DNA from: a virus
Virus record (IMG/VR): IMGVR_UViG_3300037587_000803
Location: 1-46,227 of that record
Strand: one strand, 5' to 3'
DNA length: 46,227 nucleotides
In this document: positions 1-46,227 of the stretch, in pieces
How the letters are laid out: each line of letters opens with the position of its first letter
Position numbering within the stretch: the first letter of the stretch is position 1
The notes under the pieces: model-generated
The model's database searches: none
The model's input: the letters and a program-made list of their open reading frames with translations, nothing else
What the model was told of the DNA's origin: nothing
Position numbers and translations under genes: made by a program

Positions 1-26
1 GAGGTAATGGAGTTTCGATGAAAACC
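1..26. repeat. Terminal direct repeat (contig join), copy 1
   Basis: The first 26 bases are identical to the last 26 (46202-46227). This is the usual overlap of a circular assembly. It includes the ribosome binding site and the ATG (18-20) of the first gene, so that gene's upstream context is at the far end of the window. It could also be a genuine short terminal repeat, but 26 bases is more typical of an assembly overlap. Confidence 0.9.
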
Positions 27-434
27 CTACCCACCCATAAACGCTGCCCACCCAAAAGCGGATGTGGTAAGTGGTTGCCGGCCAATACTGACAATTTCTA
101 CCACGAGGAGATGCGGGTCGATAAGTTAAGCCTTTACTGCAAAACTTGCAAAAACGAGCGCACCAAGGCCTATAACCGAAAAAACCCGATCAGGAGAAGG
201 AATCTACAGGCTACGTTGATGGGATTGCCAGCCCCGCGGTACGATAACCTGATAAAACTGATGCTCCAAATCGCTCAGGGAAAGTTTGACACGCCGGAGA
301 AGGCGGCAAAGTGGCTCGGGATGACGCCGAGGGTCTTTAAACTTCTCTTGCTCAAGTTCAGAGTACCGATACCGGGAGGGGAGAAGGACTGTGTGCATGA
401 GATTAGGAAAGAGACTTGTCATTTTTGTAGGTAA
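18..434 (+). CDS. Zinc-ribbon DNA-binding-like protein
   Basis: 138 residues. The N-terminal half has the Cys pattern seen at the front of many phage HNH and regulatory proteins: CPPKSGCGKWL, then an FYHEE segment, then CKTCKN around residues 41-46. A basic stretch follows and a predicted helix-turn-helix-like segment (EKAAKWLGMTPRVFK, about 93-107). The C-terminus has another Cys/His cluster (CVHE...CHFC). No HNH catalytic triad is visible, so a regulator or DNA-binding accessory protein is more likely than a nuclease. The start overlaps the stop of a 12-codon ORF that crosses the contig join (ATGA). Confidence 0.6.
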   Translation: MKTLPTHKRCPPKSGCGKWLPANTDNFYHEEMRVDKLSLYCKTCKNERTKAYNRKNPIRRRNLQATLMGLPAPRYDNLIKLMLQIAQGKFDTPEKAAKWLGMTPRVFKLLLLKFRVPIPGGEKDCVHEIRKETCHFCR

Positions 435-445
435 AGGAGGTTGTT

Positions 446-682
446 ATGAAGAAAAAGCGGCGACTTAAAAAGAGTCAAGCAAGACTCACAATAGATGAGC
501 ATGGTTTCTCTAGTTTAGAGATACCAAATCAGGGAGATGAAGAGTTTGTGCCTGATTATGTATATTTTCTTACTGTGATTGGCATATTGATAAAAACGGA
601 AGATAGTAACTTCCAGAAATATATAGCCAGGAAGGGAAATCAACTGTTTAAAGATTGTTTGAACCAGGGCATTGTCAATTAA
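446..682 (+). CDS. Hypothetical small protein
   Basis: 78 residues, start preceded by a strong aaaggagg site. The N-terminus is very basic (KKKRRLKKSQ), the middle acidic, and the C-terminal half amphipathic (YVYFLTVIGILIKT). It sits 11 bases after the zinc-ribbon gene and is probably co-transcribed. I do not recognise the family. Confidence 0.6.
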   Translation: MKKKRRLKKSQARLTIDEHGFSSLEIPNQGDEEFVPDYVYFLTVIGILIKTEDSNFQKYIARKGNQLFKDCLNQGIVN

Positions 683-836
683 CAGAAAGGGGTAGAAAAG
701 GGTTGTAATGAGTTAATGAGTAAACATTTAACAGGAGGTTATTATGATAAGAGGACCGCCTTATTCTATCTGACCCTATGGAATTATATGGGATCTAATT
801 CTATCTTATTAATCTGTAATTTTAAGGAGGTAACTA
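683..836 (+). other. Intergenic island with short leader ORF and AT/GATC-type repeats
   Basis: Contains a 9-codon ORF at 744-773 (MIRGPPYSI) with a good aggagg site, ending in TGA; the frame then runs open to a TAA 13 codons later. The rest is AT-rich, with the GGATC/ATCTTAT words that also fill 1488-1660 and 1998-2150, and a GAATTA...TAATTC inverted repeat. The next gene's aaggagg lies at its end. May be regulatory or a leader peptide. Confidence 0.35.
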
Positions 837-1487
837 ATGGAAATTACTAAAAAAGCAAAGTTTATAACAGATTTTTATGGTGGTAAGGCTTTCTTGCCTG
901 GTGATCAAATGGTTCAGAATTGGTTAGAGAGTCAGCAAGATAGGCTTTTGAACCCAAAATTCAAGCAACTTAAAGATGCTATCGGCAATGAAGACAAGCT
1001 AGAGCAGATTTTAAATGTTTTCAATACTAATGGTAATGGAGAACCTATCATTGGTAATTGGATGCTATTAGAATGTTCTATGAATGCCCAAAAATCGGCA
1101 GATACTTGGGCAAGATATAAAGTATCTGCTGATACCTGGAAAGACAGTGTTTCATTCAGCCCAGTTCATATTCCGATTTTGAATAATGGGAAGCTGATAA
1201 AAAAGGCTGAGTTTGTGGAACCTTATACAATTACGGTCAAGAGAGGACCCAATAAAGGGAAGAGTTTTTTTAAGGCTTATCAGGCTATTAAACTTGGTGC
1301 GAGCTTTGAATTTACTCTTAGCTTTCCTGATGATCTCTGCATGAAACCAGAGGGCAAAAGGGCGAATAAGATATTTATGGCAGATGAAGAGAAGACCCTG
1401 GCCTGTGTGAATTCTGTGCTTGATAAGATGGGTATTATTGGGCTAGGTGCTTATCGGTTGAGGTTCGGGAAGTTTGGGTATGTTTGA
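837..1487 (+). CDS. Conserved phage-type hypothetical protein
   Basis: 216 residues; start fixed by taaggaggtaact before ATG. No membrane segment or signal peptide. The C-terminus ends in GLGAYRLRFGKFGYV, a closing motif I associate with uncharacterised phage proteins, but I cannot name a function. Lower GC than the head genes. It is flanked on both sides by the GATC-rich intergenic islands and lies upstream of the replication protein, so a role in DNA metabolism is plausible but is inference. Confidence 0.65.
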   Translation: MEITKKAKFITDFYGGKAFLPGDQMVQNWLESQQDRLLNPKFKQLKDAIGNEDKLEQILNVFNTNGNGEPIIGNWMLLECSMNAQKSADTWARYKVSADTWKDSVSFSPVHIPILNNGKLIKKAEFVEPYTITVKRGPNKGKSFFKAYQAIKLGASFEFTLSFPDDLCMKPEGKRANKIFMADEEKTLACVNSVLDKMGIIGLGAYRLRFGKFGYV

Positions 1488-1727
1488 GATTATATCCGAT
1501 GTTATTAAATAGGATGGGATTTACTGTGATCCAACAATATCTTAAAATTAAAATATCCCATATTATTCTATCCAATTATATTAAATAAAATGACATCTTA
1601 TCACTGGATCGCATCTAATAAGATCCCATAGGATCGGATCTTATCTGAAAAACCAAAACCTTTCTGTCATTGCCTGTCTTTTAAGAAAGAACAGGTAAGA
1701 GTAATTTCTAACACAAGGAGGTTTAAG
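1488..1727. promoter_or_regulatory. GATC-rich repeat island, candidate origin/regulatory region
   Basis: 240 non-coding bases. Degenerate words such as ATCCCAT, ATCTTAT and GGATC recur. Four GATC sites fall within 34 bases (1607, 1622, 1632, 1637), and a perfect 9-bp inverted repeat ATAAGATCC/GGATCTTAT lies at 1618-1644. A second hairpin (CCTGT...ACAGG, about 1674-1696) lies just before the aaggagg of the next gene. Related words occur in the flanking islands 683-836 and 1998-2150. An iteron-like origin or regulator-binding array is my inference. Confidence 0.4.
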
Positions 1728-1997
1728 ATGAATATAAAAGTAGAAAAAGTCATGGACCGTAAGAAAGTCGCCAATGCAATACATGATATTCTGGATTCCG
1801 GAATAGCTTTATTGCAAAAGGAAAGACTGGATCAGAGCGACAATACCAAGGTTAGGGTTTTAAGGACCCTCGGTAGCCATATTAATGCTGCTGTGCTCAT
1901 GGTCCAGCAAGAAACCGCTCAGATGAGAATGGCTATCCTGGTGGAAAGAATGAAGCAACTGGGCTTTAACGATGAGCCAGTCCAGATCAAGGCGTAA
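1728..1997 (+). CDS. Hypothetical helical protein
   Basis: 89 residues with a strong acaaggagg site. Sequence is almost entirely predicted helix (DRKKVANAIHDILDSGIALL; INAAVLMVQQETAQMRMAIL), without cysteines or a membrane segment. It sits alone between two GATC-rich islands upstream of the replication gene. Family not recognised. Confidence 0.6.
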   Translation: MNIKVEKVMDRKKVANAIHDILDSGIALLQKERLDQSDNTKVRVLRTLGSHINAAVLMVQQETAQMRMAILVERMKQLGFNDEPVQIKA

Positions 1998-2268
1998 TAG
2001 AATGATATAGGATGGAATGCTATGTTATCGCATGGGATTGTATCTGGTTGAATTGAATTTGATTTTATTCCCAACTTAAAAACGGATATCTAAGAAAACC
2101 CCTTGCAATCCTTTAAAACATAGGGTAGGCTTATAGGATGCTATATGATACATCGTTTAATAATACTCTGAATAGAAGACGCCAGACGGGTGTCCGCAAT
2201 CGTAAGATGCGGAAGGTCCGATGTATGACCATAGCTCCCCGCCTGGCGTTTTGTGTTTTGAGGTAGGG
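1998..2268. promoter_or_regulatory. Non-coding region before the replication gene
   Basis: 271 bases. The first 150 are AT-rich with more GGATGG/GCATGGGAT/ATAGGATG words like those of the neighbouring islands. The last 90 hold a nested inverted-repeat structure described separately (2179-2249) and the gaggtaggg binding site of the next gene. No ORF with coding character. Confidence 0.45.
2179..2249. ncRNA. Three-way-junction-like inverted repeat upstream of replication gene
   Basis: An outer stem pairs 2179-2190 (ACGCCAGACGGG) with 2238-2249 (CCCGCCTGGCGT), 11 of 12 positions. It encloses hairpin TCCGCA/TGCGGA (2193-2213) and hairpin GGTC/GACC (2215-2230). The one unpaired position is A/C read on plus but becomes a G-U pair on minus, so a minus-strand RNA or a DNA cruciform is as possible as a 5' leader. 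T-rich bases follow at 2249-2259. Could be an origin fold, an antisense RNA or a cis-regulatory leader. Confidence 0.4.
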
Positions 2269-3120
2269 ATGACAAAACCCCCAGCTTATCAATATTATGC
2301 TGCTGATTTTGACGAGGATACAGCCTCTTGGGATTGTTATGAAGTAGGAGTTTACCAACGCCTCCTTAATTATGAATGGATAAATGGATGTCTGCCAAAT
2401 GAACCGATACGATTGGCAAGAATTGCCCGCACCAGTTCCAAAAAGTTTCAAAAAAGTTGGGAGATAATTTCAAAAAAGTTCTCCCAAAATGGAGAGGGTT
2501 TTTTAGTAAATCGAAGGATGGAAGAGGAGAGGGAAAAACAGCGCAAATACAGAGAGGAACAGGCTCGGAAGGGTAAAATAGGGGCAGATAAAAGATGGAA
2601 TGGTGATAGCCACGGCCATAACCGCGGGGATAGCCCAACCAATGGCCGAGAGATGGCTCTTCAGTCTTCATCTTCTATTAAAGATAAAGAAAAAGATATA
2701 CAACTTTCAGTTGTCCTCCGAGATAAATCTGATTTTAAACTCTATGAAGAAAAAATCTTGGAATATCAAAAGGCATATCCGAATATTGCTGTCAGACAAG
2801 AACTGCTCAAGATCATTCAATGGAATCAGGATAATCCTGCTAAAAGAAAAACCAGGGTAGGGATACTAAGGCATATCAATAGTTGGCTATCAGGAGCCCA
2901 AGGGGAGACGAAAAACATTGAGGCAGCCCCAAAGCCCAGAGAATGGAAAGATGTCAAAGCTGAAAAACTAGCTGAAGATGGGTTTACTCCAGAGCAACTA
3001 AAATCCAACAAAGGAAAAACGAATACAATCGTTGAGGAATGGGGAAAAAAGCATGATATTAACCGGATGATCGGTGGAAAGGATGAGAAAAGAGGAGCCA
3101 AAGTAAATGAAAAAAATTGA
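2269..3120 (+). CDS. DUF1376 (YdaU-type) replication protein
   Basis: 283 residues from the ATG at 2269, which follows gaggtaggg; an upstream in-frame ATG at 2221 lies inside the inverted-repeat structure and is unlikely. The first 85 residues match DUF1376 of phage/prophage replication proteins: PAYQYYAADFDEDT, WDCYEVGVYQRLLNYEW, LARIARTS, then NRRMEEEREKQ. A basic, low-complexity linker and a C-terminal helical part follow. Known members sit where lambda O-like initiators sit and probably recruit host replication proteins. It is the only candidate replication initiator here; no helicase or loader is visible. Confidence 0.75.
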   Translation: MTKPPAYQYYAADFDEDTASWDCYEVGVYQRLLNYEWINGCLPNEPIRLARIARTSSKKFQKSWEIISKKFSQNGEGFLVNRRMEEEREKQRKYREEQARKGKIGADKRWNGDSHGHNRGDSPTNGREMALQSSSSIKDKEKDIQLSVVLRDKSDFKLYEEKILEYQKAYPNIAVRQELLKIIQWNQDNPAKRKTRVGILRHINSWLSGAQGETKNIEAAPKPREWKDVKAEKLAEDGFTPEQLKSNKGKTNTIVEEWGKKHDINRMIGGKDEKRGAKVNEKN

Positions 3121-3259
3121 ATGTCTCTGCCCCAAATGTGGCCGGATCCACAAGATGAAATTTCTCTGGTCCGGCATTGGCAGGCCACGGAAATACTGTC
3201 CTGTTTGTAGAGTCCAGAGCAATGAAGGTGGGATAGTGGTGTATAAATCTTATAGATAG
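3107..3259 (+). CDS. Small zinc-ribbon protein
   Basis: 50 residues beginning inside the end of the replication gene (14-base overlap), with gaggag upstream. Two Cys pairs CLCPKCGR and YCPVCR, 26 residues apart, make a compact zinc ribbon. The C-terminus IVVYKSYR is basic. One of many small Cys4 proteins in this genome; probable protein or nucleic-acid binding, function unknown. Confidence 0.6.
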   Translation: MKKIECLCPKCGRIHKMKFLWSGIGRPRKYCPVCRVQSNEGGIVVYKSYR

Positions 3260-3261
3260 GG

Positions 3262-3558
3262 ATGGAAAGAAATATGTCTAGCGAATCACATCTGATAGTG
3301 AGTACGTGGGAAGAGATCGCAAAGTATTTTCCAGGGCTTTCCGAGCATCAGGTAAGAAAAAGATTCGGTAAAGAAATGAAAGCTTTGGAGGTAGTTTATA
3401 AAGGGGCTATGCCGGGTGCGAGAAGACCTGAGCCTGTTATGTGGGGAATTGTATGGAAGATAGAGAGATACTATTCACTGAAAGCTCGGAAAGGCGAGTT
3501 AGGAGTACATAATGCTGCCAGAACAATGAAAGACAGAAGAAAAAGACTTGACAATTAG
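3262..3558 (+). CDS. Putative small DNA-binding protein
   Basis: 98 residues. Residues 14-45 (STWEEIAKYFPGLSEHQVRKRFGKEMK, given in part) read as a helix-turn-helix of the kind that follows an AT-rich operator, with a basic tail RTMKDRRKRLDN. Starts 3 bases after the zinc-ribbon gene; an alternative ATG lies at 3274. Possibly a small-terminase-like or regulatory HTH protein; not proven. Confidence 0.5.
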   Translation: MERNMSSESHLIVSTWEEIAKYFPGLSEHQVRKRFGKEMKALEVVYKGAMPGARRPEPVMWGIVWKIERYYSLKARKGELGVHNAARTMKDRRKRLDN

Positions 3559-3617
3559 GAAAGCTATAGTGTATGTGATTAAAAGACTCTTTTTCATAAT
3601 TCTACCTCCTTTGAAAT

Positions 3618-3646
3618 GGCTGGGTTTGCATAGTGTGAGCCCAGCC
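3618..3646 (+). terminator. Stem-loop in intergenic region
   Basis: GGCTGGG (3618-3624) pairs perfectly with CCCAGCC (3640-3646) around a 15-base loop. It is followed by ggaggag rather than a T run, so it is not a classical terminator; it may be an mRNA processing or stabilising hairpin before the 52-residue gene. Confidence 0.35.
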
Positions 3647-3682
3647 GGAGGAGAAGCGCAGGTATATAGACATGGATAGGAC

Positions 3683-3841
3683 ATGAGAGACAAACTACTT
3701 GATTTATTACAGGGAGCATTAATCTGCTCAATCGCAGTCTATGAGTGGATCAGACCAGATGGTAATAAGGTCTACACCCCTCGTCAGATAGCCAAGCGTA
3801 TTAAAAAGACAGGTGAGAGGGTAGTGTTGGACAGAACATAA
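3683..3841 (+). CDS. Small basic hypothetical protein
   Basis: 52 residues (begins MRDKLLDLLQGALICS). The second half reads RPDGNKVYTPRQIAKRIKKT, suggesting a short helix-turn-helix or basic DNA-contact helix. The ribosome binding site is weak. Family not recognised. Confidence 0.4.
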   Translation: MRDKLLDLLQGALICSIAVYEWIRPDGNKVYTPRQIAKRIKKTGERVVLDRT

Positions 3842-3928
3842 TGGACACCACCAACTGAAAGGAGGTGAGATAACACGCAAGGTAGTACTTAAAGAACTGA
3901 AACTCTTTAAAAGAAGGAGATCAATACT

Positions 3929-4567
3929 GTGGATGAAAACAAGATGGATTACGAAAGAATGGCCAATGATATTGCTGAGATATTAATAAGAAAACTTAAT
4001 AATACAGGAGAAAATGAGATGCCTAATTACAACAGAACTAATATTGATGACTTTCTGACGGTTCGTGGGTTTGGTGGGTACGGTGGATATGGGGGAGGAG
4101 GTTACGGCGGAGGAGGTTACGGAGGCCATGGTGGTATTCTTCGTGAGGATACCCATGCTGATGGCACTGGTCGTGGTGAGAATATTAAAGCCAATAGACA
4201 TGCCATATATGAGGGGCATAATCTTCTCAGTCGTGAGCACGGTGAGATTGAAAGGAATGCTCAATTTCACCAGTTATTTGAGCAGATCGCAAACTCTAAC
4301 ATGGGTGCTGAGCGTAGATTTGGGGATTTGCAAAGGCAGCTCTGTGATAATGCTCTTGAAGCGTTAAAGTGCTGCTGTGAAAACAAGGAGGCAATTGCTC
4401 TGACACGATCTGACTTGACCGGGCTGATCAAGGATACTACCATTGAGAACTTGAAGTCAGACAAGGCTGACAACCATAATACGGCAGTCCTCAATGCTTT
4501 GACTCAAATGGGCAGTGCCATAGCCGCTCTTGCTGCGAGTAATAACGATAAGCACGGTCGTAGTTGA
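3929..4567 (+). CDS. Gly/Tyr-rich protein, GTG start, frame open past TGA
   Basis: 212 residues starting at GTG 3929, nine bases after aaggaga. Residues 48-69 are a GGYGGYGGGGYGG-type run. The C-terminal 100 residues are helical with a CCCEN cluster. Gly/Tyr-rich segments like this occur in phage structural or assembly proteins, but no family is assigned. After the TGA (4565-4567) the same frame stays open for 56 codons to a TAG at 4738 and has protein-like composition (CRRCRQLRGGKE ... KAMKSVLSAFF). A readthrough product of 269 residues is possible; otherwise the 3' end has been cut by a nonsense mutation. Confidence 0.6.
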   Translation: MDENKMDYERMANDIAEILIRKLNNTGENEMPNYNRTNIDDFLTVRGFGGYGGYGGGGYGGGGYGGHGGILREDTHADGTGRGENIKANRHAIYEGHNLLSREHGEIERNAQFHQLFEQIANSNMGAERRFGDLQRQLCDNALEALKCCCENKEAIALTRSDLTGLIKDTTIENLKSDKADNHNTAVLNALTQMGSAIAALAASNNDKHGRS

Positions 4568-4738
4568 TCCTGTCGTCGCTGCCGCCAGTTGCGCGGCGGC
4601 AAAGAAGTAGAAGTTGTTGCAGACGAAGAGCCTGAGTTGCTGCCATCAGATGTTGATACTGAAGTAGCTGAGGGTAATCCTAAAAGAAAAAGATCTATTG
4701 AGAAAGCAATGAAGAGTGTTTTGTCTGCTTTTTTTTAG
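4568..4738 (+). other. Possible readthrough extension of the Gly/Tyr-rich gene
   Basis: 56 sense codons in frame with the upstream gene, ending in TAG, with no start codon and ribosome site of its own. The translated peptide is basic at the front (SCRRCRQLRGGKE), acidic in the middle and amphipathic at the end. Composition looks coding. Seen directly: the open frame. Inferred: expression by TGA readthrough or loss by mutation. Confidence 0.4.
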
Positions 4739-4805
4739 TCTTCAACAATGGATGGCTGTGTATTGAGTTATGCAACCATCCATCCTTAAAAAGAAAGGGT
4801 GTGCT

Positions 4806-5114
4806 ATGTTCAGCAACATAATCAAGAGGGTGGAAGTAGACGAAGATGGAAAGCTTAACAAGTATGAGTTGTTAAGAGCGATTAGAATAGCTCAAGCTTC
4901 AGAGAGTGAAGCTATTCATATCTATGAGCAAATAAAGGAGGCTACTAAGGATGAACTTGTAAAGAAGATTATGTCCCATATTATTGAGGATGAGGCTAGA
5001 CATTCAGGAGAACTGATGGGATTGATGCACTATATATTCCCCGAGGAGCAGAAACTATATGAGCAGGGAATGAAGGAGTTTGTTGATACTGTGGGGCAGA
5101 CTAACACAGTGTAA
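4806..5114 (+). CDS. Ferritin-like (rubrerythrin/half-ferritin) protein
   Basis: 102 residues from ATG 4806; the in-frame ATG at 4770 lacks a ribosome site. Two long helices carry carboxylate/His positions typical of ferritin-like di-iron proteins: E35 in SESEAIHIYEQ and E63-x-x-H66 in EDEARHSGEL. Only about half of a four-helix bundle is present, so it would need to dimerise, as encapsulated ferritins do. Not a usual phage gene. It could bind iron or protect DNA from oxidation, or be a structural helix bundle. The fold call is from motifs only. Confidence 0.6.
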   Translation: MFSNIIKRVEVDEDGKLNKYELLRAIRIAQASESEAIHIYEQIKEATKDELVKKIMSHIIEDEARHSGELMGLMHYIFPEEQKLYEQGMKEFVDTVGQTNTV

Positions 5115-5173
5115 AGACCCATTCTGAACTGTAACCCGGATAGAATGTAAATGTTAGACTGGACTAACATCCA

Positions 5174-5536
5174 ATGGACACAATCCAACTAAAGTCCTGG
5201 AAAGTGCTAAAAGGCTTCCTCCTAGTGCCTTATCACCCGAAAATGATAGCCTTAGCCGAGTGGGTAGCTACCAGACTATCCAGTGTGGTCTTCACCTCAG
5301 CCTACAGAGAAGGCAAGGGAGTCCACGGGACTCATCCATGCAGGGGTATAGACATGCGATCTACCATCTATGATGAGCCTGAGAAGGTAGTGGGTGATAT
5401 CAATAAGCATTGGGAGTATGATCCGAAGCGGCCAAAGTTACAGTGTGCTATCCTGCATGACAGCGGCCAGGGAATCCACATCCACCTTCAGGTGCATCCA
5501 AACACTGTATATCACCGGGAGGGTAATCATGCCTAG
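5174..5536 (+). CDS. Putative M15-like peptidoglycan peptidase (endolysin candidate)
   Basis: 120 residues. Metal-ligand pattern of M15/VanY-like peptidases: FTSAYREGKGVHGTH, then RGIDMR (His and Asp), and near the C-terminus HDSGQGIHIHLQVHP (the closing H-x-H-L-Q). Such small domains serve as phage lysins that cut cell-wall peptides. Neighbouring small membrane and lipoprotein genes fit a lysis cassette. No signal peptide. Spacing of the ligands differs somewhat from classic M15, so the sub-family is uncertain. Confidence 0.5.
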   Translation: MDTIQLKSWKVLKGFLLVPYHPKMIALAEWVATRLSSVVFTSAYREGKGVHGTHPCRGIDMRSTIYDEPEKVVGDINKHWEYDPKRPKLQCAILHDSGQGIHIHLQVHPNTVYHREGNHA

Positions 5537-5705
5537 CTTTGATATACTGTACCCTGAGGAGTTTGTTAGGAGAGCGAAGGCACAAAAGAACATCCCTGTT
5601 GGTTTTGTGCCATCTCCTAAACTAAAATTAGCTATGGAAAGAGTATTATCGGAACTACGTGAACTGGAAAAAGTGATACATAATGCCAAGATAGAATTGA
5701 AATAA
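5530..5705 (+). CDS. Small helical protein in lysis region
   Basis: 57-58 residues; start at ATG 5530 after gggaggg, overlapping the end of the peptidase gene. C-terminal half is a helix (LAMERVLSELRELEKVIHNA) with heptad character. Family not recognised; context suggests a lysis-cassette accessory. Confidence 0.5.
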
Positions 5706-5786
5706 ATGATGCATAAACTATTAGGTTTAATCGTATTCTGTCTTATCCAGGCTATAGTGGCGGTTATGATAATCTGGTCATTATAA
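5706..5786 (+). CDS. 26-residue single-pass membrane peptide
   Basis: Begins MMHKLLGLIVFCLIQ and is nearly all hydrophobic. Starts directly after the previous stop and its TAA overlaps the next ATG (TAATG). Similar tiny membrane ORFs occur at 9805, 40942, 42282 and 45381. Function unknown; may assist lysis. Confidence 0.45.
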   Translation: MMHKLLGLIVFCLIQAIVAVMIIWSL

Positions 5787-6031
5787 TGTATAAATATGCA
5801 CTCATCCTTGTATTTTTATTCACTCTCGTCTCTTGCGCCACAGTCCAGCCCTTCCCTTCTGAAAACATCGTCATATCCGCCCCCACCGCCTTTGGAAGGA
5901 TATACGTCCGCATATTAAAAGGCCGTCTCAATAAGGAGCACAGAGGCGAGTGGTGGGTGACAGAGGAGAGATTTATCGAACTTAGACTTAAAGGCGAGCT
6001 GGGGGAAGAACTTTTACCAGAGGAGATTTGA
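5786..6031 (+). CDS. Small lipoprotein, spanin-like candidate
   Basis: 81 residues with a signal sequence and lipobox: YALILVFLFTLVSC, Cys at about residue 17. The mature part is short and charged without obvious family features. A small outer-membrane lipoprotein next to a lysin and membrane peptides resembles an o-spanin, but it lacks the proline-rich body of Rz1, so this is inference from location. Confidence 0.5.
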   Translation: MYKYALILVFLFTLVSCATVQPFPSENIVISAPTAFGRIYVRILKGRLNKEHRGEWWVTEERFIELRLKGELGEELLPEEI

Positions 6032-6032
6032 G

Positions 6033-6278
6033 ATGGGAAGGTGTCCAGTATGCGAAAAGGGTGAGTTAAAAGAAATCGTAAAAGACTTAGTGTTCACCTA
6101 TAAGGGTTGGCATAAGAGATTTGAAAATGAGCAGATATATAAATGTGATGTTTGTGATGAAGAGATTCTAAGGTCAACAAGTAATAAAAGAATTGAGAGA
6201 GAACTTACAGCTCACCGTAAAGAGATTGAGACAACTTTGCGGGTTATAGCCAAGCAAGAGAAAGGGAAGGAGGTTTGA
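6033..6278 (+). CDS. MqsA/YgiT-type zinc-finger protein
   Basis: 81 residues. Cys pairs C4-C7 (CPVC) and C38-C41 (CDVC) with a hydrophobic/aromatic spacer match the YgiT-type zinc domain of MqsA antitoxins. The HTH domain of full-length MqsA is absent; a basic helix follows instead. No MqsR-like toxin is adjacent. Could be an orphan antitoxin-like or anti-toxin protein, or just a zinc ribbon reused by the phage. Confidence 0.55.
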   Translation: MGRCPVCEKGELKEIVKDLVFTYKGWHKRFENEQIYKCDVCDEEILRSTSNKRIERELTAHRKEIETTLRVIAKQEKGKEV

Positions 6279-6279
6279 G

Positions 6280-6381
6280 ATGGCTACTAACTATCCAGTA
6301 TATCCCTGGTATCTATTCACAGACGAATTACCCGAGGATTCAGAGTGGAAGTGGTTTGACCCTGAAGAGGAGGAAGATTGA
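6280..6381 (+). CDS. Small acidic Trp-rich peptide
   Basis: 33 residues, strong gaaggaggtttgag before ATG. Contains PVYPWYLF and SEWKWFDP and ends in a Glu/Asp run. No family recognised; the good binding site and tight spacing support it being translated. Confidence 0.45.
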   Translation: MATNYPVYPWYLFTDELPEDSEWKWFDPEEEED

Positions 6382-6382
6382 G

Positions 6383-6538
6383 ATGGACTACATAGAAAAC
6401 ACCAAGTTGGCCATTGTGGGAGTGATACTAATGGCTCTTGTTAGTATCTGGAAACTTGACCCTGCTATTGCCAAGGAAGTCGTGCTTGTTATCGCAGGGG
6501 GGCTTATCGGATTTATTGCCCGTGGGAAGGAGGGGTGA
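6383..6538 (+). CDS. Small membrane protein, holin candidate
   Basis: 51 residues from ATG 6383 (gaggaggaagattgag upstream). Two hydrophobic stretches, LAIVGVILMALVSIW and VVLVIAGGLIGFIA, separated by a short charged turn. Size and topology fit a small holin, and it lies between a lysin candidate and a lipoprotein. Function inferred from context. Confidence 0.5.
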   Translation: MDYIENTKLAIVGVILMALVSIWKLDPAIAKEVVLVIAGGLIGFIARGKEG

Positions 6539-6539
6539 G

Positions 6540-6971
6540 ATGAATGATTTGAAAATCGGAATTTCTGTGATTAGCGGTATTGTGATATTTGTTGTTCTTT
6601 TATTATCAGCACTTTTAATCGGTGGCTGCGCTACCATCTCCCTCAAACCCCCTACCATCCAGGATAGTGCTCGGACTGCCGGCTATCTGGTAGCTCTAAA
6701 CAGCCCTGACCTAGTTGAAGAGCTCATCAAGCACACCACGGTAGGCCAACAGGACCCTCTTGTGCTATACCCGAACTGGAAGCGATATCTGTCCTATCGG
6801 TTAGGTGAGGAGGGCTTTCTGGTGGTTCAGGCCTTGTTGACTCTGGTAGATGTCCGGTTGGAGTTTAAGACGGATGAGGAGAAGGTAGCGATTATCAGGG
6901 AGCTGCTTCGGAATTTCATAGTGGGGTTGGAAACTGGAATCCAAACAAATAAAACTGACAATATTGACTAA
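6540..6971 (+). CDS. Lipoprotein
   Basis: 143 residues from ATG 6540 after ggaggggtgag; an upstream in-frame ATG (6438) overlaps the holin candidate. N-terminal membrane segment ending in SALLIGGC, a lipobox with Cys at about residue 30. The mature domain is helical, with no recognised motif. Together with the smaller lipoprotein it may act in lysis or in altering the host outer membrane. Confidence 0.55.
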   Translation: MNDLKIGISVISGIVIFVVLLLSALLIGGCATISLKPPTIQDSARTAGYLVALNSPDLVEELIKHTTVGQQDPLVLYPNWKRYLSYRLGEEGFLVVQALLTLVDVRLEFKTDEEKVAIIRELLRNFIVGLETGIQTNKTDNID

Positions 6972-6995
6972 TTATATTAAGAACGGCGAGGCGCA

Positions 6996-7106
6996 ATGGT
7001 GATAATGTCCGAAAGGAAACCTGAGATACCTATCCGAAAGGAGTGCGGTGGAAGGGTTAAAGAGGGGCGTCCATGGGGGAGCGCCAAGCCCCCCATACTT
7101 CCTTAA
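6996..7106 (+). CDS. Possible small basic protein with internal hairpin
   Basis: 36 codons, begins MVIMSERKPEIPIRK. The reading frame covers a perfect ATGGGGG/CCCCCAT stem (7073-7096), so the stretch could be an RNA structure rather than a gene. Weak ribosome site. Confidence 0.25.
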   Translation: MVIMSERKPEIPIRKECGGRVKEGRPWGSAKPPILP

Positions 7107-7147
7107 TGTAGTTAGTCAACTATTCAAGAAAACCGAAGGTGTGATAG

Positions 7148-7438
7148 ATGCCCATAACTAAAAAAGAACTAAACGGGCCAGACCCTTGGAAAATGGCCAA
7201 AAAGAAGGAAAAGCTTGATTGTAATTGGCTGGCAAAAATAATAAAGGAAACAGGGGATAAGAAAGAGAAAAGTGAAGTACGCCTAAAATCTGGTGGGCTT
7301 TTTGCTAGAATAGATGGATTAGATCGGGAAAGAGTAGAACTCTCCGGACCTGGGGGCAGCCCTCTCTTCGATAACCTTGCCTCACGTCTGACCAACGCCC
7401 TGAGTCAATCCCAGAAATCAGGGAAGAAAAAGAAATGA
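7148..7438 (+). CDS. Hypothetical protein upstream of terminase
   Basis: 96 residues, very basic at both ends (KMAKKKEKL, SGKKKK). The segment ELSGPGGSPLFDNLASRL recalls the C-terminal part of some small terminase subunits, and its position two genes before the large terminase agrees, but the HTH part of a small terminase is missing. Treated as a possible small-terminase remnant or partner. Confidence 0.5.
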   Translation: MPITKKELNGPDPWKMAKKKEKLDCNWLAKIIKETGDKKEKSEVRLKSGGLFARIDGLDRERVELSGPGGSPLFDNLASRLTNALSQSQKSGKKKK

Positions 7439-7707
7439 GAACATACTTTGTCCACATAGATGATCCAAGGTTTAAGATAATAGATTATGAAAGTTTTGAA
7501 ATTAATAACACGCTTTGGATAAAACCAATTTACAAAGAGGACTTTAAAATGGAAACTAAGGAACTTGCGCTACTCCGTAAAGCATCCGAGCTTATTGATG
7601 AACTACTAAACCGTGTGTCAGTGCTAAAATTTTTCCTTCTAATACCGCGAGTAAACGAACTAAGGGAAGAAATAGACGAATGTATTACGGATAATAACGA
7701 ATCATGA
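7435..7707 (+). CDS. Hypothetical protein
   Basis: 90 residues overlapping both neighbours by 4 bases (ATGA). N-terminal beta-like, C-terminal half helical (LALLRKASELIDELLNRV). No family recognised; tight coupling to the terminase gene suggests co-expression. Confidence 0.55.
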   Translation: MRTYFVHIDDPRFKIIDYESFEINNTLWIKPIYKEDFKMETKELALLRKASELIDELLNRVSVLKFFLLIPRVNELREEIDECITDNNES

Positions 7708-9197
7708 CCGAACCAGCCCTAAACATAGACGATCAGCTCACCGAAGCTATGGAGAGTTTTATCTATGATCCCCTGGGCTTTGTTCTCTATGCCTATCCAT
7801 GGGGTGAAGATATTCTGATAGGTGAAGATGGCCCGGATGAATGGCAGGAAGAAGAGCTCAGGAGAATAGGCGAGCTTGTAAAGGCTCAAGGAGAAGGAAA
7901 ACCATGGAAAGATGATACATGCGAATACACTGGGGAAGGCCCAATTCAAATAGCGATCAAGGCGGGGCGTGATCCCGGTAAGACTGCCCTCATCGCCTGG
8001 ATAATCCATTGGTTTGCCTCTACTCGACCTCACCCTCAAGGGGTTGTAACAGCAAATACCGCAACACAGTTAGACACAAAGACATGGCGTGAGCTTGCTA
8101 AATGGCATGGTATGTCTGTGCATTCTCACTGGTTTCATTGGACAGCCACTAAATTCTACCTCAAAGCACATCCAAAGACATGGTTTATGTCTGCCATTCC
8201 CTGGTCTAAGGATAGGCCCCAGGCCTTTGCCGGTACGCATGAGAAGTATGTGCTCATGGTATTTGATGAATCCTCTACTATTGACGATATTATCTGGGAG
8301 ACAGCAGAGGGAGGGCTCACTGATCCATTTTGTTTGTGGATAGTAGTAGGCAATCCCACTAAAACTACTGGTAGATTAAAAGAGTGTTGGGGCAAATTCC
8401 GACATAGATGGTTTAAATCTACTGTAGATGCCCGGAGTGCCAAAAGACCCAATAAGACCAAGATACAGCAATGGATTGATGACTATGGTGAGGATCATGA
8501 TTTCGTGCGAATCTGGGTTAAAGGTATATTTCCAAGGGCCAGCATCATGCAGCTCATACCGGAAGACCTTGTTGAAGCTGCCATGAAAAAGACATTAGTG
8601 GAAAGGGATTATGGGTATCGCGAGAAAATCATGGGCATTGATATAGCCAGACAGGGCAATGCTATGAGTGTGATTCAGAAAAGACAGGGACTTGCCGCCT
8701 TCAAACCCACGAAGATGAGGATACCAGACAACATGATAGTGGCTGGTAAGATAGCCCAAGAGATAGATGAGTGGAAACCCGATGCTGTATTCATAGACCA
8801 AGGTGCGGGTGTGGGTGTCATTGACAGATTAAGGCAGATGGGATATATAATCATTGAGGTGCCTTTTGGTTCTACAGCAGATGATAGCGAGCACTATTAC
8901 AATAAACGTACTGAAATCTGGTTCAGAGTCTTGGATTGGCTCAAGCAGGGCGGGGCATTGCCAGAAGATGATGAACTCAAAACTGATTTGACAGCACCAG
9001 AATATGGTTTCGGTGGTAAAAAAGGTCTTATGCAGCTTGTGAGTAAAGATGATATAGATGCTCCCCTTGATTGCGGGGATGCTCTTGCGCTTACATTCGC
9101 CTACCGTGTCGTACAGAAATTGAACAAAGATTTTGCTTCTATGAAACCAAAAGTAAAGAGAATGGATGTTTTTAAGCGGATGAGGGGCGAAGAGTGA
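7704..9197 (+). CDS. terL: Terminase large subunit
   Basis: 497 residues, full length for the family. Packaging motor: ATPase with Walker A AGRDPGKT (87-94), Walker B VLMVFDES (D188, E189) and a coupling segment near VVGNPT. The C-terminal RNase-H-fold nuclease has acidic residues in GIDIARQG (D313), VFIDQGAG (D365) and DCGDAL (456-459). The extreme C-terminus MDVFKRMRGEE is repeated at the end of the next protein. Starts at the stop of the previous gene (ATGA). Confidence 0.93.
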   Translation: MTEPALNIDDQLTEAMESFIYDPLGFVLYAYPWGEDILIGEDGPDEWQEEELRRIGELVKAQGEGKPWKDDTCEYTGEGPIQIAIKAGRDPGKTALIAWIIHWFASTRPHPQGVVTANTATQLDTKTWRELAKWHGMSVHSHWFHWTATKFYLKAHPKTWFMSAIPWSKDRPQAFAGTHEKYVLMVFDESSTIDDIIWETAEGGLTDPFCLWIVVGNPTKTTGRLKECWGKFRHRWFKSTVDARSAKRPNKTKIQQWIDDYGEDHDFVRIWVKGIFPRASIMQLIPEDLVEAAMKKTLVERDYGYREKIMGIDIARQGNAMSVIQKRQGLAAFKPTKMRIPDNMIVAGKIAQEIDEWKPDAVFIDQGAGVGVIDRLRQMGYIIIEVPFGSTADDSEHYYNKRTEIWFRVLDWLKQGGALPEDDELKTDLTAPEYGFGGKKGLMQLVSKDDIDAPLDCGDALALTFAYRVVQKLNKDFASMKPKVKRMDVFKRMRGEE

Positions 9198-9415
9198 CCT
9201 CTTGCTCAAGATGTAAACAGATGGTAGAACATATGCAGGGCTTATTAGATAGACGCACGGGTAAGGTTGAAGAACTATGCCCTTCTTGCTATGGAGAAAC
9301 TGCTCGGATACAACCACTTATTTCTGATTTAGAGATAAAACTTATAGAACAGAATCAGATAAAACCACAGAGAAAACCAATGGATGTCATGAAACACATG
9401 AGGGGTGAAGAATAA
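9194..9415 (+). CDS. Zinc-finger protein sharing the terminase C-terminal tail
   Basis: 73 residues, GTG start overlapping the terminase stop (GTGA). Cys pairs C4-C7 and C29-C32 form a zinc knuckle; then a helix; then KPMDVMKHMRGEE, which matches the terminase end KRMDVFKRMRGEE at 10 of 13 positions. A duplicated tail could let this protein contact or compete for the same partner (for example portal or procapsid). Family otherwise unknown. Confidence 0.65.
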   Translation: MTSCSRCKQMVEHMQGLLDRRTGKVEELCPSCYGETARIQPLISDLEIKLIEQNQIKPQRKPMDVMKHMRGEE

Positions 9416-9439
9416 CGAACTTTAGAGGAGATATGAGAT

Positions 9440-9808
9440 ATGTCAAGATCTTATCCTTTTATTCCACCACAATATATTGATCCTGCGACTGGGGAAACCA
9501 TCATTCCTGAACGATATTTGGACCCTTCAGGGGGCCTCTATGCTTCAGCCGAGATTTGGATACGTAGAAATCCAGCTCCAATATGGGACGTTCCACCTGA
9601 ACCAATATTATTTGAGCCTGAACCGGCCCCGGAAACTGAGGAACCACCGCCCGTGCCGACACTGGGTGCAGAACCCTCTTTTGCCGCGATGTTAGAGGAA
9701 AGACGAAAGCTCCGTAGGAGGAAAGGCTTTAGATCAACAATCAGGACAAGTCCGATGGGTGTATTGGAAGAGCCACCAGTATTGAGACAGACCCTTTTGG
9801 GGGCATGA
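9440..9808 (+). CDS. Conserved podovirus protein between terminase and portal
   Basis: 122 residues, proline/glutamate-rich first two thirds (PPEPILFEPEPAPETEEPPP), then a basic stretch RKLRRRKGFRST and the closing motif PVLRQTLLGA. A small protein ending in ...ST-x-L-T...K/R-x-T-L-L-G is commonly found beside terminase/portal genes in short-tailed phages; function unknown, probably virion assembly. Confidence 0.6.
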   Translation: MSRSYPFIPPQYIDPATGETIIPERYLDPSGGLYASAEIWIRRNPAPIWDVPPEPILFEPEPAPETEEPPPVPTLGAEPSFAAMLEERRKLRRRKGFRSTIRTSPMGVLEEPPVLRQTLLGA

Positions 9809-9879
9809 CAACAATGAGACGTCTCCTGATAAGCATACTCTGCATAATTTTTATGATATTAGTAGGGATATTCGTATAA
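9805..9879 (+). CDS. 24-residue membrane peptide
   Basis: MTTMRRLLISILCII then hydrophobic to the end. ATG overlaps the previous stop (ATGA) and the TAA overlaps a 4-codon ORF whose codons contain the aggagg site of the next gene. Tiny single-pass peptide of unknown role. Confidence 0.4.
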   Translation: MTTMRRLLISILCIIFMILVGIFV

Positions 9880-9894
9880 TGCGAAGGAGGTAAA

Positions 9895-10104
9895 ATGTTA
9901 AATCCATTACATATAATCAGGGTACGGAGATTTAAGAGAAAATTAGAAAAAGTATTTGATAAACTTTTTAATGAAACATGGGATAAATATAAAGATAGAC
10001 AAGGGATTACTCAAAATATGGTTGCTGAGGCAGTTGCCAAATCATTTACTGAAAGTATTAATAAAGAGTTAGCATCAAAGGGCATATCGGCAAGAATGGA
10101 ATGA
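9895..10104 (+). CDS. Small basic hypothetical protein
   Basis: 69 residues, strong aaggagg. Very basic N-terminus (RVRRFKRKLEKVFDKL) then helical. No family recognised. Confidence 0.55.
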   Translation: MLNPLHIIRVRRFKRKLEKVFDKLFNETWDKYKDRQGITQNMVAEAVAKSFTESINKELASKGISARME

Positions 10105-10283
10105 AATTAAGAACCGAACTCGGGCATGTAGTTTTCTGCAAAGAGCAGCTTGTTCCCAGTGATTCATACCGTAAAGGCTATGATGAAACGAGATGGGACA
10201 GGGAGATCAGCATACAGAACGCCATTGTGCGGAAGATCGGGCATGGGCGTACATTGATAATCATTGGAAGGGATGGGAAGTGA
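10101..10283 (+). CDS. Small hypothetical protein
   Basis: 60 residues, ATGA overlap with the previous gene. Predicted mixed alpha/beta (GHVVFCKEQ; GRTLIIIGRDGK). No family recognised. Confidence 0.5.
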   Translation: MKLRTELGHVVFCKEQLVPSDSYRKGYDETRWDREISIQNAIVRKIGHGRTLIIIGRDGK

Positions 10284-10293
10284 GGAATAGATT

Positions 10294-10458
10294 GTGAGTA
10301 TAAAATCTGATTGGAAAAAAGTTAATTGGGTTGAAAGATTAACCATAATCCTATTGATATTAATGTTGCCTTTAATAATTATCATAGCAGTTGACAATTG
10401 GCGCAGGCACTATCAGGAATACAACCCGATTATTTCAATTAAAAACGGAGGCCGATAA
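10294..10458 (+). CDS. Small membrane protein, GTG start
   Basis: 54 residues with one strong membrane segment (LTIILLILMLPLIIIIAV) flanked by charged ends. GTG start; its TAA overlaps the next ATG (TAATG). Function unknown. Confidence 0.5.
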   Translation: MSIKSDWKKVNWVERLTIILLILMLPLIIIIAVDNWRRHYQEYNPIISIKNGGR

Positions 10459-10652
10459 TGCCGGTCCCTAAAGGAGATGAAAAACAAAAACTATTGGATG
10501 TATTAAATGGCATTACGCTAGCGTCCAATGCGTTTCTGTTATTAGATAGAGAAAAATATCCAAATATCACACCTGAAGTTTGGGAAAGGCTCGCAATAGA
10601 CATTCGGGAACTTTCAGCGAAATTTGAACTTGTATCTCTTTTACAACATTGA
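10458..10652 (+). CDS. Small helical protein (MPxP start group)
   Basis: 64 residues; ggaggccgata precedes the ATG. N-terminus MPVPKGDEKQ resembles the starts of the next two genes (MPIPEIQ, MPIPKGTQ). Rest is predicted helix. Unknown function. Confidence 0.5.
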   Translation: MPVPKGDEKQKLLDVLNGITLASNAFLLLDREKYPNITPEVWERLAIDIRELSAKFELVSLLQH

Positions 10653-10670
10653 AGATAACGGAGAAGAAAA

Positions 10671-10853
10671 ATGCCAATACCTGAAATACAAGCAAAATTA
10701 AACAGCATAGAAAAGTGTATGAACCGTTCAGGATTGGCAGACGATGATGATCACGATTATGCTTTTGAGGCTCTAGGCTACATTAAGGAGCTAGTTGATA
10801 TCTTGAAGGAAGTAAATAAATATTTAGAGGAGGACACTAATGCCAATACCTAA
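10671..10853 (+). CDS. Small acidic helical protein
   Basis: 60 residues, MPIPEIQAKLNSIEKCM start, acidic centre (ADDDDHDY), helical C-terminus. Overlaps the next gene by 14 bases. Unknown function. Confidence 0.5.
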   Translation: MPIPEIQAKLNSIEKCMNRSGLADDDDHDYAFEALGYIKELVDILKEVNKYLEEDTNANT

Positions 10854-11016
10854 AGGAACCCAAGCGGAAAAATGTAGTATGCAACGCGCCCTTTTCAGGG
10901 AAGACCCTGATTATGCAAAAAGCTGGATAAAAGAGCATGGCGACCAGTGCAAGGGCGTAAAGATGGCAACAACCCGGAAGATAGCCATGAACAGCAGAAA
11001 CAAGAGAGGAAGATAG
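10840..11016 (+). CDS. Small basic protein (MPxP start group)
   Basis: 58 residues; gaggagg before ATG. N-terminus MPIPKGTQAEKCSMQRAL; basic C-terminus RKIAMNSRNKRGR. Its last 27 bases belong to a 29-base repeat found again at 15315-15343. Small basic proteins with this kind of start are frequent near portal genes; role unknown. Confidence 0.5.
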   Translation: MPIPKGTQAEKCSMQRALFREDPDYAKSWIKEHGDQCKGVKMATTRKIAMNSRNKRGR

Positions 11017-11018
11017 TA
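10990..11018 (+). repeat. 29-bp direct repeat, copy 1 (copy 2 at 15315-15343)
   Basis: The two copies differ at one base. Each lies beside a member of the CxC/WxCxxHG family, suggesting a segmental duplication that carried a piece of the adjacent gene. Confidence 0.75.
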
Positions 11019-11031
11019 AACAGGAGGTATT

Positions 11032-11265
11032 ATGGATAATGATCTAATTATTACAAGATTAAGTAAAATTGAAGATCGCTTAAATAAGCTTGAGGGTATA
11101 ACTTATTTAAAGTCCCCTGCGTCAATTCTTGCAAAAGAAGAAGAAGATTCTGAATGTATTTGCAAGGATAGAGTTCGCTTTTTTATTGATAGTGGTGATC
11201 CCAACACAGCTTTTAGATGGAAATGTTCTGAGCATGGTAAGTGTGATTTTCTAGTAGAGAAATAG
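11032..11265 (+). CDS. CxC/WxCxxHG small protein, paralog A
   Basis: 77 residues; aacaggagg site. N-terminal coiled coil (RLSKIEDRLNKLEG), then CICKDRVRFF, then RWKCSEHGKCDF. Two Cys of CxC plus Cys/His of the second motif could bind one zinc. Related to the proteins at 11276 and 15075, so this genome carries three copies. No known family recognised. Confidence 0.65.
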   Translation: MDNDLIITRLSKIEDRLNKLEGITYLKSPASILAKEEEDSECICKDRVRFFIDSGDPNTAFRWKCSEHGKCDFLVEK

Positions 11266-11275
11266 GAGGTAACAA

Positions 11276-11572
11276 ATGGATCAAATTGATATAGATCTTT
11301 ATGATCTCAAATTCCGTCTAGGCGTACTTGAAAAACAAGTTGAATTTGTTAAGGAATCCAGACTTAAGTCACCACCGGAATCTAAATGTACATGTAAAGA
11401 AAGAATTGGTTTCTTTCTTGCTGAGGAATATCTTCCCTCTGCTTGTATTTGCAGACCAAAAATTGATTGTCTTATGAGAAACCGTAGCAAACTTACAAAA
11501 ACTCATAAGTGGGAATGTCCTGTTCATGGTAATATGTTTTTTGGAGAGAAAATAAATAATGGAAAAACCTGA
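11276..11572 (+). CDS. CxC/WxCxxHG small protein, paralog B
   Basis: 98 residues; ataggagg site. N-terminal helix LYDLKFRLGVLEKQ and VKESRLKS are shared almost word for word with the 15075 protein. Zinc-type motifs CTCKERIGFF and KWECPVHG. An extra Cys-containing insert (ACICRPKIDC) separates the two halves. Function unknown. Confidence 0.65.
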   Translation: MDQIDIDLYDLKFRLGVLEKQVEFVKESRLKSPPESKCTCKERIGFFLAEEYLPSACICRPKIDCLMRNRSKLTKTHKWECPVHGNMFFGEKINNGKT

Positions 11573-11786
11573 GGAACTAATTTTGAGAGCAGCTGATCTC
11601 TGTAATAAGGAAGAGAAAAGGGAAAGCGTGAAAAAACTGCATGAATCTACAGCAACTAAACTTAGAAGGGAAGTCAAAGAGATAGACAAACTTTATAAAG
11701 AGGAACTCTTAAAAAGATCACACCTTGAGGAGAAATTATCTAAAGTCAAAGGCCTTTTAATAGATATATTTAAGTTAGATGAATAA
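11559..11786 (+). CDS. Coiled-coil hypothetical protein
   Basis: 75 residues, overlapping paralog B by 14 bases. Highly charged and helical throughout (KLRREVKEIDKLYKEELLKR), likely a coiled coil. Placed just before the portal gene; family unknown. Confidence 0.55.
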   Translation: MEKPEELILRAADLCNKEEKRESVKKLHESTATKLRREVKEIDKLYKEELLKRSHLEEKLSKVKGLLIDIFKLDE

Positions 11787-11812
11787 AGAAATATAGAAAA
11801 GGAAAATAACCG

Positions 11813-13474
11813 ATGGCCGATAATGAAACAGAGCAAGTCCAGAAATACCTCAAGAAGATAGCTGTCCTTGAGGAAGAGCGGCAGACTTGGGATATCAGGA
11901 ATCAGGATATAGCTGATTATATGATGCCGAACCGCGGGAAGTTTCCCCTCACGTCAGACCAGGAACCGAATACGGGCACCCGTAGAGATGATAAGATAAT
12001 CAATGAAACCGCTACTTACGCCATGCGGATACCTATTGCTGGCATGATTTCCGGCCTTTCCTCACCCGCATCCGAATGGTTCAGGATAACGATAGAGGAC
12101 AAAGACCTGGAAAAATTTACACCTGTGAAAGAATGGCTCGAGACAGTAAGGAAAGGCATGAGAACGCTTTTCCAGAAAAGCAACTTTTATACCACACTAT
12201 ATGTTGTCTATGAAGAGGAGATAGGTTTCGGGACAGCCGTTGTCATTGTGGAAAGTGATAACGATACCATTGTGAGATATCGGCCCATGACAGCCGGTGA
12301 GTATGTTTTGATGACTAATGAGAAGGGCTTGGTAGATACTCTCGGCAGGTCTTTTCACATGACAGCCGAGCAGATGATTGAAAAGTTTGGGAAGGATAAG
12401 GTATCTGATACTGTGCGGTCAACCCATGAGCGAGCCCCCTATAAGTGGTTTAAAGTCACGCATTTCATAGAGCCGAATAAGGATAGGGATGACAGAAAGC
12501 TCGATAATCTGAACATGGCTTACAAGTCGATCTATATTGAGAATGGGCAGGACCATTTTCTAAGGAAATCCGGTTACGAAGAGCAACCGATGATGGCCCC
12601 CAGATGGAAAGTCACCGCACAAAGGATTTATGGGGATGGGCTTGGAAGTGACGCTCTGGGTTCTACAATAATGCTCCAGGAACTTGACAAGGAAAGCCTG
12701 AAAGCCATTTATAAGATGGTTGATCCCCCTATGGTGGGACCCGCCGCTTTCACTGACATGCTCGATGTCAGTGCCGGTGCGTTTAATGCGAGTTCCGGGG
12801 GAGCGCAGAATGATAAATTGGAAAGTATTTATGATATAAATTTCAATGTTGAGCAGGTGGAAGCAAAGATAGAAAGGGTCCAAAACTCAATAGGCAGGGG
12901 ATTTTTCAATGACCTCTTTCTGTTTCTCCAAGAACATCCTCAGGCCACGGCTACCGAGATCTTGGAAAAGAAAGCAGAGAAAGTCATGCTTTTGGGGCCT
13001 GTGATAACCAGGCAGCAGGATGAGCTTTTTGATCCCATGTTTGAGCGCACCTTTGGGGTAGCATACAGGGCCGACTATTTCCCACTTCCTCCAACTGAGC
13101 TTGAAGGCCATGACCTTGAAATAGAGTACATATCGCAACTGGCCATAGCACAAAGATTAGCAGGGGTGTCAGGGATATATGATTATCTGGCCTTTATAGG
13201 GCAAGCAGCCGAAGTGCAGCCGAATGTGGTCGATAAGTTCGATGGGGATGAGGCCGCGGATGCGTTGGCCGAGAAATTAGGTATCCCTCCTAAGATAGTT
13301 CCCGGACAAGAGGTGATTGCACAGAAAAGACAGGCGAGGCTCAAGGCACAGATAGAGGCAAAAAGAGCGGAGGATGCTGCGGCCGGCGCTCAAGAGCTGA
13401 AAGACCTATCACAGGCGAAACTCGGGGATGAGAATGTGTTGAGTGCGATTGTTAAACCGAAAGAGGGAGAGTAA
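11813..13474 (+). CDS. Head-to-tail connector (portal) protein
   Basis: 553 residues, the usual size for T7/BPP-1-type connectors. The N-terminus RQTWDIRNQDIADYMMPNRG, followed by NETATYAMRIPIAGMISGLS and SSPASEWFRITIEDK, is characteristic of the bacteriophage head-to-tail connecting family. Forms the dodecameric ring at the packaging vertex, through which DNA enters and to which the tail attaches. The C-terminal tail is Ala/Lys/Glu-rich helix (AKRAEDAAAGAQ). Confidence 0.93.
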   Translation: MADNETEQVQKYLKKIAVLEEERQTWDIRNQDIADYMMPNRGKFPLTSDQEPNTGTRRDDKIINETATYAMRIPIAGMISGLSSPASEWFRITIEDKDLEKFTPVKEWLETVRKGMRTLFQKSNFYTTLYVVYEEEIGFGTAVVIVESDNDTIVRYRPMTAGEYVLMTNEKGLVDTLGRSFHMTAEQMIEKFGKDKVSDTVRSTHERAPYKWFKVTHFIEPNKDRDDRKLDNLNMAYKSIYIENGQDHFLRKSGYEEQPMMAPRWKVTAQRIYGDGLGSDALGSTIMLQELDKESLKAIYKMVDPPMVGPAAFTDMLDVSAGAFNASSGGAQNDKLESIYDINFNVEQVEAKIERVQNSIGRGFFNDLFLFLQEHPQATATEILEKKAEKVMLLGPVITRQQDELFDPMFERTFGVAYRADYFPLPPTELEGHDLEIEYISQLAIAQRLAGVSGIYDYLAFIGQAAEVQPNVVDKFDGDEAADALAEKLGIPPKIVPGQEVIAQKRQARLKAQIEAKRAEDAAAGAQELKDLSQAKLGDENVLSAIVKPKEGE

Positions 13475-13489
13475 ATAGGAGGTAAGAAA

Positions 13490-13723
13490 GTGGAAAACCA
13501 TGCTGCTAAAAAAGTATTAGAGGCATCTATTACTTGTCTTAATGAATTGGAAAAGGAGTTTGATGGAGCAATAGTTATTTTGTTTACTAAAAACATTGAA
13601 ACGTCAACGCACATTAAAATACCAGTTAAATATTGGCATAATTTGAAAAATCCTGATGACTTTGCATGGTGGCTGGAGCTAGTACAACTAAATTTAAAGA
13701 AAAATGCCCCTAACAGACAGTAA
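13490..13723 (+). CDS. Hypothetical small protein, GTG start
   Basis: 77 residues; GTG 13490 after aggaggtaagaaa. Lower GC than the portal gene. Contains FDGAIVILFTKNIE and a Trp-rich end (FAWWLELVQ). Overlaps the Bbp19-like gene by 20 bases. Looks like an insertion between two conserved virion genes; function unknown. Confidence 0.55.
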   Translation: MENHAAKKVLEASITCLNELEKEFDGAIVILFTKNIETSTHIKIPVKYWHNLKNPDDFAWWLELVQLNLKKNAPNRQ

Positions 13724-14045
13724 ATTCTTTCCCAAGGAAAAAGCGGCCAAAGAAAAGGCTGATAGGGATGCCAAGGACAGACAGAACCAACTCATGGCCG
13801 ATCTCCAGAAGACATTTGAGACCCCTCATGGCTTGAGGGCGCTGGATTGGATTTTGGGAATCTGCCATGTAGGAGGTTCTGTCTTCACTGGAAACAGCCG
13901 GACTTTCTATAATTCCGGCCAGCAGGATATAGGCCAGGCCATTGTTGATAATATTGAACTGGCAGATGATACGATATATCCAAAATTGTTAAGGTTAAAG
14001 GCGGATAAATTGAAGGAGAAGAAGGAAGCGAAGGAGGCGAAATGA
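13704..14045 (+). CDS. Bbp19-like virion-region protein
   Basis: 113 residues. The centre matches the Bbp19-type phage domain: TPHGLRALDWIL, then FTGNSRTFYNSGQQDIGQ. The C-terminus is a Lys/Glu helix. In BPP-1-like phages this gene sits between portal and scaffold, as here. Biochemical role unknown. Confidence 0.75.
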   Translation: MPLTDSKFFPKEKAAKEKADRDAKDRQNQLMADLQKTFETPHGLRALDWILGICHVGGSVFTGNSRTFYNSGQQDIGQAIVDNIELADDTIYPKLLRLKADKLKEKKEAKEAK

Positions 14046-14212
14046 TCTATGAAATTTATTATAAGTTTATCTACGGCGTATACCTACAAGATCCTATAAA
14101 CCTTATTTACGGAATATGGTTTTCAGTTAGTATAGCCTTGTTAATACAAACAATACGACTAATACGACTCAAGAAGTGGATTAATGAGTTGCATAATGAC
14201 TCTCGAAGCTAG
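14042..14212 (+). CDS. Small membrane protein
   Basis: 56 residues, ATGA overlap with the Bbp19-like gene. One hydrophobic segment (LIYGIWFSVSIALLIQ) followed by basic residues (IRLIRLKKW). Unknown function. Confidence 0.45.
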   Translation: MIYEIYYKFIYGVYLQDPINLIYGIWFSVSIALLIQTIRLIRLKKWINELHNDSRS

Positions 14213-14303
14213 ATTATTAATTCTATACGCCAAAGCAGTAATCCGGTCAATGAGGCAATTCGCCGCATTGTTAGAAAGGATTGTAAAAGAAAACTCATTA
14301 TGA
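14196..14303 (+). CDS. Possible 35-residue helical peptide
   Basis: Overlaps the end of the previous gene by 17 bases; sequence begins MTLEARLLILYAKAV and stays helical. Weak binding site. Listed because the composition looks coding. Confidence 0.3.
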   Translation: MTLEARLLILYAKAVIRSMRQFAALLERIVKENSL

Positions 14304-14338
14304 TATAAGATTGCAAAAGAGTATAAGTTATGATATTC
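14279..14338 (+). repeat. Two imperfect 30-bp tandem units
   Basis: Units 14279-14308 and 14309-14338 match at 21 of 30 positions (both GATTG-AAAAGA ... TTATGATAT). The ATG of the following gene lies in the second unit, and the first holds an equivalent ATG with a stop two codons on. Probably a small duplication of a gene start. Confidence 0.5.
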
Positions 14339-14692
14339 TTTAAAAAGCTTCACAATAAATTCTTTCTTCTGCCACTCATCCAGGGTCTCGAGTGTGATAT
14401 TGCAGACCTAAAAAGCCGATTAAGACTTGAGAGTGATTACAGAGAATTGATTTGTAAGAAACTTGGCCTTGTTTCTACTTTAAATGATAGCAATATGCCA
14501 GCTACGCCTATAGTTTATACAAAAGAAGAATATGATAAAATTCTGAAAGTGAAATTACCTTCCCCTCAGCGGAGGAAATTAAATGCTGCACTAAATTTCC
14601 CAGACCGTGATATCGCAGGCATAAACCAGGCGCGCTATACACCCTTCACATGGTATGAAATGCCTTCAATGAAAAAGGTAACTGATAAATGA
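14330..14692 (+). CDS. Hypothetical protein
   Basis: 120 residues. Helical N-terminus with possible coiled coil (IADLKSRLRLESDYRELICKKL), then a Pro-rich middle and YTPFTWYEMPSM near the end. No family recognised. AT-rich like its neighbours in this 13.5-16 kb accessory insert. Confidence 0.5.
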   Translation: MIFFKKLHNKFFLLPLIQGLECDIADLKSRLRLESDYRELICKKLGLVSTLNDSNMPATPIVYTKEEYDKILKVKLPSPQRRKLNAALNFPDRDIAGINQARYTPFTWYEMPSMKKVTDK

Positions 14693-14723
14693 ACTCCGAA
14701 GTGGAGTAAGCAGGAGGCCAAAA

Positions 14724-15050
14724 TTGAATCAAAGAGATATAAAAAAAACCAAAAAACAACTTAGTTATTTGAAAAGACAGCAAAGAATAATCAAATACGT
14801 TATCAAAAAGTATGGTGGAAGGTTGCACCAAAAAGATTTTGATAAAGAATTTGCAAATTCTTATAAGAAAAATGGAAAGGTATACAGGCCTAAAAGGATG
14901 TTTGGTTGGGTTCCTATGCATATGGCTTGGCTCGGTTCTCTTTATCAGGGAGATTGGTCGAGATGGCTTGACCTTACCCAATTGATGGTAACGGTTAGTA
15001 AGTTAAAAAGAGAAGGGAAGCTCCCAAACGTTTATTATTGTTTGGTTTAA
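14724..15050 (+). CDS. Hypothetical basic protein, TTG start
   Basis: 108 residues. TTG 14724 follows a good aggagg at 12 bases, and no later ATG has one. Very basic first half (KKTKKQLSYLKRQQRIIKYV), then aromatic WVPMHMAWLGSLYQGDWSRW. May bind nucleic acid; family unknown. Confidence 0.5.
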   Translation: MNQRDIKKTKKQLSYLKRQQRIIKYVIKKYGGRLHQKDFDKEFANSYKKNGKVYRPKRMFGWVPMHMAWLGSLYQGDWSRWLDLTQLMVTVSKLKREGKLPNVYYCLV

Positions 15051-15074
15051 AGGACAATAAACAGGAGGTAAAGA

Positions 15075-15305
15075 ATGGACCAAGTTGATAAAGAGCTTTA
15101 TGACATTAGAGTCCATCTAGGCGTACCTGAAAAAGAAATTGAACTTATCAAGGAATCCAGATTGAAATCTACAATAGAGACTGAATGTACATGTGATGAA
15201 AGAGTTAGTTTTATTCTTGATAAGACCTGCGGCCGGAAGATATTTTATAGATGGAAGTGTGCGCTTCATGGAATATGTAACTTTCGAACAATGCAATGTC
15301 CCTAA
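15075..15305 (+). CDS. CxC/WxCxxHG small protein, paralog C
   Basis: 76 residues; aacaggagg site. LYDIRVHLGVPEKE and IKESRLKS match paralog B (11276) closely, also at DNA level. CTCDERVSF and RWKCALHG give the putative zinc site. Separated from its relatives by about 3.5 kb that includes the portal gene, and followed by the second copy of the 29-bp repeat. Confidence 0.65.
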   Translation: MDQVDKELYDIRVHLGVPEKEIELIKESRLKSTIETECTCDERVSFILDKTCGRKIFYRWKCALHGICNFRTMQCP

Positions 15306-15314
15306 AAGACAGTA

Positions 15315-15343
15315 AACAGTAGAAACAAGAGAGGAAGATAGTA
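15315..15343 (+). repeat. 29-bp direct repeat, copy 2
   Basis: One mismatch to 10990-11018. It contains gaggaagata just before the GTG of the next gene, so it may now serve as that gene's ribosome binding region. Confidence 0.75.
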
Positions 15344-15345
15344 GT

Positions 15346-15699
15346 GTGTCAAAAGTTTACGTAGTAATGGGTACAAGTGGGGAATATTCAGATAGAAATG
15401 AATGGCCAGTCATAGCTTATTTTGATAAAGAAAAGGCAGAACAGCATATAAAGAATGCTACGCAAGAAGCAAATAAAATATTTCAGAATAAGCCCATAAT
15501 AAAGAATAAGTATTGCCCCCAAAAAGGTGTCAACAAATATGATCTTGAAATGACCTGGGATTATGGTGATGGTTGTTCATATTTTATGTATGAAGTAGAA
15601 TTAATAGAAGGCGAACGATTAGCACAAAGGAGTCATAAAAGTACAAAAAGAGAGTTTCCTGAATTTGGAATTAAGGAACTAAATACTAAGAGGAAGTAA
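15346..15699 (+). CDS. Hypothetical phage protein, GTG start
   Basis: 117 residues. N-terminus VYVVMGTSGEYSDRNEWP followed by VIAYFDKEKAEQHI resembles a widespread small phage protein with a V-x-x-x-G-E-Y-S-D opening; function unknown. C-terminus basic. Confidence 0.55.
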   Translation: MSKVYVVMGTSGEYSDRNEWPVIAYFDKEKAEQHIKNATQEANKIFQNKPIIKNKYCPQKGVNKYDLEMTWDYGDGCSYFMYEVELIEGERLAQRSHKSTKREFPEFGIKELNTKRK

Positions 15700-15702
15700 C
15701 AA

Positions 15703-15978
15703 ATGCCTACTGAAGTAAAACTAGGTAGACTTGAAAAATTTGGTTTAATTTTTGAGAACAATAAATTTAATAAAAATGGCACTTACGTTCTTCGAATTGA
15801 AATGGGTTTTGAAGGATGTAATGATTATATTGGACGTGTAAAGGGAGAAATAGATCCAAAAATATTAGATATTTACAGAAAGCATGGGCAATCTGAGGTT
15901 GAATTTATTTTAAATAAAGCTAAACTGTATATTGCTTTGATAGAAAGAAGCGTTAAATATTTGGCAAAGGAATCCTAA
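15703..15978 (+). CDS. Hypothetical protein
   Basis: 91 residues; agaggaagtaaca site. Beta-rich start (GTYVLRIEMGFEGC) and helical end. Family not recognised. Last gene before the terminator that precedes the capsid genes. Confidence 0.5.
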   Translation: MPTEVKLGRLEKFGLIFENNKFNKNGTYVLRIEMGFEGCNDYIGRVKGEIDPKILDIYRKHGQSEVEFILNKAKLYIALIERSVKYLAKES

Positions 15979-16061
15979 ATGACTGAAATATATACGGTCA
16001 AAGGATTAAGACAGTGATATAGTTTATAAAATTCAGAGAAGTACCCAAACACGGGTTTATG

Positions 16062-16115
16062 CCCCTCTTTGGTTGTTGTTCATGGTTTGAACATACAATT
16101 ACTGAGGGGTTTTTT
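16062..16115 (+). terminator. Rho-independent terminator before the scaffold gene
   Basis: CCCCTC (16062-16067) pairs with GAGGGG (16104-16109), followed directly by six T. The long loop holds its own hairpin, TGTTCA/TGAACA (16077-16093). It separates the AT-rich accessory genes from scaffold and capsid. The 210-base stretch 15979-16188 otherwise holds only a 12-codon ORF (from 15978) and the scaffold ribosome site. Confidence 0.65.
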
Positions 16116-16188
16116 ATTAACCTGACATCGGAGACAAAATAACACTGAACCCGATGCAGACGGCTAATATGCCGAAGGAGGATTTACC

Positions 16189-16899
16189 ATGGCAGACGAA
16201 AACGGAAATTGGAAAGATGATTTGTCAGAGGACGTAAAGGGAAGCAAAGCCTTAAAAGACTTTGACGGGGTGGAATCCCTTGCCAAGAGCCACATTGAAT
16301 TAGTGGATAAAAGCGGAAAGCCATGGGTGGAGTCCCTTTCGGACGAAACGAGAACGGAGGATAACCTCAAGTCCTTGAAAGATAAAAGCATAGAAGATGT
16401 TACTAAGGACTATTTAAGACTGAAATCAGAAACAGCAGTAGTGCCGGAGAAACCGGAGGATTACAAGATCTCCCTGCCCGAAGGCGTTAAAAAGGAAAAC
16501 CCATTCACACAGGCTTTTCGGAATTGGGCGCATGAGGCGAAACTGTCCAATGACCAGGTGAATACTATTAATGCCAGCCTTGATGGATATATGATGGAAG
16601 AGATTAAGGCGCAACGGGAAGCACAGGAAGGTTTAAAGCAAAAGGCGGTTGACGCACTCAAAGATGAGTGGAAGACGGACTATGATGAGAAGAAGAAAAC
16701 TGCGCTTGCGGCCTTTGCCAAGTTGGTGCCTGATGAAAAGGAAAGGGAGCCATTTGCTGAATTTGGCAACAATCCTGCGGTGATTAAACTCTTCTATAAG
16801 ATAGGCACGATGATTTCAGAGGATAAATTTGTCCTAGGGGTAACGAGCGCTCATGAAACCAAATCAGCGGCTCAAGTCCTTTATCCCGAGCAAAAATAA
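16189..16899 (+). CDS. Capsid scaffold protein
   Basis: 236 residues, acidic/charged and mainly helical, immediately before the major capsid gene. N-terminus GNWKDDLSEDVKGSKALKDF followed by VESLAKSHIELVDK, and PEKPEDYKISLPEG, are typical of podovirus scaffold proteins. Expected to line the procapsid and be lost on maturation. Starts after gaaggagg. Confidence 0.8.
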   Translation: MADENGNWKDDLSEDVKGSKALKDFDGVESLAKSHIELVDKSGKPWVESLSDETRTEDNLKSLKDKSIEDVTKDYLRLKSETAVVPEKPEDYKISLPEGVKKENPFTQAFRNWAHEAKLSNDQVNTINASLDGYMMEEIKAQREAQEGLKQKAVDALKDEWKTDYDEKKKTALAAFAKLVPDEKEREPFAEFGNNPAVIKLFYKIGTMISEDKFVLGVTSAHETKSAAQVLYPEQK

Positions 16900-16920
16900 T
16901 TAAACAGAAGGAGTTAAATC

Positions 16921-17913
16921 ATGGCTACTAGAGGAACATTATATAAAACACTAGTTGACTGGGCAAGTCTGATTGATCCCAAAGGCAAAGTCGATAAGGT
17001 GGTTGAACTTCTCGCCGAGACCAATGAGATCCTGGACGATGCGGTATTTATGGAGGGGAACCTTCCGACAGGCCATAGGAGCACGATCAGAACAGGCTTG
17101 CCAAGTGTCACCTGGCGTAAACTGAATTATGGCGTTCAACCTTCCAAATCGACCACAGCTCAAGTCGATGACACCGTTGGTATGTGCGAGGCATTGTCAC
17201 AGATTGACGAGTCCATTGCCAGATTGAACGGCAACTCGGCTGAGTTTAGGTTGTCAGAGGATCGGCCATTCCTTGAAAAAATGAATCAGGAGATGGCTGG
17301 CGGTATGTTTTATTTCGATACTGATGATGATCCCGAAAAGTTTCTGGGACTAGTCGAGCGTTACCCGTACTCTAACAGCGAAAATGTCATTGCTACCGGG
17401 GGAACGGGAAGCGATACCACATCAATCTGGCTCGTTGTCTGGGGTCCTAACACAGTATTTATGATCTTCCCCAAGGGTTCAAAAGCGGGGATCGAACACA
17501 GGGATGTCGGAGGTGGAAAACCCGTCCTTGTTGACGATGCGGCAAGCCCAGCGGGTAAATATTGGGCCTTTCAGACACATTACAAGTGGGACATAGGCAT
17601 GGTTGTCAGAGATTGGCGATATGTTGTAAGGGTTGTCAATGTCGAATCCACCGGATCTAGCAACATCTTTGATCCGAATGACCTTATAACAGCATATAAC
17701 TTGATCCCCCAGATGAAGATGGGGCGAGCTGCAATCTACTGTAATGGAAGGATCAAGACCCAGATGGACAAGGATGCTTTTAGCGATTCAAACCGGATGT
17801 ATACTGTCGAGGAAGATGCCTTTGGATTCCCGATCACAAAGTTCTGGGGTATTCCGATCCGCAAGGTGGATCAGATACTAAACACTGAGACAGCCATACA
17901 ACCACGACCGTAA
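16921..17913 (+). CDS. Major capsid protein (BPP-1 type)
   Basis: 330 residues, start after gaaggag. VDKVVELLAETNEILDDAVF, RTGLPSVTWRKLNYGVQPS and STTAQVDDTVGMCEAL are close to the major capsid protein of Bordetella phage BPP-1 and relatives (HK97 fold). Builds the icosahedral head together with the cement protein encoded next. Confidence 0.92.
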   Translation: MATRGTLYKTLVDWASLIDPKGKVDKVVELLAETNEILDDAVFMEGNLPTGHRSTIRTGLPSVTWRKLNYGVQPSKSTTAQVDDTVGMCEALSQIDESIARLNGNSAEFRLSEDRPFLEKMNQEMAGGMFYFDTDDDPEKFLGLVERYPYSNSENVIATGGTGSDTTSIWLVVWGPNTVFMIFPKGSKAGIEHRDVGGGKPVLVDDAASPAGKYWAFQTHYKWDIGMVVRDWRYVVRVVNVESTGSSNIFDPNDLITAYNLIPQMKMGRAAIYCNGRIKTQMDKDAFSDSNRMYTVEEDAFGFPITKFWGIPIRKVDQILNTETAIQPRP

Positions 17914-17955
17914 CCAAGATGGGCTAATATCCATCGTATAAGAAGGAGATTAATC

Positions 17956-18402
17956 ATGTTTTTAGATTATCAAAATGAATTTTCGGTGGCGCAAGATGTT
18001 GAGGCATCTGATGTCAGTGAAAACATCATCGATACCGGGAAAAACGCTGGTGGGGCTTATCCGCTAAAAGTCCATGCCTGGGTAGATGGCGAGGCTTTCG
18101 CTGGTACTGGTGAGTTGATTCTGAAGCTCATTGATTGTGCAACAACCAACACCTACAGCGGTGCATCAACACTACTTTGGTCAGTGGGCCCTATACATAG
18201 GGCAAGCATGGTGGACGGATTTGTATTTACTTGTCCCCCAGTTCCGGCCAGGCACCGACAATACCTCCGAATGGGCTATGAAGTCGCTACGCAGTGTAAC
18301 GTTTTTAGTGCCGGAAAAATCTCAGCCAACCTTGTTCTGGATCTACAGACAAACGAGGAAAAGATGGGATTGGCTGATAGGCCTGTACACCCATTAGCAT
18401 AG
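17956..18402 (+). CDS. Capsid cement/decoration protein (Bbp16-like)
   Basis: 148 residues, start after agaaggag. Beta-rich: FLDYQNEFSVAQDV, AYPLKVHAWVDGEAF, LILKLIDCATTN and QYLRMGYEVA fit the Bbp16-type jelly-roll cement protein that sits on the BPP-1 capsid. Position right after the capsid gene agrees. Confidence 0.75.
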   Translation: MFLDYQNEFSVAQDVEASDVSENIIDTGKNAGGAYPLKVHAWVDGEAFAGTGELILKLIDCATTNTYSGASTLLWSVGPIHRASMVDGFVFTCPPVPARHRQYLRMGYEVATQCNVFSAGKISANLVLDLQTNEEKMGLADRPVHPLA

Positions 18403-18418
18403 CAGTATTAACCTGAAC

Positions 18419-18442
18419 GGGCCTGGGGTAAAAGCCAGGCCC
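18419..18442 (+). terminator. Strong hairpin after the capsid genes
   Basis: GGGCCTGG (18419-18426) pairs perfectly with CCAGGCCC (18435-18442) around an 8-base loop. Only a short AT-rich tail follows, so it may weaken transcription or protect the capsid mRNA rather than terminate fully. Confidence 0.45.
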
Positions 18443-18465
18443 CCTATTAAAAGAGGTATCGACAT

Positions 18466-18798
18466 ATGGGAGAGTATATTTGTAGGGCTAAATGTTATCA
18501 CCATAAGCTTTATGACGTAGGTGATTCATACATGGCAAAGGATGGTGAGACGGTTCCGGGCCACTTTGAGCGTAAGGGTTCCGCCGAAGAGGAAGCCAAG
18601 TTGTCTGAAGAGCAGAAATTCCGCAATATGCTGGAGCGTCTCGATACATACGGCCTTATATCCTATGCCAAGAAAGAATACGACAAGCGCTTCCATCCTA
18701 AGACTGGCAAGGAAAAGCTCATCGAAAAAATCATAGCCTTGCAGGAAGAAAAGATGGCAGAGGAGAAAGAGCGTTCAGAATCTGAACATATAGAATGA
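18466..18798 (+). CDS. Head-region protein with SAP/Rho-N-like C-terminus
   Basis: 110 residues. N-terminal beta part (CRAKCYHHKLYDVGDSYMAK) resembles small head-completion-region proteins; residues 62-95 (MLERLDTYGLISYAKKEYD, then GKEKLIEKIIAL) look like a SAP/HeH helix-extended-helix motif. Ends in ATGA overlap with the O-antigen-ligase-like gene. Confidence 0.55.
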   Translation: MGEYICRAKCYHHKLYDVGDSYMAKDGETVPGHFERKGSAEEEAKLSEEQKFRNMLERLDTYGLISYAKKEYDKRFHPKTGKEKLIEKIIALQEEKMAEEKERSESEHIE

Positions 18799-20288
18799 TC
18801 TTAGAACTCTACATGCTTTTTTCCGTGGTTTTTATCCCGTTGTTTTGGGTATGGCAACCACTTGATAGCAGAAGTTATCTCTTTATCCTGGGGACAAATC
18901 TCGCTGTCATAGTCTTGATATGGGTTTCTTTTCTAAAACAGATACCGATTGACCTATATATCCCTTCAATCCCCATAGCCCTCTTTCTTGTCTGGATATT
19001 CCTATCCAATTCCTGGTCCACAGCACCAAAGCAGAGCTGGATAGATACACTTATATGGCTGTCCATGTTTGTCCTTTTCTCTGTAGCGCAAAGAATACCC
19101 AAAGAGTTTGTCCTGTTGGCCGTCTCCTTGCCAAGTTACGGAATGCTACCAGTTTTGTTCTACCAGAAATTTAAGGAAAAAAAACATTTACCGGGGTCCA
19201 TATTCGGAAATGCGAACCACATCGGAAGCTATTTCACATTGAGCCTGTTTGTGTTCTTGTGGCTTTCTCTTAATGTTTCTATATGGCATTTGATAATGGT
19301 AGGGCTTTTGCTCATTGCGATTGTTCTTTCTAAATGCAAGGCCGCATGGATAAGCATCATATCGACATTAGTTATATTACTTTACTTCCAGACGAAAGTT
19401 AACTTCATTCTTGTATTGCCGATTCTTTTATGCGCTTTGTATTTTGTGAAATTGAAACCTCATGTCAGGAATAAATACTTTGCGGCCAGGCTCGGTTATT
19501 ATGTTGCAGTATTAGACTGCATAATACGCAGACCTCTTTCCGGATGGGGATTGAGGACATTCAGGCGTGAGCAATTCTTCGCGGTACATCGCATACAGAA
19601 GAGACGGCCAAACACATACAGAAAAGAGACGGCTTCAAAGGCAGAGCATGTATACGAAAAATTCCCACTTCCCCGGACTCATAGAGTACACAATGATTAT
19701 CTGGAAATATGCCATGAAACAGGTCTTGTGGGTCTTTTCCTTTTCCTCTATATCCTGTATCAGCTTCAATGGACTCAAGACCTTATCCTTTCAGCCGGAT
19801 TATTGGCCATTCTTATAATGGCTCTGTTTTTCTTTCCCCTTCGTGAACCCCATATCGCTGCGCCTTTCTGGGCTCTGGCCGGAACTATATCGCAACCTGG
19901 TGTAGTCCTACCTCCTGGCTATTCCCTCTTTGTTGTGATATTAGTTCTGGCCATTTCCTATATGGCTTACCAATACGCTTACAAGAAATTGGTTGCTATC
20001 TATTGGTGGATGAAAGTTCCAGGTGCCGAGACAGAAGAGAAATGGAAAAAGGCGCTTTCCAAATGCTACAAGAATGATCCCTATCAGAATCAATTCTTGA
20101 TGTATTTCTACCGGACGCATCTAAAGGTAAATCCCAGTTTCGCGCTCGATTGTATGTCTAGGATGAGTGAGCATTATGACGGAAGCATTACGGTGGCCAG
20201 TATACAATCCATAAGACCGAAGTTTGCACCCCCCGAAATGGTTCAACCCCAACAAACAAAGAAACAGAAAAAAAGAGGTAAGAGATGA
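18795..20288 (+). CDS. O-antigen ligase/polymerase-like membrane protein
   Basis: 497 residues with about ten membrane segments and a basic tail (KKQKKRGKR). The Wzy_C/WaaL signature is present in order: FGNANHIGSY (137-146), LSKCKAAWI (178-186), PLSGWGLRTFR (247-257), and HNDYLEICHETGLVGLFLF (299-317) after a long basic extracytoplasmic-type loop. Such enzymes join or polymerise O-antigen on lipid carriers at the inner membrane. It overlaps the genes on both sides by 4 bases inside the virion operon, so it should be expressed late with capsid and fibre. The C-terminal 90 residues are soluble and helical. Likely role is changing host LPS to block re-adsorption or superinfection; that is inference. 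Confidence 0.75.
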   Translation: MILELYMLFSVVFIPLFWVWQPLDSRSYLFILGTNLAVIVLIWVSFLKQIPIDLYIPSIPIALFLVWIFLSNSWSTAPKQSWIDTLIWLSMFVLFSVAQRIPKEFVLLAVSLPSYGMLPVLFYQKFKEKKHLPGSIFGNANHIGSYFTLSLFVFLWLSLNVSIWHLIMVGLLLIAIVLSKCKAAWISIISTLVILLYFQTKVNFILVLPILLCALYFVKLKPHVRNKYFAARLGYYVAVLDCIIRRPLSGWGLRTFRREQFFAVHRIQKRRPNTYRKETASKAEHVYEKFPLPRTHRVHNDYLEICHETGLVGLFLFLYILYQLQWTQDLILSAGLLAILIMALFFFPLREPHIAAPFWALAGTISQPGVVLPPGYSLFVVILVLAISYMAYQYAYKKLVAIYWWMKVPGAETEEKWKKALSKCYKNDPYQNQFLMYFYRTHLKVNPSFALDCMSRMSEHYDGSITVASIQSIRPKFAPPEMVQPQQTKKQKKRGKR

Positions 20289-21631
20289 CACGATCATCCG
20301 TAGTATCGCCTATCACGAGATATACTTGCAATGGAGTAACAACCGCTTTCCCTACACTGTTTCAGTTCCTTAACGATGACGAGTTGAAAGTTGTTTTTAT
20401 CCCCGCTGACACAACGATAGCAGAGACTACGCTGACGCTGACCACGAACTTTACCGTATCGGGTGGGGATGGAGAGACAGGTACGGTGACAACTACGGGT
20501 GACGACCCTTTAGGCAATGATCCGTATGATAGTGGGGATCTTGTCATAATAAGGGAAACACCGCTCACTCAAGAGATAGAATCCCGGACTACAGGCGCAT
20601 TTAGACCCCCGAATATCGAAAATGCTCTTGATAAGACTTGTGATCAGATGCAGGAGAGGGAAAGCCTGTCAAGTTTTGCGCTTAGGTTGCCGGATACAAC
20701 GGATTTGACAGAAATTAGTGCGGAATTGCCTACATTGGAAGGTTCTAAGTTTCTCGCTGTAAATTCTTCAGCCACAGAATTTCTCTTTGCAACTTCAGTG
20801 ACTGGAGCCCCTGTTTCCAGCTATGGGGCCTCTCTTATAGATGATCCAACCGCAGCTTCCGCATTAGAGACCCTGAGCCTTCCTGCTCTTATGAGAACTC
20901 TTGTAACCGATGCGGTTCAAGCCTCGGCATTACAGACATTGGGAACGAGCAACGCTTTTCGGCGGGCTACCTTTGCCAAGTATGACGCTACCCATATAGT
21001 GGCTAGTGGTCTAGCCGAATATATGTGTAAAGATAAATATTGTCGTTGGGAAGTGCCACTGATTACAGAAGGAATACCGATAGTCGGTTCCGATTTCTGG
21101 CATCTCTATCTTGATTATTCGGAAATTACTCGCGGCGAACTGGTTACCGCTTCCGGGCTTACCTGGTCAATAACTGACCCTACATGGAATGGACCCTATG
21201 GTCAATACATGAACGGTGATGACACGTGCATCATGTCCGTTCTGGCAAGTGGAACTGAAATCTTTGAATTTTTCCATGACGGTGATTATGTATCCTATGG
21301 CGATGGAATTGAAGATAAGGCTTCTGGCACTGTAGGCACAGATTGGGCAAATGAAGTAACCTTGACTGTGCCGAGTTTTGTCAGGAAAGTTAGAGCAAAC
21401 TTTGAATATAAGCGTAATGACCAAAGTATAAAACTCTATTGGAGAACGGGAGGACAAACACTCACCAAGGGCAATCTGATTTGCGGTGTTAGTACTGCTG
21501 CTACTCAGACTTATAACGCACTGGATGTTATTTGCAGTTCTAACCTGAAAATAGACCTCAAAGGAGGGGCAACGGCATCAAATACTGTAGTTGAGGAAAC
21601 ACAGGGTTGGTCTTTCCCGTCAGGGATGTAA
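20285..21631 (+). CDS. Tail fibre/tail protein with T7-gp17-type N-terminus
   Basis: 448 residues. Residues 10-40 (RYTCNGVTTAFPTLFQF, DELKVVF) and RETPLTQEIESRTTGAFRPPN, then LDKTCDQMQERESL match the virion-attachment N-terminal domain of T7-type tail fibres. The remaining 300 residues are beta-rich and likely form the receptor-binding part. Start overlaps the previous stop. Confidence 0.75.
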   Translation: MTRSSVVSPITRYTCNGVTTAFPTLFQFLNDDELKVVFIPADTTIAETTLTLTTNFTVSGGDGETGTVTTTGDDPLGNDPYDSGDLVIIRETPLTQEIESRTTGAFRPPNIENALDKTCDQMQERESLSSFALRLPDTTDLTEISAELPTLEGSKFLAVNSSATEFLFATSVTGAPVSSYGASLIDDPTAASALETLSLPALMRTLVTDAVQASALQTLGTSNAFRRATFAKYDATHIVASGLAEYMCKDKYCRWEVPLITEGIPIVGSDFWHLYLDYSEITRGELVTASGLTWSITDPTWNGPYGQYMNGDDTCIMSVLASGTEIFEFFHDGDYVSYGDGIEDKASGTVGTDWANEVTLTVPSFVRKVRANFEYKRNDQSIKLYWRTGGQTLTKGNLICGVSTAATQTYNALDVICSSNLKIDLKGGATASNTVVEETQGWSFPSGM

Positions 21632-21642
21632 GGAGAGAAAAG

Positions 21643-21957
21643 ATGCGAGAAATCTATATAATTTATAACAAAAAAACAGGCTACATAGAGGATGGTGGGG
21701 GCAGGATCGACAGGACAAAACCTGGAAAGATGATGAATATAGCGATTCCACGTATTTTGAGCGAGGGGCCTGATAGAGAAGTCCTTTATTTACCGAACCA
21801 GAGTTTACCCAATTCTGAGAAGCATAAAATTAAGGACGGCAAGATAGTTAAACTAACACAAGAGGACAAAGCAGCCATTGAAGTAGCCAGACCTAGAACC
21901 GAGATTGAACTTTTGGAAGATAGAGTTTCTTCCTTAGAAGCACTTATTTTTCCTTAA
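21643..21957 (+). CDS. Small tail-fibre-associated protein
   Basis: 104 residues from ATG 21643, which follows aaggagag; the upstream in-frame ATG overlaps the fibre gene. IYIIYNKKTGYIEDGGG and a closing helix EIELLEDRVSSLEAL. Could be a fibre chaperone or attachment protein; position suggests so, no family assigned. Confidence 0.5.
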   Translation: MREIYIIYNKKTGYIEDGGGRIDRTKPGKMMNIAIPRILSEGPDREVLYLPNQSLPNSEKHKIKDGKIVKLTQEDKAAIEVARPRTEIELLEDRVSSLEALIFP

Positions 21958-21973
21958 TAACAGGAATTAACTT

Positions 21974-22537
21974 ATGGCACGCAGCAAGATCGATATATTC
22001 AATCTGGCACTGGCCAAAATAGGCAGTATAGCTATCAGCGATCCCGATGGTGCGGCAAAGGGGGCCGAGTATTGCACCATATTCTATGATGAGATCAGGC
22101 AGGAGGTTCTAAGAGAGCATCCCTGGAACTTCGCCACAAAGCGGATCGCATTCGCTGAAGCGGCTGCCGAACCCGATTTCGGCTATGATTATGCCTATAG
22201 TTTGCCTGCCGATTGCCTTTTTGTCAGACATCTCAGCGAGGAAAAGTACAAGTGGGTCGTTGAAAGTGGTGAGCTCCTTACCGATATGGAAGGTGCCAAA
22301 GCAATCTACACAAGGGACATTGATGACCCGAATGATTTTGATCCTCTCTTTGTTGGGGCTTTTGCGACAAGACTTGCCGCTGAGGTTGTAGCTGCCCTGA
22401 AGCCTCAAGATGGTTCAAAAAGAAAAATACTCTGGGAGATGTATGAGATCATTCTTAACAGGGCGAAAACGGCCAATGCGAAAGAACGCAAGAAGAAACC
22501 TGAACCTAAGAATGCCTTTGTTGATGCCAGGCAATAG
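21974..22537 (+). CDS. Tail tubular protein A (gp11-like)
   Basis: 187 residues. SKIDIFNLALAKIGS, YDEIRQEVLREHPWNFATKR and ADCLFVRHLS are typical of the gp11/tail tubular A family, the adaptor that joins portal to tail nozzle. It is followed at 2 bases by the nozzle gene, the conserved order. Confidence 0.85.
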   Translation: MARSKIDIFNLALAKIGSIAISDPDGAAKGAEYCTIFYDEIRQEVLREHPWNFATKRIAFAEAAAEPDFGYDYAYSLPADCLFVRHLSEEKYKWVVESGELLTDMEGAKAIYTRDIDDPNDFDPLFVGAFATRLAAEVVAALKPQDGSKRKILWEMYEIILNRAKTANAKERKKKPEPKNAFVDARQ

Positions 22538-22539
22538 CA

Positions 22540-24717
22540 ATGTTGAGGAAAATCCAAAATGCCTTTACCTCAGGGGAGCTTTCACCTGAGCTTGCCGCAA
22601 GGACCGATTTTGAGAAGTACGAAAGCGGATGCCGAACCCTTAAAAATTGGATAGTCAGACCTTATGGTGGCGTTTCCAACCGCACGGGTTTTCGCTATAT
22701 AGCAACAACAAAAAATTCTTCTAAGAAATCCAGGCTCATCGAATTTGAATTTTCCGATACCCAGGCTTATATCCTTGAATTCGGAGAAGAATATATCCGC
22801 TTCTATATGGACGGGGGCCAGATTCAAAGTGCAGGGGCTCCCTATGAAGTGGCGAGCTCCTATCTTGAGGAAGATCTTGACTCAATCCATTATACCCAAT
22901 CCGCAGATGTTCTCTATCTATTCCATCCCGATTATACTCCGAGGAAACTTGTAAGGACTGGTCATGCATCATGGACGCAAAGTGAAATAGATTTCAGATG
23001 GCCGCCTTTTAGGGATGAGAATACTGATGCAGATCTTTTTATTACCGCATCGGTAGAAACACCGGGAGACCCTACAGGCCTTACTGCATCAAACGATCTT
23101 TGGAATGAAGAGTATGTAGGTCAATTCTGGAAATTGGGAGGGGGATATGTAAAAATAACTGCGGTTGGCGATAGTCTATTGGCTTCGGGATTAGTTGTGT
23201 CCACCGTTCCACTGGCGGCTACAAGCGTTTGGTCAAAAGGGGCGTGGAACCCACAGAGAGGTTATCCAAGGACAGCTACATTCGATAATGACCGACTTGT
23301 AGCTGCCGGGAATAGGGATGAACCACAACGCATATGGGGTTCTGTGATAGGAGACTATGTGAACCATAAGGCGGGGGTAAATGATGATGATGCTTATCGG
23401 CATAGGATAGGCGCACAGAAGGCAAATGTAATCAAAAGCGTATTGTCCGAGAAACATTTGATAGTGATGACAAATGGGGGGGAATGGGTGGTTGGTGTTT
23501 ATGGGCAATACATATCACCGAGCAATGCCCCCCGGAGGCGGGAATCTGCTTTTGGCAGTTCCAATGTTATGCCATTTGCCATAGGGGATATAACGCTATA
23601 TCTGCAAAGACCGGGAAAAGCGCTGAGGAGTCTTAAATATGAGTATGAGTCGGAGGGATATACAGGTGAAGATCTGTCTTTGATGGCGGAGCATCTAACC
23701 AAGTCAAATGTTATTGTTGAAATGGCCTATCAACAGTCACCGAATCAGATAATATGGTGTGTCAGGGATGATGGAGTTTTGCTTGGCCTGACATATATGC
23801 CGGAGCATAAGGTTACAGGATGGCATAGGCATGAGACACAAGGCACCTTTGAGAGCTGTGCAGTAATCCCGAGTAATGATGAAGATGAGCTTTGGACGAT
23901 ATGCAATAGAACCGTAGGGGCTACCACGGTGAGATATATTGAAAGGCTCGATCCTTCTTTTAGAGGGAATAACACATATGATGCCTTTTTTCTGGATTCA
24001 GGATTGAGCTATGACCCGGATGAAGTTGATATCACGGATATAAGCCAGACAAACCCTGCTGTTGTTACAGCACCCGGACATAGTATCGATGCTAGTAACA
24101 TGGTCAGATTCACGGAAGTATTGGGTATGACGGAGGTTAATTATAGTAGTTTTGAGGTAGGAGCCACAACAGCGACAACCTTTGAGCTTGCATATGTGAA
24201 TGGAGCTGCATATACAGCCTATATATCGGGAGGCAAGGCAAAAAAAGCCATAACACATGTAACCGGCCTTGGTCATCTCGAAGGGAAAACAGTGAGCATA
24301 CTTGCCAGCGGTGCCACGGTGCCTGATGAGATAGTGGTTGGCGGTTCTGTTCTTCTTGATTATCCTGCGGTTCCGATTCACGCGGGACTTTCCTATGAAT
24401 GCGATTTAGAGACGCTCGATCTTGATGTACCTTTACAGATTGGAACCTTCCAGGGATTAACCGGAAAGATAGTGGGATGTATCTTAAAGGTTTACAATTC
24501 ATTCGGGGCATGGATAGGACCCGATGAAGACAATCTAAAAGAAATTATGTTCTGGTCGAGTGATGATTATCTGGTGGGCGCTCCCCCTGGATTGTTTACA
24601 GGGAATATAACAGGTGAGGCCGATTTCGATTATTCACCAACAGCCCGGGTTTTTATAAGGCATCAAACACCGTTGCCTATGACCGTTCTAGGCATAATAA
24701 CTGAAATAGAGGTATAA
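22540..24717 (+). CDS. Tail tubular protein B / stubby-tail nozzle
   Basis: 725 residues. N-terminus FTSGELSPELAARTDFEKY, CRTLKNWIVRPYGGVSNR and GFRYIATTK is the hallmark of podovirus tail-nozzle proteins. RLIEFEFSDTQAYILEFGE follows. Forms the hexameric nozzle through which DNA leaves. Full length for the BPP-1-type family. Confidence 0.9.
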   Translation: MLRKIQNAFTSGELSPELAARTDFEKYESGCRTLKNWIVRPYGGVSNRTGFRYIATTKNSSKKSRLIEFEFSDTQAYILEFGEEYIRFYMDGGQIQSAGAPYEVASSYLEEDLDSIHYTQSADVLYLFHPDYTPRKLVRTGHASWTQSEIDFRWPPFRDENTDADLFITASVETPGDPTGLTASNDLWNEEYVGQFWKLGGGYVKITAVGDSLLASGLVVSTVPLAATSVWSKGAWNPQRGYPRTATFDNDRLVAAGNRDEPQRIWGSVIGDYVNHKAGVNDDDAYRHRIGAQKANVIKSVLSEKHLIVMTNGGEWVVGVYGQYISPSNAPRRRESAFGSSNVMPFAIGDITLYLQRPGKALRSLKYEYESEGYTGEDLSLMAEHLTKSNVIVEMAYQQSPNQIIWCVRDDGVLLGLTYMPEHKVTGWHRHETQGTFESCAVIPSNDEDELWTICNRTVGATTVRYIERLDPSFRGNNTYDAFFLDSGLSYDPDEVDITDISQTNPAVVTAPGHSIDASNMVRFTEVLGMTEVNYSSFEVGATTATTFELAYVNGAAYTAYISGGKAKKAITHVTGLGHLEGKTVSILASGATVPDEIVVGGSVLLDYPAVPIHAGLSYECDLETLDLDVPLQIGTFQGLTGKIVGCILKVYNSFGAWIGPDEDNLKEIMFWSSDDYLVGAPPGLFTGNITGEADFDYSPTARVFIRHQTPLPMTVLGIITEIEV

Positions 24718-24719
24718 GG

Positions 24720-25439
24720 ATGAGTTTGGGACTTATTCTACTTATAGGTGCTTCTTATTACTTCGAGGGAAGAGCCCAGCGCAGCATAGGTCGAGATGAA
24801 CGCGGTTTAGCTGAATACAATGCCCTGATTATGGAGATGGAGGCCGAATATCAACTTTCGGCCGCAAAAGTAACATCCGAATATATGCTTGCGGCTGCAG
24901 AAAGGGAAGCTCTATATGCAATTAGGATTACAGAGCAAGAGGCCGAATATGCCCTTGAGGCTGCAGGTGTCGAAAGGGCATTGCATGAGAGGGAAGGGGA
25001 ACGGTTCAAAGCACGTCAAAGGGCTGTTGTAGCAGCGCAGGGAGGCACTTTTGAAGGTTCTTACCTGGATGTTCTCGCAAGGACAGCCGAAGATATAGAG
25101 TTTGAAGGACTTATGATAGAACATGAGGGAGAGATGGGAGCCTGGCGTGCGAGAGAAACCGGGACAGAGTTGGCTTGGCGTGCGAGAGAAGCGGGAAGGC
25201 TCGGGGCTCATGAGGCAATTGAAGCCGGAAAAATTGGGGCTTGGCGTGCAAGGACATCGGCAGGTCAAATTCGTTATGCGGGAGATCTTGCAGAAAGGCA
25301 AGCGAGATTAAGGGAATGGACAACTTATCTGCGAGGGGGCACGACCCTGCTTTTGTCTAGTTGGAATCAACCATCAAGTCGAACCCCAACATTAGGATCT
25401 CAAAGTCCATATACAGGTAGTAATATCCCAGGAGTATAA
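24720..25439 (+). CDS. Internal virion (ejection) protein, gp14-like
   Basis: 239 residues: hydrophobic start (LGLILLIGASYYF), then a long Ala/Glu helix and degenerate repeats of AWRARE-xG (residues 140-180). Size, position after the nozzle and Ala-rich helical composition match the smallest T7 core protein gp14, which enters the host outer membrane. Sequence identity is not recognisable, so the call rests on synteny. Confidence 0.6.
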   Translation: MSLGLILLIGASYYFEGRAQRSIGRDERGLAEYNALIMEMEAEYQLSAAKVTSEYMLAAAEREALYAIRITEQEAEYALEAAGVERALHEREGERFKARQRAVVAAQGGTFEGSYLDVLARTAEDIEFEGLMIEHEGEMGAWRARETGTELAWRAREAGRLGAHEAIEAGKIGAWRARTSAGQIRYAGDLAERQARLREWTTYLRGGTTLLLSSWNQPSSRTPTLGSQSPYTGSNIPGV

Positions 25440-26963
25440 ATGGCTATAAGAGTACCGATATATGAACCACGGAGAACGCCTGGTAAAGAACTAGGCATTT
25501 CCCCAGTCTTAGGCGGCCAGAGACGCCTTAACATCCCTACGACTTTAGCGCCTCCTCTATCGCAGGCAAGGGTAGGAACGGCAGAAGTTGAATTGTGGCG
25601 GACTGTAGGTGAAGTAGCAAAAGAGGTTCTTGACTACCAACGGCAGCTTAGACAAGCGGAACTCGCCTCCGAGCTTTCAACCGCGAAGGCAGATCTCTTT
25701 ATAGACCTATCTGGCTTTGAAGATAGGTTAATAACAGAGGGAGGTGACCCTAAAAAATATCTTGAAGACTACCAAAACTTTATACAGTCAAGAAAGGCAT
25801 CTTTTGATAAGAACCTCAGCGAGCCAGTAAAGAAAGTATTTAACGATTACTTTAGGCGCGAAGCACAAAAGGGATTTCTCAGGATAAAGGAAGAGGCAGG
25901 GAGGCAAATTCGTGAAAATCTGAGGGGCGACCTCAATAAACTCCTCGATGTTCATTCAAGGGGCCTTGCAAGCAAAGATCAGACTCGGCGTCTACAGGCA
26001 TGGGCATTATACCAGCAAGCTGTGGACATGGCTAGGCAGACAAAGGCTATCGATCCAGAAACAGCCGAAATGCACCTTGCAACAGGGCAACAACGCTATC
26101 ACAGAGCCAATGCTTGGGACGTAATTGGATGGATAGGATATGAGGAGGGTATTAAATGGCTAAAGGGTGAACGCGAAATTGAGGCACTACAAAGTACACT
26201 CGACATCTTAGATCCAGTCACGAAAGAGGGGCTGATACGCCGTGCCATCGCAGAGAGTAGCATCATAACGGCAAAAACGAAACAGGCCAGAGACTTGGCA
26301 ATAAGCACTACCCAGACTGCTTTTCTTAAAAAGATGGAAACATTTCTGAAGATGTCAACCGAAGATGTTATAGCTTTCAGGAATGAAATTGTAACTTCAC
26401 GCAATCTTGAGCCAGTAGGCACAGGCTCGAAAGAAAAATTTCTTACCATAATAACTAAGCGAACAAAAGAAACGGCTGAAGGTAAAGCTGAAGCTGTAAG
26501 GCATAGGACTTATCTTGCTATTTCTCTGCAAGCCTACCAGGGAACTATGAAAGACATTAGTTTTGCCATAGATGCAGCAGCCAGAGAAGAGATTACCGTA
26601 GCAGACATAGGCTTGATAAATAACATAATAAAAGAAACCCAAAATCCCGCGCTTAAAGAATACAATGAACTGATGAGCAGGGCAATAACATCAGGTAGGA
26701 AAAGAATATTAGAACCCGACTTACTTTCGTTATTTATGTTTACTGCTGATTCAGAGAAACAGGCACATTTATTTGATGAGGCCTTGAGGAAGAAATTAGC
26801 GCAAGCACCAGATTATCCCAGTCGAACAAAATTGCTCGATCCAGCATCTAAAGAGTATATTGTAGAGAGTTTAATCCAAACCTTTAAAGCGCAGATAGAG
26901 GAACCGGAAATTCCGACAGGTCCATCTAAGGAAAGGCGATCTTTAGGAGATTTTTATAAATAA
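25440..26963 (+). CDS. Internal virion (ejection) protein, gp15-like
   Basis: 507 residues, almost wholly helical and charged, starting on the base after the previous stop. No enzymatic motif seen. Second of three large genes after the nozzle, as in T7/BPP-1-like phages, where the second forms part of the periplasmic DNA-ejection channel. Confidence 0.6.
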   Translation: MAIRVPIYEPRRTPGKELGISPVLGGQRRLNIPTTLAPPLSQARVGTAEVELWRTVGEVAKEVLDYQRQLRQAELASELSTAKADLFIDLSGFEDRLITEGGDPKKYLEDYQNFIQSRKASFDKNLSEPVKKVFNDYFRREAQKGFLRIKEEAGRQIRENLRGDLNKLLDVHSRGLASKDQTRRLQAWALYQQAVDMARQTKAIDPETAEMHLATGQQRYHRANAWDVIGWIGYEEGIKWLKGEREIEALQSTLDILDPVTKEGLIRRAIAESSIITAKTKQARDLAISTTQTAFLKKMETFLKMSTEDVIAFRNEIVTSRNLEPVGTGSKEKFLTIITKRTKETAEGKAEAVRHRTYLAISLQAYQGTMKDISFAIDAAAREEITVADIGLINNIIKETQNPALKEYNELMSRAITSGRKRILEPDLLSLFMFTADSEKQAHLFDEALRKKLAQAPDYPSRTKLLDPASKEYIVESLIQTFKAQIEEPEIPTGPSKERRSLGDFYK

Positions 26964-26965
26964 TT

Positions 26966-29900
26966 ATGCCATTTGATATACAAGCAGCAAAAAAGGAAGG
27001 ATACAGCGATGAGGAAATAGCAACTTTTCTTGCCACTGGAGCTAACTATAACTTGAAAGAGGCATTAGGAGAGGGTTATTCCCATAGGCAAGTTGTTGAC
27101 TTTCTTGCCAACAAAGATAATCCCACTGCAACGGATATGAATATGCTTCAACCAATACCTGGAGAAACGCCTAAAATCACAGAATCCTTAGATGCTTTGG
27201 ATAGATTTGACATACTTGAACGCTTAAAGAAAATGCCGACTGAGTTAGCAGATGAGTGGAGAAAAGAAACTATCCATAGGATGAGATCAAGAAAGTATGG
27301 AGAAATCAAGCAGGATTATCCTTCTGTTGTGAGAGCTATTGAAAATATACCTGAAAACTTGGGTGAGATAGTCAATTCCTTCAGTTCATTAATTCTAGGT
27401 GTGCCGATAATCACTTACAAGACAATCAAAGAAATCTTGCAGAGAGAAGCGGAAAAAGCTGAGTTTTATGCCGGGGGTAGGATGCCTACGCCTGAAGAGT
27501 ATAAATATCTTAGTAGACCATATTATTTAGAGCAAAGAGGAAAGGAATTAGGGGCAGCCATAAAAGATAGCTATGAGACATTCAAAAAAGACCCCTTACT
27601 CACAGCAGGGTTCTTTGCAGAGGACAACCCTATAGATACTCTTTTGTTGGGGTTAGCAGGATATGAAGGCATTGGACTTGGAGCAAGAGTAGTAGGCAGG
27701 GCAGCGGGGATTCAAACCCTTGTATCCACAGCCCGCAAGCCCTTAAAGATTGCCAATATAGCAGTTGAAAGACAATTCTCTAAGAATCCCTTGACCAAAA
27801 TGTTTATCCAACAGCCTTTTGACATGGTTATGGATAGATATCCCAGGTTTAAGGATGCCCTTATCAAATATAAAGGCGGTAGTCTTGTAACTGCTATGAG
27901 GAATACCTATGAGGAGCTCAACTTTTCCGAGCGGGTAAGACTGCATAAGGAAGTTTATGAAAATATAGAGAAGTTGAGCAAGCAGGAAAGAGCAATGATG
28001 ATACCCTTCTTAGAGGGTAGGTTGCATTTTAGGAAAGACTTACCTGGGGATGTTCAGGGCGTAGTGGATTTGAGTAAAGGAGAGAGGGTTGTAAGGGTAC
28101 CAGCAGAGGTGGGGAAGGCAGTCAAAGAACCCATCTCTCAATTTGGTGGCACACCTTCCCGCTGGGGCCGTGGCAGCGAAAACGTCAACTATCAGAGGGT
28201 AAGGGATTTTCAGGCCTGGTATGGAGATTTCCAGGAAAGGATTAAAAAAGGATTCAAGCTTGACGAGAAAATGACAGCCGACCAATTAGAAAATATCATA
28301 TACCAACCCATAGAGATAGAAACCGGATTATCACGAGCAGTTATTAAAGCAGAGTTAGGAGATTTCACACCGATTTATGTTCACCATTACTTTCCTTGGA
28401 AGGCAAAAGATAGACTCGGAGTCCATTTTGCAGAAACTACTGGCAAGAAATACACCCCCGGGATGCTAAAGAAAAGAAGAGGAGTCAAGGGGTATTCAGA
28501 GGATTTAACAGAAGTCTTGCCTCGTATGGCATCCTCTTATGTCAAGTGGAAAAACACCCAAGCATTTCTTGAGGAATTTTTAGGTATGTATGGCATGGCC
28601 GTTAATCTGAGAAATGTAAAGGCAACCAAAGAGGGATTAATGGTGGGAAAGCAGCTTTACGCTAACCATAAGATAGTGGCTCCTGATGGATACCTGAGAT
28701 TCTTTAAGGGCGAAGTGGATATCTGGAAAGAGATAGCTAAAAGAATGGATGATACTGTGGATTTTGACGAATCCCTTATAGATATTCTTCTCAATGCCAA
28801 ATTACAGATTGGAGATATCAAGAAAGACTATCTATCTGCTACCAAGAATATAAAGGTTTACCTTGTACCGGATGAGGCGGTTAAAAAGCTTGAGACCATG
28901 GCAACCCCTGTATTTGGAACCCAAGAAAGGCAGGCTATCGTAAAATTGGCCTATGACTTACCTATCCAGTTCTGGAAGGATTCAGTATTGGCCATAACCC
29001 CACGCTGGATTAAGAATAATGTTATGGGTGATATCATATTTAATACTTTTGAAGGTGTGGGACCGTTAAGCTATGCAAGGGCATTTATCAGGAAATATAT
29101 AGATGCTATCCCAGATGAGATTCTAAGGGCCTCCTTCGCCAATGTCATGAAATATAATCCTAAGCTCGGGAAGGCAGAAGAGACAGTGATAGGGCAATAT
29201 GTAAAGGCCATGGGCGAAACTGTACCAGCTAAAATATTAGCCTCAGTTAAAGACATCGGCTATGGAATAAATACATCTATCGAGCAACCTTTTGTCAGGG
29301 CATTGTATATCAACAAAGCGAGAAAAGAGGCAAAGAGATTGCTCAAGACTGAAGGTATTCCTATCAGTGAAGAAAGTATTTTAACTAAGATGCTTGAGAT
29401 TAAAAATACACCAACTCTTAACAAACCTATTATTACCAAAGTAAAAGAGACCTTACCTGTGTTCAATATAATGGGAGATTTTGGGAGGAAGTATGTCCGG
29501 CGCGCCATGCCCTTTGTAAATTGGTATAAATTCATGCTCAGATACGGCGCGACTCTACCGGCAAAACATCCTTTTAAGCTTGTGGGTGCAAGAGGACTAG
29601 CAGCATTGACGGAGAAAGAAAGAGAAGAAGCCTTCAGGCAGTACTTTCCCTATATGGCTGATACTATAGAAAGAGAGGGTGGAATACCAAAACGCTTTAA
29701 TGGCTTGTGGCCTATAGGCACAGACCCAAAGACAGGGGAAGGAATATTTTTCAACGCAAGGGGGTTAAATCCTTTCGATACCATAACAGATATATTGAGC
29801 TTGAGAGTGTTTTCTATGATGTCTCCTATTATTAAAGTGGGAGCTGAAAGGGCATTAAGCAGGGATACCTTTACGGGTCAAAAATTCGATACCCCTTCAC

Positions 29901-30514
29901 CTATAGAAATCACAAGGGACGGTAAGATAAGGGAGTTAGAGAGAATAACCCCATCCTTTGCTACTCATGTTTTGAGGCAATTTCCACAATTCACTTTACT
30001 TGAACAGTTTATCACGCCAGGCAAGCAATACTCAACAGGCACAATATTTAATCCTAAGCCTAAAGTGGATCCTGTAACCGGGGAGTTCAAGTATCCCATA
30101 AATGCCATGGATAAGCTGTTAAACTACGTCGGTGTGGACCGGAAAACGATTGATGTAGAGGAATGGTTTTACAAGCACCAAGAGAGACTCAGACAAAAGA
30201 TGAGTTTAACCCACAAGAATCTCTTGTTTGAACCGGATGCCCTTTCAGTCAAAGAACACCTATTGATATTAGAGGAAATATTGCTTGATAAAGAAAAGAG
30301 GAAAGCGATTGAGAGAGCTATGACAGGTAAGAAGATATTTAAGATTAAAGAAAAGATGGAAGTTATTAAGGCAATAAAGAAGGAGCAGGAAAAGAAAGAA
30401 ATAAAAGCTGCGGAATCGGCAAAAAGGCAAAGAGCTATTGATAGACTGAATGAGCAAGGGGAACCAATAACGGAAAAAAATATAAAGTTTATAATGAATG
30501 AGTTAGGAAAGTAA
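26966..30514 (+). CDS. Large internal virion (ejection) protein, gp16-like
   Basis: 1182 residues, the longest gene. The N-terminus has two short helical repeats, IQAAKKEGYSDEEIATFLAT and NLKEALGEGYSHRQVVDFLA, found at the front of many large phage internal proteins. The rest is helical with scattered aromatic patches. I see no lysozyme or transglycosylase motif, unlike T7 gp16. Ends overlapping the next ATG. Confidence 0.65.
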   Translation: MPFDIQAAKKEGYSDEEIATFLATGANYNLKEALGEGYSHRQVVDFLANKDNPTATDMNMLQPIPGETPKITESLDALDRFDILERLKKMPTELADEWRKETIHRMRSRKYGEIKQDYPSVVRAIENIPENLGEIVNSFSSLILGVPIITYKTIKEILQREAEKAEFYAGGRMPTPEEYKYLSRPYYLEQRGKELGAAIKDSYETFKKDPLLTAGFFAEDNPIDTLLLGLAGYEGIGLGARVVGRAAGIQTLVSTARKPLKIANIAVERQFSKNPLTKMFIQQPFDMVMDRYPRFKDALIKYKGGSLVTAMRNTYEELNFSERVRLHKEVYENIEKLSKQERAMMIPFLEGRLHFRKDLPGDVQGVVDLSKGERVVRVPAEVGKAVKEPISQFGGTPSRWGRGSENVNYQRVRDFQAWYGDFQERIKKGFKLDEKMTADQLENIIYQPIEIETGLSRAVIKAELGDFTPIYVHHYFPWKAKDRLGVHFAETTGKKYTPGMLKKRRGVKGYSEDLTEVLPRMASSYVKWKNTQAFLEEFLGMYGMAVNLRNVKATKEGLMVGKQLYANHKIVAPDGYLRFFKGEVDIWKEIAKRMDDTVDFDESLIDILLNAKLQIGDIKKDYLSATKNIKVYLVPDEAVKKLETMATPVFGTQERQAIVKLAYDLPIQFWKDSVLAITPRWIKNNVMGDIIFNTFEGVGPLSYARAFIRKYIDAIPDEILRASFANVMKYNPKLGKAEETVIGQYVKAMGETVPAKILASVKDIGYGINTSIEQPFVRALYINKARKEAKRLLKTEGIPISEESILTKMLEIKNTPTLNKPIITKVKETLPVFNIMGDFGRKYVRRAMPFVNWYKFMLRYGATLPAKHPFKLVGARGLAALTEKEREEAFRQYFPYMADTIEREGGIPKRFNGLWPIGTDPKTGEGIFFNARGLNPFDTITDILSLRVFSMMSPIIKVGAERALSRDTFTGQKFDTPSPIEITRDGKIRELERITPSFATHVLRQFPQFTLLEQFITPGKQYSTGTIFNPKPKVDPVTGEFKYPINAMDKLLNYVGVDRKTIDVEEWFYKHQERLRQKMSLTHKNLLFEPDALSVKEHLLILEEILLDKEKRKAIERAMTGKKIFKIKEKMEVIKAIKKEQEKKEIKAAESAKRQRAIDRLNEQGEPITEKNIKFIMNELGK

Positions 30515-30840
30515 TGCCAAAGAAATCAAACATCATAGATTGGTCAAAGCTCCCGGATAAAGATAGAAGCGAAAAACCATCACCTGTTAGTGAGAACCTT
30601 GTCAAGTCAATCATTGGTGCAATAGACGATTTGAAATCGCAAGTAAAAGAAGACTCCGCACAATCAAAGGTTTTGTCTGACAACCTTGTGGATGCCGCTA
30701 ATACCATGGCGGAGGTTGGCAGAGATCAGATAGAATCAAAAACGGTTCTCCAAGACATTGATAAAAAGCATAAATGGAATATGGAGGTTAATAGAGATCG
30801 GCGCGGTTTAATTAAGAGCATTGAAGTAGAGGAAATTTAA
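30514..30840 (+). CDS. Hypothetical coiled-coil protein
   Basis: 108 residues; TAATG overlap with the ejection gene. Helical centre (KSIIGAIDDLKSQVKEDSAQ) and basic end. No family recognised; probably virion-associated by location. Confidence 0.55.
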   Translation: MPKKSNIIDWSKLPDKDRSEKPSPVSENLVKSIIGAIDDLKSQVKEDSAQSKVLSDNLVDAANTMAEVGRDQIESKTVLQDIDKKHKWNMEVNRDRRGLIKSIEVEEI

Positions 30841-30842
30841 TC

Positions 30843-30893
30843 ATGGCATTACAAATTGAAGTGACGATAACGATAATTATTGAGGGTCTGTAA
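30843..30893 (+). CDS. 16-codon coupling ORF
   Basis: MALQIEVTITIIIEGL, with its TAA overlapping the ATG of the next gene (TAATG). It could couple translation or be a remnant of a beta-rich fibre protein. Confidence 0.35.
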   Translation: MALQIEVTITIIIEGL

Positions 30894-31495
30894 TGGCTAA
30901 ATGGACAGTAGCTTTATTTGGACATTGGAAGCCTAAAGATTTTGGATGGGAGAAACGCCCTGAGCCTGGGGATATTGTTGCCTTTAAATCTTCTGGACAA
31001 GATTGGACAGACACAGAGAAAAAGGAATTTTTGATGGTTACGATAGATGGCCCAGAACAATCACAAATGAACGCCTTATGCGAAACCTATTTTGATTTGA
31101 ATAGTTATGAATTATATGATCCTCTAAGTTTTGATGATTGGTACTCTATGATGTATTTGAAAGCTGAGACCAGTGCTGATCCGCAGAAAGCTATAGCGTT
31201 GCTAGATCAAAACAAAACCGAGTGGTATGCAGAATATATCAAGGGTGCAAAGGAGCGGTGCAGATGGCCTAAGTTGCGTTATAGGAGTCGAAGGTTTCAT
31301 GTTCCCTTAAATGACCTGAAGATTCTCGGAGTTGACGAGGCGAAGATGCTAAATAGGGATTTAATTTATGAGCCTGTATTGGCTGATATTATCAAGACTC
31401 AGTGCTACGATAAAAAGAATGCCCGATATGTTTTACTCACTGATGAATTGAATGAATTACAACCTCTAACAGATGGGGAGTTAAACATTCCGTAA
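30893..31495 (+). CDS. Hypothetical tail-region protein
   Basis: 200 residues. Acidic and Trp/Tyr-rich, with KRPEPGDIVAFKSSGQDWTD near the start and PKLRYRSRRFHVPLNDLKIL later. Such G-D-I-V-A openings occur in phage proteins encoded beside fibre genes. No function assigned. Its TAA overlaps the ATG of the next reading frame. Confidence 0.55.
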   Translation: MAKWTVALFGHWKPKDFGWEKRPEPGDIVAFKSSGQDWTDTEKKEFLMVTIDGPEQSQMNALCETYFDLNSYELYDPLSFDDWYSMMYLKAETSADPQKAIALLDQNKTEWYAEYIKGAKERCRWPKLRYRSRRFHVPLNDLKILGVDEAKMLNRDLIYEPVLADIIKTQCYDKKNARYVLLTDELNELQPLTDGELNIP

Positions 31496-32601
31496 TGGCT
31501 TGTTACGATGCGTCACCATATACTTGAACTTATGATTCTAACGCAGGTGCGGGAAAAGATTATAGTTCTATGGCAACTTGGGAAACTGCAAGCGAAGCGG
31601 ATATAGGTGGTTATTCCAGTAGAGTCATTCTCGATTGTTTTGATAGTCAAGACCATGACGATAATTGTCTTATGAATGATGCGGACAATAATGCAACTCC
31701 TTCCATTTACAGAGTTGTACGTTCGGCTTCGGGATGTTCTACTCCCTTTGCTGGAAAGAAAAACACGGGGTCTAATTTTGTAAAAACTGGCTCAAATTAT
31801 ATATTTCAGTTAGCTGAGGCATATGCCCGTGTGGAACAACTTGTAGCAAACAACAGTCGAGACACGGGGGCACCCATCTATGCGGTTGGGCTTTTAATTG
31901 ATAATACAAAAGCTGTTGATATTGTTGTTGAAGCTGTAACAAATCCTGGGGCCGGACTTGGCTGGGGAATATACGCAACAGAAAATAATAATTTAATATA
32001 TGGATGTATTGTTTCTAATTGCAAGACTATTGGAATTTTTATTAATTTAGGTGGAGGAGAAACATCGGGAGCTGTTTGTTGTACTGCTGCTGATAACGCA
32101 ACGGGGTTTGCCTGTGCCGCTGGAGGCCTTAACTATCTTTTTAGTTGTTATGCTCAAGACAATACAACAGAAATCAGCGAGGTTGAAGTTTGGGATGGTG
32201 GGGATTGGAATGCCTCAAAGGGTGATGATACTGCTGATTTAGGAGGGGCAGCCACTTATTTTGATAACTCCCAGGATTGGTCTGGTTCGCTTGATGGCGA
32301 TTATTTAGCAGCGAATGGCAGTTTGAGCGCTGATGCGAGTGGGGCAGGGGATCATAATTCTGGCAAGAATCCTGTCTGTCCTCTTACATCTGATTTTTCT
32401 GGTACTTGGGACCCTGATAATTTCTTTACTGGGCCAGATGTTTTGTTTTATAAGGATATAGCAGGCAATGCTCGGCCTGCTGCTGATAATGCAGCTTGGG
32501 ATGTCGGGGCGAGTGAGTTTGTGGGGGTAGCAGGCGTAGCTCCAACAGGAGGACTTTACGGCCCGTTAGTTGGGCCAATGGGAGGACCAATAAATGTATA
32601 A
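31495..32601 (+). CDS. Beta-helix-type fibre/adhesin protein with an in-frame TGA
   Basis: From ATG 31495 (overlapping the previous TAA) the frame reads MACYDASPYT, then TGA at 31525-31527, then TYDSNAGAGKDYSSMATWET and on for 359 codons. The first later ATG (31570) has no ribosome site and would cut into the conserved-looking GAGKDYSS-x-A-T-W-E motif. Residues after it are rich in small and beta-branched amino acids, as in right-handed beta-helix tail proteins. Either the TGA is read through (Trp would fit) or it is a nonsense mutation; a 343-residue protein from 31570 is the conservative alternative. Confidence 0.6.
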
Positions 32602-33877
32602 TGCAGGCGATTATAACACAGGCTCAACGGTATGTATCCCTTTCAACACCTTTACATCTGATGATCCAAGCCTATCTGTCACGGTTACACAGCTTGCAGT
32701 AGGCGATATAGAGATACATAAAGATGGCTATGTGGTTCAGAGGGCAAGCGATAATGGTGTTGCAGTCCAGATTGATTTTGATGGGGTTACTGGTAACCAT
32801 ATCGTCACTATCTATACGGGCGATGATTCCGATGCTGGCTTTTACGAAAATGGCTCTCGTTATCAAGTCCGACTGGAAGGGATAGATGTTGATGGCGCAA
32901 CATTAAACGTCTTTATTGGCACATTTAGCATTGGGTGTACGATATTTAATTCTACTGGGGCAAGCCTGGCAACAAATCCCTGGAGTGCCGCTGTGGAAAG
33001 TGCGTGTGCTCGTGCCTTAGAGTTTATGGTTGGTACTACCGGGGCAAGCCTGACAGCCGTTCCCTGGAATCCTAATTGGGATGCCGAGGTACAGAGTGAA
33101 GTAGAGGATGCGACAGGGGCTACATTGACAGCTATCCTTGGGGATAGCAACGAATTGCAGAGCGATAACATTCCTGGCACTCTTGCCACTATCGCTGGCT
33201 ATATTGATACTGAGATTACGACTATTGGTGCTTCGGTTCAAGCTGGCCTTGATTCTACCGGGACTACTCTGACAGCAATCCCTTGGAACTCAGCCTGGAA
33301 TGCTGCGGCTTTAGGTGTCTCAGTCACAGCCATTTTAGGCGATACCTTCAATAACGCAACAGATTCCTTAGAAGCTATTCGAGATAGAGGGGATTCCGCA
33401 TGGATTACTGGGGCTGGAGGTTCACCTGGAGAAATAACAGGAGCTTGCATAATTGCAATAAAGACTGAAATAGCTACAGGTGCAACTCTTACGGCTATAC
33501 CTTGGAATGCCTCTTGGGACTCAGAGGTACAAAGCGAGGTAGAGGATGCTACAGGTGCTTCGCTCACGGCTATTAAGGCTGTTACCGATGCTCTCACGGT
33601 GGCTGCGGCGACCAAGTTAGCGGCAAGCGCAAACACAATGATTACAGGTACAGTAGGAGCGACTGATTTAACAACCACTACTTGTTCGACAGATATTTCC
33701 CTGACGGATGCCGAACAACTGAACGGGCGAATTATTATATTCGCCCATGATACGACGACGGCGGGATTAAAGTATCAGGCAACGAATATAACGGATTTTG
33801 TGGTTGCCAATGGCGTATTGACATTCACAGCAGTAACAACAGCACCATCAGCGGGCGACACTTTTGTCGTTTTGTGA
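32594..33877 (+). CDS. Repeat-containing fibre protein
   Basis: 427 residues. N-terminal beta domain (STVCIPFNTFTSDDPSLSV; AVGDIEIHKDGYV) like that of many metagenomic phage fibre proteins, then repeated units of the type TGATLTAIPWN-xx-W-[DN] with EVQSEVEDATGA (three or four copies between about residues 145 and 330), then a beta C-terminus. Repeats of this kind form fibrous stalks. Overlaps the previous gene by 8 bases. Confidence 0.65.
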   Translation: MYNAGDYNTGSTVCIPFNTFTSDDPSLSVTVTQLAVGDIEIHKDGYVVQRASDNGVAVQIDFDGVTGNHIVTIYTGDDSDAGFYENGSRYQVRLEGIDVDGATLNVFIGTFSIGCTIFNSTGASLATNPWSAAVESACARALEFMVGTTGASLTAVPWNPNWDAEVQSEVEDATGATLTAILGDSNELQSDNIPGTLATIAGYIDTEITTIGASVQAGLDSTGTTLTAIPWNSAWNAAALGVSVTAILGDTFNNATDSLEAIRDRGDSAWITGAGGSPGEITGACIIAIKTEIATGATLTAIPWNASWDSEVQSEVEDATGASLTAIKAVTDALTVAAATKLAASANTMITGTVGATDLTTTTCSTDISLTDAEQLNGRIIIFAHDTTTAGLKYQATNITDFVVANGVLTFTAVTTAPSAGDTFVVL

Positions 33878-33925
33878 TAAGCGGTTGATATTACACGACA
33901 TGGTAAAGAAAAAGTGAAATGATGT

Positions 33926-34324
33926 ATGCCAATTACGCAGCTAACACCGATAGGAACACCGGGAAGTCCATACTCCTTCTTAGCCAAGACTGCGGCACCT
34001 GTTGGAGAGAAAGGAATAGGACCGTTTACAGAGCTTTCAGTCTCAGCTATTCCGGGAATAATCCATTCATTTTCAGCGAAAACTGCGGCAGTTGTACCTG
34101 GAGTTAAGGGTGCGGGAGAATTTACAGCCCTTTCGGTACTTGGTTTACCTGGACCTATACATAGCTTTTTAGCGAAGGAAGTTGCTGTAGTACCGATTCC
34201 AACAGTAGAGGTGGTAAGCAAAGGTCGAGTCGTAGAATATAAGCAGTTAATGAAATTAAGAAGAGATGACAATGACTTATTGGAAATCATAGTGGCAGCA
34301 CTTACAAGGGGGATATTAAATTGA
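33926..34324 (+). CDS. Small protein of three tandem repeats
   Basis: 132 residues. Residues 9-88 are about three copies of a 34-residue unit ending in PG-xx-HSF-x-AKTAAVVP with F-T-x-LSV inside. The last 40 residues are helical and charged. Likely structural and fibre-associated; weak ribosome site. Confidence 0.5.
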   Translation: MPITQLTPIGTPGSPYSFLAKTAAPVGEKGIGPFTELSVSAIPGIIHSFSAKTAAVVPGVKGAGEFTALSVLGLPGPIHSFLAKEVAVVPIPTVEVVSKGRVVEYKQLMKLRRDDNDLLEIIVAALTRGILN

Positions 34325-34355
34325 ACAATAAAAATCTTCAGGAAGGAGAAAGACC

Positions 34356-34688
34356 ATGCCGGATAAAATGTTTGTAGGCAAAGTTAAAAGCGTTGATGTC
34401 GCTGCAGCCGCTTCTGCCAGCGATCAATTCACGGATGAAGTAAGGATTAAAGACAGGGGAGTTGTCGACATCGAAAATACTGGTGGAGCCTCCCTTGGCA
34501 TGATTGGGACAGTTACATTGCAATACAGAACCGATATGGGAGAGACTTGGATGACTAGGGCTACTTATGCCGTTGGCGCTACCTTTATGGGCCGCCAGGA
34601 GTTTAATGGATTTGGCGATAGGCATAGGGTAGGCATCGAGGTCGCTAACATTTCGAGTGGAACTGCAACATTGCACATCAAGGGCTGA
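34356..34688 (+). CDS. Beta-rich small virion-type protein
   Basis: 110 residues; gaaggagaaagacc site. Strands such as TVTLQYRTDMGETWMTR and RHRVGIEVANISSGTATLHI suggest a beta-sandwich, common for head-fibre or decoration proteins. No family assigned. Confidence 0.55.
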   Translation: MPDKMFVGKVKSVDVAAAASASDQFTDEVRIKDRGVVDIENTGGASLGMIGTVTLQYRTDMGETWMTRATYAVGATFMGRQEFNGFGDRHRVGIEVANISSGTATLHIKG

Positions 34689-34700
34689 TCGGAGGTTGAA

Positions 34701-34916
34701 ATGCCTGATGTCAAAATGGTAGTAAACAAAGAGCGGTGGAAAGAATTCAGTGAAGAGGAGAAAAGCTGGATCACTTACGATACCCTTCAGGACATCAACA
34801 AACGGGTGAAAAAGCTCGAAAACCGGAAGTTTCTGGATGGTGCGAAGAGCTTTGCCGGGGGCCTAATAGGTGGGGCAGCTGCTATTATTGGGATAAAATT
34901 AGGGGGGTTTGATTAA
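34701..34916 (+). CDS. Small membrane-anchored protein
   Basis: 71 residues; cggagg site. Helical charged first half (DTLQDINKRVKKLENRK) and a Gly/Ala membrane segment (FAGGLIGGAAAIIGI) at the C-terminus, a layout shared with XhlA-like phage lysis proteins. Last gene of the rightward unit; its stop overlaps the stop of the convergent gene. Confidence 0.5.
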   Translation: MPDVKMVVNKERWKEFSEEEKSWITYDTLQDINKRVKKLENRKFLDGAKSFAGGLIGGAAAIIGIKLGGFD

Positions 34917-35170
34917 TCTTCCCTAACCCCTACATACCCCCCATTTATCGGTATGATATGACTAAATGGCTCCGTCCGCTCCCACACTTGAGCCTTAAAC
35001 CCTATCATCTCGGTTCTAAGGTCTCGGACTTCTGCCTCAAGTACCTCTATCCTTTGCTCTGATACCTCTATCCTTGCCTCTGACTCTTCCCTACCCCTCA
35101 CAACCTCCTTCACCCCCAGAAGGGCTACGATGAGGGTGAGTAGGACTATGAAGAAGAGGAGGGGTTTCAC
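34913..35170 (-). CDS. Small membrane coiled-coil protein, i-spanin-like
   Basis: 85 residues. N-terminal membrane anchor (LLFFIVLLTLIVALLGV) and a coiled coil (ARIEVSEQRIEVLEAEVRDL). This topology is that of inner-membrane spanins, but the gene belongs to the leftward unit, far from the lysin candidate. Starts one base after the previous gene's stop. Confidence 0.5.
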   Translation of the reverse strand: MKPLLFFIVLLTLIVALLGVKEVVRGREESEARIEVSEQRIEVLEAEVRDLRTEMIGFKAQVWERTEPFSHIIPINGGYVGVRED

Positions 35171-35758
35171 TTAGTTAAATCCAACAATAAACTCACGCAT
35201 TTTGCTTGGTGAAGATAACTGCCCTGCCATAAGCAGCATCATGCCTGACTTAAGAGCACTATGATTGGCTGTTTCTGGGTGCGTGCGCATATCAGAAAGC
35301 ATGGATGACCAAGCCTGACTCGTATCATCCATATCAACATACTTTAAAGCTCGTTGTTTACACCATTCTAGGTGCTCATTGCGTGTCATTGATTTCTCCT
35401 CCCCACCCACATCTCCCTTAGCCTCGGTGGGTTTGGGGGAGAGGTGGCGGACTAATTCTTCAAGGTCATCGGCGCACTTATCCCAGGTAGCTGCCCTGCC
35501 ACATGAATTGGCGGTATTCATAGTCCATTGCCGCTCTGCTTCTGCCCGATACGTCTTTATGAGATTGAGTAGCTTGTCTTTCATCTCTCCTCCTTTGGGG
35601 GGTTTGACAGGAGGCGCACAGGCAACATGGCACCGCCTTCCATAACCTCCGTCATAGTATTCCTGTAAGGCGTGGATTGTGTTATCACATACCTCACAAT
35701 GGTGCATAGAATAACAAACTCTCTTGGGATATTCATAAAACTCTTTCTTTCGTCTCAT
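35171..35758 (-). CDS. Three-module fused small phage protein
   Basis: 195 residues. Module 1 (1-58) has Cys/His zinc-type spacing (HHCEVCD, RRCHVAC). Module 2 starts at Met59 (MKDKLLNLIKTYRAEAERQ) and module 3 at Met124 (MTRNEHLEWCKQRALKYVD through LLMAGQLSSPS). Modules 2 and 3 look like proteins normally encoded separately in phages. Both internal Met codons have their own strong sites (aaaggaggagag before 35584, ggaggagaaatca before 35389), so three overlapping products may be made. Confidence 0.6.
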   Translation of the reverse strand: MRRKKEFYEYPKRVCYSMHHCEVCDNTIHALQEYYDGGYGRRCHVACAPPVKPPKGGEMKDKLLNLIKTYRAEAERQWTMNTANSCGRAATWDKCADDLEELVRHLSPKPTEAKGDVGGEEKSMTRNEHLEWCKQRALKYVDMDDTSQAWSSMLSDMRTHPETANHSALKSGMMLLMAGQLSSPSKMREFIVGFN

Positions 35759-36519
35759 CTCTCCTCCTCACCCGCAGGGGTAGCGGGGGCTGGGGTTGTA
35801 GCCGGAAACTCCTTCCTTTCGATTGGATATTGAGCATTGTCTTTTAGAAATATTGGCACACCGGAGTCTGAACACTGCTCAACGATACTATCAAGCCATT
35901 CTCGTTTAAGGGAAAGGCCACCCACGATTACCCAATCAATAAAGACCCTGCGTACACTATGGCTATTCCCTGATACTGCGTAATCACGCAATTTTAAATC
36001 CACCGGCCCTAACATCGGCTCTATGCTAACAAACCTCTTAGCCGCTGGGATCTGAAGGAGAATAGGGATTCGCTCATCTGCTGTCTGCTGGTTTTCGGCG
36101 GAGACGCCGAGGTAGACATGACTAGGCCAGTTATTATTAACTCCCCAATCGTAGGTTACGCTGTCATAACCTATATTTTCAGGACGTTTAGTAAGGATTA
36201 AATAATCATTTGTGTCATAATATCTAATTTCTTTTAGAATCTCCGTGCGCCATTCAGACCTAACATTATGGTGGAAAAGGTCTCCCATCGAACACACAAA
36301 AACTCTTTTAACACGACCGCCTTTTTTTGCCAGTTTTTCAGCGAAATCCAACCTGTCAGGATGAAATGTCACCCTAAAAGGTTCATCCCTGGGATACCCA
36401 AATCGTCCCTTGAGGCGGGTAGCCATACGCTTTGCATAGCAGTGAGCGCACCCTTCTGATATGGGGGTGCATCCGGTTACGGGATTCCATACCTCATCAC
36501 ACCATTCGATTTTGGTCAT
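35755..36519 (-). CDS. Phage Gp37/Gp68-type (DUF5131) protein
   Basis: 254 residues from the ATG at 36519 (aaggagtaac upstream). C7, C17, C24 and C27 in IEWCDEVWNPVTGC and SEGCAHCYA are the family signature, reminiscent of radical-SAM cluster binding. KRVFVCSMGDLFH, LILTKRP, VYLGVSAENQ and FVSIEPMLGP follow in the usual order. Activity unproven; often near recombination genes. Overlaps recT's end. Confidence 0.85.
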   Translation of the reverse strand: MTKIEWCDEVWNPVTGCTPISEGCAHCYAKRMATRLKGRFGYPRDEPFRVTFHPDRLDFAEKLAKKGGRVKRVFVCSMGDLFHHNVRSEWRTEILKEIRYYDTNDYLILTKRPENIGYDSVTYDWGVNNNWPSHVYLGVSAENQQTADERIPILLQIPAAKRFVSIEPMLGPVDLKLRDYAVSGNSHSVRRVFIDWVIVGGLSLKREWLDSIVEQCSDSGVPIFLKDNAQYPIERKEFPATTPAPATPAGEEER

Positions 36520-36520
36520 G

Positions 36521-37888
36521 TTACTCCTTATCAAACTCAGTCCAGGTGGGGCAGTTTTCCCTATCTTTACAATTTTTCTTACACCACATGACTGTTGGTT
36601 TCTCGTCTTCTTCTCGGTTCAGACACTTCACAAATATCGCTTCACCATCAAGAAATGGCCCTTTTTCCGCACCGTCAACGAGGCGCATGAACTTCTCCTC
36701 GTCCGTCTCATCGGCAGGAGTTTCAGGCTCAAGATTTGCATTTGGGCCTGTGGGTGTTTTGGGCTCCTTGATTTGCTCACCCGGTCCAGGATAAGGCTCA
36801 TCCTTGAACCGCTTTCCCCAACCTATCTGAATCTCATCCTGATTGACCTGGGGATAAGTGGGGATCTCATCTAGGCAAGATGTGACAAACTTCTTGAAAT
36901 TCTTATCCCCGAGGCCCTTATAGAGCTTTCGGATTGCCTCTTCCTTGGTAGGCTTTTCCTTTTTCTCCCATGTCTTGAATTGATGCCAAAAGCCTTCAAG
37001 GTCTTTGGTAGCCTCGGCTTTGATTTCCTCAACAGGCTTGTCAAAATGTTTTGCACAGACCGCGAGAAACTTTTGCAGGGCTTCTAAGTCAATCCCTTGA
37101 GGGATACCAGCATCGAATTGGATGATGAGGTCGGTGAGATCGGTGGATTCTTCAACTGATCTAAGGTTAGGTAATTTCTCAAACATATCGCTTTGAGATA
37201 ATCCAGTCTCTACTCTATGATCTAATTCAACGGCTCTTTCCATTTCAATACTGCAAGGCTGTAATTTGGAATGGTTCTTGATAACGGTTTTTTTAAACAT
37301 CTCATCTTCACTCTTTCCCCATACACTATCCTTTCCCGATTGTTTCCAAGATTTGCTGTAAGTATCCCTGACATGCAGAATATCTACTGTCGGCAGAAAG
37401 AGGAAAGACTGTGTTCCGTTATCGAATGTCCAAACGGTATAGGCCCCTAATTTCTCCCCGCGGTCTCCAAAGAGATAAGGTTTGTGATAGCATTTCTCAT
37501 TGTCCCCGTATTCGATGTCAAACTCATCCTTTGAGTAAACGACATGAGCGGTAACTTTTACGTCACCTGTCCTTCGACCAAGATCAATGAGGCCCCGATA
37601 CATGGGCTGGAACTGCATCTCCTTTCCGTAAGGGATAAGGGCGGCTTTGCCAAGTACAGGGGGAAGACCAAGCTGGGCGCTTTCGATCATAGCACCTAAC
37701 ATGCTCTCCTTTGTGCAATCCTGCAATTTTGGGTTTCTAAGCATAGCTGTCCAGCATGTCCTTAAAAAAGTGTCTGCATTAAGAAATGAGGGCAATGCTG
37801 CCTCAAGTTGTTTGACGACATGAGGTTGATTGATGTAATCCCTTACTGTAATCGCCTTTTTTTGGGTTACTGTTAATTCTTGTGCCAT
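36521..37888 (-). CDS. recT: RecT single-strand annealing protein with Cys-rich extension
   Basis: 455 residues; aacaggagg site. Residues 1-250 are RecT: LRTCWTAMLRNPKLQDCTKE, SMLGAMIESAQLGLPP, AALIPYGKEMQFQPMYRGLI and KTVIKNHSKLQPCS. Anneals complementary strands during phage recombination, working with the exonuclease encoded downstream. It is much longer than E. coli RecT (269 residues): the extra 180 residues include a helical part, a Pro-rich linker and a terminal Cys cluster (FVKCLNRE ... MWCKKNCKDRENCP) that may bind zinc. Confidence 0.88.
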   Translation of the reverse strand: MAQELTVTQKKAITVRDYINQPHVVKQLEAALPSFLNADTFLRTCWTAMLRNPKLQDCTKESMLGAMIESAQLGLPPVLGKAALIPYGKEMQFQPMYRGLIDLGRRTGDVKVTAHVVYSKDEFDIEYGDNEKCYHKPYLFGDRGEKLGAYTVWTFDNGTQSFLFLPTVDILHVRDTYSKSWKQSGKDSVWGKSEDEMFKKTVIKNHSKLQPCSIEMERAVELDHRVETGLSQSDMFEKLPNLRSVEESTDLTDLIIQFDAGIPQGIDLEALQKFLAVCAKHFDKPVEEIKAEATKDLEGFWHQFKTWEKKEKPTKEEAIRKLYKGLGDKNFKKFVTSCLDEIPTYPQVNQDEIQIGWGKRFKDEPYPGPGEQIKEPKTPTGPNANLEPETPADETDEEKFMRLVDGAEKGPFLDGEAIFVKCLNREEDEKPTVMWCKKNCKDRENCPTWTEFDKE

Positions 37889-37935
37889 TTTAAATCCTCC
37901 TGTTTAAAGTTTTTAAAACTCCATCACCTCTTGGC

Positions 37936-38112
37936 TTAATCCTTTGTCGAGTCTCCGGGGTTTAGTGCCTTATTAGACAGAAAATTCCCACATGATTTAG
38001 AATATACTTCGTTATCTACTAGGTATTTGTGGAGCCTACAACAATACATGCCTTGAGGGAATCTCATGCCATACTCACAAACTTCACATTCTTCTATTCC
38101 ATATGTATCCAT
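37936..38112 (-). CDS. Small Cys-rich protein
   Basis: 58 residues, start after gaggataaatc. ECEVCEYGMRFP and MYCCRLHKY give a CxxC...CCxxH zinc-type pattern. Neighbouring genes on the same strand also encode zinc ribbons. Function unknown. Confidence 0.55.
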   Translation of the reverse strand: MDTYGIEECEVCEYGMRFPQGMYCCRLHKYLVDNEVYSKSCGNFLSNKALNPGDSTKD

Positions 38113-38115
38113 GAT

Positions 38116-38322
38116 TTATCCTCTGGCTCGCCATAATTTTTTTTTCTGGGTCCACGTCAAATCCTCATATATGGTGCAATCGGTTCCGCCACATTTAGGA
38201 CAACTGTCAGGAGCCCAACTCCCCCCACCCCTGAATAGGGAGTCAGGAGTCAAGCACTTTGAACAGAATAATCTACCTTTGTTGATGGTGCAGAATTTAT
38301 CTTGGTAGTAGGGTTTAAACAT
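38116..38322 (-). CDS. Zinc-ribbon protein
   Basis: 68 residues. RLFCSKCLTPDS and DSCPKCGGTDC form a four-Cys ribbon; basic C-terminus (WTQKKKLWRARG). Lies between the recombination genes; may bind nucleic acid. Confidence 0.6.
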   Translation of the reverse strand: MFKPYYQDKFCTINKGRLFCSKCLTPDSLFRGGGSWAPDSCPKCGGTDCTIYEDLTWTQKKKLWRARG

Positions 38323-38326
38323 TTTC

Positions 38327-39037
38327 TTATCTATGAACCGCTGATACCTTCTCGTATATCTTGACTCCGGAGATCTCCCTAACTCCCATCTTTACGGCCT
38401 GATTGATGAGTTTCTGGTCAGGCACACAATACTCATGGGGGACTTTTTTCGGGTCTTCGATCTCTCCTACCCACATCTTTCTAAGATGCTGACTGTGGCC
38501 CCCTGCGGTGTGGGTGACAGTTTCAGGCTTTGGAAGTGTAACAGGCATCACAACAGGAGCTTCCACACCGTCTTTTTTTGCCTGTTTATCAAGATCTGCT
38601 TGGAGTTTTGCGTTTGCCTCTTCGATCAATTTCTGTTTTTTCTTTTCAGCAAGCTCTAGTTGATATTGATAATCGCCACCTTTCCGGCTGAACTCCTGGG
38701 CAACTCTCTTGAGGGGATCCGTAAAGAATTTGGCAGCATTATTAACCTTGTTGATAAATTCCCTGTAAGGATTGCCTAACTCTGTCCTCCGGCCTTCGAT
38801 AGCCTTAACAAGTCCTTTGGCTGTCCCTGCACCATCAATAGAGATCTGAAACGTCTCCTGATCAATAACCTTCAATTCCTTGGCCTGCTTTTCAAGCTCG
38901 GCTAGTTTTGGCTTATATTGCTCAAGCTCTTTCTGGATGGGTTCAATTGCTGGGGGACCGCTTTCTATCATTCGTTTTGGAAGATGCCTGACTTTACTCT
39001 TTTTAGCTATTTCCTCTCCTACCTGTGAAAAATCCAT
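38327..39037 (-). CDS. Conserved recombination-cassette coiled-coil protein
   Basis: 236 residues, start after aggaggtatc. Long helical middle (ELEQYKPKLAELEKQAKELK; KKKQKLIEEANAKLQADLDK) and C-terminus RKMWVGEIEDPKKVPHEY ... GVREISGVKIYE. This C-terminal block is common in phage proteins encoded beside RecT and its exonuclease. Precise role unknown. Confidence 0.6.
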   Translation of the reverse strand: MDFSQVGEEIAKKSKVRHLPKRMIESGPPAIEPIQKELEQYKPKLAELEKQAKELKVIDQETFQISIDGAGTAKGLVKAIEGRRTELGNPYREFINKVNNAAKFFTDPLKRVAQEFSRKGGDYQYQLELAEKKKQKLIEEANAKLQADLDKQAKKDGVEAPVVMPVTLPKPETVTHTAGGHSQHLRKMWVGEIEDPKKVPHEYCVPDQKLINQAVKMGVREISGVKIYEKVSAVHR

Positions 39038-39049
39038 GATACCTCCTAT

Positions 39050-39271
39050 TTATATATCCCAAAAAACATATCCCTCTTGCCTATAACAACTTAAAACTTT
39101 TTGCTTTTTTAAATGATCGTAAGGTGGAACAAGGTTGATGTGGATTTTTTTCCTTTGCACAATTTTTGCATTTTTGAGGCTCCAACATTCTTTAATGCTA
39201 AGAGGATTATGCCCATTATAAAAATTCTCATTACATCCAGTACAGTATTTTAATTTCTGCTGTTTTGTCAT
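39050..39271 (-). CDS. Conserved small phage Cys protein
   Basis: 73 residues. YCTGCNENFYNGHNPLSIKE followed by CWSLKNAKIVQRK and a later VLSCYRQEGYV. The C-x-x-C-x(n)-F-Y-N-G-x-N-P-L pattern recurs in small phage proteins; function unknown. Confidence 0.6.
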   Translation of the reverse strand: MTKQQKLKYCTGCNENFYNGHNPLSIKECWSLKNAKIVQRKKIHINLVPPYDHLKKQKVLSCYRQEGYVFWDI

Positions 39272-39284
39272 TTAGCCTTCCTCC

Positions 39285-39818
39285 TCATTTACCGAAATAG
39301 TTATGGGCGTTAAGCAGACCCAGGAATATATTGAAATCCTCTCCACTATTCTCATATCTCACCATCTTCGGGATGCCTCCTTTTGGATCTAATTGCAGGG
39401 AAGCAATCACATCGACCACTTGTTTTTTCACATCCAGGAGCCTCCTGTATGCTGATAGCTGCACTTTCCATTGTTTATAAAGGGTAAGGGGTGTCTTCCA
39501 GTCAATTAAGGTCATATCGAGCGATTTTAGCCTTCCATAGAAATCTAAATGTCCAAGGAACCCATACACTGGATCCACTAATTCCTTTTCACTAAAAATC
39601 ACTTTCTCCACATAAGCATCAAACCAGGTCCGAAAGCTGAGGATATACCCCGCAAGATCCGGCGGGATAGGAGGTATCCACAAACCCTGACAGATAGCAG
39701 CTATAATTCGATGGACTTCCTGGCCCCGAAGAGTAGCCCGAGTAAGGATGTATTCTGGAACCATAGAGAAATCTGTGTAGGGTTGTAAGATTCTCGTTAC
39801 TGAAGGATATTTTTTCAT
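39285..39818 (-). CDS. PD-(D/E)XK (RecB/Cas4-type) exonuclease
   Basis: 177 residues from the Met at 39818; the frame is open further upstream (to 39956) but that part overlaps the HNH gene and looks non-coding. Motifs: RGQEVHRII (H36), GFLGHLDFYG (D92), LIDWKTP (D106, K108) and QLSAY (Q120-Y124). Would resect 5' ends to make substrate for RecT. The ribosome site is poor, so the start is uncertain and translation may be coupled to the HNH gene. Confidence 0.75.
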   Translation of the reverse strand: MKKYPSVTRILQPYTDFSMVPEYILTRATLRGQEVHRIIAAICQGLWIPPIPPDLAGYILSFRTWFDAYVEKVIFSEKELVDPVYGFLGHLDFYGRLKSLDMTLIDWKTPLTLYKQWKVQLSAYRRLLDVKKQVVDVIASLQLDPKGGIPKMVRYENSGEDFNIFLGLLNAHNYFGK

Positions 39819-39858
39819 AGTTTTTTGGGACAGCACGCAACAGGCCGTACCCTCTCCA

Positions 39859-40182
39859 TTACATAAATCTCCCTTTACTGTCTTTTTCTCGATATGGATA
39901 TCGTAATTTAGCATGTAACCTGCTATGTCCCCCATGAGACATACAGGTAATATCATCCGGCCTTTCTGCTCCGTGGCAGAGATCGTTATGGTGTTGGATA
40001 ATAGTATCTTTACTTAGTTTACCGTGTTTACCGTTGTTGCGAGAAGCTATTCTTTGTCTAAGAGTTTTAACTGCTTTACCCATTCTGCGAGCAGATTCAA
40101 TTTGTTTCATAGTTCTCGGAAGTTTACAAGAAACTTCCTGTGCTTTTTTTATACTTTTACGCCAAAAAACTTCAGTAGACAT
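39859..40182 (-). CDS. HNH endonuclease-like protein (minus-strand copy)
   Basis: 107 residues from ATG 40182 (gggagaaata upstream). HNH-type block IIQHHNDLCHGAERPDDIT (61-79) closing with GGHSRLH. One basic KLPRTMKQIESAR unit precedes it. The same block, nearly identical, is found in the protein at 43557-44081, so the genome carries two related HNH genes. This copy directly follows the hairpin-rich non-coding stretch. Free-standing homing-type nuclease is the likely identity. Confidence 0.75.
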   Translation of the reverse strand: MSTEVFWRKSIKKAQEVSCKLPRTMKQIESARRMGKAVKTLRQRIASRNNGKHGKLSKDTIIQHHNDLCHGAERPDDITCMSHGGHSRLHAKLRYPYREKDSKGRFM

Positions 40183-40203
40183 TATTTCTCCCAAAGACAG
40201 CAA

Positions 40204-40670
40204 CCCTAGTCCTTGCTTTTCCAGTAAGCCTTGGCAAAAGGGCCGCTGTCTGTCTAAAGGTTATCTCCACCTTCAGCCTGACCGGGGTGTGTCCAGCCAG
40301 ACTAGAGGCCCCGGGAAAAAGGAGGGAAAGCCCGGGGCGGGGGGTGTTAGGGTAGCTGTGCAGCTATGTTTTAACAGGGGCCAGCTTCGGTTTTAGCCTT
40401 TATATGGATTTAGAATCCATGCCCGGCATACATATCTGTACGGCTGCTTCTGTGGCAGGCCGTCCATCCACGCATAGAGTTAACCAAATCTCTATCGGGT
40501 ATCTAGCCTTTGCCCATAACTACACAGCAAGAATTTCAAAGAACTGTCTTAATCCTCACCCATGTCACATGGTTTAGCCTTTTGCGGCACCTGTGCGTGG
40601 GGTTGGATGTATTCAACCACTCTCCGCTGAGAGAGTTTTCACCTTCTCAGGGTAGAGATGGGAGAAGTCA
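40204..40670 (-). ncRNA. Large hairpin-rich non-coding region, candidate structured RNA
   Basis: About 470 bases with no convincing ORF, between an HNH gene and a small Cys protein gene. Read by eye, ten stems follow one another, for example 40278-40285/40293-40300, GCCCCGGG 40308-40315/40331-40338, TAGCTG 40353-40358/40361-40366, ATGGATT 40404-40410/40414-40420, ACGGCTGC 40440-40447/40455-40463, ATAGAG 40474-40479/40490-40495, CCATG 40560-40564/40568-40572, GGTTG 40601-40605/40614-40618, ACTCTC 40619-40624/40631-40636 and CTTCTC 40643-40648/40662-40667. Stem 40278-40300 keeps pairing on minus through two G-U pairs that are A-C mismatches on plus, favouring minus-strand RNA. TAGCCTTT occurs three times (40394, 40504, 40575). 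Confidence 0.55.
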
Positions 40671-40940
40671 TCAAGATTCAACGGTTATTACACCACTAAT
40701 TAAGACATTGGTACATCCTGGATATTGGACAAACCAATACTCCTTTCTGGCATCAAAATTACGAAATTGTTTCGCCTCTTGATGCCGAATGGTTCCCTCA
40801 TAATAACAGATGCAGTTCCCGTCTGCTGCCGGTATTACATGACAGGATTTTTGAATTATAGGACACCACCCTAAACTTTTGGCTCTTGCTGCGCCTAAGG
40901 CTTGGGCAGCTTCGTCTTCTGTCTCAAATTGAGTCTTCAT
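40671..40940 (-). CDS. Small Cys-containing protein
   Basis: 89 residues, start after gggagggtgag. Helical start (DEAAQALGAARAKSLGW), then CPIIQKSCHVI, GNCICYYEG and YPGCTNV; four or more Cys may bind metal. Conserved-looking but unknown. Its stop borders the structured region. Confidence 0.5.
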   Translation of the reverse strand: MKTQFETEDEAAQALGAARAKSLGWCPIIQKSCHVIPAADGNCICYYEGTIRHQEAKQFRNFDARKEYWFVQYPGCTNVLISGVITVES

Positions 40941-40941
40941 C

Positions 40942-41034
40942 TCACCCTCCTATCACCCCGGCCACCACAAGCAATCCGGCAAAGTAGAGCAGGATTGCGA
41001 GCAGAAATAGGGCGGTTTTGTGGTCGTAGGTCAT
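40942..41034 (-). CDS. 30-residue membrane peptide
   Basis: MTYDHKTALFLLAILL, hydrophobic to the end (VVAGVIGG). ATG overlaps the zinc-ribbon gene's stop (ATGA) and its last codons form the ribosome site of the next gene. Confidence 0.45.
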   Translation of the reverse strand: MTYDHKTALFLLAILLYFAGLLVVAGVIGG

Positions 41035-41222
41035 TTCTTTTTCCAAGTCTTAAAGTTATATGATACATTAAGCTGAGCAATGTAAGTTTCACCACAGTCA
41101 CAGTCTTGTTCCCATTCATCACCATCGTTTTTTGGGGGTAAACCATCCCACCAATCCTGATTTGTTTCTCCACAATGGGGGCAGGTGGGGAAGTCTGTAT
41201 ATTCCGTATCATATTTAGGCAT
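41031..41222 (-). CDS. Phage zinc-ribbon protein
   Basis: 63 residues. FPTCPHCGETNQDWWDG and WEQDCDCGETYIAQLNV followed by SYNFKTWKKK match a common small phage zinc-ribbon type, with two Cys pairs and a final F-x-T basic end. Longer overlapping frame 40937-41212 is a shadow. Confidence 0.65.
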   Translation of the reverse strand: MPKYDTEYTDFPTCPHCGETNQDWWDGLPPKNDGDEWEQDCDCGETYIAQLNVSYNFKTWKKK

Positions 41223-41233
41223 CGCTCCCTCCT

Positions 41234-41410
41234 TTAAAATCGAAGTTTATACTCAAAAGCCCGCCCAATATCATCCCAATGTTGTAAGATTATTTCCAAG
41301 GTGCAGGTCGGCATAACTGTGATATTTACGAGAGCCACAATCTTGCCGTGCTCTTTCCCGATGAGCCACCATTCGGGGAAGTTGTCGAGATACATGGGGT
41401 AGGGGTTCAT
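41234..41410 (-). CDS. Small hypothetical protein
   Basis: 58 residues from ATG 41410 (aaggagacccc upstream, ATGA overlap). MNPYPMYLDNFPEWWLIGK then beta/helix. No family recognised. Confidence 0.5.
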   Translation of the reverse strand: MNPYPMYLDNFPEWWLIGKEHGKIVALVNITVMPTCTLEIILQHWDDIGRAFEYKLRF

Positions 41411-41721
41411 GGGGTCTCCTTCTGCTTTATTCTCCAAGTATGTCCACCATAGCCAGAAAGGGTTATCCAGCCTTCTTCACCACCAGTAACACCAAGACAT
41501 TCAGTAGAACCCCCGCAACTAAAACCTTTGCCCTCAACGCTGAAGAAGGCTGAGTCCTTTCCGTTTGCCTTCAGTGTGATATCTGTGATAGTCGTTTTTC
41601 CACCTACTCCAACTTGGGGGTAGCTGTCCTCTAATTCTTCAAGGATACCGCCAATCCATTCCTTTTTTCGTTCAACAAATTGGCTCCAAAGTGGGTACTG
41701 TCTTCGATTAATAGTTATCAT
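41407..41721 (-). CDS. First gene of the leftward unit, hypothetical
   Basis: 104 residues from ATG 41721 (cggaggcaac upstream). MITINRRQYPLWSQFVERK, a helix (GGILEELEDSYPQ), a Gly-rich beta part (GKGFSCGGSTECLG) and GYGGHTWRIKQ. No family recognised. As the first leftward gene it may be an early function such as anti-host or anti-repressor, but that is position only. Confidence 0.5.
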   Translation of the reverse strand: MITINRRQYPLWSQFVERKKEWIGGILEELEDSYPQVGVGGKTTITDITLKANGKDSAFFSVEGKGFSCGGSTECLGVTGGEEGWITLSGYGGHTWRIKQKETP

Positions 41722-41750
41722 GTTGCCTCCGAATTTTGATGTTGAGATAC

Positions 41751-41780
41751 AAATTACCACAAAGGCAAGATTCTTGTCAA
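41751..41780 (-). promoter_or_regulatory. Leftward promoter
   Basis: Read on the minus strand: perfect -35 TTGACA (41780-41775), 18-base spacer, -10 TAATTT (41756-41751). It would drive the unit that includes the exonuclease and recT. Confidence 0.6.
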
Positions 41781-41868
41781 TAAAATAATGCAGAAAAGCT
41801 GACTACATTTCCTAACTTATTGATAATGCTGTAATGTTGTTTTACCAAGAGGGCAATTAATTAATCCC
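41781..41868. promoter_or_regulatory. Divergent control region / operator candidate
   Basis: AT-rich 88 bases between opposing promoters. Contains the perfect palindrome ATTAATTAAT flanked by GGG and CCC (about 41851-41868) just upstream of the rightward -35, and related words TTGATAATG and TGTAATG. A binding site for the HTH protein encoded next is likely but not shown. Confidence 0.4.
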
Positions 41869-41897
41869 TTGACTTTCAATGTTTAATCAAATATCAT
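41869..41897 (+). promoter_or_regulatory. Rightward promoter giving a leaderless message
   Basis: -35 TTGACT (41869-41874), spacer exactly 17, -10 TATCAT (41892-41897). The expected start of transcription, about 7 bases after the -10, falls on the ATG of the HTH gene (41905). No Shine-Dalgarno precedes that ATG. Confidence 0.65.
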
Positions 41898-41904
41898 AGC
41901 CATT

Positions 41905-42099
41905 ATGGAAAACTTCTATAAAAAAGTCAAACGAAATCGGAAAAAATTAAAGGAAGCTGGTTTTAGGGCTCCCACAATTCACCGTTGGGAATACGGAAAA
42001 AGGATTCCGTCTTTTGATATTGCAATAAAACTTGCATTGATCCTTGATATGAACCTTAGAGATATCCCATTTCGGCGGATAGAGGTCAATAAGCCCTAA
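41905..42099 (+). CDS. XRE/Cro-cI-type HTH regulator, leaderless
   Basis: 64 residues. KVKRNRKKLKEAGFRAPTIH, RWEYGKRIPSFDIAIKLAL and LDMNLRDIPF form a single HTH_3-type domain; RAPTIHRWEYG is the recognition-helix region. No dimerisation or protease domain, so it is Cro-like in size. Divergent from the recombination unit, with a consensus promoter whose start coincides with the ATG, as for lambda cI. Probable switch regulator; no integrase is present to prove lysogeny. Confidence 0.75.
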   Translation: MENFYKKVKRNRKKLKEAGFRAPTIHRWEYGKRIPSFDIAIKLALILDMNLRDIPFRRIEVNKP

Positions 42100-42120
42100 C
42101 CCCCCACGACAGGAGATGAG

Positions 42121-42285
42121 ATGTCCAAGAAAAGCTATGACCAACGATTAAGGGAACGATGGAAGCGGAGAGAGGAAAAAGAGAAGTTTTCACGTCAAGG
42201 CCTGGGCAGATTTTATGATATGAGCAATATGGCTGGACAGTTAGCTTTAATTCTGCCCTTTCTTTTTGGCAAGAGAAATAGATGA
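42121..42285 (+). CDS. Small basic protein
   Basis: 54 residues, start after aggagatgag. Very basic first half (RLRERWKRREEKEKFSR) and a hydrophobic patch (GQLALILPFLFG). Unknown function; first gene after the regulator. Confidence 0.5.
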   Translation: MSKKSYDQRLRERWKRREEKEKFSRQGLGRFYDMSNMAGQLALILPFLFGKRNR

Positions 42286-42398
42286 TGCCCAAATACCTCG
42301 CCCTTATCTGCCTAATCGCCCTGCTGCCAACCCTTTTCTGCATGGCAGTTGTGAGGGTGTTCGAGGCATGGTGGGAGTGGGTTGAGGCGCAATTATGA
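42282..42398 (+). CDS. 38-residue membrane peptide
   Basis: MMPKYLALICLIALLPTLF, one membrane segment, Trp-rich end (WWEWVEAQ). ATGA overlaps with both neighbours. Unknown role. Confidence 0.45.
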   Translation: MMPKYLALICLIALLPTLFCMAVVRVFEAWWEWVEAQL

Positions 42399-43147
42399 TG
42401 AACAAAGCCACCATCAAACACATCATAGGCTTTTCAGGAGGTTTAGCTTCGGCAGTAACAGCGCATATCATAGCCGAGCAATACCCAGATGATACTATCC
42501 TTCTCTTCCATGACACCAAGACAGAGCCAGCAGACAATGACCGCTTCCGTGCCGAGGTTGCCGAATATATGGGCTTGTCTATCACCGAGGATTCAGATGG
42601 GCGTAATATATGGGAGATATTCAGAGATGAGGGCTTTCTTGGTAATGGCCGGAATACCCCATGCAGTAGAATTTTAAAGCAGGGTAGGTCAATGCAGTTT
42701 GTTCTTAATCATCAGCCAGCTATCCTATACATTGGCTTTACCTTAGAAGAATGGAGTAGGGCGCAAAGAACCTATAGCCGCTATGGTCATAAGGGGGTCG
42801 ATGTCAAATTCCCCCTCATCAAACGCAAGATAACCAAGGCTGAGTGTCATAACAGGGTAGAGAAGTGTTGGGGCATTAAGCCCCCAGCCTTATATAAGTG
42901 GGCAGAGCATGCGAATTGTATCCCATGTATCAAGGGCAAGAAAGCCTATTGGGGATTGATTTATAAGTTTGAGCGTGAGGCATGGGAAAAGGCGAGTAAT
43001 GCAGAAAAGGAATTTGGGCATACGATATTCACAGAAGCGGGTTCATTGGAAGAGGAACTGGATAACTGCCTTCGCCTTGCTGATAAATATCTAAAGAAAC
43101 GGTCACAGATGAGCTTAATTCAATATCCATGCGAGTGTGCGGCATGA
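42395..43147 (+). CDS. PP-loop / PAPS-reductase-like protein
   Basis: 250 residues. PP-loop SGGLAS (14-19) binds ATP/PPi; TILLFHDTKTEP matches the second strand of the PAPS-reductase family; NTPCSRILK carries a conserved Cys, and HANCIPCIKGKKAYWG is a second Cys motif. Phage members are thought to act in nucleotide/tRNA/DNA sulfur or modification chemistry, but substrate is unknown. Cotranscribed with nucleases and a methyltransferase. Confidence 0.75.
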   Translation: MMNKATIKHIIGFSGGLASAVTAHIIAEQYPDDTILLFHDTKTEPADNDRFRAEVAEYMGLSITEDSDGRNIWEIFRDEGFLGNGRNTPCSRILKQGRSMQFVLNHQPAILYIGFTLEEWSRAQRTYSRYGHKGVDVKFPLIKRKITKAECHNRVEKCWGIKPPALYKWAEHANCIPCIKGKKAYWGLIYKFEREAWEKASNAEKEFGHTIFTEAGSLEEELDNCLRLADKYLKKRSQMSLIQYPCECAA

Positions 43148-43557
43148 GCCCTAACTGGAGCCCCGAAGACCTACTCATAGCCCAAGAGCGAGTCAAGCTC
43201 AACATGCAAGGGCCAACAGTGGATGCCTTGACAGGTAAAGACTTAGAATCCGCAGATCCAGGTCCAGAGTCCGAATTGCAGAAGAAGATAGTGGCCGATG
43301 CTAAGAGAAATGGCTGGCCCTGTTTATCCTTCAGGATGTCTAAGCAGGCTAAAGGTTTTCTTGTTCCCGGTTGGCCAGACCTCACCCTTTGCCTACCCTT
43401 TGGCCGGGTGGTATTCATGGAGTTAAAGACAGCTAAAGGGGCTTTGAGGGATAAACAACGACTCATTGTAAACATGCTCCGTCAACTTGGGCATGAAGTG
43501 TATGTTGTAAGAAGCTTTAAATCTTATCTCAAAATTGTGGAGCAAAAAGCAGAATAA
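43144..43557 (+). CDS. VRR-NUC domain nuclease
   Basis: 137 residues from ATG 43144 (ATGA overlap). Catalytic set: E44 (PESELQKKIV), D79 in VPGWPDLTLC, E93 and K95 in VFMELKTAKG, then Q105. VRR-NUC enzymes cut branched or structured DNA; phage copies stand near replication and recombination genes. Confidence 0.85.
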   Translation: MSPNWSPEDLLIAQERVKLNMQGPTVDALTGKDLESADPGPESELQKKIVADAKRNGWPCLSFRMSKQAKGFLVPGWPDLTLCLPFGRVVFMELKTAKGALRDKQRLIVNMLRQLGHEVYVVRSFKSYLKIVEQKAE

Positions 43558-44081
43558 TGGTAAAGAAAATTTATAAAAAGAAACAATCTGAAAAACAAAA
43601 AGAACAAACAAAAAGACTTCATGCATTGCCTAGAAGCGCAAAACAGTTAGAAGCCTTTTTTAAGTCACAACAAATAGGTCGAAAATTACCTAGAACTAAG
43701 AAGCAGATTCAACACTGGCAAGAATTACTTAAAAAGCCAAGGACTAAAACCCAACGTGAAGCTTCTCGTGCAAGCGTAAAGAAGGCATGCGAAGCTAGTC
43801 GAAAACTCCCTAGAACTAAAGCGCAGTTAGAAGCTAATCGTAAAAATGGATGCAAACTTGTATTTAACCCACATGGATCTACTGTATCTGCTAATGACAT
43901 CATAGAGCATCACAATGACTTGTGCCATGGCGCAGAAAGGCCAGATGATGTTACTTTAATGACTCATAGCGAACATAGCAGATTACATATGGAATTACGT
44001 ATAAAGAACGGTACTCATCCTCATCGTGGCATTGTGGAGCCCAAACCACAGGACCTGCATGGGAATTTGGAGGGGGAATGA
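43557..44081 (+). CDS. HNH endonuclease with LPRTK repeats (plus-strand copy)
   Basis: 174 residues; TAATG overlap. Four basic repeats of the form LPR[TS]-x-K-Q-x-x-A start at about 24, 44, 60 and 84, like NUMOD-type DNA-binding repeats of homing endonucleases. HNH block IIEHHNDLCHGAERPDDVT (115-133) ends in HSEHSRLH (H140, H144). Closely related to the minus-strand HNH gene. AT-rich and probably mobile. Confidence 0.8.
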   Translation: MVKKIYKKKQSEKQKEQTKRLHALPRSAKQLEAFFKSQQIGRKLPRTKKQIQHWQELLKKPRTKTQREASRASVKKACEASRKLPRTKAQLEANRKNGCKLVFNPHGSTVSANDIIEHHNDLCHGAERPDDVTLMTHSEHSRLHMELRIKNGTHPHRGIVEPKPQDLHGNLEGE

Positions 44082-44476
44082 TGATTAAACCAAAAGTGAT
44101 TGTTCTGTGTGGCTCATCGAAATTCGTTGAAATCATGGCGGTAACTGAATGGCTGATAGAACGAGATGAGCTTGCTATTACAATGGGCCTCAATTTATTG
44201 CCCTCATGGTATCCTAATTGCCCAGCGGATCATTTGGCAGAGCATGAGGGATGCGCTGAAATGATGGATGAATTACATCTACGAAAGATTGACTTGGCCG
44301 ATGAAATCTTTGTCGTTGATTGGGATGGTTATATCGGTGAAAGCACACAAAAAGAGATAGAATATGCAGAGAAACATAAAAAACGTATTCGTTATTTCAC
44401 ACAGGACTTTATAGGTCAGCAGGTATGTAAACTTATAGTGGAGCCTAAGTCCCCATGCCCCACCCCCACATCATAG
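44078..44476 (+). CDS. Nucleoside 2-deoxyribosyltransferase-like protein
   Basis: 132 residues, ATGA overlap. VIVLCGSSKFVEIM (Rossmann-like start), LHLRKIDLADEIFVVDWDGY and IGESTQKEIEYAEKHKKRIR match the deoxyribosyltransferase/TIR-like fold, where E343-type glutamate of G-E-S-T is nucleotide-contacting in relatives. Could act in nucleotide salvage or in base-modified DNA synthesis. Enzyme activity not proven. Confidence 0.6.
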   Translation: MMIKPKVIVLCGSSKFVEIMAVTEWLIERDELAITMGLNLLPSWYPNCPADHLAEHEGCAEMMDELHLRKIDLADEIFVVDWDGYIGESTQKEIEYAEKHKKRIRYFTQDFIGQQVCKLIVEPKSPCPTPTS

Positions 44477-44679
44477 ACCTCATCCTCCAGACGGCAAGGC
44501 GTAGACCTGGCAAAGACCGGGTGAAGAATATCAAGGATGTAGTGATTGAGGTTAGGGTTGAGATTAATCGGGTGATTGGGAGGCATGAGGAGCAACAAGG
44601 CATCGTGAAGTGGACTTGTAAGCGGGAGAAGGACAGGGATGGAGAAGATCAAAGTAAATATCCGAGACACTTGCCCTGA
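44455..44679 (+). CDS. Basic helical hypothetical protein
   Basis: 74 residues. IIDLILQTARRRPGKDR and VVIEVRVEINRVIGRHEEQQ. Overlaps the next gene by 41 bases, which argues for caution, but no other frame fills 44477-44638. Unknown family. Confidence 0.4.
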   Translation: MPHPHIIDLILQTARRRPGKDRVKNIKDVVIEVRVEINRVIGRHEEQQGIVKWTCKREKDRDGEDQSKYPRHLP

Positions 44680-44824
44680 CTGCGGAAGTAAAAAATGGAA
44701 CTCATCCTGGGGAAGCATGAATGACGCTAAATGCTCTCGGTGTGGGCGGGTGTGGCTCGTTTTAGAGAAGGCGGAGGGGACTACACGGGCAGCTAGTAGG
44801 GAGGAGAGCAATGGAACACAATAG
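44639..44824 (+). CDS. Small zinc-ribbon protein
   Basis: 61 residues. RDTCPDCGSKKWNSSWG and AKCSRCGRVWLVLEK form a Cys4 ribbon of the type found in small phage proteins. Unknown role. Confidence 0.6.
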   Translation: MEKIKVNIRDTCPDCGSKKWNSSWGSMNDAKCSRCGRVWLVLEKAEGTTRAASREESNGTQ

Positions 44825-45008
44825 AGCTTGGAATGCAGGTCAAGAAATGGGAAAGGCCATTATCGAAATGGTTCATCTTATGTATCAGAATCAAACAGCC
44901 TTAGCTTTTATACGGGCTTTATCAATTCAAATCAATACTGAGCGCAATAGAAGGGAAGATGAGCGGGAGGAGGAGAAAGATGAAAAGCATAAAATATCGG
45001 ATTTATGA
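44811..45008 (+). CDS. Hypothetical helical protein
   Basis: 65 residues, gggaggagagca site. Helical, with a Glu/Arg/Lys-rich end (NRREDEREEEKDEKHK) overlapping the start of the YopX gene by 29 bases. Unknown. Confidence 0.5.
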   Translation: MEHNRAWNAGQEMGKAIIEMVHLMYQNQTALAFIRALSIQINTERNRREDEREEEKDEKHKISDL

Positions 45009-45384
45009 CCCAATAGCAAAGAAGATGATTGAGAGTGGGGCAACCCCAACCATGCTAGCCGCTTTCTTTAAGGCTACTGCGGTACTCAATACAAGAGATG
45101 GGATGGAGTATCAGGAGTTTACCGGCCTCAAGGACAAGAACACCAAGGAGATATGGGAGGGGGATATCTGTAAATGGGAAGTGCCAAAGACGCTATTAGA
45201 AAGACAACGTAATGATGCCCCAAAAATAAGACTATTTGTATGTACATGGCGGGATAATGGATTTTACCTAGAATCACAACATAAATATCCCTACCATGAA
45301 TCCCATTTTTGGTGGCATGTATCAGATGATTCAGAAATCATCGGAAATCTGTACGAAAACCCTGAACTCCTGGCCCCCAAATGA
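44980..45384 (+). CDS. YopX-family protein
   Basis: 134 residues from ATG 44980 after gaggaggagaaag. KYRIYDPIAKKMIES, QEFTGLKDKNTKEIWEGDI and the closing EIIGNLYENPELL are the YopX signature. Widespread in phages; function unknown. Confidence 0.85.
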   Translation: MKSIKYRIYDPIAKKMIESGATPTMLAAFFKATAVLNTRDGMEYQEFTGLKDKNTKEIWEGDICKWEVPKTLLERQRNDAPKIRLFVCTWRDNGFYLESQHKYPYHESHFWWHVSDDSEIIGNLYENPELLAPK

Positions 45385-45455
45385 CCCTCATCATCGCCTT
45401 TATCATCGGGTTTTTGGTGGGGTTTGTGGTGTGCTTTTGGTGGAGCCATAGATGA
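45381..45455 (+). CDS. 24-residue membrane peptide
   Basis: MTLIIAFIIGFLVGF followed by VVCFWWSHR. ATGA overlaps at both ends. One of a recurring class of tiny membrane ORFs in this genome. Confidence 0.4.
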   Translation: MTLIIAFIIGFLVGFVVCFWWSHR

Positions 45456-45556
45456 TTGCATATCAGGATAACCTAATCAGCTTACATCAAGGCCATGTCC
45501 TCGATGTGTTGCCTAGTGCAGCAACCCATAGGGGCTCAGGGCGTGGCCTTGATTAA
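45452..45556 (+). pseudogene. N-terminal remnant of a DNA methyltransferase
   Basis: 34 codons: MIAYQDNLISLHQGHVLDVL is the usual first strand and motif lead of phage D12/N6-type methyltransferases (Y-x-D-x-x-x-x-L-x-x-G-D-x-x-E-V-L). It is followed by unrelated sequence and a TAA, and the next gene encodes a different type of methyltransferase. Looks like a replaced or deleted enzyme. Confidence 0.55.
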
Positions 45557-45566
45557 GCCTTACAAT

Positions 45567-46187
45567 ATGCAAGGAAAACAACTAAATTTTATACGAAATG
45601 TTGACATTATCCGCTCTATTTCATTTGATGAACATGAAATATTGGAATGGATTATCGAACTACATTGCCCCCAGGGGTTTGAACTGGACCCGACATACAG
45701 CACAGGCCGATTTTATTCCGGGATCCCGCAACCTAAATACAAATTTGATATTGATCCAAGGGGCCCCGGGGTTATCCAAGCAGATGTAAGACATTTACCT
45801 GTTAAAGATAATTCTATTAATTCGATTATGTTTGATCCGCCATTTGTTATTAAAAATGTAACCACTAGGGACTTGACAGGTATTGTTGAAAAGCGATTTT
45901 CCGCTTATCCATCGGCTGAAGCATTATATGATTTTTATTATCAATCGATTAAAGAATTCCAGAGAATCTTGATCCCGGGCGCCGTTCTAGTTTTCAAATG
46001 CCAAGATACTATTGATAGCGGGCGGCAATATTTAAGCCATGTGCAAATTGTGAATATGGCTGAACAAAGTGGTTTTTATACTAAGGATCTTTTTATTCTT
46101 TGTGCTCATAAACGGATTATTTCGCAAAACAGGCAATTCCACGCAAGGAAATATCATTCATATTTTTTGGTATTTTTAAAAAGATGA
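45567..46187 (+). CDS. DNA methyltransferase (DPPF type)
   Basis: 206 residues from ATG 45567; the frame opens earlier (45495) but that part overlaps the remnant above. FELDPTYSTGRFY (38-50), KFDIDPRGPGVIQADVRHLP and NSIMFDPPFV (catalytic motif IV, 90-93) place it in the SAM-dependent amino-methyltransferases. Probably protects phage DNA or marks GATC-like sites; target unknown. Its TGA overlaps the ATG of the ORF that crosses the contig join. Confidence 0.7.
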   Translation: MQGKQLNFIRNVDIIRSISFDEHEILEWIIELHCPQGFELDPTYSTGRFYSGIPQPKYKFDIDPRGPGVIQADVRHLPVKDNSINSIMFDPPFVIKNVTTRDLTGIVEKRFSAYPSAEALYDFYYQSIKEFQRILIPGAVLVFKCQDTIDSGRQYLSHVQIVNMAEQSGFYTKDLFILCAHKRIISQNRQFHARKYHSYFLVFLKR

Positions 46188-46222
46188 AGGAGTTAAGCCA
46201 AGAGGTAATGGAGTTTCGATGA
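46184..46222 (+). CDS. 12-codon ORF across the contig join
   Basis: MKELSQEVMEFR. Starts in the methyltransferase stop (ATGA) and its TGA overlaps the ATG of the first gene in the window (ATGA). It contains that gene's ggag site. Suggests unbroken translational coupling around the circle. Confidence 0.4.
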   Translation: MKELSQEVMEFR

Positions 46223-46227
46223 AAACC
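46202..46227. repeat. Terminal direct repeat (contig join), copy 2
   Basis: Exact copy of bases 1-26. Joining the copies gives a circle of 46,201 bases. Confidence 0.9.

Follow-up and report, generated by a model that had tools for sequence, protein, structure and literature searches.

ROOL and GOLLD are large, elaborately folded non-coding RNAs of phages and prophages that often, but not obligatorily, lie near tRNA islands, and GOLLD frequently exceeds 800 nt (PMC12286853). Few structured phage RNAs of large size are known, and what they do is mostly obscure. The protein encoded next to HEARO and the omega RNAs of IscB and IsrB contains both RuvC and HNH parts. Here we analyzed a candidate from a viral genome, the minus strand of positions 40186–40666, which is probably a structured RNA outside Rfam.

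The window, i.e., the whole stretch of viral DNA that was analyzed (46.2 kb), carries the same ~27 bases at both ends, and the genome is therefore probably complete. It encodes a GP7-type capsid protein and a head-tail connector, and an early block on the minus strand carries RecT and an exonuclease of PHROG 298. The nearest named relative of the structural genes is vir555 (59.5% for the capsid), while that of the exonuclease, a 236-aa protein and RecT is MetMV (40–51%). The genome is mosaic: positions 36521–39818 (exonuclease, 236-aa protein and RecT) resemble the Methanosarcina virus MetMV, and the structural block at 7704–24717 resembles vir555, which is labelled Methanomicrobiales, and epsilon15/phiV10-like phages. 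Both named relatives bear methanogen host labels, that of MetMV being a computational prediction (PMC7164591). A bacterial-looking terminator (16060–16115) and sigma-70-like boxes (41869–41897) argue against a methanogen host. The source virus is possibly an epsilon15-like podovirus, for which a methanogen host is conceivable. An O-antigen ligase gene (Wzy_C, Pfam PF04932) is located at 18795–20288 amid the capsid and tail genes, and perhaps serves to alter the host surface.

In the minus-strand operon, the candidate occupies exactly the interval from the end of an 89-aa ORF, at its stop codon, to the Shine-Dalgarno (SD) sequence of an HNH-type gene (Table 1), and the genome is compact apart from this stretch. 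No credible ORF is present in 40190–40673 and no frame is open throughout; codon scores of five of the six frames are near zero or negative, and the remaining frame has seven stops. The statement in an earlier note on this DNA that 40204–40670 holds no credible ORF was thus borne out. The stretch itself stood, and its limits were improved to about 40186–40666, as set by the flanking stop codon and by the SD sequence and start codon of the HNH gene. The stretch has a G+C content of 51%, above the 43% of the genome and the 38% of the HNH gene. Neither a promoter nor a terminator of its own was found for the RNA on the minus strand, and a search for relatives of the 89-aa ORF returned none. The exonuclease is intact when compared with its MetMV counterpart.

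Table 1 Features of the candidate RNA and its neighborhood.
Feature	Position	Strand	Remarks
89-aa ORF	40671–40940	-	Upstream of RNA; stop codon 40671–40673
Proposed structured RNA body	40186–40666	-	~480 nt; 5' end is the high coordinate; MFE z -6.06; non-coding
Closing stem, 5' arm UUCUCCCA	40659–40666	-	Mean pair probability 0.94
Closing stem, 3' arm UGGGAGAA	40186–40193	-	Includes HNH SD 40188–40192
Three 5'-side hairpins	40657–40620, 40618–40601, 40595–40566	-	Maximum-accuracy fold
Long central arm	40561–40342	-	Includes 14-bp helix
14-bp central helix, 5' arm GCUGUGUAGUUAUG	40515–40528	-	Probability 1.00; two U-G pairs
14-bp central helix, 3' arm CAUAGCUGCACAGC	40355–40368	-	Partner of 40515–40528
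GCCCCGGG/CCCGGGGC stem-loop	40308–40338	-	Probability 1.00
11-bp stem-loop	40275–40303	-	Probability 0.94; three G-U pairs on minus strand
13-bp helix AGACAGCGGCCCU/AGGGUUGCUGUCU with inner stem-loop	40195–40251	-	3' end; probability 0.99
Word AAAGGCUA, copy 1	40575–40582	-	
Word AAAGGCUA, copy 2	40504–40511	-	
Word AAAGGCUA, copy 3	40394–40401	-	
107-aa HNH-type ORF	39859–40182	-	HH-N-H motif; G+C 38%; atypical codon use, codon score 0.006
Exonuclease gene	39285–39818	-	Downstream of HNH; PHROG 298; 41% identical to MetMV protein
Second HNH gene (paralogue)	43557–44081	+	No adjacent RNA

The minus strand folds far more stably than expected from its composition. Its minimum free energy is -191.8 kcal/mol, whereas 250 shuffles with preserved dinucleotide content gave -152.8 ± 6.4 kcal/mol and none was as low (z -6.06); by such fold statistics, a leader or remnant that folds strongly would look the same as a functional RNA. 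A separate test with a fold tool gave z -5.6 for the minus strand and z -2.9 for the plus strand. The hairpin-rich candidate of the earlier note accordingly holds as a whole fold beyond chance. Likewise, none of the 250 shuffles equalled the 13 bp of the candidate's second-longest helix or the 11 bp of its third-longest, and among 109 sampled 480-nt windows of the genome, those of this region had the lowest minus-strand score. Regarding the strand, the earlier note had argued from G-U pairs. These are present on the minus strand in the 11-bp stem, but their count was dropped as strand evidence because the plus-strand fold has more of them (21 vs 17), and the energy difference relative to the shuffles was taken as the measure instead. 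Folding of the minus strand yields 11.8 kcal/mol more stability than folding of the plus strand, while the shuffles favor the plus strand by 6.5 ± 6.0 kcal/mol and none of 250 reaches the observed difference, which supports the minus strand as the RNA strand. Strong folding was also observed elsewhere in the genome. The gap at 15979–16188, ahead of the gene preceding the capsid gene, folds at z -4.1 with a terminator-like hairpin and has no Rfam match, and a plus-strand window at 841–1320 (z -4.5) lies within the ORF 837–1487.

The maximum-accuracy fold, predicted from a single sequence and uncertain as drawn, comprises eight helices around a junction that is closed by an 8-bp stem. The 5' arm of the closing stem starts a few bases past the 89-aa ORF and its stop codon, and the 3' arm contains the HNH SD sequence (GGGAG, 40192–40188), five bases ahead of the AUG (40182–40180). 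End-to-end pairing at the level of the closing stem was also found in 37 of 250 shuffles and is not significant alone. One short stem is placed between the 11-bp stem and the 13-bp helix. The fold has competitors, i.e., a long-range pairing of 40591–40600 with 40468–40477 and an alternative pairing of GCAAAAGG (40585–40578) with CCUUUUGC (40241–40234), and in the model the latter could form a loop contact. The individual stems listed in the earlier note are in place, although single stems of 6–7 bp carry little weight in 470 bases; two of them, TAGCTG/CAGCTA and ACTCTC/GAGAGT, give up their bases to longer pairings in the best global fold. The three TAGCCTTT words were likewise located where described, but their weight is weak, since three copies of some 8-mer were also seen in 71 of 5000 shuffles (1.4%) and, along the genome, in 47 of 458 windows.

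The region has no match in Rfam at gathering scores. The gathering scores of Rfam 15 also miss the group I introns of T4 td, T4 nrdB and SPO1 gene 31, so this negative is not proof of absence, and negative Rfam scans of phages in general call for caution. In a permissive mode (E up to 10), the positive control T4 td was found with 40.3 bits and an E value of 1.9e-8, while no match to group I (RF00028) or group II introns was obtained for the region, the control covering group I only; a standard group I intron is therefore unlikely. RF00028 recognizes the conserved catalytic core of group I introns (P3–P8, P7/J8/7), and the group II signatures in Rfam are domain V and D1–D4. GOLLD, ROOL, OLE, HEARO, RNase P and tmRNA gave no match in the same mode, for which the positive control was a group I intron. 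Weak hits to sR14, L17DE and Six3os1 were rejected as chance. ARAGORN and Rfam assigned the region to no tRNA, tmRNA, RNase P or other class, in agreement with the absence of group I, group II, tRNA, tmRNA and RNase P signatures reported in the earlier note. The Rfam search that it had proposed likewise left GOLLD, ROOL, HEARO and the group I/II introns without a match, and ARAGORN found no tRNA gene in the whole genome. Its suggestion of kinship with GOLLD and ROOL is thus not supported, given the Rfam result and the lack of tRNA genes, nor is that with HEARO and omega RNA, given the Rfam result and a 107-aa HNH protein devoid of IscB/IsrB parts. Identity with GOLLD, ROOL or HEARO is unlikely.

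Relatives were searched for by sequence, pattern and protein bait. A blastn search against 50,697 phage records and 72,556 plasmids returned nothing beyond chance. The triple AAAGGCTA pattern gave 31 hits in viral contigs, nearly all in coding sequences or tandem repeats and none in a similar context; a stricter triple pattern gave one hit only in GTDB genomes, a Treponema intergenic repeat, and a two-word pattern gave none in viral contigs. The Treponema locus (L044, 3220–3530) is an intergenic repeat array with AAAGGCTAAAACC-like units in both orientations. Protein baits (HNH, RecT, capsid, 89-aa ORF and exonuclease) led to distant viruses only, which lack either such an RNA nearby or the region itself. 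No match to the RNA was found in seven related viral records searched whole, nor by sequence in the gaps of vir555 and MetMV. One gap of vir555 (15200–15623) folds at z -3 to -3.7. Because the viral contigs were searched by pattern only and very near relatives of the window may have been left out of the data, absence of the RNA elsewhere is not proven.

The HNH ORF received no assignment from Pfam, PHROG or NCBIfam, and its AlphaFold model (pLDDT 56) was unusable. As judged from its motif, the product resembles a small homing endonuclease; the motif is common to P0001 and L042, another virus. The earlier note described an HNH protein without RuvC, in agreement with the finding of only an HH-N-H motif and no IscB/IsrB parts in the 107 residues. 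The phage has two HNH paralogues on opposite strands, both with LPRTxxQ motifs. The association of RNA and HNH gene proposed earlier is weak and not supported, for the paralogue begins at the last base of its preceding gene, the relative in L042 directly follows its previous gene, and neither is accompanied by such an RNA. In MetMV, neither the RNA nor an HNH gene directly precedes the exonuclease-RecT block. Because its relatives occur without the RNA and its composition looks foreign, the HNH gene is probably of the homing type and came to lie next to the RNA by insertion into the operon, rather than encoding the protein partner of the RNA. In the simplest reading, the RNA is not a guide of the HNH protein.

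The evidence for the RNA itself is fairly good, and we propose the following course for it. It would be transcribed within the early recombination operon (89-aa ORF, RNA, HNH, exonuclease and RecT) and may fold as a single body of eight helices whose junction is closed by the predicted 8-bp stem. This body would be cut out of the operon transcript, persist as a stable RNA and serve early infection as an RNA component, either a scaffold or a decoy. The closing stem would mask the HNH ribosome-binding site, so that HNH is made only with the stem open; a ribosome terminating on the 89-aa ORF could melt the stem, because its 5' arm starts just past that stop codon. We give an even chance to this reading as a whole, i.e., a genuine ~480-nt RNA of the operon with a closed, stable body that hides the HNH start. 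Points against it are the single sequence, the frequency of the closing stem in shuffles and the competing pairings. A more tentative proposal, which we hold to be possible but on balance doubtful, is that the RNA represents a large phage RNA of a new class, produced from a recombination operon, built on the triple AAAGGCUA and unrelated in sequence to GOLLD, ROOL, OLE and omega RNA.

Among the alternatives, a purely cis-acting leader, which would steer translation or decay of HNH-exonuclease-RecT with no independent RNA, is unlikely yet ranks highest. It would account for the HNH SD sequence within the predicted closing stem and for the position of the RNA between the stop and start codons of operon genes. 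A length of 480 nt with many independent helices, however, far exceeds what is needed to hide a ribosome-binding site, and no known cis-regulator in Rfam matches. A mobile intron or intron-like element of divergent or unknown type, comprising the RNA and HNH (about 40674–39858) and self-splicing now or formerly, is also improbable and comes next. Exon 1 would be the 89-aa ORF, whose stop lies just inside the element, and exon 2 a short frame before the exonuclease, MERVRPVACCPKKL ending at a stop. A size of ~815 nt with HNH cargo is typical of phage group I introns (T4 nrdB and td, SPO1 gene 31), the composition and codon use of HNH appear foreign, and the exonuclease-RecT block of MetMV is free of both RNA and HNH. 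This is opposed by the permissive search that recovered T4 td at 1.9e-8 with no group I/II match here at E up to 10, by an exon 2 of at most 14 codons given the gap after HNH, and by the lack of any relative of the 89-aa ORF that would display the uninterrupted gene.

The least probable of these explanations is that a functionless G+C-rich sequence, foreign or decayed, folds unspecifically. The elevated G+C content (51% vs 43% in the genome and 38% in HNH) and the lack of homologues in everything searched would suit such a remnant, but the dinucleotide-preserving shuffles fall short of the fold by 6 SD, the strand bias goes beyond all 250 of them, and the rest of the phage genome is compact.

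If the preferred reading of a stable operon RNA is true, a recombination-operon RNA whose predicted fold hides the start of the next gene offers a defined, testable case. In comparison with known systems, the locus shares with the phage group I introns T4 td, T4 nrdB and SPO1 gene 31 a structured RNA together with an HNH/GIY-YIG ORF, but no group I core was detected in it by the permissive mode that finds T4 td, and no conserved gene is visibly interrupted. As with HEARO and the omega RNA of IsrB/IscB, the RNA adjoins an HNH-coding gene; here, in contrast, the protein is a 107-aa homing-type HNH with no room for the other IsrB/IscB parts, its relatives occur without the RNA, and there is no Rfam match. 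A homo-oligomeric cage is a hallmark of ROOL and GOLLD. The candidate is ~480 nt long, is without an Rfam match and comes from a genome without tRNA genes, but like them it would be a large folded non-coding RNA of a phage.
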